In this document: piece after piece, positions 1 to 36,314 of the stretch
Layout: every line of letters begins with the position of its first letter
Numbering within the stretch: the stretch's first letter is position 1
IMG/VR virus record: IMGVR_UViG_3300017708_000104
Coordinates: 1 to 36,314 of that record
Length of the DNA stretch: 36,314 nt
Reading direction: 5' to 3' (one strand)
DNA from: a virus
Program-made: the position numbers and the translations under genes
Notes under the pieces: generated by a model
What the model was told of the DNA's origin: nothing
The model's database searches: none
What the model saw: the letters and a program-made list of their open reading frames with translations, nothing else

Positions 1-1217
1 GAATTTTTGTAGTATCAAAACATAATGCTGCCACTGAACTAATGCGTGTTCAGGAGGATGGCAATGTTGGAATAGGAACTACGAGTCCCGATGGTATAAT
101 ACATGTTAAAGGAACTGCTAACAGAACTTGTATTATTGAAAGAACATCAGGTTCTGAAGCTGTAAACTTAGCAGAAATGCTTACTCACCAAGCATTAACT
201 ATACAAAATAAAGCTAGTGGTGGTTTTTTAAACTTTGCAGGTGATGCTTCGGCTAGTGTGATACAATCACAATCAAATAGTAGTACAGCAGAAGATATAA
301 TTTTAAATCCTTATGGTGGTAGAGTTGGTATTGGAACTACGAGTGTTGGGGCTAAATTATATGTTAGTGGTAAAGATGATGCAGGTGCTAGTGATTTATT
401 AGCTCTCCAATTTGATAACTCTCCAGCTGATACTGGAATTACATTTAGAGATATTTTTGATGGGACACAAAGTAGATTTACTATAGATTCTAGTAATACA
501 AATGATTTACGAATATCTTCAGGTACTCAAATACATCTTTATGGTGGTACTTCAAATGGAACTGGTGATGGACATTTGAAAATAAACAGTAGTGGTCATT
601 TTACATCAACGTATGGCATGATTGTTTCAGTTGCTACCTTTGCTGAGGTTAGTAATGTTGGCTTTGGCTCATATAATAGTGGAGCTTGGGTAAACGGCAA
701 ATCCGCCTCTGCCAGTTGGCTAGCCGTGGCTGGAAATGGGGTGCTAAAATGGCAAACTGGCTCAGTTTTTGTCAATGGGTCATTATCTAAAAACTCAGGT
801 TCTTTTAAAATACCACATCCGTTACCAAGCAAAAAATCAACACATGCTTTAGTTCATTCATTTATCGAAGGTCCACAAGCAGACAACATTTACAGAGGAG
901 TTGTAGATTTAGTAAATGGAACAGCAACTATAAATATAGACACAGTATCAGGAATGACAGAAGGTACTTATGTACTATTAAATACAAACACTTCATGCTT
1001 TACTTCAAACGAAACAGATTGGGATGCAGTTAAAGGAAGTGTATCAGGAAACATATTAACTATTACTTGTCAGAACTCATCATCAACAGCAACTGTATCT
1101 TGGTTGGTAATTGGTGAAAGACATGACCAACACATGAAAGATACTGATTGGACTGATTCTGATGGTAAAGTAATAGTTGAACCATTAAAAGAACAAGAAG
1201 TAAATTTAGGGGATTAA
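1..1217 (+). CDS. Tail fibre-like protein, 5' partial
   Basis: The reading frame is open from the first bases of the window (frame beginning at base 3), so the ATG at 42 is probably internal and the true start lies upstream. The visible C-terminal part has about 400 residues. It contains two copies of the GNVGIGTTSP / GRVGIGTTSV type module, which is common in fibre and virion-surface proteins of marine phages and usually marks short beta-rich repeats of a trimeric fibre. The end of the protein is a distinct globular-looking segment without these repeats. Two further fibre-like genes follow, then the neck genes. I infer a host-recognition or virion-surface role. The exact T4 counterpart (gp12, gp34 to gp37) cannot be assigned from sequence alone. 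Confidence 0.7.
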   Translation, partial: IFVVSKHNAATELMRVQEDGNVGIGTTSPDGIIHVKGTANRTCIIERTSGSEAVNLAEMLTHQALTIQNKASGGFLNFAGDASASVIQSQSNSSTAEDIILNPYGGRVGIGTTSVGAKLYVSGKDDAGASDLLALQFDNSPADTGITFRDIFDGTQSRFTIDSSNTNDLRISSGTQIHLYGGTSNGTGDGHLKINSSGHFTSTYGMIVSVATFAEVSNVGFGSYNSGAWVNGKSASASWLAVAGNGVLKWQTGSVFVNGSLSKNSGSFKIPHPLPSKKSTHALVHSFIEGPQADNIYRGVVDLVNGTATINIDTVSGMTEGTYVLLNTNTSCFTSNETDWDAVKGSVSGNILTITCQNSSSTATVSWLVIGERHDQHMKDTDWTDSDGKVIVEPLKEQEVNLGD

Positions 1218-1241
1218 TAATAGCTACACTGGAAGGATAAT

Positions 1242-2606
1242 ATGGCATTTTCAAAGAACAGAAGATTAGCAGATTTAGTATCATCAGCAGGTGAGGTATC
1301 ATCTTTTGTTGATGCTTCAGTTACACACGCTGATTTACATACTAGCATGGATCTTACTGGTAAAACAGTTACAGTAGCAAATGCATCAACTGGCGATAAT
1401 GATACGACCGCAGCAAATACGGCATTCGTACAACAAGAAATCGCAGCATTAGTTGATTCAGCTCCTGGTACACTTAATACATTAAACGAATTAGCTGCAG
1501 CTTTAGGAGATGATGCTAGCTTCTCAACCACTGTAACGGATTCAATTGCTACTAAATTACCTTTAGCAGGTGGAACATTAACTGGCAACTTAATTGGAAC
1601 TCAAGCCTTTTTTAGTCCTAATACTGCAGGTAAAAATACAATTACTATAACTACTAACGCAGTTGATGATGGTAGAATACGTATAAAATCAAATACCACA
1701 GATAAGGTTGATATACAGGCAAATGGGATAAGTTATTTTAATGGTGGAAACGTAGGTATCGGAACAACTTCGCCTAGTACAGCTTTACACGTTTCAGCAG
1801 GTGATGGTAGTGCAGAATTAACAGTAGCTAGAACAGGTACTTATGCTTCGTCATGGAGTTTAAAACCTTACAATGCTGATTTCTTTATCAGAGAAAGTGG
1901 CTCAGATAGAGTTACTATCAAAGCTGGTGGCAACGTAGGTATCGGAACTGGTAGTCCTTCAAAAAAATTAGCAATTTCAAATGGTGGTGCTCAAGGCATT
2001 GAATTATCTCCTGAAGAATCAGGAGTAAGTCGCATATTTTCTTATAATCGTAGTTCAAATGCGTATACCCCTTTAAACATACAAGGTGAATACATAATGT
2101 TTGGCACAGGTACTAGTAACGCAGAAAGAGTACGCATTAACGCAGAAGGTATAGCATTTAATGGAGACTCAGCAGCAGCTAATTCACTTGACGATTATGA
2201 AGAAGGTACTTGGACTCCTGATTTAAGGAATCACACATCTTCATTTTCTACACAAACTTGGAATGCTGGACCAACAGCAGTTTACACAAAAATAGGAGAC
2301 TTGGTTTATATACATTTATCAGGCAGACTTAGTGCTGTTGCAGGAAATGGCACTGGTGAATTCAGAATATTTGGTTTACCTTTTGTACCTAGAAATACTG
2401 GTGGCTATCAAGAATTTAGACTGAATTTCATTTTAGGAAATCAACCCACAGCATCAGACTCATATGCTGCTTTTGCTTTTGTAAGAAATGGTGGTACAGA
2501 TTTTGGAACCAGACTTTTAAATGGTGCTGATACTATTTTTCAAGCAAATAGAATAGATAATGATACTTTTTTTAGCATATATGGGTGTTATAAAACCGCA
2601 TCATAA
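1242..2606 (+). CDS. Tail fibre-like protein
   Basis: 454 residues starting at ATG 1242 behind the ribosome site GGAAGGA. The N-terminal third carries a module with LNTLNELAAALGDDASFS (residues about 80-100), repeated almost identically in the fibre gene at 2948. The middle has two GNVGIGT repeats. The C-terminal domain begins with DDYEEGTWTP, a segment typical of the last domain of many phage fibre and collar proteins, followed by a beta-rich end. The modular make-up and the neighbouring fibre-like genes support a structural, probably receptor-binding, component. No intramolecular chaperone or lyase motif is recognisable. Substrate and exact location on the virion are unknown. Confidence 0.7.
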   Translation: MAFSKNRRLADLVSSAGEVSSFVDASVTHADLHTSMDLTGKTVTVANASTGDNDTTAANTAFVQQEIAALVDSAPGTLNTLNELAAALGDDASFSTTVTDSIATKLPLAGGTLTGNLIGTQAFFSPNTAGKNTITITTNAVDDGRIRIKSNTTDKVDIQANGISYFNGGNVGIGTTSPSTALHVSAGDGSAELTVARTGTYASSWSLKPYNADFFIRESGSDRVTIKAGGNVGIGTGSPSKKLAISNGGAQGIELSPEESGVSRIFSYNRSSNAYTPLNIQGEYIMFGTGTSNAERVRINAEGIAFNGDSAAANSLDDYEEGTWTPDLRNHTSSFSTQTWNAGPTAVYTKIGDLVYIHLSGRLSAVAGNGTGEFRIFGLPFVPRNTGGYQEFRLNFILGNQPTASDSYAAFAFVRNGGTDFGTRLLNGADTIFQANRIDNDTFFSIYGCYKTAS

Positions 2607-2612
2607 TAATTA

Positions 2613-2632
2613 TACCTAGTGGATTCTAGGTA
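2613..2632 (+). other. Perfect intergenic hairpin
   Basis: TACCTAG and CTAGGTA form a 7-bp perfect stem around a 6-base loop (TGGATT), in the 44-base gap between two fibre genes. No U-tract follows, so it is not a classical terminator. It may be a processing or stability element in the transcript leader of the small gene at 2651. Confidence 0.5.
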
Positions 2633-2650
2633 CGGACATAGGAGAAAAAA

Positions 2651-2944
2651 ATGGCAATAACAAAAACAACAGAAGAAGATAAAATAGAAATTATTGGAGA
2701 ACATAAAAATATACAGGTAAGAACAGCTACTGTTATTAAAGAAGATGGCGTAGAACTTACAAGGACTTTTCATAGACACACACTACAATGTGTTGAATCA
2801 TCTTATGATGGTAGTTCTTGGACTCATACTGATACAGATATATCTGGAGAATCCGCGGAGGTTCAAGCTATTGCAAATGCTGTTTGGACTACTACAGTGA
2901 AGAACGCTAAAAAATCCGCTAATGAAGCAAACCCAGGAACATAA
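2651..2944 (+). CDS. Conserved small protein of unknown function
   Basis: 97 residues, ATG 2651 preceded by AGGAG. The protein is polar, with an N-terminal half likely rich in beta strands (IEIIGEHKNIQVRTATVI) and a more helical C-terminal third. No signal peptide, membrane segment or catalytic motif is visible. It sits between two fibre-like genes with only 3 bases to the next gene, so it is probably co-expressed with them and could be a minor virion or fibre-assembly protein. I do not recognise a characterised family; small proteins of this look occur next to fibre genes in marine T4-like phages, but the function is open. Confidence 0.6.
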   Translation: MAITKTTEEDKIEIIGEHKNIQVRTATVIKEDGVELTRTFHRHTLQCVESSYDGSSWTHTDTDISGESAEVQAIANAVWTTTVKNAKKSANEANPGT

Positions 2945-2947
2945 AAG

Positions 2948-4645
2948 ATGTCATTAACAAAAGTAAAAGCAGGTAATATATTATTAACTACTCCATCAGC
3001 GAGTAGCAACGATGTAACTCCAGCAACAACAGCTTATGTAACTACAGCACTTGCCAATATGGTAGATAGTGCACCAAGTACATTAAATACACTTAACGAG
3101 TTAGCAGCTGCGTTAGGAGATGATGCTAACTTTAGTACAACAGTAACTAATTCTATAGCGGCTAAAGCACCTATAGAGAGCCCAACATTTACTACAACAA
3201 TAACAACGCCTGACATTAATATAACTGGTGGTAGTCAGATAGGACAAGACTACGCATATCTGAAAAGTGACAGCACAACTACTGCAAGTTTAACTCTTAG
3301 AAAAGATTCTACAGGTGCAGATTCAATTGACTTTTTACAATTAAGAAGCGATGGTAATGGTCTTATTGGTAAAATTGAAGGTGATGGAGATATTTCTTTT
3401 AAAAATGCTACCTTTACTGGAACAGTTACTAGTGCTAATATTGTCTCTACATCAAATACAGCAACACAATTTAAGAACGCCACAGACACAGATATACAAC
3501 ATAGATTTGAAACAAATCAAGGGGCTGATTTTGCAATACATAGATTAATAGGATCTGATGGTGTAGATAATAAATTTATTATTGGATATGGTCCAAATCA
3601 TGGAAGTACCCCTAATCACATAGCAATAAAGAACAATCATGCAAGTGGGTCAATAGGATTTAACACAAGCGCAACTTCTACTGAAAGAATGCGTATTGAT
3701 AGTAATGGTAATGTTGGCATAGGAGCAACTCCAAAAGTAACAGAAGCCGGTTGGACTAATTTAAGTGTTGGTGGTCAAGGAGCATTAATTAATTCTACAA
3801 GTGCTAATGCAGGTGGTAGAACACAGTTATCCAATAATGTCTATGTAGATGAGTCTGGGAATTATAGTTATATATCAACTGATGAAGCATCTTTATATAA
3901 ACAAATAAACGGAATTCACTCTTGGCATACTGCAGCTAGTGGTTCGGCAGATGCTCATATAACAATGTCAGAAAAGATGCGTATTACTTCTGCTGGAAAC
4001 GTAGGCATAGGAACTGCGAGTCCTGCAGCACCTTTAGATGTAGTTTCAAATAGTTCTGCTGTTGGTATAGAACTTAGAGGTAGAAGTGCTGATAACATTG
4101 GTCAACTTTCATTTGAGAGCAATGATAGTGGAACTACTTATAGTCAACTTCAAAGTCTTTCTACAGAGTTAAAAGTAAAAACTATTGCCAATATACCCAT
4201 GAGTTTTCATACAAATAATAAAGCAAGAATGGTAATAAAATCAAATGGTGGTCTCCAACTGAATGATGATACTAGTACTAGCAATAGAAAAGAAGAGGTA
4301 TTTCACTATAAAAACGTTGGAACAAGTTACACAGATTACTTTTCAGTTGATTTACCTTCATCACATACAGCCGTATTTTATGAAATCATTACTTTTGGTG
4401 CAGATTGGAGTGGCCATTCAGCAGCTCGTTCATATTATAAAGGTTTTATGAGTGGAACAACTGGTTACTCAGGAGATAATGAGATAGAAAATTCTGGTGC
4501 ATACGGCGCAGGTAGTCATATTGATTGGAACTACACTAGGTCAGGTAGTACGGTAACTTTTCAAGTAAAACTTTACACCGGTACGAGTGGTTTAGCCGCT
4601 TATATCAGAATAATTGGAACCTTTGGAAACATAACACTACTGTAA
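2948..4645 (+). CDS. Tail fibre-like protein
   Basis: 565 residues. The N-terminal region contains ATTAYVTTALANMVDSAP followed by LNTLNELAAALGDDANFS, the same module as in the fibre gene at 1242. The middle has GNVGIGATP and GNVGIGTASP repeats with MRIDSNG and MRITSAG spacers, typical of beta-helical shaft segments. The C-terminal about 120 residues form a unique domain rich in Tyr, Gly and Ser that differs from the other two fibre genes and would be a candidate tip or adhesin. It is followed by the late promoter of the neck operon. Assignment as a fibre is by composition and modular repeats, not by a specific T4 homologue. Confidence 0.7.
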   Translation: MSLTKVKAGNILLTTPSASSNDVTPATTAYVTTALANMVDSAPSTLNTLNELAAALGDDANFSTTVTNSIAAKAPIESPTFTTTITTPDINITGGSQIGQDYAYLKSDSTTTASLTLRKDSTGADSIDFLQLRSDGNGLIGKIEGDGDISFKNATFTGTVTSANIVSTSNTATQFKNATDTDIQHRFETNQGADFAIHRLIGSDGVDNKFIIGYGPNHGSTPNHIAIKNNHASGSIGFNTSATSTERMRIDSNGNVGIGATPKVTEAGWTNLSVGGQGALINSTSANAGGRTQLSNNVYVDESGNYSYISTDEASLYKQINGIHSWHTAASGSADAHITMSEKMRITSAGNVGIGTASPAAPLDVVSNSSAVGIELRGRSADNIGQLSFESNDSGTTYSQLQSLSTELKVKTIANIPMSFHTNNKARMVIKSNGGLQLNDDTSTSNRKEEVFHYKNVGTSYTDYFSVDLPSSHTAVFYEIITFGADWSGHSAARSYYKGFMSGTTGYSGDNEIENSGAYGAGSHIDWNYTRSGSTVTFQVKLYTGTSGLAAYIRIIGTFGNITLL

Positions 4646-4662
4646 ATAGAGAAATAAATGTA

Positions 4663-4670
4663 TATAAATA
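4663..4670 (+). promoter_or_regulatory. T4-type late promoter (gp13 operon)
   Basis: Exact TATAAATA box in the 43-base gap before gp13, 18 bases upstream of its ATG. This is the T4 late promoter consensus read by gp55 with the gp45 clamp; both are encoded in this window. Confidence 0.7.
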
Positions 4671-4688
4671 GAATAAAGGATATTAAAT

Positions 4689-5663
4689 ATGGCAGCACCA
4701 AATAGTAAAGCAACATTAACAGATCACTGTCTAAGGGCATTAGGATATCCTGTGATTGAAATAAATGTTGACGATGACCAGGTAGAAGATAGAGTAGATG
4801 AGGCTTTACAGTTTTATCAACACTATCATTCAGATGCCGTAGAAAAAGTATATTTAAAACATAAAGTTACTAATTCAGAAATAGAATTTACCGCCGCTTC
4901 AAATGGTACATTCGTAAAAGGTGAAATTATTACAGGTGGAACATCAGGCGCATCTTCAGTTATTGAATCTGTTACAAGCACAACCAAAATAAGGTACAAT
5001 GCATTAACAGACTTTAGTAAAGTATTTGCAGTTGGTGATGTAGTCACAGGCGGCACGTCCGGAGCTACAGGCACTATTAAAGCTAGTGGGATAACTATTG
5101 GTGATATAGAGAACGGTTATATAACCACACCAGAATTAGTTCAAGACGTATTAGATGTATTTCCAATAGAGGAAGCAACTACATCTACTAATATGTTTGA
5201 CATTAAATATCAAATGCACTTAAATGACATTTATTCATTAGGATTCTTAGGATCTTTAAGTGAATATGTTATGACACAACAATGGTTATCATTATTAGAT
5301 ATGGTAATTGACGATAGTACAAAGCATCTTAGTTTTGACAAACACAAAGATCAATTAAGGATCGATATGGATTGGAATAAAGAAGTTGATAGAGATGATT
5401 ACTTAATTGTAGAATGTAATAGAGTAATAGATCCAGACACATATACAGAAGTTTATAATGATTACTTCTTAAAAAGATATGCAACTGCACTTATTAAAAG
5501 ACAATGGGGAACAAACTTATTAAAGTTCGAAGGTATGCAAATGCCTGGCGGAGTAACATTTAATGGGAGACAACTCTTTGATGATGCTAATGAAGAAATT
5601 TTAAAATTAGAGGAAGAGTGTAGATTAAATTGGGAACAACCAGTCGATTTCTATACAGGATAA
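4689..5663 (+). CDS. 13: Neck protein gp13-like
   Basis: 324 residues, close to T4 gp13 (309). The N-terminus ALGYPVIEINVDDDQVEDR, with a following LQFYQHYHSDAVEK helix, and the C-terminal half (QWGTNLLKFEGMQMPGGV) match the gp13 neck/head-completion family. These proteins seal the portal vertex and connect the filled head to the tail with gp14. Residues about 62-138 form an insertion made of two GEIITGGTSGA / GDVVTGGTSGA repeats that interrupts the domain. First gene of the operon gp13-gp14-gp15-gp16-gp17, behind a late promoter. Assignment rests on sequence character plus perfect synteny with gp14. Confidence 0.9.
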   Translation: MAAPNSKATLTDHCLRALGYPVIEINVDDDQVEDRVDEALQFYQHYHSDAVEKVYLKHKVTNSEIEFTAASNGTFVKGEIITGGTSGASSVIESVTSTTKIRYNALTDFSKVFAVGDVVTGGTSGATGTIKASGITIGDIENGYITTPELVQDVLDVFPIEEATTSTNMFDIKYQMHLNDIYSLGFLGSLSEYVMTQQWLSLLDMVIDDSTKHLSFDKHKDQLRIDMDWNKEVDRDDYLIVECNRVIDPDTYTEVYNDYFLKRYATALIKRQWGTNLLKFEGMQMPGGVTFNGRQLFDDANEEILKLEEECRLNWEQPVDFYTG

Positions 5664-5666
5664 GTT

Positions 5667-6611
5667 ATGCCAAGATCAGTTTTCTTTTCTCAGGCAGTTA
5701 GATCAGAACAAAATCTTTACGAAGATCTGGTTATAGAAAGCCTAAAAATATTCGGTCAGGATGTATATTACATTCCGCGAACATTAGTGAATAGAGACGA
5801 TGTACTAAATGAAGATCCAGCATCAAGATTCGACGATGCATATTTAATAGAAGCTTACTTAGAAAATGTAGATGGTTTTGAAGGACAAGGTGATTTATAT
5901 TCTAAGTTTGGTTTAGAAATACGAGATGAAGCAACCTTTGTAATTTCTAGAAGACAGTGGGAAAAGATCGTTGGTATATTTTCTAGTGATTTAACAAACC
6001 CAAAACCCCAGGAAGGAGACGTTTTATTCCTTCCAATGACAAACTCTTTCTTTGAAATATCTTTTGTAGAAGATGATTCACCTTTCTATCAGTTATCTAA
6101 TTTACCAGTTTATAGAATGCAATGTTCTTTATTCGAATATTCAGACGAAGACTTCGATACTGGTATAGAAAGTATAGATCAAAAAACAGGTGCATCAGCT
6201 TATCAAGTCACAATGGATTTAGCTATCACAGGTGGTAATCATTTTGAAATTGGTGAAATAGTTCAACAAACTGTTGGGGTAAATGATTCTGGTGTGGATA
6301 TTATTGTTAAAGGTGAAGTTCAGAATAGAACTAAATCATCAGACACAGTATCCCAGATAGGTGTTTCTAATATAGAAGTTACGGGAAGCTCTGGTGTAGC
6401 TAGGGAGTTTATAGTATCAAACTCTGCACCAATGGTAGGTTCAATCAATAGCTATTCTGCTTATGTAACTAAGGTATATGGATTAACAGATACAACTGAA
6501 ACCTTTGATACAGATGGTGCTTCACAAAATGTAGAATTTGAATTAGAAGCTGATGGATTTATTGACTTTAGTGAAACTAATCCATTTGGCGATCCTTCGG
6601 AGACTTATTAA
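5667..6611 (+). CDS. 14: Neck protein gp14-like
   Basis: 314 residues (T4 gp14 is 256). The beginning MPRSVFFSQAVRSEQNLYED and the segment FGQDVYYIPRTLVNRDDVLNED are hallmarks of the gp14 head-completion/neck family, which works with gp13 to finish the neck before tail joining. The C-terminal third holds an extra beta-rich part (GEIVQQTVG, IVKGEVQNRTKSSDT), which explains the added length and is a common extension in marine T4-like phages. It starts 3 bases after gp13 and its stop overlaps the gp15 start (TAATG), so the three genes are translationally linked. Confidence 0.92.
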   Translation: MPRSVFFSQAVRSEQNLYEDLVIESLKIFGQDVYYIPRTLVNRDDVLNEDPASRFDDAYLIEAYLENVDGFEGQGDLYSKFGLEIRDEATFVISRRQWEKIVGIFSSDLTNPKPQEGDVLFLPMTNSFFEISFVEDDSPFYQLSNLPVYRMQCSLFEYSDEDFDTGIESIDQKTGASAYQVTMDLAITGGNHFEIGEIVQQTVGVNDSGVDIIVKGEVQNRTKSSDTVSQIGVSNIEVTGSSGVAREFIVSNSAPMVGSINSYSAYVTKVYGLTDTTETFDTDGASQNVEFELEADGFIDFSETNPFGDPSETY

Positions 6612-8080
6612 TGTTTGGACTTCATTTCTATCACGCAACAATGAGAAAATCAGTAGCAGTGTTTGGTACACTGTTCAATGATATTTCTGTGGTAAGAAAA
6701 GCGAGTGATGGATCTATATTAAATCAGGTACGTGTTCCGTTAGCTTATGGTCCAAAACAAAAATTTCTTTCTAGACTAGATCAGGAAACAGGATTTGATG
6801 CCCCAGTGGGAATTAAATTACCGCGTATGGCTTTTGAAATAACTTCTCTGGATTTAGATGTAGTTCAAAAAGGACAAAAAAGAAACAAGATAGTAGAGAA
6901 TCACGGTTCAGATGTAACTAAAAAGAAAACATTACAGAACTATACAGCATATAATATTGGTATGCAATTAAATATTCTTGCAAAGAACCAAGATGATGGA
7001 TTACAAATTATAGAACAAATACTTCCTTATTTCCAACCAGAATATACATTAACAATTAAACCAGTCACTGGATTTGATTTAAAACAAGATGTTCCAGTTA
7101 TATTAACTGGTGTAGCTATTGATGATCAGTATGAAGGGTCATATGAAGAGAGAAGAGTATTAACTTACACCTTGGATTTTGTTATGAAAATGAAGTTCTA
7201 TGGACCAACTGTAAATCAAGGGGTGATACGAGAAGTTAATCTTGACTTTGAAAATCAACAAACAGGTGAATTTTACGAGGGATTAAACTATACAGTTAGA
7301 CCTTCAGACACTGCAGATAATAAAGTTGTTACGGTATCATATGACGAAAACCAATTTGTAGTTGGTGGAGATCAATTTATATATGATGTAGAAATACAGC
7401 CTCAGTCAGTACAGATTGCAACTGCAAGTTCATCTTCAAGCACAGCGGAAGTACAACTTATTAACACATCATCATTACAAGTTGGACACATAGTAAGTGG
7501 AACAGGTATAAGTGGAACACCTCAGATATCTGCTATCAATTCACCAACTAAGATTACATTAAATACCGCTCAATCAATTGGAAACAACGTAACCTTATCA
7601 TTTACTGCTAATAAGTTTTACATCTTTGCCCAGGTACAACCTACGTTAACCTTATATAGAGGAAACACTTATATATTCCATCATCCAAGCGGACATCCAA
7701 TTAGATTTTCAACTACAAATGATGGAACACATGCTGGTGGTGCAGCATATACAACAGGGGTAGTAACAGATACAACTACTACGACTGCTCAAGTAAATGG
7801 CGCAGTTAATAATAGTACAAGTGTAACATTAACAGCTTCTAATCCAAATATAAAAGTTGGGGATGTAGTTACAGCTACAGGAATTAGTACAACGGTAGCT
7901 GCTATTAATGGACTTAGTTTAACACTATCAGAGGCAAAAACAATTGCAAATGGAACAACCCTGACATTTACAACATCCAGGACATTATTTTCACCAGTAG
8001 AAAATACACCTGAAGATTTATTTTATTATTGTGCAAATCATCCTAAAATGGGTGGACAAGTAATAGTATTAACATCGTAA
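6611..8080 (+). CDS. 15: Tail sheath stabilizer/completion protein gp15-like with cupredoxin-like extension
   Basis: 489 residues against 272 in T4. Residues 1 to about 265 (MFGLHFYHATMRKSVAVFGTL, then LDFVMKMKFYGPT near 190-200) match gp15, which caps the tail sheath and tube end and binds the neck. The extra C-terminus has a GHIVSGTGIS-type repeat (about 265-335), then a cupredoxin-like domain (about 336 to the end). In that domain H362 (GHPIRF), C474, H477 and M480 (YYCANHPKM) occupy the spacing of a type-1 copper site, Cys-x2-His-x2-Met. A second copy of the repeat (about 383-456) is inserted inside the cupredoxin fold. Copper binding is inferred, not shown. The start overlaps the gp14 stop. 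Confidence 0.88.
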   Translation: MFGLHFYHATMRKSVAVFGTLFNDISVVRKASDGSILNQVRVPLAYGPKQKFLSRLDQETGFDAPVGIKLPRMAFEITSLDLDVVQKGQKRNKIVENHGSDVTKKKTLQNYTAYNIGMQLNILAKNQDDGLQIIEQILPYFQPEYTLTIKPVTGFDLKQDVPVILTGVAIDDQYEGSYEERRVLTYTLDFVMKMKFYGPTVNQGVIREVNLDFENQQTGEFYEGLNYTVRPSDTADNKVVTVSYDENQFVVGGDQFIYDVEIQPQSVQIATASSSSSTAEVQLINTSSLQVGHIVSGTGISGTPQISAINSPTKITLNTAQSIGNNVTLSFTANKFYIFAQVQPTLTLYRGNTYIFHHPSGHPIRFSTTNDGTHAGGAAYTTGVVTDTTTTTAQVNGAVNNSTSVTLTASNPNIKVGDVVTATGISTTVAAINGLSLTLSEAKTIANGTTLTFTTSRTLFSPVENTPEDLFYYCANHPKMGGQVIVLTS

Positions 8081-8090
8081 TGGATATATT

Positions 8091-8504
8091 ATGGACAAAA
8101 GAAAAGAACTATCAAAGTCTTTAGAATCACATCTACCTGCAAAGAAAAAAGGAGATATGATTGCTTTTAAAGAAAGACAAGAAATCAAAGACGATTACGA
8201 ACTTGCACGAGCAACCTATAAAGATTTAATTAATACGGGTATGCGCTCGCTAGACGTACTCGCCGAGCTCGCCCGCGAGAGCGAGCACCCACGTGCGTTC
8301 GAGGTTTTAAGTAGAGCTATTAAAGATGTAGCTGATACTACTGACAAACTTATGGAACTACAAAAGAATAAGAAAGCTTTAAATAAAGAAGAAGTAGAAG
8401 AAGAAAAGAAACGATTGGTAACTAATAATAATTTATTTGTAGGAAGTACTGCCGATCTACAAAAGATGATATTAGATAAAGATTTTATTGATGCAGAGGA
8501 TTAA
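8091..8504 (+). CDS. 16: Terminase small subunit gp16-like
   Basis: 137 residues (T4 gp16 is 164), predicted almost entirely helical. The segment DDYELARATYKDLINTGMRSL, followed by ESEHPRAFEVLSRAIKDVADT and a charged coiled helix, matches the central helical hairpin of T4-type small terminase subunits, which form rings, recognise DNA and stimulate the gp17 ATPase. It lies directly before and overlaps gp17. Unusually, bases 8243-8303 inside the gene are GC-rich (43 of 61) and contain inverted repeats, unlike the AT-rich surroundings. No strong ribosome site precedes the ATG; translation may depend on coupling to gp15, 10 bases upstream. Confidence 0.88.
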   Translation: MDKRKELSKSLESHLPAKKKGDMIAFKERQEIKDDYELARATYKDLINTGMRSLDVLAELARESEHPRAFEVLSRAIKDVADTTDKLMELQKNKKALNKEEVEEEKKRLVTNNNLFVGSTADLQKMILDKDFIDAED

Positions 8505-10098
8505 GAATAACGAATTTGGTTATCTAGGTAATCCCAATGTAAAACGGGATGGGGTAGAAACCGAATTTTCGAAAGAAGAGATACGGGAATACATGAAGTG
8601 TATGAAAGATCCTGTATATTTTGCTAAGAAGTATGTAAAAATTATATCTTTGGATGAAGGATTAGTACCATTTAATCTATATCCTTACCAAAAGAAGATG
8701 TTTAAACACTTCAATAACAATAGATTTAGTATAGTATTAGCATGTAGACAAAGTGGAAAAAGTATATCTAGTGTGGTTTATATACTATGGTATGCAGTAT
8801 TTCACCCAGAAAAAACTATAGCTATACTCGCGAACAAAGGTGCGGTAGCCAGAGAAATGTTATCAAGGATTACATTGGCTCTGGAAAACCTGCCTTTCTT
8901 TTTACAGCCAGGGACTAAGGCTTTAAATAAAGGTTCATTAGAGTTTAGTAATAATTCTAAGATATTAGCAGCTGCTACATCAGGCAGTTCTATAAGGGGT
9001 TTATCAATTAACTTATTGTTTCTTGATGAGTTTGCTTTTATTGACGATGATGCTAGATTCTATACATCTACTTATCCGGTAGTATCGGCAGGTAAAGATA
9101 CACAAATTATAATTTGTTCTACAGCAAATGGAATAGGTAATATATACCATAAGCTTTGGGAAGGTGCTTCACAAGGAACAAATGAATTTAAACCTTTTAG
9201 GATAGATTGGTGGGATGTACCAGGAAGAAATAAAAAATGGCAAAAAGAAACTATTGCTAATACTTCTGAATTACAGTTCGAACAAGAGTTTGGTAATACA
9301 TTCCACGGAAGAGGTAATACATTAATAGATGCTAATCATTTGTTAGCACAGAAAAGCGAAGAGCCATTAGAGTATAGAGAGAACATTTGGTTGTATGATA
9401 AACCAATAGAAGGTCATGAATATATAATGGCTGTTGATGTTGCAAAAGGACGTGGACAGGATTATAGTACATTTACTATTATAGATGTAAGTGTAGAACC
9501 TTTTAAACAAGTAGCAGTATTTAGAGATAATAATATATCTCCTATGCTATTACCAGACATTATATACAAGTATGCAGTGATGTTTAATAATGCATATACA
9601 ATTGTAGAAAGTAACGATCAAGGTGCTGTAGTTTGTAATGGATTATATTATGACTTAGAATATGAAAATATGTTTGTAGAATCTTCTGTTAAGTCAAATG
9701 CTATTGGAGCTACAATGACAAGAAGGGTGAAACGTATTGGATGTTCTACTATAAAAGATTTAATTGAACAAAGAAAATTAGAAATAGTAGACGCTAATAC
9801 AATTATTGAGATGAGTACTTTTGTTTCGAAAGGTAAATCATTTATGGCTATAGCACCGAACCATGACGATCTAATGATGAATTTAGTATTGTTTGCGTGG
9901 TTTACTACAACAGATATATTTAGATCTTTAACAGATATTGATATGAAAGATATGTTATATCGTGAAAGATTAGCAGCAATACAAGACGATATGCTTCCTG
10001 TAGGTTTCTTAGGTGAGAAATCTGAAGAGCATAAATATAGTAAAGACGAAGATGGAAACATCTGGTTTGAGGAAGAAACCAAATTTATAAACTGGTAA
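8491..10098 (+). CDS. 17: Terminase large subunit gp17-like (packaging ATPase/nuclease)
   Basis: 535 residues from ATG 8491; a TTG at 8488 is less likely. N-terminal ATPase: Walker A ACRQSGKS at 84-91, Walker B LLFLDEF at 175-181, and coupling motif CSTANG near 209-214. C-terminal RNase H-like nuclease: D316 (MAVDVAKG), E373 (IVESND) and D459/D460 (NHDDL). This is the motor that pumps DNA through the gp20 portal and cuts the concatemer. Slightly shorter than T4 gp17 (610) but all catalytic motifs are present. It overlaps the end of gp16 by 14 bases. Confidence 0.96.
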   Translation: MQRIKNNEFGYLGNPNVKRDGVETEFSKEEIREYMKCMKDPVYFAKKYVKIISLDEGLVPFNLYPYQKKMFKHFNNNRFSIVLACRQSGKSISSVVYILWYAVFHPEKTIAILANKGAVAREMLSRITLALENLPFFLQPGTKALNKGSLEFSNNSKILAAATSGSSIRGLSINLLFLDEFAFIDDDARFYTSTYPVVSAGKDTQIIICSTANGIGNIYHKLWEGASQGTNEFKPFRIDWWDVPGRNKKWQKETIANTSELQFEQEFGNTFHGRGNTLIDANHLLAQKSEEPLEYRENIWLYDKPIEGHEYIMAVDVAKGRGQDYSTFTIIDVSVEPFKQVAVFRDNNISPMLLPDIIYKYAVMFNNAYTIVESNDQGAVVCNGLYYDLEYENMFVESSVKSNAIGATMTRRVKRIGCSTIKDLIEQRKLEIVDANTIIEMSTFVSKGKSFMAIAPNHDDLMMNLVLFAWFTTTDIFRSLTDIDMKDMLYRERLAAIQDDMLPVGFLGEKSEEHKYSKDEDGNIWFEEETKFINW

Positions 10099-10099
10099 T

Positions 10100-11566
10100 A
10101 TGAAATTTAAAGAATATATAAATCCAACACCGACACTTGAATACGAGGATGATCTTGCGGAGAAGGTAGTATTTGAAAAAGACCCTTCCAAGTTACATTG
10201 TATTGTTCTTGGGTTAGGTGATGAAGAAGGAACATTCGCTGATATAGTTGGTAAGATAACTAAAAAGCGTGGAATGAAATTTACATTAATAAATGTAGAA
10301 GAAGCTTATATATCAAACGCGGATGTAGATTTAGGTTCTGTCGTTTTCCAAAATTATGATGGTGAAGATGGTGAAGTAGAAATCAGAAAAGAAAATTCAA
10401 TTGTATTTGTAAGAGCCGGAGCTATACAAACTTTAGTATCACAGTCTCTGGTATCAACATTAGGTACATACGGTTTCTTTATGGTTAATGATTTAGAATC
10501 TATGATGTTATGTGATAACAAAATGTCCAACGTAATTGCCCTAGATCGTAATAATATACCTACACCTAAATCATCTGTTATAACAAATGTTAAATCAATA
10601 GAAAGCGCACATAAAAAGATCGGTGGTAAATTTCCGGTAGTTATTAAAACATTAACTGGTACACAAGGTGTTGGTGTTTCTATAGCAGAGAGTAAACAAT
10701 CATTAGTTTCTGTTTGTCAATCCTTATGGAAATATGAAGCACAGTTATTAATACAGGAATATTTACCTTTAAAATCAGATATAAGAACATTAGTTGTAAA
10801 TGGTAGAATATTAGGATCAGCAGAAAGAGTTAAACAAGACGATAAAGAGTTTAGAAACAACGTACACTTAGGTGCAAAAACTTTACCATATAAACTATCA
10901 GATGAAGAAAAAGAACTCGTTAAACAGTCCGCACGTGCGACTGGCGCACTATATTGCGGTGTTGACCATTGTAAAGTTGGAAAAGATTATTACATATTAG
11001 AGATAAATGGTTCACCAGGTATTCGTTCACATTTTAATGGATATGATTTAGAAGATGGTAAATCTATAGGAAAGATTAACGACCAACAAGTATTAGCTAA
11101 TATAATAGATCATTTTATACACGAATTACATAGGAAACCACTATTTAGAACAGAGTGTGGTTATATAGAAAGAATAACAGTAGAAGGATTAAAACATCCA
11201 ATAAGAGGTAAGTTTGATACTGGAAATGGTACAAATGCTAGTATGTTACATGTCGATAAACTAGAAATAGAAGGCGATACAGCTATATGGGAAAAGAATG
11301 GTAATAAATTTAAATCCGAAATCGTAGATGTATCAATAGCTAGAAGATTACCAACAGTCCAGGAAAAAAGACCCGTTATAGAAATGACTATTAATTTTAA
11401 TAATAAATCATATCCGAACACAAGAATAGCTTTAACTACAACTGATTCGGCTTCAGAAATGTTATTAAATAGGGATTTAATGACTATATTTAAAGTGGCA
11501 GTTAACCCAGATAGGAGGTTTATATTGTCAGACCACGTCGGTAAAGAGGATAGAACCGACACTTAG
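10100..11566 (+). CDS. RimK-like ATP-grasp ligase fused to RimB-like aspartic protease domain
   Basis: 488 residues, starting one base after the gp17 stop. Residues about 30-340 are a RimK-type ATP-grasp ligase: ATP-binding lysine K183 with GTQGVGV (187-193), then SDIRTLVVNG (226-235), FRNNVHLGAK (251-260), GVDH (287-290) and the metal ligands E301 and N303 in EINGSPG. Residues about 350-480 resemble the retropepsin-like RimB (DUF785, often named ATP-dependent zinc protease) family: KFDTGNGTNAS with DTG at 373-375, then KRPVIEMTI, and LLNRDL with a closing NPDRRFIL. RimK adds glutamates to C-termini (ribosomal protein S6 in E. coli). The target here is unknown; position between gp17 and gp18 suggests virion or host-protein modification. 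Confidence 0.85.
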   Translation: MKFKEYINPTPTLEYEDDLAEKVVFEKDPSKLHCIVLGLGDEEGTFADIVGKITKKRGMKFTLINVEEAYISNADVDLGSVVFQNYDGEDGEVEIRKENSIVFVRAGAIQTLVSQSLVSTLGTYGFFMVNDLESMMLCDNKMSNVIALDRNNIPTPKSSVITNVKSIESAHKKIGGKFPVVIKTLTGTQGVGVSIAESKQSLVSVCQSLWKYEAQLLIQEYLPLKSDIRTLVVNGRILGSAERVKQDDKEFRNNVHLGAKTLPYKLSDEEKELVKQSARATGALYCGVDHCKVGKDYYILEINGSPGIRSHFNGYDLEDGKSIGKINDQQVLANIIDHFIHELHRKPLFRTECGYIERITVEGLKHPIRGKFDTGNGTNASMLHVDKLEIEGDTAIWEKNGNKFKSEIVDVSIARRLPTVQEKRPVIEMTINFNNKSYPNTRIALTTTDSASEMLLNRDLMTIFKVAVNPDRRFILSDHVGKEDRTDT

Positions 11567-11578
11567 AATTTCGATAAG

Positions 11579-11586
11579 TATAAATA
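11579..11586 (+). promoter_or_regulatory. T4-type late promoter (gp18)
   Basis: Exact TATAAATA in the 81-base gap before gp18, about 61 bases upstream of the ATG. A long A-rich leader with ribosome site AGAGGA follows. Strong separate expression of the abundant sheath protein is expected. Confidence 0.72.
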
Positions 11587-11647
11587 AACATATTGAATAT
11601 AACCGTATTATGAAACATATTAACTAACTCAAAAAGAGGATAAAGCG

Positions 11648-13339
11648 ATGGCATTTCAAGTATCACCAGGCGTTGAGGTCAAAGAGATCGACGCAACTAG
11701 CGTGATTCCAGCAGTATCTACCAGTATTGGCGGATTTGCCGGATCATTTAACTGGGGTCCAGTCGGCGAAATTAAAACAGTTGGTTCTGAATCAGAACTT
11801 GCTGAACATTTCGGTACACCGGATGACAGTACAGCTAAGTATTTTCTTACAGCCGCGGCATTCTTAAAGTATGGCAACGCGCTGAAGGTTGTTAGGGTAT
11901 TATCAGGGCATGACAATGCTACTGGTGATGGTTCCGGACAACTGATTAAGAATAAAGAAGATTATGATAATAACTATGCTAACGGCTCCCTATCAAAGGG
12001 AGATTGGGTTGCTAAATATCCAGGAGTTCTAGGAAACAGCTTAAAAGTTTCTGTTATATCGCAAGGTATATCAAGCTTTTCAGGCTGGACATATGCAGGA
12101 TCTTTTGATTCAGCACCAGGAACATCTGACTATGCAATCTCAATTGGTAAATCGGGCGCAAACGACGAATTACACGTAGCAGTTATTGATGAAGATGGTT
12201 TACTAACAGGTACTGCAGGTACAGTGTTAGAAACTTTCGCATTCGTATCCCAGGGTTCAGATGCTAAAAAGAGTGATGGAACATCCAACTACTACAAAGA
12301 AGTTATTAATAATAACTCTAAGTGGATTTGGTGGGCTGATCATAACTCAAACTTAGCGGAAGCAGGAAATCTTATTTCCGGCGTACCAGGGGGTTCATTC
12401 ACAACTCACACATCAGCAATGGAAGCTTCATTAGCTGGTGGATCAGACGATAATGCACCAACAGCAGGCGAAATCGCAATAGGTTACGACTTATTCGAAG
12501 ACGCTGAAACAGTTGATGTTAACTTATTGTTTGCATGTCCAGATGCTAACGGCGCAGAGACAATCGCAGAAGACTTAATCTCTATTGCAACAGCAAGAAA
12601 AGATTGTATGGCTTTTGTATCTCCACCGATAGAGGACACAGTAGGAAGTTCAGCTCCAGCAACAGACGTTATGGCGTTTGCAAATGGATTAACTTCTTCA
12701 TCATACGCATCTTGCGATAGTTCAGCATTATACGTATACGACAAATATAACGACGTATATAGATATATTGGTGCAGCAGGACACGTAGCAGGTTTATGTG
12801 CTAATGCTTCAAATGTAGCAGATGCATGGTTCTCACCAGCTGGTGTAAACCGTGGACAGCTATTAGGAGTAACTAAATTAGCATACAATCCTAACAAAGC
12901 AGATAGAGATACATTGTACAAAGGAAGAGTAAATCCACTGGTTTCTTTCCCAGGACAAGGTATGATGTTATTTGGGGATAAAACTCTACTTAGCAAACCA
13001 TCTGCATTCGATAGGATTAACGTTCGTAGATTGTTCATAGCACTAGAGAAAGCAATTTCAACAGCAGCTAAAGCACAATTATTTGAATTCAATGATGAGT
13101 TCACAAGAGCGAATTTCCGCAATATGGTGGAACCGTTCTTAAGAGACGTTAAAGGAAGACGTGGGGTTACAGATTTCCAAGTAATTTGTGACACTACTAA
13201 CAATACAGGCGCAGTTATAGATGGAAATAGATTCGTTGCTGATATCTTTATCAAGCCAGCTAGATCTATTAACTTCATTACACTGAACTTCATAGCAACC
13301 AGAACCGGAGTAGAATTCTCCGAGATAGCTGGATCATAG
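11648..13339 (+). CDS. 18: Contractile tail sheath protein gp18-like
   Basis: 563 residues (T4 gp18 659). The N-terminus VSPGVEVKEIDATSVIPAVS, then GGFAGSFNWGPVGE, is the signature of phage tail sheath subunits. The C-terminal FNDEFTRANFRNMVEPFLRD and VICDTTNN segments are the conserved sheath core that forms the mesh of strands between subunits. It polymerises around the gp19 tube and contracts at infection. It has its own late promoter and a good ribosome site. Codons look somewhat more GC-rich than in the fibre genes, as expected for a highly expressed gene. gp19 follows after 12 bases. Confidence 0.95.
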   Translation: MAFQVSPGVEVKEIDATSVIPAVSTSIGGFAGSFNWGPVGEIKTVGSESELAEHFGTPDDSTAKYFLTAAAFLKYGNALKVVRVLSGHDNATGDGSGQLIKNKEDYDNNYANGSLSKGDWVAKYPGVLGNSLKVSVISQGISSFSGWTYAGSFDSAPGTSDYAISIGKSGANDELHVAVIDEDGLLTGTAGTVLETFAFVSQGSDAKKSDGTSNYYKEVINNNSKWIWWADHNSNLAEAGNLISGVPGGSFTTHTSAMEASLAGGSDDNAPTAGEIAIGYDLFEDAETVDVNLLFACPDANGAETIAEDLISIATARKDCMAFVSPPIEDTVGSSAPATDVMAFANGLTSSSYASCDSSALYVYDKYNDVYRYIGAAGHVAGLCANASNVADAWFSPAGVNRGQLLGVTKLAYNPNKADRDTLYKGRVNPLVSFPGQGMMLFGDKTLLSKPSAFDRINVRRLFIALEKAISTAAKAQLFEFNDEFTRANFRNMVEPFLRDVKGRRGVTDFQVICDTTNNTGAVIDGNRFVADIFIKPARSINFITLNFIATRTGVEFSEIAGS

Positions 13340-13351
13340 GGGGAATAAATC

Positions 13352-13879
13352 ATGGCAATATTAGGCGTAGACGATTTTAAATCTAAACTAGTTGGCGGTG
13401 GTGCTCGTTCTAACTTATTTAAAGTTACAATGAACTTCCCAGGCTATGCAGGTGGTGATGTAGAACTTACATCATTTATGTGTAAAACTGCTCAATTCCC
13501 TGCATCAATTGTAGCACCGATAATGGTACCATTCAGAGGAAGACAACTTCAGATAGCTGGAGATAGAACTTTTGAACCTTGGACTATTACAGTTATTAAT
13601 GATGTTGGTTTTGAAGTACGAAATGCATTTGAAGCATGGAGTAACGGTATTAATTCACACAATGCTAATACAGGATTAAGTAATCCAACAGATTATCAAG
13701 CTGATGCTATTATAGAACAACTTGATAAAGAAGGTAATACTACTAAAACTTACGACTTTAGAGGGCTTTGGCCATCTAACGTAGGAGCAATAGACGTTTC
13801 ATATGAAACTGAAAATGCTATTCAGGAGTTTACTGTTGAGCTACAAGTTCAGTATTGGGAGAGTGGAACCACTTCCTAA
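13352..13879 (+). CDS. 19: Tail tube protein gp19-like
   Basis: 175 residues (T4 gp19 163). Conserved features are the start GVDDFKSKLVGGGARSNLFK, the segment MVPFRGRQLQIAGDRTFEPW with the GDRTF turn, and the end FRGLWPSNVGAIDVSYET with IQEFTVELQVQYWE, all close to the gp19 tail tube family. It forms the hexameric rings of the inner tube inside the gp18 sheath. It lies 12 bases after gp18, with GGGGGAAT acting as ribosome site, so the two are translated from the same late message. A second, more divergent tube-like protein is encoded at 19013. Confidence 0.95.
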   Translation: MAILGVDDFKSKLVGGGARSNLFKVTMNFPGYAGGDVELTSFMCKTAQFPASIVAPIMVPFRGRQLQIAGDRTFEPWTITVINDVGFEVRNAFEAWSNGINSHNANTGLSNPTDYQADAIIEQLDKEGNTTKTYDFRGLWPSNVGAIDVSYETENAIQEFTVELQVQYWESGTTS

Positions 13880-13886
13880 ATAGGTT

Positions 13887-13894
13887 TATAAATA
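13887..13894 (+). promoter_or_regulatory. T4-type late promoter (gp20)
   Basis: Exact TATAAATA between gp19 and gp20. The expected transcription start, about six bases downstream, coincides with the first base of the hairpin at 13901. Confidence 0.7.
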
Positions 13895-13900
13895 TTAGAT

Positions 13901-13936
13901 GAGGGACTTAAAAAGAGCTTTTTAGCTCGGTCCCTC
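13901..13936 (+). other. Nested hairpin at the 5' end of the gp20 leader
   Basis: GAGGGAC (13901-13907) pairs with GTCCCTC (13930-13936). Inside it GAGCT (13915-13919) pairs with AGCTC (13924-13928) around a TTTT loop. There is no U-tract after it and it sits right at the predicted late transcript start, so a 5' stabilising structure is more likely than a terminator for gp19; termination cannot be excluded. Confidence 0.6.
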
Positions 13937-13957
13937 GGATAATATAGGAATATAATT

Positions 13958-15460
13958 ATGGCAGAATTTTTCGGATTCGAAATAAATAGAAAAGGAAAGG
14001 ACAAAGAAGTTCCTAAAGTTTCCTTTGTACCAAATACAGACGAAGACGGCGCTGGTGTTATTACTAGCGGTGGTCATTTTGGTGCATATTTAGATATTGA
14101 TGGCGACAAAGCTAAAAATGAAGTAGATCTTATTATGAAATATCGTGATGTATCAGCTCAACCAGAAGCTGATGCAGCAATAGAAGATATTATTAATGAA
14201 GCAATTGTGGGAGATCACGATGATGTTCCAGTAGATATTGTTTTAGATAAGGTCGAAGCTTCAGATAAGATTAAAAAAATAATAAAAGGCGAGTTTGATA
14301 ATATATTAGAAATGCTTAACTTTAATAGTTATGCACACGATATATTCAGACGTTGGTATGTAGATGGTAGATTACCATATCATATAATAGTTGATGAAGG
14401 TAGCGAAAAGTTAGGTATTAAAGAACTTAGATATATCGATCCAACTAAATTAAGAAAAGTAAAAGAGATAGAAGAAGAGGAAGATCCTAAAACAGGAGCT
14501 AAACTTATTAAGTCTCAAAAAGAATTTTTTATATTCCAAGATAATGCTCTTGGAAAATATAACCAAGGACTAAAAATTAATCCAGACGCTATAGCATATG
14601 CGACATCTGGTATATTAGATAGTTCCAGAAAAAGAATTTTATCATACTTACATAAGGCTATTAAACCAGTCAATCAGTTAAGAATGATGGAAGATTCGTT
14701 GGTCATATACAGAATATCACGTGCCCCAGAACGTAGGATATTTTATATTGATGTTGGTAACTTACCTAAGGGTAAAGCTGAAGAATACCTAAGAGGTATT
14801 ATGAATCAATATAGAAACAAATTGGTATATGACGCTAAGACTGGTGATATAAAAGACGATAAAAAGCATATGAGTATGCTCGAGGACTTTTTCCTGCCGC
14901 GTAGGGAAGGCGGGAGAGGGACCGAGATCACCACGCTACCAGGCGGCGAGAACTTAGGACAAATAGATGATATAATATATTTCCAAAAGAAACTATATAA
15001 ATCATTAAATGTACCTATGAATCGTTTAGAACAAGAAGCTCAGTTTAGCTTAGGAAGAAGCTCTGAGATAACTAGAGACGAAGTTAAATTTAAGAAATTC
15101 GTTGATAGATTAAGAAAAAGATTTTCGGATCTCTTTATACAGTTATTAAAAACACAATTACTGTTAAAGAATATTGTTACTAAAGAAGATTGGGCGGAGT
15201 GGAAAGAATCTATTTCGTTTGATTATATAGAAGATAACTACTTCAGTGAATTAAAACAAGCTGAAATGTATAGAGAAAGGTTCGAAATGTTAAGTTCATT
15301 AGATGAATTTATGGGTACTTTCATATCAAAAGAGTGGGTTCAGAAGAATATTCTACGCTTTAACGATGATGATATTGAAACTATGCAGAAACAAATCGAT
15401 GATGAAGAAGGAAGAGGTGATTTAGATATGCCGGATCCAGATGATCCGAGGTTTGGATAA
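13958..15460 (+). CDS. 20: Portal protein gp20-like
   Basis: 500 residues (T4 gp20 524). Typical features are FGAYLDIDGDKAKNEVDLI near the N-terminus, the EADAAIEDIINEAIV helix, VIYRISRAPERRIFYIDVGN, and the conserved core HMSMLEDFFLPRREGGRGTE with LPGGENLG. The C-terminus is acidic. It forms the dodecameric portal that initiates head assembly, docks the gp16/gp17 motor and later the gp13/gp14 neck. The codons for the FLPRREGGRG core (14893-14950) are GC-rich (41 of 58 bases), in contrast to the rest of the gene. The start at ATG 13958 follows ATAGGAATA. Confidence 0.96.
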   Translation: MAEFFGFEINRKGKDKEVPKVSFVPNTDEDGAGVITSGGHFGAYLDIDGDKAKNEVDLIMKYRDVSAQPEADAAIEDIINEAIVGDHDDVPVDIVLDKVEASDKIKKIIKGEFDNILEMLNFNSYAHDIFRRWYVDGRLPYHIIVDEGSEKLGIKELRYIDPTKLRKVKEIEEEEDPKTGAKLIKSQKEFFIFQDNALGKYNQGLKINPDAIAYATSGILDSSRKRILSYLHKAIKPVNQLRMMEDSLVIYRISRAPERRIFYIDVGNLPKGKAEEYLRGIMNQYRNKLVYDAKTGDIKDDKKHMSMLEDFFLPRREGGRGTEITTLPGGENLGQIDDIIYFQKKLYKSLNVPMNRLEQEAQFSLGRSSEITRDEVKFKKFVDRLRKRFSDLFIQLLKTQLLLKNIVTKEDWAEWKESISFDYIEDNYFSELKQAEMYRERFEMLSSLDEFMGTFISKEWVQKNILRFNDDDIETMQKQIDDEEGRGDLDMPDPDDPRFG

Positions 15461-15481
15461 TCCCCTTAAAACTTTAAAACG

Positions 15482-15489
15482 TATAAATA
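15482..15489 (+). promoter_or_regulatory. T4-type late promoter (prohead core genes)
   Basis: Exact TATAAATA, 18 bases before the small core gene at 15508; would drive the core protein, gp21, gp22 and gp23. Confidence 0.68.
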
Positions 15490-15507
15490 AATAACACAGG
15501 ATAAATA

Positions 15508-15681
15508 ATGGAAATCGCAGATATTATAAAGAAAGTGGAAGCAGGCGACAATGTAAATGCTAATAAAGCATTTGATACTGTTATGGGTCAAAAGATGAAA
15601 GATGCTCTTGACGCTAAAAAGATAGAACTTGCTTCTAGCATGATTGACCGTCAGGTTAATCCAGATGCAGAACAAGAATAA
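15508..15681 (+). CDS. Small prohead core protein (gp67/gp68-like)
   Basis: 57 residues. It begins MEIADIIKKVEAGDNVNANK and continues with an amphipathic helix (AFDTVMGQKMKDALDAKK, then IELASSMI). It lies exactly where T4 encodes the small core proteins gp67 and gp68, between portal and prohead protease, and the FDTVMGQKMKDALDAKKIE pattern resembles such core proteins of T4-like phages. It probably helps shape the scaffold core and may be cleaved by gp21. The ATG is 18 bases behind a late promoter; AGGATAA acts as ribosome site. Assignment is mainly positional because the protein is so short. Confidence 0.65.
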   Translation: MEIADIIKKVEAGDNVNANKAFDTVMGQKMKDALDAKKIELASSMIDRQVNPDAEQE

Positions 15682-15697
15682 TTACGGAGAATAACTC

Positions 15698-16354
15698 ATG
15701 AAGTTAATTTCAGAGTATAACGATAGTAATATTAAAAATTACATTACCGAAGATAAAAAAGGTAATAAATCACACGTCATTGAGGGCGTGTTTATGCAGG
15801 CCGAGAAAAAGAATAGAAACGGTCGTGTATACGAAAAAAAGATTCTAGAGTCAGCTGTTAACAAATATGTTAAAGAACAGGTGACAACTGGTAGGGCAGT
15901 AGGTGAACTTAATCACCCAGAAGGTCCTACTATTAACCTAGATAAAGTTTCACACAAGATTACGGAACTCAAATGGGAGGGAAATAATGTTGTAGGAAAG
16001 GCATCAATATTGAAAACACCTATGGGACAGATCGTTGAAGGTCTACTCGAGGGTGGAGTCAAGCTTGGTGTATCAAGTCGTGGTATGGGAAGTCTTGTAC
16101 AGAAGAATGGCGCTAGTTACGTGAACGGTGACTTTATGTTATCGACAGTAGATATCGTTCAAGACCCTTCAGCTCCAGAGGCATTTGTCAATGGAATTAT
16201 GGAAGGTAAAGAATGGGTATGGGATAACGGCATTCTGGTAGCACAAGACATTGAATTAATTGAGACTGAAATAAAGACAGCCAGGTCCGCCTCATCTTCG
16301 GATGTTGAGATCAGAGCATTTAAGAATTTCCTCTCGAAACTTGTAAATAAATAA
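15698..16354 (+). CDS. 21: Prohead core protease gp21-like
   Basis: 218 residues (T4 gp21 212). The conserved protease motifs are visible: NGRVYEK near residue 41, ELNHPEGP with catalytic H73, and GVSSRGMGS with the catalytic serine at about 126-127. The ending DIVQDPSAPEAFVNG is also typical. The enzyme is a serine protease of the herpesvirus-assemblin-like fold that cleaves scaffold and capsid proteins after (I/L)xE during prohead maturation. It is placed before scaffold gp22 and capsid gp23, as in T4. The ATG at 15698 has GGAGA upstream. Confidence 0.94.
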   Translation: MKLISEYNDSNIKNYITEDKKGNKSHVIEGVFMQAEKKNRNGRVYEKKILESAVNKYVKEQVTTGRAVGELNHPEGPTINLDKVSHKITELKWEGNNVVGKASILKTPMGQIVEGLLEGGVKLGVSSRGMGSLVQKNGASYVNGDFMLSTVDIVQDPSAPEAFVNGIMEGKEWVWDNGILVAQDIELIETEIKTARSASSSDVEIRAFKNFLSKLVNK

Positions 16355-16374
16355 TCCTTATGGAGGAATACGAC

Positions 16375-17562
16375 ATGTCAGAAGACGTAAAAAACGCTGA
16401 AGACGTATCAATTGATGAGCAAGCTTCTGTTGAAAGCGAAGAGCAACTAGATGAAACACAAGTAATCGAAGACGTTCAAGCTGAAGAGGAAGTTGTTGAA
16501 GAAGCACAAGAAGAAGAGGTTTCAGAAGAAGCCGAAGCTTCTGAAGAAGCTGAAGAATTAGAAGAAGCTAAAGCTAAAAAAGAGGATGATCTTGAAGAAG
16601 ATGCTCCTAAAGCTATAGCAACTCCTAAAACTAAAGCTGGTGTTATTCAGGCAGCTGTTGATATGCTAAAATCAGCCAAAAAAGAAGACGCACAAAAACT
16701 ATTTGCGAAAATGGCAGCAGTCTCTGAAGATGAAGTAGATGAAGATAACGACCAAGAAGTTAAAGACGCTGAAAAAGCGATGAAAGCTTCTTTGCCGAAA
16801 AAGAACGAACTTAAAGCTAAAGCGAAAGTAGAAGCTATTGATTTCGAAGAAGATCTTGACACTATCATCAAAGAGGAAGCTACACTTTCCGATGGATTCC
16901 GTGAAAAAGCAGCAACTATTGTAGAGGCAGTACTAACAAGTAAATTAGCCGAATCAGTAGACCGTTTAGAAGCTGAATATGTGCAAAACCTAGAAGAAGA
17001 GGTTTCTGAAATTCAAAATTCATTAGTAGAGAAAGTAGATTCTTACTTGAACTACGTTGTTGAAGGATGGATGAAAGAAAACGAAGTTGCAGTAAGCACA
17101 GGACTTAGAACTGAAATTGCTGAGGACTTCATGACTTCTTTACAATCAGTGTTCAAAGAACATTATATTGAGATACCTGAAGGCAAAACAGACCTGTTAG
17201 ATGAACTATCTGACCAAGTTGCAGAGCTTGAAGAATCTCTTAACAAAACCACAGAAGATAACATCAAACTTCACGAAGCTAATAACGTTCACGTTAAAGC
17301 TGACGTAGTAAGAGAAGCATCTTCAGGGCTTGCAGAAACAGATGCTGAGAAATTAGCTAAGTTAGTGGAAGATGTTGAATTTGATAACAAAGAGACTTTC
17401 GAACAGAAAGTAGCTACTATCAAAGAATCATATTTCAAAGGCGAAGTTACTGAATCAGTTGACGAAGTAAACAGTTTAGTAGGCGAAGACGAAGCTCCGG
17501 CTGACGAACTTAACGAAACTATGTCTAGATACACTCAAGCTATAACTAAATTTAATAAGTAA
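16375..17562 (+). CDS. 22: Prohead scaffold protein gp22-like
   Basis: 395 residues from ATG 16375. An earlier in-frame ATG at 16360 is rejected because the ribosome site GGAGGAAT overlaps it and is well spaced from 16375. The first 80 residues are extremely acidic and Glu-rich (EEVVEEAQEEEVSEEAEASE), followed by helical, coiled-coil-like segments. This is typical of T4-type scaffold proteins, which build the prohead core and are degraded by gp21. It is longer than T4 gp22 (269), as in many marine relatives. The location between gp21 and gp23 is the strongest support, since scaffold sequences diverge quickly. Confidence 0.88.
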   Translation: MSEDVKNAEDVSIDEQASVESEEQLDETQVIEDVQAEEEVVEEAQEEEVSEEAEASEEAEELEEAKAKKEDDLEEDAPKAIATPKTKAGVIQAAVDMLKSAKKEDAQKLFAKMAAVSEDEVDEDNDQEVKDAEKAMKASLPKKNELKAKAKVEAIDFEEDLDTIIKEEATLSDGFREKAATIVEAVLTSKLAESVDRLEAEYVQNLEEEVSEIQNSLVEKVDSYLNYVVEGWMKENEVAVSTGLRTEIAEDFMTSLQSVFKEHYIEIPEGKTDLLDELSDQVAELEESLNKTTEDNIKLHEANNVHVKADVVREASSGLAETDAEKLAKLVEDVEFDNKETFEQKVATIKESYFKGEVTESVDEVNSLVGEDEAPADELNETMSRYTQAITKFNK

Positions 17563-17582
17563 TCTAATAGGGGAAAACAAAA

Positions 17583-18923
17583 ATGTTTAACGCAGATTCA
17601 CAATTAATGGAAAAATGGAGTCCGGTCTTAGACCACGAAGGTGCTCCTGAAATCCAAGACAGATATAAAAAAGCTGTCACAGCTAGGCTTCTTGAAAACC
17701 AAGAAGTAGCATTACGTGAAGAGCAAGCACAGGCCCAAGGTAACTTTATTTCAGAAGCAGCAGCAGCTAATAACATTGGCTCTGGTTCAGCTCCTAATAA
17801 TATTGGTACTTTCGACCCAGTTCTTATCTCTTTAGTTCGTAGAGCTATGCCTAACCTTATTGCTTATGATATCGCTGGCGTTCAGCCAATGACTGGTCCT
17901 ACAGGACTTATCTTTGCAATGAAATCTAAATACAGTTCACAATCAGGAACTGAAGCATTCTTTAATGAAGCAGATACTGATTTCTCAGGAACTGGTACTC
18001 ATCAGGCTGATCCAACTGGATTAGTTGGCGTAACAGACGCAGATACTGATGGTTCTATCGCAGATACTGCTGACACTGTATCTACTTTCGGTTCTGGACT
18101 TGCTACAAGTGCAGCGGAAAGATTAGGTGTTGGAGAATCAGGTGATGGTTCTTTCGGTGAAATGGCTTTCACAATCGAGAAAGCTACTGTAACTGCTAAG
18201 TCAAGAGCTTTAAAAGCTGAGTACACAATGGAACTTGCTCAAGACCTTAAAGCTATCCACGGTTTAGATGCAGAAGGCGAATTAGCTAACATCCTATCAG
18301 CTGAGATCCTAGCGGAAATCAACAGAGAAGTTGTTAGATCAGTTCTTAAAACTGCTAAAATCGGTGCTTTACAAGCTTCAACAGCCGTATCCGGTATCTT
18401 CGACATGACATCAGACTCAGACGGAAGATGGATGGTTGAGAAGTTCAAAGGTCTTATCATGCAACTCGAAAGAGAAGCTAACGTAATTGCTAAAGAAACA
18501 AGACGTGGCAAAGGTAACTTTGTACTTTGTTCTTCAGACGTAGCTTCAGCTTTAGCAGCTGCTGGCATGTTAGACTACACTCCTGCTTTAAGTGCAAACT
18601 TAAACGTTGATGATACTGGTAATACATTTGCTGGTGTTCTTAACGGCAGAATGAAAGTCTACATTGACCCGTATGCTACTGGCGACTTCGCATGTGTAGG
18701 TTACAGAGGTTCAAATCCATATGACGCAGGACTATTCTATTGTCCATACGTTCCTTTAACTATGGTTAAAGCAGTTGGTGAGAATGACTTCCAACCAAGA
18801 ATGGGATTCAAAACAAGGTACGGCATGATTGCTAATCCTTTCGTAGCTATTGACGGAACTATCGGTGCAGATAGATCTAACCAATACTTCAGAATCTTCA
18901 GAATTGACGACATAATGAACTAA
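17583..18923 (+). CDS. 23: Major capsid protein gp23-like
   Basis: 446 residues (T4 gp23 521). The N-terminus LMEKWSPVLDHEGAPEIQD, then LIAYDIAGVQPMTGPTGLIF, SKYSS, YTMELAQDLKAIHGLDAE and the end MIANPFVAIDGTIGADRSNQ are clear gp23 signatures. A gp21 cleavage site, GNFISE before AAAANN, is present at about E58. It forms the hexamers of the head shell. Ribosome site AGGGGAA lies upstream. Transcription probably comes from the upstream late promoter at 15482. A strong terminator follows, isolating this highly expressed gene from the next. No separate vertex gene gp24 is seen in the window. Confidence 0.97.
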   Translation: MFNADSQLMEKWSPVLDHEGAPEIQDRYKKAVTARLLENQEVALREEQAQAQGNFISEAAAANNIGSGSAPNNIGTFDPVLISLVRRAMPNLIAYDIAGVQPMTGPTGLIFAMKSKYSSQSGTEAFFNEADTDFSGTGTHQADPTGLVGVTDADTDGSIADTADTVSTFGSGLATSAAERLGVGESGDGSFGEMAFTIEKATVTAKSRALKAEYTMELAQDLKAIHGLDAEGELANILSAEILAEINREVVRSVLKTAKIGALQASTAVSGIFDMTSDSDGRWMVEKFKGLIMQLEREANVIAKETRRGKGNFVLCSSDVASALAAAGMLDYTPALSANLNVDDTGNTFAGVLNGRMKVYIDPYATGDFACVGYRGSNPYDAGLFYCPYVPLTMVKAVGENDFQPRMGFKTRYGMIANPFVAIDGTIGADRSNQYFRIFRIDDIMN

Positions 18924-18951
18924 GGTTTATTAGTTAATTCTAATTCTTTAA

Positions 18952-18978
18952 AAGGGGTGCTTCGGCACCTCTTTTTTT
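18952..18978 (+). terminator. Rho-independent terminator after gp23
   Basis: AGGGGTGC, a TTCG tetraloop, GCACCTCT, then a run of T. The 8-bp stem has one G-U wobble. It ends the head-gene transcript. Confidence 0.9.
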
Positions 18979-18999
18979 GTATACTAACTTTTTAATTCA

Positions 19000-19007
19000 T
19001 ATAAATA
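19000..19007 (+). promoter_or_regulatory. T4-type late promoter (tube-like protein)
   Basis: Exact TATAAATA, ending only five bases before the ATG at 19013. With the usual late initiation distance the transcript would begin at or near the start codon. Confidence 0.65.
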
Positions 19008-19012
19008 ATAGT

Positions 19013-19564
19013 ATGGCTTTAACAACAAATAAAAACTTTCTAAGCCCTGTTGGGTTTGGATTCAAAATAGACACAACTGAGTTTCCTAATTTGGAATATT
19101 TCTGCACGGCGGTTAATCTGCCAGGAATAACTAATGGTGATACTGCAGTTCCATATAGAGGTGTTAATCTTGCATTCTCTGGAGATAGAATGGGGTTTGA
19201 AGATCTTTCTATCCGGTTTAATATAACTGAAAATATGGAGAACTACATTGAAACTTTTAATTGGATGCATAACTTAATCCAGAAGAAAGATGCAGATAAA
19301 ACATATAAGAATGATGCTACGTTGTTAATCTATAGCTCACATAATAATGTAAATCAAGAGATTAGATTCTATGATGTATTTCCTATACAATTAAGTTCTG
19401 TAGAATTTAATGCACAGGGAACAGATATAGAATATCTACAAGCGGACTTAGTTCTTAAATACACATCTTTTGAATTTGCATCTATCCAAGGTGTGACACA
19501 AACCCCGCCTAACACTGGTGGTGGACAGAGCGGCGGCTCCGGCGGAGGTGGCGGCGGCTACTAA
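19013..19564 (+). CDS. Tail tube-like structural protein with poly-Gly C-terminus
   Basis: 183 residues from ATG 19013. A longer reading from TTG 18977 would start inside the gp23 terminator and is rejected. The motifs NLPGI, AVPYRGVNLAFSGDRMGFED and LSIRFNITENMENY echo the gp19 pattern (FRGRQLQIAGDRTFEPW), so a tail tube fold is likely. It could be a tube-initiator or tail-completion protein (roles of gp48, gp54 or gp3 in T4), but I cannot choose among them. The C-terminus ends in a low-complexity GGGQSGGSGGGGGGY stretch. It has its own late promoter, and no Shine-Dalgarno is visible before the ATG. Confidence 0.7.
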   Translation: MALTTNKNFLSPVGFGFKIDTTEFPNLEYFCTAVNLPGITNGDTAVPYRGVNLAFSGDRMGFEDLSIRFNITENMENYIETFNWMHNLIQKKDADKTYKNDATLLIYSSHNNVNQEIRFYDVFPIQLSSVEFNAQGTDIEYLQADLVLKYTSFEFASIQGVTQTPPNTGGGQSGGSGGGGGGY

Positions 19565-19576
19565 TTAAATAAAGGG

Positions 19577-19605
19577 TTTACTTTTTGAGTAAACTGTGGT
19601 ATAAT
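19577..19605 (+). promoter_or_regulatory. Sigma70-type promoter P1 (uvsY)
   Basis: TTTACT at 19577-19582, 17 bp, GG-extended TATAAT at 19600-19605. ATG of uvsY follows 7 bases after the -10 box. Confidence 0.85.
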
Positions 19606-19612
19606 AGACATT

Positions 19613-20059
19613 ATGAATAATCTTGAAACAATCTTAGAAATGTGGAAAAAAGATAGTGACATCGATGAAATGAATCTCGATGAATCATCTAGAGCCACAG
19701 CAAAATTACATTCCAAATACCTAGAACTATACACTATTAATAAACTTAAACTAAAGAAATTAGATCTTGAGTTAAAGGTTATATTAAGAGATAAGTTCAA
19801 TCACTATAATGGTAAACTATCACAGGAAGAAATGGATTCTAAAGGATGGGATTACGATCCACTAAATGGATTAACTGTATTAAAAGGTGATATGGATAAA
19901 TATTATGACGCTGATCCAGTCATACAAGAACACCAAACAAAAATGGCTTACACTGAAGAAATGGTAGCTGCATTAAAAGAAATATTAGAAAGTATTAAAT
20001 GGAGACATCAGACAGTTAAGAATATGATAGAATGGAGAAAGTTCACTAGTGGTATATAA
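19613..20059 (+). CDS. uvsY: Recombination mediator UvsY-like
   Basis: 148 residues (T4 UvsY 137). Conserved features are the N-terminal LEMWKKDSDID, LHSKYLELYTINKLKLKKLD, the YNGKLSQEEM segment, VLKGDMDKYYDAD, and the C-terminal helix SIKWRHQTVKNMIEWRKF. UvsY loads the UvsX recombinase onto gp32-covered single-stranded DNA. It heads a recombination operon with uvsW further on. The promoter P1 lies so close that the mRNA likely starts at the AUG; there is no Shine-Dalgarno. The GTG start of the next gene overlaps the end. Confidence 0.9.
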   Translation: MNNLETILEMWKKDSDIDEMNLDESSRATAKLHSKYLELYTINKLKLKKLDLELKVILRDKFNHYNGKLSQEEMDSKGWDYDPLNGLTVLKGDMDKYYDADPVIQEHQTKMAYTEEMVAALKEILESIKWRHQTVKNMIEWRKFTSGI

Positions 20060-20942
20060 ATTTCATCAGTACAAATTCGATAACATGAATAGATATTATG
20101 ATGTTATTCGTGAGGCTATGAATCAATTAGGGCATAGCGAAGTTGTTGAACATAATGAAGCTGATATAAATTTCTATAACCACATACAAACTTTTAATAA
20201 TAGTCAAATTATAGTTAAACCAACTGCACCTACATCTAAACACTTTGCATTAGATTTACATGGATATGCTAATACATCTGAAATGGCATATGAAGATCCT
20301 TATGTATATGAATATATGTATTCCCATTTAAATCCAAAGAACGATATGGATTGGAGTATTATAACTGATTTAATAGAAAAGAAATCTAACAAGTGGGATG
20401 ATTCTATATTACTTAAATGGAGAAATGCAAAGAATATTGCTAATGACCATATTCTAATTATAGGTCAGGTTCCAACAGATGAAACGGTAAACGGGTTTGG
20501 TTTTGGCGATCATTTTCAAAGACTGAGAATGATAGTAGATAGTTTAAAAGATGAAAACATTATAGTTAAGTTACATCCTTCTATGAAAATAAAAGGTAAG
20601 ACTAAAGATATAATTGATAGGTGGATCCAAAATGGTATTGATGTTAGAACTGATTTTGAATCTATACATGATTTCTTACCTTACACCAAATGTGCGATTA
20701 TCGATAATAGTACTGCAGGAATAGAATGTCTAATGCATGAAGTTCCTATTATATCATATGGATGGCCAGAATATCACTGGGTTACAGCTAAAGCCCAAAC
20801 ATTACCCCATATAAAATCATTAATTAGTGATTTACGTTGGCACGAAAAAAGAAGGGCTAAACAGTTTATATATTGGTACATAAATGATTATCTTTGTACA
20901 GATATAGATAGTACTGTAAATAGATTAAAAGAACTTATATAA
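20049..20942 (+). CDS. Capsule-type glycosyltransferase-like protein (KpsS/KpsC-like)
   Basis: 297 residues from GTG 20049; an ATG at 20085 is an alternative start. The C-terminal half has IVKLHPSMKIKGK, DFLPYTKCAIIDNSTAGIEC and HEVPIISYGWPEYHW. This is the HP and NSTxGIE...PVI..G..Y pattern of bacterial capsule synthesis proteins of the KpsS/KpsC (beta-Kdo transferase) type with a GT-B fold. It would transfer a sugar from a nucleotide donor; the acceptor is unknown (host surface, phage protein or DNA). It is wedged between uvsY and uvsW, overlapping both, so it is expressed with recombination genes. Family assignment is from motifs only. Confidence 0.6.
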   Translation: MVYKFHQYKFDNMNRYYDVIREAMNQLGHSEVVEHNEADINFYNHIQTFNNSQIIVKPTAPTSKHFALDLHGYANTSEMAYEDPYVYEYMYSHLNPKNDMDWSIITDLIEKKSNKWDDSILLKWRNAKNIANDHILIIGQVPTDETVNGFGFGDHFQRLRMIVDSLKDENIIVKLHPSMKIKGKTKDIIDRWIQNGIDVRTDFESIHDFLPYTKCAIIDNSTAGIECLMHEVPIISYGWPEYHWVTAKAQTLPHIKSLISDLRWHEKRRAKQFIYWYINDYLCTDIDSTVNRLKELI

Positions 20943-22435
20943 TGGATCAGCTGATTATCACTAAGAAGAATGAAACCTTCTTATTCATAGAAACAGACCC
21001 CGGAATAGAAATGGAACTAACAGAACATTTTTGTTTCTTTGTACCTGGTTATAAGTTTATGCCAGCATATAGGAACAAATACTGGGATGGGAAAATACGC
21101 CTATTTGATACGCGTAAAAAAACTTTATATGTTGGTTTATATAAGTATCTAAAACAATTTGCAGCAGAGCGTGGATACGAAGTCCTAACCAATGATTCTG
21201 CACAGTATGGCACCGTAGAGCCAGAAAAACTACCATTAGATTTTGGACGTGCACCAGTATTAACCTCTAATCAAGTACCTATTACACCAAGAGATTATCA
21301 ATTAGATGCATTAGAACATGCATTACAAAACGAAAAAAGTTTATTATTATCACCTACTGCTTCGGGTAAATCCCTTATCATATATCTTGCTATGCGATGG
21401 TATATAGAAAATGATCCTAGTATGAAAATATTAATTGTTGTTCCTACTATATCTTTGGTTGAACAAATGTATTCAGACTTTGACGATTATAGTTCTACTG
21501 ACGAATGGTTCCATGCAGATGAATGGTGTAGAAAAATACACGGTGGAACAGAGAAAGGAAATATATTTGAAAGGTGTGTTATATCAACATGGCAATCTAT
21601 ATACAAAAAACCAGCTACGTGGTTCCAACATTTCGGTATGGTTATTGGGGACGAAGCACACCAATTTAAAGCTAAATCATTAACTGCTATAATGGAAAAA
21701 TGTACTGAAGCAAAATATAGAATGGGAACTACAGGTACATTAGATGGAACACAAACACACCAATTAGTCTTAGAAGGATTATTTGGTCCAGTACATAAAG
21801 TCACAACTACTAAAGATCTCATTGATTCGAATCAGTTAGCTAAGTTAGATATTAAAATGTTATTATTAAAATATAAAGAAGAACATTGTAAAGAAATATC
21901 TAAATTAAAATACCAAGAAGAATTAGACTTTATTGTAAGGTATACACCAAGAAATAATTTTATATCTAACCTTGCTATAGACCAAGATGGTAATACTTTA
22001 ATCCTGTTTAATTACGTTGAAAAGCATGGTAAACCCTTACATAGCATATTAAATGAAAAGTTAAAAGGTAAAAAAAGAAAGTTATTTTATGTCTCGGGCG
22101 AGACGGACGTAGACACGCGGGAGAGCGTAAGATCAATAACAGAGAAAGAAAATGATGCTATTATAGTTGCTTCTCTTGGTACGTTCTCTACAGGTATAAA
22201 TATTAGAAACCTACATAATATTATTTTTGCTTCACCAAGTAAAAGTCAAATAAGAGTATTACAAAGTATTGGTAGAGGTTTAAGAAAAAGTGATAGAGAT
22301 ACACAGGTATTCGATATAGCAGATGATTTACATTGGAAGACTAAAAAGAATTATACACTTGACCACGCGGCCGAAAGAATTAAAATATATTCAAAAGAAA
22401 AGTTTGACTACGAGTTATTTGAGATAAATATATAG
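20942..22435 (+). CDS. uvsW: ATP-dependent DNA helicase UvsW-like
   Basis: 497 residues (T4 UvsW 503). The N-terminal domain has FFVPGYKFMPAYRNKYWDGK, typical of UvsW. Helicase motifs: Q/I region PRDYQ with SPTASGKS (137-144), PTISLVEQM, GDEAHQFKA (DEAH 237-240), GTTGTL (262-267), and motif VI QSIGRGLRK near the C-terminus. It is a superfamily 2 helicase that unwinds R-loops and branched DNA, shifting from origin- to recombination-dependent replication. Bases 22091-22129 (VSGETDVDTRESV) form a GC-rich island with a perfect inverted repeat, unlike the AT-rich remainder. The ATG overlaps the preceding stop. Confidence 0.95.
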   Translation: MDQLIITKKNETFLFIETDPGIEMELTEHFCFFVPGYKFMPAYRNKYWDGKIRLFDTRKKTLYVGLYKYLKQFAAERGYEVLTNDSAQYGTVEPEKLPLDFGRAPVLTSNQVPITPRDYQLDALEHALQNEKSLLLSPTASGKSLIIYLAMRWYIENDPSMKILIVVPTISLVEQMYSDFDDYSSTDEWFHADEWCRKIHGGTEKGNIFERCVISTWQSIYKKPATWFQHFGMVIGDEAHQFKAKSLTAIMEKCTEAKYRMGTTGTLDGTQTHQLVLEGLFGPVHKVTTTKDLIDSNQLAKLDIKMLLLKYKEEHCKEISKLKYQEELDFIVRYTPRNNFISNLAIDQDGNTLILFNYVEKHGKPLHSILNEKLKGKKRKLFYVSGETDVDTRESVRSITEKENDAIIVASLGTFSTGINIRNLHNIIFASPSKSQIRVLQSIGRGLRKSDRDTQVFDIADDLHWKTKKNYTLDHAAERIKIYSKEKFDYELFEINI

Positions 22436-22436
22436 T

Positions 22437-22829
22437 ATGGAAGATTTAAATATAAGACATTTTAAACTAACTAATGGTGAAGACATTGTTGCTGTTGTAT
22501 CAGTAAAGAATGATGATAACTGGTTATTAGAAAGACCAGTTCTTGTTAATCCTAATTTACTCGGCGGTTATCAATTTACCCCATGGTTTCCATTTTCCAA
22601 AACAAAAGTATTTAAAGTATATTTCTCAAATATTATTAATAGTACTGGTATCGATGCAGATGTGAAAGAGTCTTATCTGCAGTATGTCTTAGAGTATAAG
22701 AAACAAATGACAAAGATAGAAGATAACCAGCAATTCCTCGCTGACATGGAAGCTGAGATCGACCAGCGAGCAGCTGATTTGTATGAAGAAGGTAATTTGT
22801 TTGGTAAGAAGAAAAGAACAATTCATTAG
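22437..22829 (+). CDS. Conserved small protein, possibly Sm-like fold
   Basis: 130 residues, beginning one base after the uvsW stop. The first about 75 residues (HFKLTNGEDIVAVVSVKNDD, LLERPVLVNPN, FTPWFPFSK) resemble the small five-stranded Sm/SH3-like barrels seen in many phage genomes, where a GEDIVA turn joins the first strands. The rest is a charged helix ending in a basic tail (GKKKRTIH). Such proteins may bind RNA or other proteins, but no function is established. It is probably translated with uvsW. The next gene has its own promoter after a 154-base gap. Confidence 0.55.
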   Translation: MEDLNIRHFKLTNGEDIVAVVSVKNDDNWLLERPVLVNPNLLGGYQFTPWFPFSKTKVFKVYFSNIINSTGIDADVKESYLQYVLEYKKQMTKIEDNQQFLADMEAEIDQRAADLYEEGNLFGKKKRTIH

Positions 22830-22921
22830 TGTACCTCTTCCCTCGAAAGGACTCTATTATTATATCATAAAAAATGCGATTTGTAAACCCCTAAATGAAA
22901 ATAATTTAAATAAATTAGGGA

Positions 22922-22950
22922 TTTACTTTTCACCAAAACTATGGTATAAT
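22922..22950 (+). promoter_or_regulatory. Sigma70-type promoter P2 (gp55)
   Basis: TTTACT at 22922-22927, 17 bp, GG-extended TATAAT at 22945-22950. CCCTAA (22889-22894) and TTAGGG (22915-22920) form an inverted repeat just upstream of the -35. The rest of the 22830-22983 gap shows no other gene. Confidence 0.85.
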
Positions 22951-22983
22951 AGTACATTAATGCTTAAATTATGGAGATAAAAA

Positions 22984-23550
22984 ATGGCAGCCAAAAAGAA
23001 CAAAGCTCATTATATAAACAATAAAGAGTTTTCATTAGCAGTTGTAGAATATGTAAAAAGTGCAACTGCAGCAAAAGAAAAGAATAAATCGGTCCCAGTG
23101 GTTACAGATTACATTGCAAGGTGTTTTATTAAGATTGCAGAAGGACTTTCCCACAGACCAAACTTTGTAAGATATACTTATAGAGAAGAAATGGTTATGG
23201 ATGCAGTGGAAAACTGTCTTAGAGCCATAAACAATTATAATATTGATACAGCTACAAGAACAGGAAATCCAAATGCATTCTCTTACTTTACCCAAATATG
23301 TTTCTACGCTTTTATCAGAAGGATAACAAAAGAAAAGAAACAACAAGAGATTAAATTTAAATTCATCGAAAAGATGGGTATAGAAGATTTTATTGATATG
23401 GGTATGGATGGAAACGTAGCTCAGGAAACACTTAACTATGTAGATACTTTAAAACAAAGAATAGGTGTTATCAGACAGAAGGATGAAGCTATTAAAGACT
23501 TTGCTAAAAAGGAAAAGAAAGAAAAGAAATTAGAACTTTTCATGGGGTAA
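22984..23550 (+). CDS. 55: Late transcription sigma factor gp55-like
   Basis: 188 residues (T4 gp55 185). HYINNKEFSLAVVEYV, IARCFIKIAEGLSHRPNF, REEMVMDAVENCLRAINNYN and FSYFTQICFYAFIRRITKEKK are the conserved regions of this highly diverged sigma70-family factor, which directs host RNA polymerase to TATAAATA late promoters when held by the gp45 clamp. The C-terminal tail KKLELFMG is short and hydrophobic and would be the likely clamp-binding peptide by analogy with T4. It is preceded by GGAGATAAAA and promoter P2. A six-codon ORF lies in its leader. The co-activator gp33 is not recognised in the window. Confidence 0.95.
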   Translation: MAAKKNKAHYINNKEFSLAVVEYVKSATAAKEKNKSVPVVTDYIARCFIKIAEGLSHRPNFVRYTYREEMVMDAVENCLRAINNYNIDTATRTGNPNAFSYFTQICFYAFIRRITKEKKQQEIKFKFIEKMGIEDFIDMGMDGNVAQETLNYVDTLKQRIGVIRQKDEAIKDFAKKEKKEKKLELFMG

Positions 23551-23552
23551 TT

Positions 23553-23741
23553 ATGAAGAAGATGTCAACTAAACAAAAAATTAGGCATAACATAGTTACA
23601 GCCAAAAGACGCAGAAAAGAATTAAAGCGTAGAGAACACGTATCAATCTTAAAAGCTGCTTATAGAAAATCTGCAGAGATTTCTAGACAATTAGAAAAGA
23701 TTAGATACCGTCAAGTGAAAGCAGCCAGAGCACAACAATGA
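23553..23741 (+). CDS. Small basic helical protein, unknown
   Basis: 62 residues, very rich in Lys and Arg (TAKRRRKELKRREH, then QLEKIRYRQVKAARAQQ), predicted as two helices. It starts 2 bases after the gp55 stop and its end overlaps the gp47 ATG by 4 bases, so it is part of the gp55-gp47-gp46 operon. The charge suggests nucleic-acid binding, but no family is recognised. It is not similar to T4 gp33 in composition. Confidence 0.6.
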   Translation: MKKMSTKQKIRHNIVTAKRRRKELKRREHVSILKAAYRKSAEISRQLEKIRYRQVKAARAQQ

Positions 23742-24799
23742 AAGTAGCAATATTAAATGATACCCATTGCGGTGTCAGAAACTCAAGCGATATTTTTTTA
23801 CAATACCAAGAAAGGTTTTATGAAGAAGTATTTTTCCCTTATTTAAAAGAGCATGGTATTACAAATATCCTGCATCTAGGAGATTATTATGAGCACAGAA
23901 AATTCGTTAACTTTAAAGCACTCAATGCTAATCGTAAGCATTTTCTTGAGCCTATGCGTGATTCAGGTATTACCATGGATATTATACCCGGAAATCACGA
24001 TGTATATTTTAAAAACACAAATGAACTTTGCTCACTTAAGGAGCTTTTAGGTTACTTTACATCCAATGTTAATATCATTATGGAACCAACTGTATTAGAT
24101 TACGATGGTTTAGGAGTTGCTGTTATACCTTGGATAAATAATGCTAACTATGAACAATATACTAAATGGGCAATGCAATGCAAAGCACCAATACTCGGCG
24201 CACATTTAGAATTAAAAGGTTTTGATATGATGGCAGGTATGCCTAACCCACACGGAATGAATGCGGACGTATTCTCTAGATTTGAAATGGTTCTATCTGG
24301 ACATTTCCACACAAAATCTAGCCAAGAGAATGTACACTATTTAGGTTCACAAATGGAATTTACCTGGGCAGATGTAGACGATCCAAAATATTTTCATATA
24401 CTAGATACCGAGACAAGAGAAATTACTCCTGTTAGGAATCCAATTACTATGTTTAAAAAGATAGTATATGATGATAGTAAAACTGATTATAACGAAGTAG
24501 ATGTTAGCCAATATGAGAAACATTTTATTAAGTTAATAGTTTTAAAGAAAGACGATTTATACATGTTCGATAAGTTCATAGATAAATTACAGAGCATAGA
24601 AACATATGAATTAAAGATTGCAGAATCTTTTGAAGAGTATCTAGGAGAAAGCGTTGAAGACGAGAAAATATCCCTAGAAGATACAACCCAACTTCTAGAT
24701 TCCTATGTTGATGCAGTAGAAACCGATCTGGATAAAGATCACATTAAGGTAGAGTTGCGTAAGTTATATACGGAGGCACAAAACCTAGAGGTAGTATAA
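23738..24799 (+). CDS. 47: Recombination nuclease subunit gp47-like (Mre11/SbcD type)
   Basis: 353 residues (T4 gp47 339). Metallophosphoesterase motifs: LNDTHCG with D8 and H10, LGDYYEHR with D49, GNHDVY (85-90), then GAHLE and SGHFHTKS further on. All catalytic metal ligands are in place. With gp46 it forms the Mre11/Rad50-like complex that resects DNA ends for recombination-dependent replication and helps degrade host DNA. It overlaps the small gene before and the small membrane gene after, so the four genes are tightly coupled. Confidence 0.95.
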   Translation: MKVAILNDTHCGVRNSSDIFLQYQERFYEEVFFPYLKEHGITNILHLGDYYEHRKFVNFKALNANRKHFLEPMRDSGITMDIIPGNHDVYFKNTNELCSLKELLGYFTSNVNIIMEPTVLDYDGLGVAVIPWINNANYEQYTKWAMQCKAPILGAHLELKGFDMMAGMPNPHGMNADVFSRFEMVLSGHFHTKSSQENVHYLGSQMEFTWADVDDPKYFHILDTETREITPVRNPITMFKKIVYDDSKTDYNEVDVSQYEKHFIKLIVLKKDDLYMFDKFIDKLQSIETYELKIAESFEEYLGESVEDEKISLEDTTQLLDSYVDAVETDLDKDHIKVELRKLYTEAQNLEVV

Positions 24800-24939
24800 T
24801 GGAAGCAATAATACTGATACCAATAATGTGGATTGTTATGGCAGCAATATTTTTGCTTTTAACTAAATCACAAGCAGGTACAAAAGGAATCCCAAAAGAC
24901 GGAGAACAATCAGAAACTAGGAAAGATTATATAGTATGA
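24799..24939 (+). CDS. Small single-pass membrane protein between gp47 and gp46
   Basis: 46 residues: IILIPIMWIVMAAIFLLLT at about 3-21 is one clear membrane helix, followed by a polar C-terminal tail (KGIPKDGEQSETRKDY). The ATG overlaps the last base of the gp47 stop (TAATG) and its own stop overlaps the gp46 ATG (ATGA). These perfect couplings argue that it is a real gene despite its size. Function unknown; T4 also carries small genes near 46 and 47, but sequence similarity is not claimed. Confidence 0.7.
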   Translation: MEAIILIPIMWIVMAAIFLLLTKSQAGTKGIPKDGEQSETRKDYIV

Positions 24940-26651
24940 TAAACTTTAAATCATGTAAGTGGCAGAACTTTCTGTCCACGGGTAACGACCCGATTGAAAT
25001 CAAATTAGATAAATCACCAACAACATTAATTGTAGGACAAAACGGGGCAGGTAAATCTACTTTATTAGATGCATTATCTTTTGCTTTGTTTAACAAACCC
25101 CATAGAGATATAAACAAAAACCAATTAATCAATAGTATTAATGGAAAGAAAACTGTGGTAGAAGTAGAATTTTCTATAGGTAACCAAGACTTTAGAGTTG
25201 TTCGTGGTATTAAACCAGCACGGTTTGAAATATGGCAAAACAATAATATGATTAATCAAGCAGCTAATGCTAGAGATTTTCAAAAGTTCTTAGAACAAAA
25301 CATATTAAAATTAAACCATAAATCATTCCACCAAGTGGTTGTATTAGGATCTAGTTCTTTTATTCCTTTTATGCAATTACCTGCTTGGTCACGTAGATCA
25401 GTTATAGAAGACTTACTAGATATTAATATCTTTTCTAAGATGAATACATTATTAAAAGAACGTAACTCCAAAATAAAAGATGAGTTAGTTGATATTAACC
25501 ATAGGATAGAATTAGTTAAAACAAAGATAACTGGTCAAAGTAAGTACATTAAAGATTTACAATCTCTTAACCAAGACCAAATAGAAAAGAAACAAGATTC
25601 TATTAGCGTGCATAAAAAAGAAATAAAAGAAACATTCGAAGAAAGTAAAACGCTCGGCAAGAATTTAGAGACCATGTTAAAAGTGGAGGATAAACGGTAT
25701 AAAACTAATAACGACGAAATGTCCAATTTAAAGTCCCACGACCTCCAGCATACGGCAAAGATTAAAGATCTAGTAAGCCAAGCAAGATTCTATGAAGACA
25801 ACGATCATTGCCCAACTTGCGATCAAGATATAGGCCAAGAATTAAAAGATACTAAGATAGATGAGATTAAGAAATCTGCGGCAGATGTACAGCAGGAAAA
25901 GGTATTACTTACTAAACAAATGGAAGATACCAAAGCAGAGATACAAGATGTTCAGAATAAAATTAATCAACTAAGACAGAAACAAACAAAGATTAATTCT
26001 AATAATGAAAAGATAACTGTATTACAAAAAGAAATAGATCGTATACAGAAAGAGATTAATCAGTTATCTAGCGCCACAGGCGATGTATCTAAAGCTAAGA
26101 AAGAATTAAATAGTGCTAGAAAATCAAGAGAAGATCTAACCGAAAAGAAATTAGAGTATGTAGAAGAAAGAACATATAATGAAGTTATTGGGGAAATGCT
26201 TAAAGACACAGGTATTAAAACTAAGGTCATTAAGCAGTATCTCCCTGTCATGAATAGGCTAATTAACCAATACCTACAGATATTAGATTTCTTCGTGGCA
26301 TTCCACTTAGATGAAAACTTTAATGAAACAATTAGATCTAGACACAGGGATAGTTTTAACTATAGTTCTTTTTCTGAAGGTGAGAAACAAAGAATAGATT
26401 TAAGTTTATTATTTACTTGGAGACAAATAGCTAAGTTAAAGAATAGTGCAGCTACTAACCTATTGGTCCTCGATGAAACATTCGATAGTTCATTAGACCA
26501 TGATGGTATAGAAAGCTTAACTAAAATACTATCTACATTAGAAGATGGGACCAACGTATTCATTATATCTCACAAAGGTGACATACTTGAAAATAAATTC
26601 CGTTCTAAGATAGAATTCTTTAAACAAAAGAATTTCAGTAAAATTAAGTAA
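24936..26651 (+). CDS. 46: Recombination nuclease ATPase subunit gp46-like (Rad50/SbcC type)
   Basis: 571 residues (T4 gp46 560). N-terminal ATPase half with Walker A GQNGAGKST (34-42). A long coiled coil (about 175-425) is interrupted by the zinc hook C292-x2-C295 (HCPTCDQ). The C-terminal half carries the ABC signature FSEGEKQRID and Walker B LLVLDETFDSSLD, followed by a switch histidine (IISHKGD). It dimerises with gp47 and processes DNA ends. The gene ends the operon; a structured 195-base gap with hairpins and promoter P3 follows. Confidence 0.96.
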   Translation: MINFKSCKWQNFLSTGNDPIEIKLDKSPTTLIVGQNGAGKSTLLDALSFALFNKPHRDINKNQLINSINGKKTVVEVEFSIGNQDFRVVRGIKPARFEIWQNNNMINQAANARDFQKFLEQNILKLNHKSFHQVVVLGSSSFIPFMQLPAWSRRSVIEDLLDINIFSKMNTLLKERNSKIKDELVDINHRIELVKTKITGQSKYIKDLQSLNQDQIEKKQDSISVHKKEIKETFEESKTLGKNLETMLKVEDKRYKTNNDEMSNLKSHDLQHTAKIKDLVSQARFYEDNDHCPTCDQDIGQELKDTKIDEIKKSAADVQQEKVLLTKQMEDTKAEIQDVQNKINQLRQKQTKINSNNEKITVLQKEIDRIQKEINQLSSATGDVSKAKKELNSARKSREDLTEKKLEYVEERTYNEVIGEMLKDTGIKTKVIKQYLPVMNRLINQYLQILDFFVAFHLDENFNETIRSRHRDSFNYSSFSEGEKQRIDLSLLFTWRQIAKLKNSAATNLLVLDETFDSSLDHDGIESLTKILSTLEDGTNVFIISHKGDILENKFRSKIEFFKQKNFSKIK

Positions 26652-26689
26652 AAACGGACTCACTAGCGTGCGCCTAAGCGATTCTTTTG

Positions 26690-26718
26690 AGGGGGTCCTT
26701 AGTGTTAGTATGCCCCCT
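26690..26718 (+). other. G5/C5 inverted repeat after gp46
   Basis: AGGGGG (26690-26695) and CCCCCT (26713-26718) form a 6-bp stem around a 17-base loop. A T-run begins about ten bases later (26728-26734). Possible terminator or processing site after gp46. Confidence 0.4.
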
Positions 26719-26744
26719 AAACCAAGGTTTTTTTGGGAGTTTCG

Positions 26745-26764
26745 TCACGTTTACGTGAATTTTT
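26745..26764 (+). terminator. Terminator-like hairpin before P3
   Basis: TCACG, loop TTTA, CGTGA, then ATTTTTT. A short 5-bp stem with a T-run; a related TCAC/GTGA hairpin stands before P4. Confidence 0.5.
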
Positions 26765-26785
26765 AAAAATAAATGCAAAAAAAGG

Positions 26786-26814
26786 TATACATTAGGTTAA
26801 AACTACGGTATAAT
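26786..26814 (+). promoter_or_regulatory. Sigma70-type promoter P3 (VWA protein)
   Basis: TATACA at 26786-26791 (a variant -35), 17 bp, GG-extended TATAAT at 26809-26814; AAGGAG ribosome site follows before ATG 26847. Confidence 0.8.
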
Positions 26815-26846
26815 ACACCCATACTTTAAAAAAATAAGGAGTTTTA

Positions 26847-29075
26847 ATGTTACAATCATCTATATTACCAAAGCTACTAGCTAAAGAAGATATTACTATT
26901 AGACATGGTAACTACCATACTGCCTGGTTCGATGTTAAGAATAGGGTCTTAGGATTACCTAATTGGAAAGATATGGGTAAAGATGTTTATGACCTATTAT
27001 GTGGTCACGAAGTTGGTCACGCATTATTTACTCCTGAGTCTGGATGGCATGATAGCCCAGAAAAATTAAAAGGTGCTCCAAGATCTTACTTAAATGTTAT
27101 CGAAGATGCTAGAATAGAAAGAGACATTAGATCAACATATCCAGGACTTACTGGTCCTATGCAAAGAGGATATAAAGAATTACTTAAAAGAGAATTCTTC
27201 GGTGATATATACAATTTAGATTGGGATGAGGTAAAACTTATTGATAAGATTAACCTTAAAACTAAATTAGGTTCTTTATTAGATGTACCATTTAATTCAG
27301 AAGAAAAAGTATTCTTGGATAGAGCTTATGCTAACCAAACTTGGGACGAAGTGGTTCAATTAGCAAAAGACATCCTAATTTATACACAAGAAAACCAAGA
27401 CGAATTACTTCAACCTCAAGAAATTCCTCAGGTCGTACAAGATCTTTTGGACCAGATTGAAGAAAAAGAACAAGATCAGGAAGATCAGGGCCCACAACAA
27501 GGTCACGATGATTACCCTGCCGACCAAGAAGAAGATTCAGAAGAAGGATCAGATGAAAGTTCAAGCTCCACGGATGAGACAGAGAGCTCAAGCCAAGAAG
27601 ATGTCGAATCATCTGATTCTTCTGAAGATGCAGAACAAGGAGAACCAACATTAGAAGAACTAAAAGAAGAGCTACAAAGAATTTCGTCTCAGCCAGAGCA
27701 TCAGCCAGACGCAGATGTTTCAGAAACAGACGAGGCATTTAGATCTAAAGAGGAAACTCTTATCGATAAAGGTGAGGATGGCGAAGGTTATACCGTAATA
27801 AACGAGCTAAGACCTTTCCACATTAAAAATGCTGTTATTGATTATAAAGATTTAAAAAAGAAAAGAGATGAAAAAGCATCTAGATTAGAAATCAATGTTG
27901 ACCCAACAGATGCAGAATTCAAACAGTATGTAAAAGAAACCAAAAGATCTGTTAATTTTGCTGTTAAAGAATTCGAGCAAAGAAAAGCAGCCTTTAGATA
28001 TACAAGAGCAACAACTGCTAAAACTGGCAGATTGGATGTTGGTAAGCTTTGGGCTTATAAAACTTCAGAAGATATATTTGCACAAGTTACAACATTAGCA
28101 GATGCAAAAAGCCATGGCATGATAATGCTCGTAGACTTTTCTGGTTCTATGTCAAGCTCAATGCCTTATGTAATGGATCAGCTTTTACATATGGTTCACT
28201 TCTGTAAAGCAATTAATATACCATTCGACGTATATGGTTTCACTACAAATAACACAGCATTTAGCTACGAGAGAGATGGATTTATTCAACAAATACAAGA
28301 TGGCGATATGGATATGCAAAACCTTTCTATGCCTCTTATTTGTTCTTCATCATTAAAGAAAAAAGATTTTAATGATTCTATTCATCACATGTATCTTAGA
28401 ATGAAAGATAACTACTGGGGTGATTCATGCCCACTAGCTAGAGAAGAAGAATATGGTTCAACTCCTCTTAACCAAGCTATTATAGTTTCACACCACCTAA
28501 TTAAAGAGTTTGTAGCTAAGCACGGAATAGAGAAAATGAACTTTGTTACTTTCACAGATGGTGATGCTAATGGTATGTATTCCACACAAGACGAAAAGCT
28601 CAGGGATAAAAAGATTAGCCTGGGTCGTTATGGTAAAAGAATTGCTATTATAAACAAAAAGAAAGTAGAGCTAGATTCTTATGCTCCTACTGATTCCCTT
28701 CTAGAAAATATGGCTAAATCCTTAAAAGTAAAAACAATGGGATTCTTTATGGCAGATGATGCTTACCACTTTAGAAATAGAATTAGCAGATTATCACACT
28801 ATTGTGAAACAGATGGTTATGATTCCGAATTTAGAAAAGAATGCACTAAAGAATACACTAAGAATAAGTGCGTACATAGAGCAAACGCTTTTGGTTATGA
28901 TAACTACTACTTACTAAAAGGTGGTAAAACATTATCAGCTCAGAACGAAGAGTTCGACGAAAAGGTTACAGAAGATATGAGCGATGCTCAAATCAGAACA
29001 GCATTTAAAAAGTTCAGCAAGGGCAAGAAAACAAACAAAGTCCTAATGACATCAATCGGTCAAGCAGTTGCTTAA
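26847..29075 (+). CDS. VWA-domain protein with HExxH metalloprotease motif (CobT-like)
   Basis: 742 residues in three parts. The N-terminal domain holds a zinc-protease motif HEVGH at 54-58 followed by NVIEDARIERD (83-93), whose Glu could be the third zinc ligand. Residues about 205-300 are a Ser/Glu/Asp-rich disordered linker. The C-terminal von Willebrand A domain has a complete MIDAS start DFSGSMS (D430, S432, S434) and the later FTDGDANG loop. CobT-like VWA proteins act with MoxR/CobS-type AAA+ ATPases, one of which is encoded next door. No CobN chelatase subunit is seen, so protein remodelling or proteolysis is more likely than cobalt insertion. Own promoter P3 and AAGGAG site. Confidence 0.85.
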   Translation: MLQSSILPKLLAKEDITIRHGNYHTAWFDVKNRVLGLPNWKDMGKDVYDLLCGHEVGHALFTPESGWHDSPEKLKGAPRSYLNVIEDARIERDIRSTYPGLTGPMQRGYKELLKREFFGDIYNLDWDEVKLIDKINLKTKLGSLLDVPFNSEEKVFLDRAYANQTWDEVVQLAKDILIYTQENQDELLQPQEIPQVVQDLLDQIEEKEQDQEDQGPQQGHDDYPADQEEDSEEGSDESSSSTDETESSSQEDVESSDSSEDAEQGEPTLEELKEELQRISSQPEHQPDADVSETDEAFRSKEETLIDKGEDGEGYTVINELRPFHIKNAVIDYKDLKKKRDEKASRLEINVDPTDAEFKQYVKETKRSVNFAVKEFEQRKAAFRYTRATTAKTGRLDVGKLWAYKTSEDIFAQVTTLADAKSHGMIMLVDFSGSMSSSMPYVMDQLLHMVHFCKAINIPFDVYGFTTNNTAFSYERDGFIQQIQDGDMDMQNLSMPLICSSSLKKKDFNDSIHHMYLRMKDNYWGDSCPLAREEEYGSTPLNQAIIVSHHLIKEFVAKHGIEKMNFVTFTDGDANGMYSTQDEKLRDKKISLGRYGKRIAIINKKKVELDSYAPTDSLLENMAKSLKVKTMGFFMADDAYHFRNRISRLSHYCETDGYDSEFRKECTKEYTKNKCVHRANAFGYDNYYLLKGGKTLSAQNEEFDEKVTEDMSDAQIRTAFKKFSKGKKTNKVLMTSIGQAVA

Positions 29076-29085
29076 TACCCTTACG

Positions 29086-29105
29086 TCACAATTTCGTGAA
29101 CTTTT
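29086..29105 (+). terminator. Terminator-like hairpin before P4
   Basis: TCAC (29086-29089), loop AATTTC, GTGA (29096-29099), then ACTTTTC. A weak 4-bp stem in the same position relative to P4 as the hairpin before P3. Confidence 0.35.
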
Positions 29106-29116
29106 CAAATTAGGGG

Positions 29117-29145
29117 TTTACATCCCCTCAAAAATACGGTATAAT
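29117..29145 (+). promoter_or_regulatory. Sigma70-type promoter P4 (AAA+ ATPase)
   Basis: TTTACA at 29117-29122, 17 bp, GG-extended TATAAT at 29140-29145, followed by ATAAGGAG before ATG 29182. Confidence 0.87.
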
Positions 29146-29181
29146 ATACATATAATTTCAAAAAGATAAGGAGTCTATATA

Positions 29182-30357
29182 ATGAAAGAAATGAGAATAT
29201 CAACACAAAGGATCTTAGCAGAAATCTCTACTAAGTTCCCAGGTCAAACGGATTTCCGTAGGGCCATAATCGAAGACGTGGCAAAGTCCATGGGCTTCAC
29301 CGCTAAGGATTATTATCCTTTACTTAAACCAGAAAACAGAGTTAAGATTGGTACTTACTCTTTAGATGGTTTACTTCCTGAACCAGCAGAACAAGCTCCG
29401 GCAGCTACGGATAAAATCCCAGCTACTGCGGCTCAAATGCAATCTATTGTTAGCGATGAAAGATCATACGCAACAGTAGATCCTACATTCGTTCCATGGG
29501 GTTCTTTCAAAGACATTACACAGATTATTAAATCTGGAATGTTTTATCCTACATACGTTTCTGGTTTATCTGGAAATGGTAAAACATTTATGATTGAGCA
29601 AGCATGTGCTAAAATTGGTAAAGAATTCATTAGAGTTCAAATCAACCCTGAAACAGATGAGGATGATTTACTTGGTGGATTTAGATTGATTAACGGCGAA
29701 ACAGTCTTTGCTAAAGGCCCAGTTCTAAAAGCTATGGAAAATGGCGCAATACTTCTACTCGATGAAATCGATAGAGCTACTAACAAGATTATGTGTCTTC
29801 AAGGTATCTTAGAAGGTAAGCCAGTCCTAGTTAAAAAGACCGGTGAAACAATTACACCTAAAAAAGGTTTCAACGTATTCGCAACAGCGAACACTAAAGG
29901 TAAAGGTTCCGATGATGGAAGATTTACAGCAGCTTCTATTATCGATGAAGCTTTCCTAGAAAGATTTACTATCTCAGTGGATCAGCAATTCCCTTCCGCT
30001 GCTATTGAAAAGAAAATCCTTTCTAAGCATATGGATAAATTCGATGTTCAAGATGATGAGTTTGTACAAAAGCTTGTTACTTGGGCAGATATAATTAGAA
30101 AAACATTTTATGATGATGGCGTAGATGAAGTTATCTCAACTAGAAGGCTTTGCCACGTAGTTCAAACTTTCTCTATCTTCAAAGATAAAATGAAATCAAT
30201 CGACCTATGTATTTCAAGGTTCGATGATGATACAAAACTAGCATTCTTGGATCTATACACGAAAGTAGATTCAGGTGCTCAACTAGATTATGGCCAACCT
30301 GAGAATGAGGTCGATCTAGAAGACTTAGCAAACGAGGAATATAATGACAAAATCTAA
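29182..30357 (+). CDS. MoxR/CobS-like AAA+ ATPase
   Basis: 391 residues. After a 100-residue N-terminal part comes an AAA+ core: Walker A GLSGNGKT (128-135), TDEDDLLGGFRL (158-169), Walker B AILLLDEID (189-197), sensor FATANTKGKG, and an arginine-finger region FLERFTI. The TDEDDLLGG insert is characteristic of the MoxR/CobS branch. In cyanophages the homologue is usually labelled cobS (cobaltochelatase subunit), but a general MoxR role as chaperone motor working on the adjacent VWA protein fits this context better. It has its own promoter P4 and overlaps the next gene by 14 bases. Confidence 0.9.
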   Translation: MKEMRISTQRILAEISTKFPGQTDFRRAIIEDVAKSMGFTAKDYYPLLKPENRVKIGTYSLDGLLPEPAEQAPAATDKIPATAAQMQSIVSDERSYATVDPTFVPWGSFKDITQIIKSGMFYPTYVSGLSGNGKTFMIEQACAKIGKEFIRVQINPETDEDDLLGGFRLINGETVFAKGPVLKAMENGAILLLDEIDRATNKIMCLQGILEGKPVLVKKTGETITPKKGFNVFATANTKGKGSDDGRFTAASIIDEAFLERFTISVDQQFPSAAIEKKILSKHMDKFDVQDDEFVQKLVTWADIIRKTFYDDGVDEVISTRRLCHVVQTFSIFKDKMKSIDLCISRFDDDTKLAFLDLYTKVDSGAQLDYGQPENEVDLEDLANEEYNDKI

Positions 30358-30634
30358 AGTAGATTATAAGTTTAACGAAGGAGCTCTTATTGAAGAGCTC
30401 CAAGAATATATCGACCAAACCTATGGTGGACACTATTCTAAAAACAAATTCCAATCAACAGAATTTATCTCTGACTGCGGTCATGGTATAGGTTTTGCTA
30501 TTGGAAACATACTTAAGTATGCACAGAGATACGGTCGTAAAGGCCATAGGACTGATCATAGAAAAGATCTTATGAAAGTATTACATTACGCAATTATCGC
30601 GCTTAGCGAACACGACAAGGATATAAAATTATGA
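30344..30634 (+). CDS. DUF3310-like small phage protein
   Basis: 96 residues. GGHYSKNKFQSTEFI near the start and FAIGNILKYAQRYGRKG, then HRKDLMKVLHYAIIAL in the C-terminal half, follow the pattern of DUF3310: HY near the N-terminus, GNxxKYxxRxxxKG, then a K/R-rich helix. These are common in phages and sometimes annotated as nucleotide-kinase-like; function is not established. The spacing of the N-terminal part differs from the commonest versions, so the family call is moderate. It overlaps the AAA+ gene and the hydrolase gene, hence is co-translated. Confidence 0.65.
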   Translation: MTKSKVDYKFNEGALIEELQEYIDQTYGGHYSKNKFQSTEFISDCGHGIGFAIGNILKYAQRYGRKGHRTDHRKDLMKVLHYAIIALSEHDKDIKL

Positions 30635-31170
30635 AAAAGATACCACCAATTTGGTCATCCGAATCTAAATGGTTTGTTCCATTCCATATATGTATGATGA
30701 TATTAGTATTTTTAACGCTCATGACATTTTCAATGTATGCAAAGAGCAGTGATGAGAACGGGGATAGATATTGCTTAGCACAAAACATTTATTTCGAAGC
30801 TGCTAATCAACCACAAGCAGGAAGAATGGCAGTTGCACATGTAGTTCTAAACAGAGTTCAAGATGGGCAATTTCCTAATACAGTTTGTGATGTAATTTAT
30901 CAAGCTAAGTGGAAAGAGAACTGGAAAGGTAACATGATGCCAGTTAGAAACAAATGCCAATTTAGTTGGTTCTGTGATGGTAAATCAGATGAACCTACAG
31001 ATAGTGTTACCTGGATGGAATCAATTAAATTAGCTGGATGGATATTAGATGGGTCTTACCCTGATATTACAGAAGGCGCTTTATGGTATCATACTACAAC
31101 AGTAGATCCTTACTGGAATGATTACTTAACTTCAACCGTGATAATTAATGACCATGTTTTTTACAAATAA
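30631..31170 (+). CDS. SleB-like cell wall hydrolase with N-terminal membrane anchor
   Basis: 179 residues. Residues about 17-37 (PFHICMMILVFLTLMTFSMY) form one hydrophobic segment: either a signal-anchor (SAR-type) or an uncleaved signal peptide. The domain after it has CLAQNIYFEAANQP with a probable catalytic Glu (E56), MAVAHVVLNRV, CQFSWFCDG (109-117) and GALWYHTT. This is the SleB/Hydrolase_2 pattern of enzymes that cut peptidoglycan glycan strands. It is a candidate endolysin able to reach the periplasm by its own anchor. It overlaps the DUF3310-like gene by 4 bases and lies in an early operon, which is odd for a lysis gene. Confidence 0.85.
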   Translation: MKKIPPIWSSESKWFVPFHICMMILVFLTLMTFSMYAKSSDENGDRYCLAQNIYFEAANQPQAGRMAVAHVVLNRVQDGQFPNTVCDVIYQAKWKENWKGNMMPVRNKCQFSWFCDGKSDEPTDSVTWMESIKLAGWILDGSYPDITEGALWYHTTTVDPYWNDYLTSTVIINDHVFYK

Positions 31171-31174
31171 GGGA

Positions 31175-31203
31175 TTTACTTTCGTCACGAACTATGGTAT
31201 AAT
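31175..31203 (+). promoter_or_regulatory. Sigma70-type promoter P5 (gp45)
   Basis: TTTACT at 31175-31180, 17 bp, GG-extended TATAAT at 31198-31203. The spacer contains the inverted repeat TTCG-TCA-CGAA, which could be an operator. Confidence 0.87.
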
Positions 31204-31232
31204 GGTACCATTAAATAAAAAAGGAATATATT

Positions 31233-31907
31233 ATGCAACTATCTAATGATACAGTAGAAGTCTTAAAAAACTTTTCTACAATAAATCCAAATCTGGTTAT
31301 TGAACCAGGACAAAAGATTCAAACAATATCTGAATCTAAAACCGTAATGGCTAAAGCAGAAATCGTGGAAGACTTTCCTAATCAAGTTGGGATATATGAT
31401 CTAAATGAATTTCTTTCTGTTCTTAACCTAATCGAATCACCCTCTTTAGATTTTAAAGATAAATATTTAACCGTTAGTGGAGGAAGTAATATAGCACAGC
31501 AAGTTCAATACTTCTATTCGAATACTGAAATACTTACAACCCCACAAAAAGATATTAATATGCCAGAGGTAGATGTTGGTGTTACTTTATCAGAAGACAT
31601 GCTCGCTAAATTAAAACAAGCATCTTCTGTATTAGGACATTCAGATCTAAGCCTAACCGGTAACGATGGTTCAGTTGAAGCTATTATCTTTGATGTAAAA
31701 GATTCAACTAGTAATACTTTCACTTTAAATATCCAATCGGATAATAATATAACAAGTGACTTTAACTTCGATTTTAATATTGGTAACCTAAAGTTAATCC
31801 CAGGAGATTACTTCGTTTCGTTATCATCTAAGAAAATATCCCATTGGCAGAACCTAAATTTCCCAGTGGAATATTTCGTTGCTTTAGAGCAATCAACAAG
31901 TTTTTAA
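31233..31907 (+). CDS. 45: Sliding clamp gp45-like
   Basis: 224 residues (T4 gp45 228). The start MQLSNDTVEVLKNFSTINPN is the classic clamp N-terminus. EIVEDFPNQVGIYDLNEFLS and the end FPVEYFVALEQSTSF also match. The protein forms the trimeric ring that tethers polymerase gp43 and also acts with gp55 as mobile enhancer of late transcription. It has its own promoter P5 with an AAGGAAT ribosome site, giving early expression. The gp44/gp62 loader genes follow, separated by two small genes not found at this place in T4. Confidence 0.95.
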   Translation: MQLSNDTVEVLKNFSTINPNLVIEPGQKIQTISESKTVMAKAEIVEDFPNQVGIYDLNEFLSVLNLIESPSLDFKDKYLTVSGGSNIAQQVQYFYSNTEILTTPQKDINMPEVDVGVTLSEDMLAKLKQASSVLGHSDLSLTGNDGSVEAIIFDVKDSTSNTFTLNIQSDNNITSDFNFDFNIGNLKLIPGDYFVSLSSKKISHWQNLNFPVEYFVALEQSTSF

Positions 31908-31909
31908 TG

Positions 31910-31917
31910 TATAAATA
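31910..31917 (+). promoter_or_regulatory. T4-type late promoter (82-residue gene)
   Basis: Exact TATAAATA just after the gp45 stop, about 100 bases upstream of ATG 32016. It would allow late expression of the small gene and possibly of the clamp loader genes. Confidence 0.6.
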
Positions 31918-31933
31918 TATGCATCAAAAGAAT

Positions 31934-31982
31934 TCTCCATTTAATTATGGAGATAATGGTGGAGGTGCGAATAATCGGCCTC
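31934..31982 (+). other. Tandem hairpins in a late leader
   Basis: TCTCCAT and ATGGAGA (31934-31953) make a 7-bp perfect stem. GAGGT(G)CGA and TCGGCCTC (31962-31982) make an 8-bp stem with one bulge and one G-U pair around an ATAA loop. Both lie between the late promoter and the ribosome site of the gene at 32016. Confidence 0.55.
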
Positions 31983-32015
31983 TCAAATTAGTCTACTTTG
32001 CAAAGGAGAAATAAT

Positions 32016-32264
32016 ATGTCAGACGCAGTAGAAAATCAAGCAGCAGAGCCTGTACAACTCTCGCTAGCGGATATCCAAACTTTCGTATCAATAATTGATA
32101 TTTGTTCGAAAAGAGGAGCATTCGAAGGCGCAGAGCTTGAAGCTATTGGTGCACTAAGAGGTAAAACTGTTAAGTTCCTCGAAGCGAGCCAACCAACACC
32201 TGAAGAAGGTGAACCAGTTCAACAGGAAATGGATGTTGAACCAGCTGAAGCAGACGAAAGCTAA
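32016..32264 (+). CDS. Conserved small acidic protein, unknown
   Basis: 82 residues from ATG 32016, chosen over an upstream TTG at 31998 because AAGGAG (32003-32008) is well spaced for it. The centre LSLADIQTFVSIIDICSKRG, then FEGAELEAIGALRGKTVKFL, looks like a compact helical domain; the tail is acidic and Pro/Glu-rich. Proteins with this D-I-Q...IID...RGAF pattern occur in marine T4-like phages, with no known function that I can name. The gene has a late promoter and a structured leader although it lies in the replication cluster. Confidence 0.65.
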   Translation: MSDAVENQAAEPVQLSLADIQTFVSIIDICSKRGAFEGAELEAIGALRGKTVKFLEASQPTPEEGEPVQQEMDVEPAEADES

Positions 32265-32283
32265 GCTTGACAAAAAACCTATT

Positions 32284-32303
32284 GCGGGAGGGTCAAATCC
32301 CGC
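32284..32303 (+). other. Intergenic hairpin
   Basis: GCGGGA and TCCCGC form a 6-bp perfect stem with an 8-base loop (GGGTCAAA) in the 61-base gap. No U-tract follows, so processing or partial attenuation is more likely than full termination. Confidence 0.5.
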
Positions 32304-32325
32304 TAACCTTAATTAGGATTATATA

Positions 32326-32583
32326 ATGGATAAAAATGAAAAAGAAAAGCTAATGAAGGCTTTAAAGAATGGTACCGTTCAGGTTACCTTTCAAAAGGTT
32401 AACTCAGATGAAATAAGAGTTATGCCTTGTACTCTTAACCCACTCGTACTCGAAGCACATAATGTAAAAATGGGGATCGGTAATATTACCGGTGAATCAG
32501 ATCACTTTGCTGCTTGGGCCCTAGATAAAGAAGCCTGGAGAAGTTTTAGGCTTGATACAGTTCTTGGTTGGGAGGTACTTTAA
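32326..32583 (+). CDS. Small SH3/WYL_2-like protein (formerly DUF2693 type)
   Basis: 85 residues. EKLMKALKNGTVQVTFQKVN, then DEIRVMPCTLNP, follows the pattern of the small family in which a short helix is followed by VTFxKxDGxxRxMxCTL strands, common in T4-like phages near replication genes. The C-terminal part AAWALDKEAWRSFRLDTVLG ends with strand-forming residues. Biochemical role unknown. Its stop overlaps the gp44 ATG (TAATG), and the gp44 ribosome site lies inside it, so the two are coupled. Confidence 0.65.
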   Translation: MDKNEKEKLMKALKNGTVQVTFQKVNSDEIRVMPCTLNPLVLEAHNVKMGIGNITGESDHFAAWALDKEAWRSFRLDTVLGWEVL

Positions 32584-33518
32584 TGAATGAATTCTTATGG
32601 GTCGAGAAATATCGACCAAATGTTATTGCAGATGTAATACTGCCTTCCCATATAAAAGCTACATTTGAGGATATTGTTAACGGAGGTGAACTACACAATA
32701 TGCTCTTAACCGGAACAGCCGGTCTGGGAAAAACAACTGTAGCAAAGGCACTCTGTAATGAATTAGATTTAGATTACCTATTGATTAATGGATCAGAAGA
32801 AGGTAATATAGACACACTTAGAAATAAAATTAAACAGTTCGCAAGTACTGTTTCGCTCTCGGGTGGATACAAGGTGGTGATTTTAGATGAAGCAGATTAT
32901 CTAAACCCCCAGTCCACCCAACCTGCTCTTAGGGGTTTCATCGAGGAATTCTCAGGAAACTGCAGGTTTATTCTTACTTGTAATTTTAAAAATAGAATTA
33001 TAGAACCACTACACTCCAGGTGTTCGGTTATAGAATTCAATATAGCTAAAAAGGATATGCCTCCTCTACTTTCTGACTTTATGAAAAGAGTAGAATATAT
33101 TCTAAAAGCTGAAGGTATCAAGTACGATCCTCAGGTAATTGCCGATCTTATTATGAAACATATGCCAGATTGGCGTAGAGTTCTGAATGAATTACAAAGA
33201 TATAGTACCAGCGGAAACATAGATACAGGCATACTAGTAAGCGTTAGCGAGACTTCTATCAATGATCTAATGCTTCATATTAAACACAAAGACTTTAAAC
33301 GTATGAGACAATGGGTAGCTGATAATATGGATACGGAACCAGCTTCTATATTTAGAAAGATATACGATAACATGTATGAATATATTGACCCAAAAAGCAT
33401 ACCTCAGTTAGTTCTTATATTAGCTGATTATCAATACAAGAATGCATTTGTGGCAGACCACGAACTTAATCTTGTAGCTTGTTTAACCGAAATAATGGCA
33501 GGAATAGAAATCAAATGA
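32583..33518 (+). CDS. 44: Clamp loader ATPase subunit gp44-like
   Basis: 311 residues from ATG 32583 (T4 gp44 319); a start at 32568 is rejected because GGGAGGT (32569-32576 region) is the ribosome site for 32583. Motifs: LWVEKYRPNVIADVI, Walker A GTAGLGKT (44-51), Walker B VVILDEAD, and HSRCSVIEF with the SRC arginine finger. These mark the RFC/DnaX-like AAA+ loader. With gp62 it opens the gp45 ring at primer-template junctions. The stop overlaps the next small gene (ATGA). Confidence 0.96.
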   Translation: MNEFLWVEKYRPNVIADVILPSHIKATFEDIVNGGELHNMLLTGTAGLGKTTVAKALCNELDLDYLLINGSEEGNIDTLRNKIKQFASTVSLSGGYKVVILDEADYLNPQSTQPALRGFIEEFSGNCRFILTCNFKNRIIEPLHSRCSVIEFNIAKKDMPPLLSDFMKRVEYILKAEGIKYDPQVIADLIMKHMPDWRRVLNELQRYSTSGNIDTGILVSVSETSINDLMLHIKHKDFKRMRQWVADNMDTEPASIFRKIYDNMYEYIDPKSIPQLVLILADYQYKNAFVADHELNLVACLTEIMAGIEIK

Positions 33519-33691
33519 TGTCAAAAGATATACAAATAAAAGTATTACAAGATAATGTTTTAGAGCTTCAAGGACAATTAGCTGAAGCCCAAAAAAGAAT
33601 AAAAGAGCTAAATGAAGTAGTTGATGAAGGATATGAAACACTTAAAAAGTATCAAGCCAAGTTAAGTTATTATAAAAATGAATCCATTTGA
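33515..33691 (+). CDS. Small coiled-coil protein between gp44 and gp62
   Basis: 58 residues from ATG 33515, overlapping the gp44 stop (ATGA). A longer upstream reading inside gp44 is rejected. The sequence KVLQDNVLELQGQLAEAQKR, then IKELNEVVDEGYETLKKYQ, has regular heptad leucines and is a coiled coil over most of its length. Its end overlaps the gp62 start by 14 bases. Function unknown; the tight coupling to both loader subunits suggests it acts in or near the replisome or simply keeps translation coupled. Confidence 0.65.
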   Translation: MMSKDIQIKVLQDNVLELQGQLAEAQKRIKELNEVVDEGYETLKKYQAKLSYYKNESI

Positions 33692-34058
33692 TTTTATAAA
33701 CGCAATTAACTTTACTAAGAAGAATCTAATAGTAGACGAAGAAACAGAGAAAGCATATCAACCCTTTCTAGTAAATAGGACATTATCCCATTTTAGAGAT
33801 ACAGTTCTATATGCGAATGAAATGAACATAAATCACCACCTAGATAGCGCGCTTCAGAATCAATTTTATATAAATATAATAAGAAAGAAAAAAAGATTTT
33901 CTAAATGGGTTAAACCATCGGAAGTCGAAAGTTTGGAAGTGATTAAAGAAAATTATGGATATAGTAATGAAAAAGCAAAATCAGTATTATCCCTCCTCAC
34001 TCCGGACCAGATTGAACAATTGAAACATAGGATTTATAAAGGTGGAAAAAGAAAATAA
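33678..34058 (+). CDS. 62: Clamp loader small subunit gp62-like
   Basis: 126 residues, shorter than T4 gp62 (187). FDFINAINFTKKNLIVDEET, then YQPFLVNRTLSHFRDTVLYA, NEMN, FYINIIRKKKRFSKWVKPSE and the C-terminal LTPDQIEQLKHRIYKGGKRK resemble the gp62 family of T4-like phages. It is the non-ATPase subunit (one per loader) that completes the gp44 ring. Position between gp44 and regA agrees with T4 gene order. The shorter length is usual outside the T-even group. Confidence 0.88.
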   Translation: MNPFDFINAINFTKKNLIVDEETEKAYQPFLVNRTLSHFRDTVLYANEMNINHHLDSALQNQFYINIIRKKKRFSKWVKPSEVESLEVIKENYGYSNEKAKSVLSLLTPDQIEQLKHRIYKGGKRK

Positions 34059-34467
34059 TGAAATAAAAGAATGGGTTCCGGCAGATATGCTAGAAGTCAC
34101 TCTTAACGAACCAGATGACTTTCTCAAGATAAGAGAAACACTCACCCGTATTGGGGTTGCATCACGCAAAGATCAAAAACTATATCAGTCTTGCCATATA
34201 TTACATAAGCAAGGCAGATACTTCATCGTACATTTTAAAGAATTATTCTTATTGGATGGTAAGCCATCTAATTTAATAGAGAATGATATACAACGTAGGA
34301 ATACAATTGCTACTTTGTTATCTGATTGGGGATTGGTTACAATGTTAAAACCTTCCCAAGCAGCAGACACAGCGCCTCTCAGGCAAATAAAGGTAATACC
34401 TTTTAAAGAGAAATCTCAGTGGGAGCTATGTCCGAAGTATAATATTGGAAATACTAAACAGGATTAA
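34042..34467 (+). CDS. regA: Translational repressor RegA-like
   Basis: 141 residues from GTG 34042; from ATG 34087 the product would be 126 residues, whose first residues align with the T4 start (MLEVTLNEPDDFLKIRETLT against T4 MIEITLKKPEDF). T4 RegA is 122. Other matches are RIGVASRKDQKLYQSCHILH, YFIVHFKELFLLDGK, RRNTIATLLSDWGL and the end WELCPKYNIGN. RegA binds start regions of early mRNAs, such as clamp and loader genes, and blocks their translation. I keep the GTG start because AGGA is well spaced, but either is possible. It overlaps gp62 by 17 bases. Confidence 0.95.
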   Translation: MEKENNEIKEWVPADMLEVTLNEPDDFLKIRETLTRIGVASRKDQKLYQSCHILHKQGRYFIVHFKELFLLDGKPSNLIENDIQRRNTIATLLSDWGLVTMLKPSQAADTAPLRQIKVIPFKEKSQWELCPKYNIGNTKQD

Positions 34468-34581
34468 AAAGATAATTTAATTACTTTATTGATTCGACCG
34501 GATTTCATTAGTTTGTGGAATTTTTTAAATAGTCTTTTCATATAATATACTATTATTTATACGATCTAAATAAATTGTTCG

Positions 34582-34589
34582 TATAAATA
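34582..34589 (+). promoter_or_regulatory. T4-type late promoter (hsp20)
   Basis: Exact TATAAATA in the 185-base gap between regA and hsp20, 63 bases before the ATG. The upstream part of the gap is AT-rich and shows no gene. Confidence 0.68.
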
Positions 34590-34596
34590 TAATCGA

Positions 34597-34620
34597 AGAA
34601 TGCGGTATTGGACCGGTTCT
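34597..34620 (+). other. Hairpin at the 5' end of the hsp20 leader
   Basis: AGAA-TG-CGGT, loop ATTGG, ACCG-G-TTCT: two short stems with a small internal loop, directly at the predicted late transcript start. The ribosome site AGGAGG lies further downstream. Confidence 0.45.
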
Positions 34621-34652
34621 CATAACCTTGCTATATATAGGAGGAAAACATT

Positions 34653-35108
34653 ATGGTAAGAAGTAACTTGAACGTACCACGTTCACTATTCGTCGGTTTT
34701 GACGGGTTGTTTGAAGACTTAGAAAGGATTCATAACTCTGCTAGAACTGGAACTGATAACTACCCACCACACAATATTGTTAGAGTAGATGAAGAAAATT
34801 TCATCATAGAACTAGCTGTGGCAGGATTCGGTATGGATAATCTCGACGTAGAGGTTAAAGATGGAATTCTAAAAGTGTCGGGTAAAACAGATGATGTTGA
34901 ACGTGATTATGCGTATAAAGGTATCTCATCCCGCAAATTTGAGAAGAGCTTCCGACTCTCTGAATTTGTCGTAATAGATGGGGCTGATCTGAAGGATGGA
35001 ATTCTCGTGGTGAATGCCAGAGTAGAAATCCCAGAAGAACAGCGTCCGAGGAAGATCAACATAGGGTCTACTGGGACATCAAAGAAGAAAGAATTTATTC
35101 AAGAATAG
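34653..35108 (+). CDS. hsp20: Small heat shock protein Hsp20-like
   Basis: 151 residues. An alpha-crystallin domain spans about 37-130: PPHNIVRVDEENFIIELAVAG, VEVKDGILKVSGKTDD, RKFEKSFRLSEFVVIDGADL, KDGILVVNARVEIPEEQRPR. The order and the EIPEE-R-RKI ending are as in IbpA-type chaperones; an I-x-I-like KINIGS tail follows. Hsp20 holds unfolding proteins and is a frequent gene of T4-like marine phages, placed near the replication or head genes. The late promoter and strong AGGAGG suggest heavy late expression, perhaps to support virion protein folding. Confidence 0.93.
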   Translation: MVRSNLNVPRSLFVGFDGLFEDLERIHNSARTGTDNYPPHNIVRVDEENFIIELAVAGFGMDNLDVEVKDGILKVSGKTDDVERDYAYKGISSRKFEKSFRLSEFVVIDGADLKDGILVVNARVEIPEEQRPRKINIGSTGTSKKKEFIQE

Positions 35109-35164
35109 ATTCTCAATTAGCGAAACCTGGTAGGTTGTAATAATCAATTTACCGGAGATTAATC

Positions 35165-35305
35165 ATGACACAATTAAAAGCTTACATGGCTGATAATCAT
35201 GATATCGTTAAGGCCTTAAAAGATATGTTTATAACAACAATAGTAGCAGCAGCATGCGTAGGCATAGGACCGTTACTAATTTGGTTAAGCGTTATATCTG
35301 TTTAA
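35165..35305 (+). CDS. Small single-pass membrane protein
   Basis: 46 residues. MTQLKAYMADNHDIVKALKD is a polar N-terminal helix, then residues about 21-45 (MFITTIVAAACVGIGPLLIW and following) form one membrane helix reaching almost to the C-terminus. The ATG has a good ribosome site (CCGGAGA). It lies between hsp20 and gp43. Small membrane proteins of this kind can be holins, antiholins or superinfection-exclusion factors, but nothing in the sequence decides. Confidence 0.6.
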   Translation: MTQLKAYMADNHDIVKALKDMFITTIVAAACVGIGPLLIWLSVISV

Positions 35306-35329
35306 GTCCAAAGTGATACAAAACTCATG

Positions 35330-35354
35330 CGGGGGGTAGGAAACTACCCCACCG
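35330..35354 (+). other. Strong GNRA-loop hairpin
   Basis: CGGGGGGTAG, loop GAAA, CTACCCC(A)CCG: a 10-bp stem with one A bulge and a GNRA tetraloop, between the small membrane gene and P6. No U-tract follows; probably a 3' stabiliser or processing end for the hsp20 transcript. Confidence 0.65.
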
Positions 35355-35374
35355 TTCCTGACTGAAAAAAAAGG

Positions 35375-35403
35375 TTTACAAACCTTCTAAATTATGGTAT
35401 AAT
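35375..35403 (+). promoter_or_regulatory. Sigma70-type promoter P6 (gp43)
   Basis: TTTACA at 35375-35380, 17 bp, GG-extended TATAAT at 35398-35403. The gp43 ATG is only nine bases after the -10 box. Confidence 0.85.
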
Positions 35404-35412
35404 ATACTCACT

Positions 35413-36314
35413 ATGCAATTTTATACAAACATCTCTCGCTACGGCAATATGCTCCTATATCGTGGCATAGAAAACGGCAAGAGAGTTCAAAAGAAAATAA
35501 AATACAAGCCCACATTATTCGTGGCAACCACCAAAGCAACGCAATGGAAATCCCTAGATGGATATGCAGTTGCTCCCGTACAATTCGAATCTATGCGAGA
35601 TGCTAAAGATTGGGTAAAAGAAAACCAGCACGTAGCGGGCAGAAAGATCTTTGGTAATACCAGACATACTGCAGCTCTTGTTAACGATCTATTCCCCGGC
35701 ACTATAGAATTTGATAGATCTAAAATCAACGTAACCACCATCGATATTGAAGTCCAATCCGACGATGGTTTCCCAGAGCCAAAAGAAGCTGCTAGAACCG
35801 TAACTGCTATTTGTCTTAAAAATAATATCGACAATACATACTATGTTTGGGGCTTAGGTGATTACGATGTAGATAAATCTATTATGAAAACCAATCGTGT
35901 GGTTTACAAAAAATGTGCAGACGAAAAAGAACTGCTTATAGATTTTATTAACCACTGGGCTACACCCTCTCACACACCCGATGTTATTACTGGCTGGAAC
36001 TCTAAGTTCTTCGATATACCTTATCTTGTAAATAGAATTCTAAGAGTATTTGGCCCAGATCTTGGCGGGGCAAACGTCAAAAAACTATCTCCATGGGGCA
36101 TGGTCGACGAAAGAGAAGTTAGAATTGGTTACAAATCTCAAAACAAAAATCAGACCTATGACTTCCACGGTATATCCCAAATGGATTATATGGAAGTATT
36201 CAAAAAGTTTGGCTATGCTTATGGTCAGCAAGAATCATATTCACTAAACAATATTGCTCACGTAGTACTTGGCGAGGCTAAACTATCCTACGAAGAACAT
36301 GGTTCACTATTCGA
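35413..36314 (+). CDS. 43: DNA polymerase gp43-like, 3' partial
   Basis: The frame is open from ATG 35413 to the end of the window, giving the first 300 residues of a protein that is about 800 to 900 residues in this family. The beginning MQFYTNISRYGNMLLYRGIE, then KPTLFV, is the family B phage polymerase N-terminal domain. Exonuclease motif I is TTIDIEVQS and motif II ITGWNSKFFDIPYL; both are intact, so proofreading is expected. Promoter P6 lies so close that the transcript would start a few bases before the AUG, and no Shine-Dalgarno is visible. The polymerase domain lies beyond the window. Confidence 0.93.
   Translation, partial: MQFYTNISRYGNMLLYRGIENGKRVQKKIKYKPTLFVATTKATQWKSLDGYAVAPVQFESMRDAKDWVKENQHVAGRKIFGNTRHTAALVNDLFPGTIEFDRSKINVTTIDIEVQSDDGFPEPKEAARTVTAICLKNNIDNTYYVWGLGDYDVDKSIMKTNRVVYKKCADEKELLIDFINHWATPSHTPDVITGWNSKFFDIPYLVNRILRVFGPDLGGANVKKLSPWGMVDEREVRIGYKSQNKNQTYDFHGISQMDYMEVFKKFGYAYGQQESYSLNNIAHVVLGEAKLSYEEHGSLF

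Follow-up and report, generated by a model that had tools for sequence, protein, structure and literature searches.

This locus raises the question of what the long C-terminal extension of a phage neck protein is and whether it could hold copper. The window, which is the whole 36,314-nucleotide stretch of marine T4-like phage DNA analysed here (IMG/VR record IMGVR_UViG_3300017708_000104), contains an open reading frame at 6611-8080 (+ strand) that encodes a 489-aa gp15, the tail terminator or sheath stabiliser, with a C-terminal extension. The product was assigned to phrog_227. PF16724 (T4-gp15_tss) covered residues 5-238 with an E-value of 2.9e-68 and 230 bits against a curated cut-off of 25, which places the protein in that family. 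The gp15 body (residues 1-238; 6611-7324, + strand) had a pN/pS of 0.13. Its residues 3-203 matched T4 gp15 structures (4hud, 4huh, and 9mkb), and superposition on 4hud gave Z 14.2 and 4.4 Å over 173 residues with 22% identity. T4 gp15 is 272 aa long. The window copy therefore has an excess of 217 residues, in line with the roughly 220 estimated in a first-pass annotation of this DNA. Unlike T4 gp15, it holds a cupredoxin and two β-barrels in these additional residues.

PHROG assignments of the ORFs indicated a T4-type gene order, gp13-gp14-gp15-gp16-gp17, with gp13 at 4689-5663 and gp14 at 5667-6611. Genes for sheath, tube, portal, protease, scaffold, and capsid follow gp17. The window gp13 has an insert (residues ~75-140) with two GGTSGAS/GGTSGAT motif copies, which is missing in many relatives. 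An ATP-grasp, RimK-like gene (phrog_2599, ribosomal protein S6 glutaminyl transferase) is located at 10100-11566 between the terminase large subunit and tail sheath genes. A CobS-like gene (phrog_249, annotated as porphyrin biosynthesis), common in marine T4-like phages, is at 29182-30357. Opposite the tail sheath gene, the − strand has an open frame of 289 aa (12484-13353), which is probably a chance occurrence.

The 3D structure of the window gp15 was modeled using AlphaFold 2 (AF2) with 33 gp15 rows. The means of ten-residue blocks were 86-97 at residues 261-489 and 76 at residues 251-260, whereas pLDDT was below 50 for residues 207-252. Residues 239-254 (7325-7372, + strand) are thus predicted to form a flexible linker. 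A compact relative, modeled with 33 rows from viral contigs, had a mean pLDDT of 95. Foldseek and VIA-align matched this compact model to rusticyanin, pseudoazurin, plastocyanin, the NirK type-1 domain, and two-domain laccases; for VIA-align, the matches listed were copper proteins only. The best match was the N-terminal type-1 copper domain of the three-domain nitrite reductase NirK of H. denitrificans (2dv6, 6tfo), with Z 9.7 and 1.9 Å over 84 residues. Window residues 253-489 superposed on the same domain with Z 9.1 and 2.1 Å over 88 residues when both inserts were skipped. The phage protein differs from the reductase in that the catalytic copper domains are absent and the domain is carried on a virion protein. 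Judged from these models, both the compact relative and the window domain have the cupredoxin β-sandwich fold, as the first-pass annotation had proposed.

The cupredoxin, about 105 residues in size, is split by two inserts. Its first strand (residues 255-266; 7373-7408, + strand) is part of the AF2 strand 255-271 and has an insert-free counterpart in L025. Insert 1 (residues ~267-331; 7409-7603, + strand) is a β-barrel resembling the I-domain of the P22 coat protein. The middle part of the cupredoxin (residues 332-388; 7604-7774, + strand) carries H362. Insert 2 (residues ~389-456; 7775-7978, + strand) is a second β-barrel, paralogous to insert 1, and the C-terminal part (residues 457-489; 7979-8077, + strand) contains the C-x2-H-x2-M loop. 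The first-pass annotation had put the domain at 7610-8080 and did not mention the inserts. Its C-terminal location was right, but the domain begins near residue 255 (7373). Insert 1 lies upstream of 7610, and insert 2, at ~7775-7978 within that range, is outside the cupredoxin fold.

Comparison among viral-contig relatives indicated that the extension is modular. The compact 118-aa extension of L025 is a cupredoxin with no insert. In L012 and L013, a single insert lies ahead of the NKY strand. The same insert is present in the window and its nearest relatives, together with another one that separates TTGV from the last third. Insert 1 is absent from L025, and insert 2 from L012, L013, L017, and L025. 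The remaining gp15 relatives end a few residues past the body or have unrelated short extensions. The two window inserts share 35% identity over 51 residues. Insert 1 superposed on residues 222-344 of the P22 coat protein with Z 8.8 and 2.0 Å over 69 residues (VIA-align), although the window barrels are inserted twice into a cupredoxin and not into a coat protein. Insert 2 superposed on residues 103-179 of the phage Mystique tail tube with Z 10.0 and 1.8 Å over 67 residues (VIA-align).

The four predicted copper ligands, H362 (7694-7696), C474 (8030-8032), H477 (8039-8041), and M480 (8048-8050), all on the + strand, are present as first annotated, in the type-1 order His...Cys-x2-His-x2-Met. 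The spacing of the C-x2-H-x2-M loop is that of amicyanin. C474 is the sole cysteine of the 489-aa protein, and a C-x2-H-x2-M motif arose by chance in 0.011% of shuffles of the extension. In an alignment of 38 diverse copies, both His ligands and the Cys were the only invariant columns, and Met, the predicted weak axial ligand, was kept in at least 90%, in a family with a mean column identity of 48%. The complete HCHM set was found in 113 of 118 full-length unique copies and in 35 of 36 distinct complete neck copies. Some scans used the pattern LYYYC-NH, which covers the Cys-His loop, so that part of the sampling is biased towards the loop. The same ligand conservation was obtained with less biased sets, namely the tblastn set of isolate phages and neck loci found via gp14 or gp15 body patterns. 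Loss of these residues among homologues had been named beforehand as an observation that would speak against the site; conservation was found instead.

The remaining five of the 118 copies were one HCHH copy and four (L078, L079, L082, and L085) in which Cys was replaced by Ala. Each of the four had lost at least one further ligand. One of them is a free-standing 112-aa gene of cyanophage PSS2 (CSPG_00077; L082:4992-5330) that consists of the domain alone and has lost three ligands (D-A-T-M). Ig-like modules are a common addition to phage surface proteins, and such copies with lost ligands would suit a cupredoxin fold that is a bare β-sandwich decoration of the Ig-like kind, with the four residues as structural leftovers and a metal-free virion. 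We consider this unlikely. The three ligands would not be expected to be the only invariant columns of so variable a family, and copies that lose the Cys lose other ligands too; such a pattern is expected of a metal site but not of a bare scaffold. The codons of C474 and H477 vary synonymously within the window clade. The pN/pS values were 0.31-0.32 for the ligand-bearing cupredoxin parts and 0.37-0.45 for the inserts, against 0.13 for the gp15 body. With the fold, the four ligands, and the occurrence of the domain on neighbouring neck proteins of related phages, copper binding by the virion appears to be under selection.

Of 198 cupredoxin copies, 162 keep a fifth residue, H374 (7730-7732; DGTH motif, alignment column 75). 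This His is not among the type-1 ligands and may serve the structure or provide a second metal contact. In L019 (L019:3051-4373), the axial Met is replaced by His (C-x2-H-x2-H) in an otherwise intact gp15. Together, these two observations leave room for another metal or geometry: the site could be non-blue, holding zinc, iron, or differently coordinated copper, with H374 as a possible participant, and mainly stabilising the domain in seawater. For the tail fibre of an alterophage, six potential iron-binding domains are reportedly proposed (PMC11705849), which also points in that direction. However, gp9-type copies are without H374 yet keep the other four ligands, and among solved structures the nearest relatives of the domain are of the type-1 copper kind. 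A non-blue site therefore seems rather doubtful to us.

Relation to known copper-protein families was examined by profile searches. The first matches of the family profile in the PDB were NirK (4.5e-4), a multicopper oxidase of N. maritimus (0.0014), and plastocyanin (0.008), and all four ligands aligned with the ligands of plastocyanin 1b3i. The phage domain thus shares its fold and its His, Cys, His, and Met with the plastocyanin/azurin family (PF00127, Copper-bind). It differs in being carried on a virion protein, in the two inserts of the window copy, and in being without a redox partner. A direct Pfam search gave no PF00127 match for the window protein. PF00127 matched 3 of the 38 family members with E-values down to 0.0012, below the cut-off. 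Two marine bacterial proteins were above the PF00127 cut-off and also scored 54 and 49 bits against the phage profile, which links the phage domain to the Copper-bind family. The window protein is tied to PF00127 only via the intermediates L361 and L358. The At5g54830-like domain (PF25489) also matched over the cupredoxin with E-values of 1e-4 to 1e-3, at 22.6 and 19 bits against a family cut-off of 27. Direct searches of the extension against Pfam and NCBIfam returned no family above cut-off. Single-sequence phmmer against the PDB returned chance antibody and T-cell receptor matches and one weak NirK match; it took the profile to bring out the copper proteins. Profile comparison with three classical marine plastocyanins only was weak (probability 67%). 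The domain is unnamed in Pfam and PHROGs, and the open-access literature searched contained no description of a cupredoxin or type 1 copper on phage structural proteins.

Type-1 copper is classically an electron carrier, and with its complete ligand set the domain could be imagined as a working redox centre that exchanges electrons with host surface proteins during adsorption. Against this, neither a redox partner nor a second cofactor or multicopper domain was seen in or around gp15, the neck stays well away from the cell surface while the phage adsorbs, and the placement of the domain shifts among three neck proteins. Such a redox centre is highly improbable.

In some relatives, the domain is located inside gp13 (L050 and L260-L264) or inside gp14 (L033, L035, L036, L282, and L320-L325) instead of gp15. 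Among 163 unique gp13-gp15 clusters, 27 had it in gp15, 7 in gp14, and 6 in gp13; none had it in two proteins at once, and 123 had none, indicating that the domain is dispensable for the neck as such. Mutual exclusion of the placements was considered as proof of function and rejected: about 2.4 doubles were expected by independence, so the 0 of 163 observed is not significant and exclusivity is not shown. The gp14 insertion is at about T4 residue 222, within the C-terminal region (178-256), which binds gp15 residues 203-245 in T4 (PMC12270204). The gp13 insertion corresponds to T4 residues 192-209, within domain III (190-239), which binds the fibritin whiskers (PMC12270204). Mapped on T4, the gp13, gp14, and gp15 sites are probably all located around the outside of the neck.

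On the gp15-body tree, the neck placement states needed at least nine changes. Many independent gains were considered on this basis and rejected, as the domain tree grouped the copies by host protein. The gp15 copies formed one clade (SH-aLRT 86), the gp14 copies one (90), and the gp13 copies were in one or two clades. The safer and simplest reading is that the domain was acquired three or four times, with loss and recombination afterwards.

The domain is not confined to necks. Among isolate phages, 123 records contained it, mostly Synechococcus and Prochlorococcus phages with some pelagiphages, and the annotated matches were tail fibres, gp9 fibre connectors, baseplate wedge proteins, and virion structural proteins. 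It was also found in at least 255 viral-contig stretches, and structural matches in BFVD included many cyanophage structural proteins. Cellular copies were found in marine SAR86, SAR116, Gammaproteobacteria, Flavobacteriaceae, and marine Euryarchaeota. Several of them were on short lipoprotein-like proteins with lipobox-like Cys at their N-termini, and others on large proteins of surface type with more than 1,300 residues. From their make-up, L167 and L168 may be phage proteins within MAGs.

Computation gave the fold, the ligand set, its upkeep as a unit, its spread, and its alternative neck placements. We consider it likely that the gp15 extension is a genuine cupredoxin with a site capable of holding type-1 copper (H362, C474, H477, and M480). 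There is one predicted copper site per gp15 subunit, as first suggested. The carrier proteins of the domain lie exposed on the T4 virion. The predicted flexible linker would join the cupredoxin to the terminator ring in the neck between head and tail, and with a hexameric gp15, as in T4, six copies per virion would project from the neck. The window domain is one member of a cupredoxin family with copper ligands that is displayed on many exposed marine phage virion proteins, and of which marine microbes carry copies on surface lipoproteins. Phage assembly is cytoplasmic and free copper is scarce there, which counts against the copper reading; we suppose that copper would be loaded after lysis or outside the cytoplasm.

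The metal-loaded face might then mediate contact at the surface of the particle, either as reversible contact with the host surface or as docking of fibres at the neck. We favour such a surface-contact role over electron transfer only tentatively, at somewhat below an even chance. Fibre docking and reversible host contact appear the most plausible forms because the domain sits at the gp13 whisker site and also occurs on fibre connectors and fibres. These two observations would also fit one specific form, in which the domain is a neck dock for long tail fibres or whiskers, involves fibre-borne cupredoxins, and replaces the fibritin binding of T4 gp13 domain III. The neck cupredoxin is missing in most relatives, however, and its alternation between gp13, gp14, and gp15 lacks statistical significance, so this specific dock is, in our estimate, not probable. 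A bolder idea is that the blue-copper neck sites act as a copper- or redox-responsive switch, as a fibre latch or in binding host copper-uptake surface proteins, and that a domain moved among gp13, gp14, and gp15 keeps one set per particle. We regard this as quite improbable.

The first-pass observation is confirmed and its interpretation partly borne out, by ligand conservation and fold; the inserts, the spread to other virion proteins, and the placements in gp13 or gp14 go beyond it. The extension puts a known fold in a new setting and is nothing new in kind. If it does bind copper, the particles of abundant marine phages would bear type-1 copper sites and join the marine copper pool, and contacts of the neck, the fibres, and the host could be approached through a defined metal.

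What the first reader, a model, noticed from the sequence alone, without database searches (positions are those of the whole stretch)
10100..11566. RimK-type ATP-grasp ligase fused to a RimB-type aspartic protease inside the tail operon
Seen: one ORF carries the full RimK motif set (K183, GTQGVGV, DIR, FRNNVHLGA, EINGSPG) and a C-terminal DTG-containing domain that follows the RimB/DUF785 pattern. Known: RimK adds glutamates to the C-terminus of ribosomal protein S6, and rimB is often a neighbour of rimK in bacteria. Inference: the phage carries a single-chain writer-and-trimmer for poly-amino-acid tails, placed between terminase and sheath under the late neck-operon promoter. Targets could be host S6 (translation shift) or a virion protein. 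A fused form in a phage structural operon would be a distinct post-translational modification system.
Basis: partly seen in the sequence, partly recalled or inferred. Interest (0 to 1): 0.82.

Follow-up and report, generated by a model that had tools for sequence, protein, structure and literature searches.

The report
Phage RimK–RimB fusion, probably virion-packaged
A marine T4-like phage carries one enzyme that looks able both to add and to trim glutamate tails on proteins, and many of its relatives begin with the same address tag that T4 uses to load proteins into its head for injection, so it may rewrite host proteins from the first moment of infection.

Summary
Window 10100-11566 encodes 488 aa: a complete RimK-type ATP-grasp ligase (best fold match: E. 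coli RimK solved with ribosomal protein S6, 5zk6) joined to a C-terminal RimB/DUF785 retropepsin (best fold match: DUF785 structure 2pma, then RloA). Catalytic residues are conserved throughout, and both domains are under purifying selection.

It is not a lone oddity. Hundreds of viral contigs carry relatives. Two conserved slots dominate the sampled loci: gp17-X-gp18 and regA-X-gp43. Among close gp17 relatives, 49 of 76 have a RimK-type gene after gp17 and 27 go straight to gp18. Isolated phages Mosig and YerA41 carry it too. A bacterial RimB-RimK hybrid is published, in the opposite domain order; the phage fusions form a separate clade.

Strict matches are 116/189 in the family versus 9/1815 other ORFs (7/20 versus 5/450 after clustering, p=6e-8). 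The YerA41 homologue was found in virions by mass spectrometry.

Best reading: an internal head protein, co-injected with DNA, that polyglutamylates and trims host protein(s). The target is unknown. The window's own copy keeps only the targeting half of the tag.

The parts
4663..4670 (+). TATAAATA late-promoter-like box upstream of the gp13-gp14-gp15-gp16-gp17-RimK/RimB run
   Evidence: Exact match 19 bases before the gp13 start at 4689; TATAAATA is not over-represented in the window as a whole (11 found, 7.5 expected), so only its intergenic position supports function.
8488..10098 (+). gp17, large terminase subunit (upstream neighbour)
   Evidence: Pfam Terminase_6N/6C and PHROG terminase large subunit.
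10100..11566 (+). RimK-RimB fusion protein, 488 aa
10100..10162 (+). N-terminal peptide, residues 1-21 (MKFKEYINPTPTLEYEDDLAE): degenerate capsid-targeting-sequence-like stretch, F3-x-x-Y6-I7 kept, the cleavage Glu replaced; a possible L-A-E site at residues 19-21
   Evidence: Family comparison with T4 IPIII/IPII; low AlphaFold confidence at residues 1-24.
10190..11134 (+). RimK-type ligase, residues 31-345 (pre-ATP-grasp plus ATP-grasp domains); K141, K183, GTQGVGV 187-193, R229, R243, FRNN 251-254, D289, E301, N303
   Evidence: PF08443; PDB 7qys/5zct by profile; Foldseek 5zk6, TM 0.83 on the target; residue conservation.
11147..11533 (+). RimB/DUF785-type retropepsin domain, residues 350-478
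   Evidence: PF05618, PDB 9g59/9g58/2pma, Foldseek 2pma and RloA.
11210..11224 (+). K371-F-D373-T-G375: catalytic DTG and the Lys equivalent to RloA K46; with R424 (11369-11371) equivalent to RloA R114, poly-Glu-contacting residues
   Evidence: K371, D373, G375, N376 and R424 invariant in 28/28; alignment to 9g58/9g59; RloA residues from PMC12239564.
11579..11586 (+). TATAAATA late-promoter-like box for gp18, downstream of the fusion gene
11648..13339 (+). gp18, tail sheath (downstream neighbour)
   Evidence: Pfam and PHROG tail sheath.
15698..16354 (+). gp21 prohead protease, the enzyme expected to cut capsid-targeting sequences; its own N-terminus contains KNYITE
   Evidence: PHROG 207; translation.
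17583..18923 (+). gp23 major capsid protein; predicted maturation site NFISE58|A59 has the same [FY]-I-x-E form as the family's N-terminal tags
   Evidence: PHROG 138; translation.

Best explanation
The gene encodes a two-domain enzyme: a RimK-type ATP-grasp ligase that adds glutamates one by one to the C-terminus of a protein (or makes free poly-glutamate), fused to a RimB-type retropepsin that works as a dimer, cuts such tails and may stimulate the ligase. In this phage family the protein is, at least ancestrally, an internal head protein. It is made late, enters the prohead core through an N-terminal T4-type capsid-targeting peptide, is trimmed there by the gp21 protease, and is ejected into the next host with the DNA. 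There it changes one or more host proteins before phage genes are expressed, as T4 Alt does to RNA polymerase. Shown by computation: both domains, intact catalytic and poly-Glu-contacting residues, purifying selection, conserved position, and enrichment of the targeting peptide. Inferred: activity, glutamate as the amino acid, packaging, injection, and the target.
For: Ligase: PF08443 E=1.6e-36; profile match to RimK structures at 4e-40; AlphaFold model best matches RimK-RpsF 5zk6, TM 0.83; catalytic residues invariant in 35/35. Protease; K371 and R424, equivalent to RloA K46 and R114 that contact poly-Glu, invariant in 28/28, and the R137 position is K or R in 22/28 (PMC12239564). Selection: dN/dS about 0.05-0.15 in both domains. 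Packaging: T4 IPIII and IPII begin MKTYQEFIAEA; IPIII residues 4 and 7 direct targeting and 8 and 10 direct processing (PMC9026906). Family N-termini match in that register: MEKFNSFITEK, MERFNEFLIEK, MERFTKFLTEA. Strict motif in 116/189 family members against 9/1815 other ORFs of the same contigs; clustered at 70% identity 7/20 against 5/450, Fisher p=5.6e-8, shuffle mean 0.03 of 20. In Mosig it is the only strict hit among 191 ORFs. The motif persists in both gene positions although those proteins are only about 28% identical. The window phage's own gp23 maturation site, NFISE|A, has the same form. YerA41 g112, a RimK-RimB homologue, is phage-particle-associated by LC-MS/MS (PMC7354516). Late-type position with gp13-gp18.
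Against: The window's own N-terminus (MKFKEYINP...) lacks the cleavage Glu at the expected place, and so do several other clusters (13/20 fail the strict motif), so packaging is weakest for this very copy. YerA41 has no T4-type tag, and its virion list also holds many non-structural proteins, so contamination is possible. In the regA-gp43 position the gene is not in a structural block. Other enzymes in these genomes also bear the tag, so the tag alone does not prove injection of every bearer. A bacterial RimBK hybrid had protease activity but no detected S6 glutamylation (PMC11957791). The S6 sequences read from two marine genomes do not end in Glu, though these are not known hosts.
Confidence: 0.5

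Rival explanations
1. The protein is not packaged. It is a host-takeover enzyme made during infection that adds and trims glutamates on host S6 or another translation protein to shift translation towards phage mRNAs.
For: Closest characterised relatives modify S6 (RimK) and trim it (RimB) (PMC11957791, PMC7343187); best fold match is RimK bound to RpsF. Mosig-type copies sit between regA (a translation repressor) and gp43, not in a head block. The YerA41 copy is middle-expressed (PMC7354516). The window copy has a degenerate tag.
Against: Does not explain the strong enrichment of the T4-type tag, nor the stable location with gp13-gp18. S6-specific model score 84 against a cut-off of 331. S6 of two marine genomes does not end in Glu.
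Confidence: 0.25
2. The enzyme acts inside or on the prohead: the ligase glutamylates a phage structural protein, or the retropepsin helps digest the Glu-rich scaffold gp22 as a second maturation protease.
For: The tag would place it in the prohead core next to gp22; the gp22 of this window is very Glu-rich with runs of E; RimB can cut internal poly-Glu (PMC11957791).
Against: 27 of 76 close gp17 relatives have gp17 directly followed by gp18, with no RimK-type gene in that slot (those short loci could carry one elsewhere). Some relatives in the slot keep the ligase but have lost the DTG domain, so a protease-first role does not fit. RloA needs about eight consecutive Glu and did not cut a genome-encoded acidic stretch (PMC12239564). 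Ligation needs ATP, which is unlikely in a sealed head.
Confidence: 0.13
3. A RimK-like ligase with another acceptor or amino acid (a small molecule, cofactor or peptide, as in CofF, MptN, LysX or glutathione synthase), and a protease domain of unrelated specificity.
For: TIGR00768 RimK-family score 136.4 is just below its cut-off of 143.4, and MptN, LysX and CofF models also score. GenBank calls the Mosig copy 'putative glutathione synthetase'.
Against: RimK itself is by far the best solved relative by profile (4e-40 against 1e-20 for the next kinds) and by fold. Joining to a poly-Glu-type retropepsin with conserved basic contact residues points to a poly-Glu chemistry.
Confidence: 0.12

Closest known systems
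Bacterial RimBK hybrid (Desulfotalea psychrophila; Little et al. 2025, PMC11957791)
   Same: Same two domain families in one chain; protease domain with DTG.
   Different: RimB is N-terminal there and C-terminal here. The phage fusions form a clade apart from bacterial RimK and from the RimBK proteins sampled here (97/90 support; several deep branches long), so probably an independent fusion. No capsid-targeting peptide in the bacterial form.
RimK / RimB of Pseudomonas and E. coli
   Same: ATP-grasp ligase fold and catalytic residues; retropepsin fold, DTG and basic poly-Glu-contacting residues.
   Different: Separate genes, chromosomal, about 22-24% identity over the ligase; target S6 known there, unknown here.
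T4 internal proteins IPI-III and Alt
   Same: N-terminal targeting peptide with the same register and the same kind of gp21 cleavage site; late head-gene setting; Alt is an injected protein-modifying enzyme.
   Different: Alt is an ADP-ribosyltransferase and the IPs are small defence inhibitors; none is a RimK-type ligase or retropepsin.
RimK-type genes of cyanophages and Methylophilales phage Melnitz
   Same: Phage-borne RimK-type ligases; Melnitz has a matching N-terminus (MTQKFSQFITEE).
   Different: No retropepsin domain; cyanophage copies fall on a separate branch.
Pelagibacter phage Mosig_00005 and Yersinia phage YerA41_066
   Same: Same RimK-then-RimB order; the YerA41 protein is phage-particle-associated.
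   Different: About 26-28% identity; different gene positions; annotated only as putative glutathione synthetase and structural protein.

Membership tests
RimK-type ATP-grasp ligase (PF08443) | Profile match over the ATP-grasp domain above the curated cut-off | tested here: met
   126.1 bits against a cut-off of 21.
RimK-type ATP-grasp ligase (PF08443) | Catalytic and nucleotide-binding residues intact, whole fold present | tested here: met
   K141, K183, D289, E301, N303 and others invariant in 35/35; Foldseek TM 0.83 to 5zk6.
NCBIfam RimK family alpha-L-glutamate ligase (TIGR00768) | Score above the curated cut-off | tested here: not met
   136.4 against 143.4, marginally below; so called RimK-type, not a strict member.
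Ribosomal protein S6-glutamate ligase (PRK10446, E. coli RimK equivalog) | Score above the equivalog cut-off | tested here: not met
   84.2 against 331.
Ribosomal protein S6-glutamate ligase (PRK10446, E. coli RimK equivalog) | Adds Glu to S6 | not testable with these tools
   Needs enzymology or mass spectrometry.
RimB / DUF785 retropepsin (PF05618) | Profile match above the curated cut-off of 27 bits | tested here: inconclusive
   Window domain 26.1 bits (E=9e-6), just below; 26/28 family members match at E<=0.1, best 6.6e-11.
RimB / DUF785 retropepsin (PF05618) | Retropepsin fold with catalytic D-T/S-G | tested here: met
   Foldseek 2pma, RloA, Ddi1, HIV protease; DTG/DSG in 188/188.
RimB / DUF785 retropepsin (PF05618) | Basic residues that contact poly-Glu (RloA K46, R114, R137) | tested here: inconclusive
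   First two invariant (K371, R424); the third is K/R in 22/28 but T in the window.
T4-type internal (capsid-targeted) protein | N-terminal targeting peptide: aromatics at positions 4 and 7, aliphatic at 8, Glu at 10 | tested here: met
   For the family: 116/189 strict against 9/1815 other ORFs. See the next row for the window copy.
T4-type internal (capsid-targeted) protein | The same peptide in the window's own copy | tested here: inconclusive
   F3-x-x-Y6-I7 kept, but the Glu is replaced by P9-T10 (MKFKEYINPT); a possible L-A-E site lies at 19-21.
T4-type internal (capsid-targeted) protein | Present in the virion and processed by gp21 | not testable with these tools
   Only indirect: the YerA41 homologue is listed as phage-particle-associated (PMC7354516).

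The most novel reading that the evidence does not exclude
Marine T4-like phages package a single-chain poly-glutamate writer and trimmer in the head by a T4-type targeting peptide and inject it with their DNA, so that host proteins are reversibly polyglutamylated before any phage gene is expressed: an Alt-like strategy with a different chemistry, found in hundreds of viral contigs.
Probability: 0.42. Interest if true: 0.82.

Novelty: new variant of a known kind. Interest (0 to 1): 0.64.

Why it matters
If true, it adds a third known type of covalent host takeover delivered from a T4-like head, beside ADP-ribosylation by Alt and DNA-defence inhibitors such as IPI. It would give a function to a gene carried by many uncultured ocean phages, and show that the capsid-targeting peptide is a general cargo tag in marine T4-like phages, readable from sequence. 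The RimK-RimB pair is known in bacteria as a dynamic ribosome-modification switch; a phage-delivered version makes the role of polyglutamylation in infection directly testable in cultured systems such as Mosig on Pelagibacter HTCC1062.

Tried and rejected
Idea that the fusion is a unique event in this window: rejected. Idea that the C-terminal domain only looks like retropepsin: rejected. Idea that the phage took a bacterial RimBK hybrid: disfavoured, because the domain order is reversed and the ligase trees separate (long branches, so not proven). A DNA-level or tblastn search with the C-terminal domain alone gave nothing in named phages, so relatives were reached through the full protein and profiles. 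A first, simpler N-terminal motif count gave 1 hit in Mosig and none in the window and led to the stricter, start-codon-aware test. S6 as the target was probed through S6 sequences of three genomes; their C-termini do not end in Glu, but none is a known host, so this says little. Gut-contig relatives filed under Firmicutes (L118, L120, L121, L123) carry phage-type neighbours and are probably phage contigs, not evidence for a cellular RimK-RimB order. No paper found describes RimK-RimB in a phage head or a RimK with a capsid-targeting peptide; the library is open-access only.

Full report
What is there. Window 10100-11566 (+) is one 488-aa ORF whose ATG lies one base after the gp17 stop. The window is a 36.3-kb virus record, 35% G+C, with T4 gene order gp13, gp14, gp15, gp16, gp17, the fusion gene, gp18, gp19, gp20, gp21, gp22, gp23. 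A TATAAATA box, the T4-type late promoter core, lies 19 bases before gp13 (4663) and another between the fusion gene and gp18 (11579). The motif itself is not over-represented in the window (11 against 7.5 expected), so only the intergenic positions speak for it. The gene is thus the last of the neck/packaging run, not part of the tail operon proper.

The ligase. PF08443 matches at 1.6e-36. A profile of 35 family members matches solved RimK proteins at 4e-40. The AlphaFold model (pLDDT 81.5) matches E. coli RimK in complex with ribosomal protein S6 (5zk6) first, TM 0.83 on the target. K141, K183, G187, G190, G192, R229, R243, F251, R252, N254, D289, E301 and N303 are invariant in 35/35. NCBI's RimK-family model scores 136.4, just below its cut-off of 143.4, and its S6-ligase model far below (84 against 331). 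It is therefore RimK-type by fold and motifs, but membership of the S6-specific family is not met.

The protease. Residues 350-478 match PF05618 (26 bits alone, cut-off 27); 26/28 family members match it. A family profile finds the RimB-like structures 9g59, 9g58 (RloA proteins) and 2pma (DUF785), and the model of the domain (pLDDT 83) matches 2pma, RloA2, RloA, then Ddi1 and retroviral proteases. D-T/S-G is in 188/188. RloA contacts poly-Glu through K46, R114 and R137, and R114 and R137 are needed most (PMC12239564). By alignment with 9g58 (my residue mapping, based on the matching spacing to the catalytic Asp) K46 is K371 and R114 is R424, both invariant; R137 is K or R in 22/28 but T in the window. 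Both domains evolve under purifying selection, dN/dS about 0.05-0.15.

How widespread. Named phages: Mosig (Pelagibacter), vB_Yru_GN1 and YerA41 (Yersinia ruckeri) have the same RimK-then-RimB order; Melnitz and cyanophages have RimK-type ligases without the protease. In the first set of sampled loci the gene lies between gp17 and gp18 in 77 and between regA and gp43 in 74, counting only loci where both flanks are visible. Starting instead from gp17, 49 of 76 informative close relatives have a RimK-type gene next and 27 have gp18 directly, about 80 bases away. In 13 of the 49 the best match is the Mosig type; among the complete ones most keep only a remnant of the protease without DTG, and three are RimK alone. 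So the slot is optional, and the ligase is the part that is always kept.

Relation to the bacterial hybrid. Little et al. [quoted passage not shown] the Desulfotalea protein cut polyglutamylated S6, but no S6 glutamylation was seen. In the ATP-grasp tree the phage proteins other than the cyanophage RimKs form one group (97/90) apart from bacterial RimK and RimBK. Several branches are long, so the deep joins are unsure. A separate, reversed fusion is the simplest reading.

The N-terminal tag. In front of the ligase fold the family has a short, otherwise variable peptide. In many members it reads MEKFNSFITEK, MERFNEFLIEK, MERFTKFLTEA, MEKFKSFITEA or MQVSKFKDYITEA. T4 internal proteins IPIII and IPII begin MKTYQEFIAEA. 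The first ten residues of IPIII suffice for packaging; residues 4 and 7 matter for targeting and 8 and 10 for cleavage by gp21 (PMC9026906). The phage peptides have aromatics at 4 and 7, an aliphatic at 8 and Glu at 10 (or the same shifted by one to three residues). The window phage's own gp23 carries a predicted maturation site of that form, NFISE|A, and its gp21 begins with a stretch containing KNYITE.

Is that more than chance? With all ATG/GTG/TTG starts allowed equally, the strict motif is in 116/189 family members and 9/1815 other ORFs of the same contigs. After clustering at 70% identity it is 7/20 against 5/450 (Fisher p=5.6e-8); shuffling the N-termini gives a mean of 0.03 of 20. The clusters remain related by descent, so p is indicative only. 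In the complete Mosig genome the fusion protein is the only hit among 191 ORFs. Two of the five other hits are small basic proteins encoded between gp20 and gp21, where T4 has its prohead-core genes 67 and 68 (the T4 comparison of position is from my own knowledge). In four longer contigs with the fusion gene, other tag-bearing proteins include a DUF6267 protein and a cytidylyltransferase-like protein, so the tag may mark a set of head cargo.

Limits. The window's own copy starts MKFKEYINPTPTLEYEDDLAEK: the aromatic/aliphatic half is kept (F3, Y6, I7), the Glu is not; a possible L-A-E site lies at 19-21. Close relatives are similar (MKFKDYIDP, MQNFNEWQ). Packaging is therefore best supported for the family, less for this member. 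The only experimental hint is that the YerA41 homologue (g112, 'ribosomal protein modification protein') is marked phage-particle-associated by LC-MS/MS (PMC7354516). I equate g112 with YerA41_066 from its annotation and its place near the ribonucleotide reductase genes; that phage lacks a T4-type tag and its list includes many enzymes.

How it most likely works. Shown by computation: the two domains, conserved active sites, selection, position, and tag enrichment. Inferred: late synthesis, entry into the prohead core by the tag, trimming by gp21, ejection with DNA, then ATP-dependent glutamylation of a host protein with the protease domain (as a dimer) trimming tails or stimulating the ligase as RimB does. 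S6 is the obvious candidate but is not shown; S6 of three genomes examined does not end in Glu, and none is a known host. I put the domain assignment at about 0.95, poly-Glu chemistry at about 0.75, packaging in the family at about 0.65, and the full injected-modifier mechanism at about 0.5.

Verdict. The fusion as such is known in bacteria (other order) and common in phages. The new part is the likely capsid-targeting of a glutamate writer/trimmer, which I found in no paper searched (open-access library only).

Noticed in passing
L380 (G005) 10582-12033 and 12884-14119: Two large proteins in another marine T4-like contig begin with perfect T4-type capsid-targeting peptides (MKGFNTFITEAS..., MKSYNQYLAEAD...); the second is DUF6267 and has a KWDGAPA ligase-like motif. 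Candidate packaged enzymes of unknown function.
   Followed up: partly
L386 (G007) 9818-11113; L095 516-1436: Cytidylyltransferase-like proteins (FGRFNPPTxGH) with N-termini MIKSFSQYVDEA / MIKSFTRYLTEA, again like a capsid-targeting peptide.
   Followed up: partly
L054 12874-13365; L063 11217-11699: Small basic proteins between gp20 and gp21 with the same tag (MQTFKGYINEQ, METFKSFLNEQ), in the place of T4 prohead-core genes 67/68; no Pfam match for the one scanned (L063).
   Followed up: partly
L310 5023-6285, L319, L312, L311, L313, L314, L320, L322: RimK-type genes after gp17 in which the retropepsin domain has decayed to a short remnant without DTG; an apparent stepwise loss of the trimmer while the ligase is kept.
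   Followed up: partly
L118, L121 (contigs of about 400 kb filed under Firmicutes): RimK-RimB fusions of about 550 aa with N-termini like MRTFDEFLKNH and phage-type neighbours (thymidylate synthase, dNMP kinase, Ig-like structural protein); probably jumbo-phage contigs binned into bacterial MAGs.
   Followed up: partly
window 20049-20942: 297-aa ORF between uvsY and uvsW without any PHROG match but matching Pfam Capsule_synth (PF05159), a glycosyltransferase-like enzyme in a phage replication/recombination block.
   Followed up: no
window 26847-29075 and 29182-30357: A 742-aa 'peptidase' family protein without a Pfam match next to a MoxR/CobS-like AAA ATPase; a conserved but functionally obscure pair in T4-like marine phages.
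   Followed up: no
window 6611-8080: gp15 tail-sheath stabiliser (residues 5-238) extended by about 250 residues of repeat-like, cupredoxin-like sequence absent from the Pfam gp15 domain.
   Followed up: no
L115 / L101: The same phage contig appears in a GTDB genome labelled Candidatus Pacearchaeota (NZDU01000031) and in IMG/VR; probably mis-binned phage DNA.
   Followed up: no
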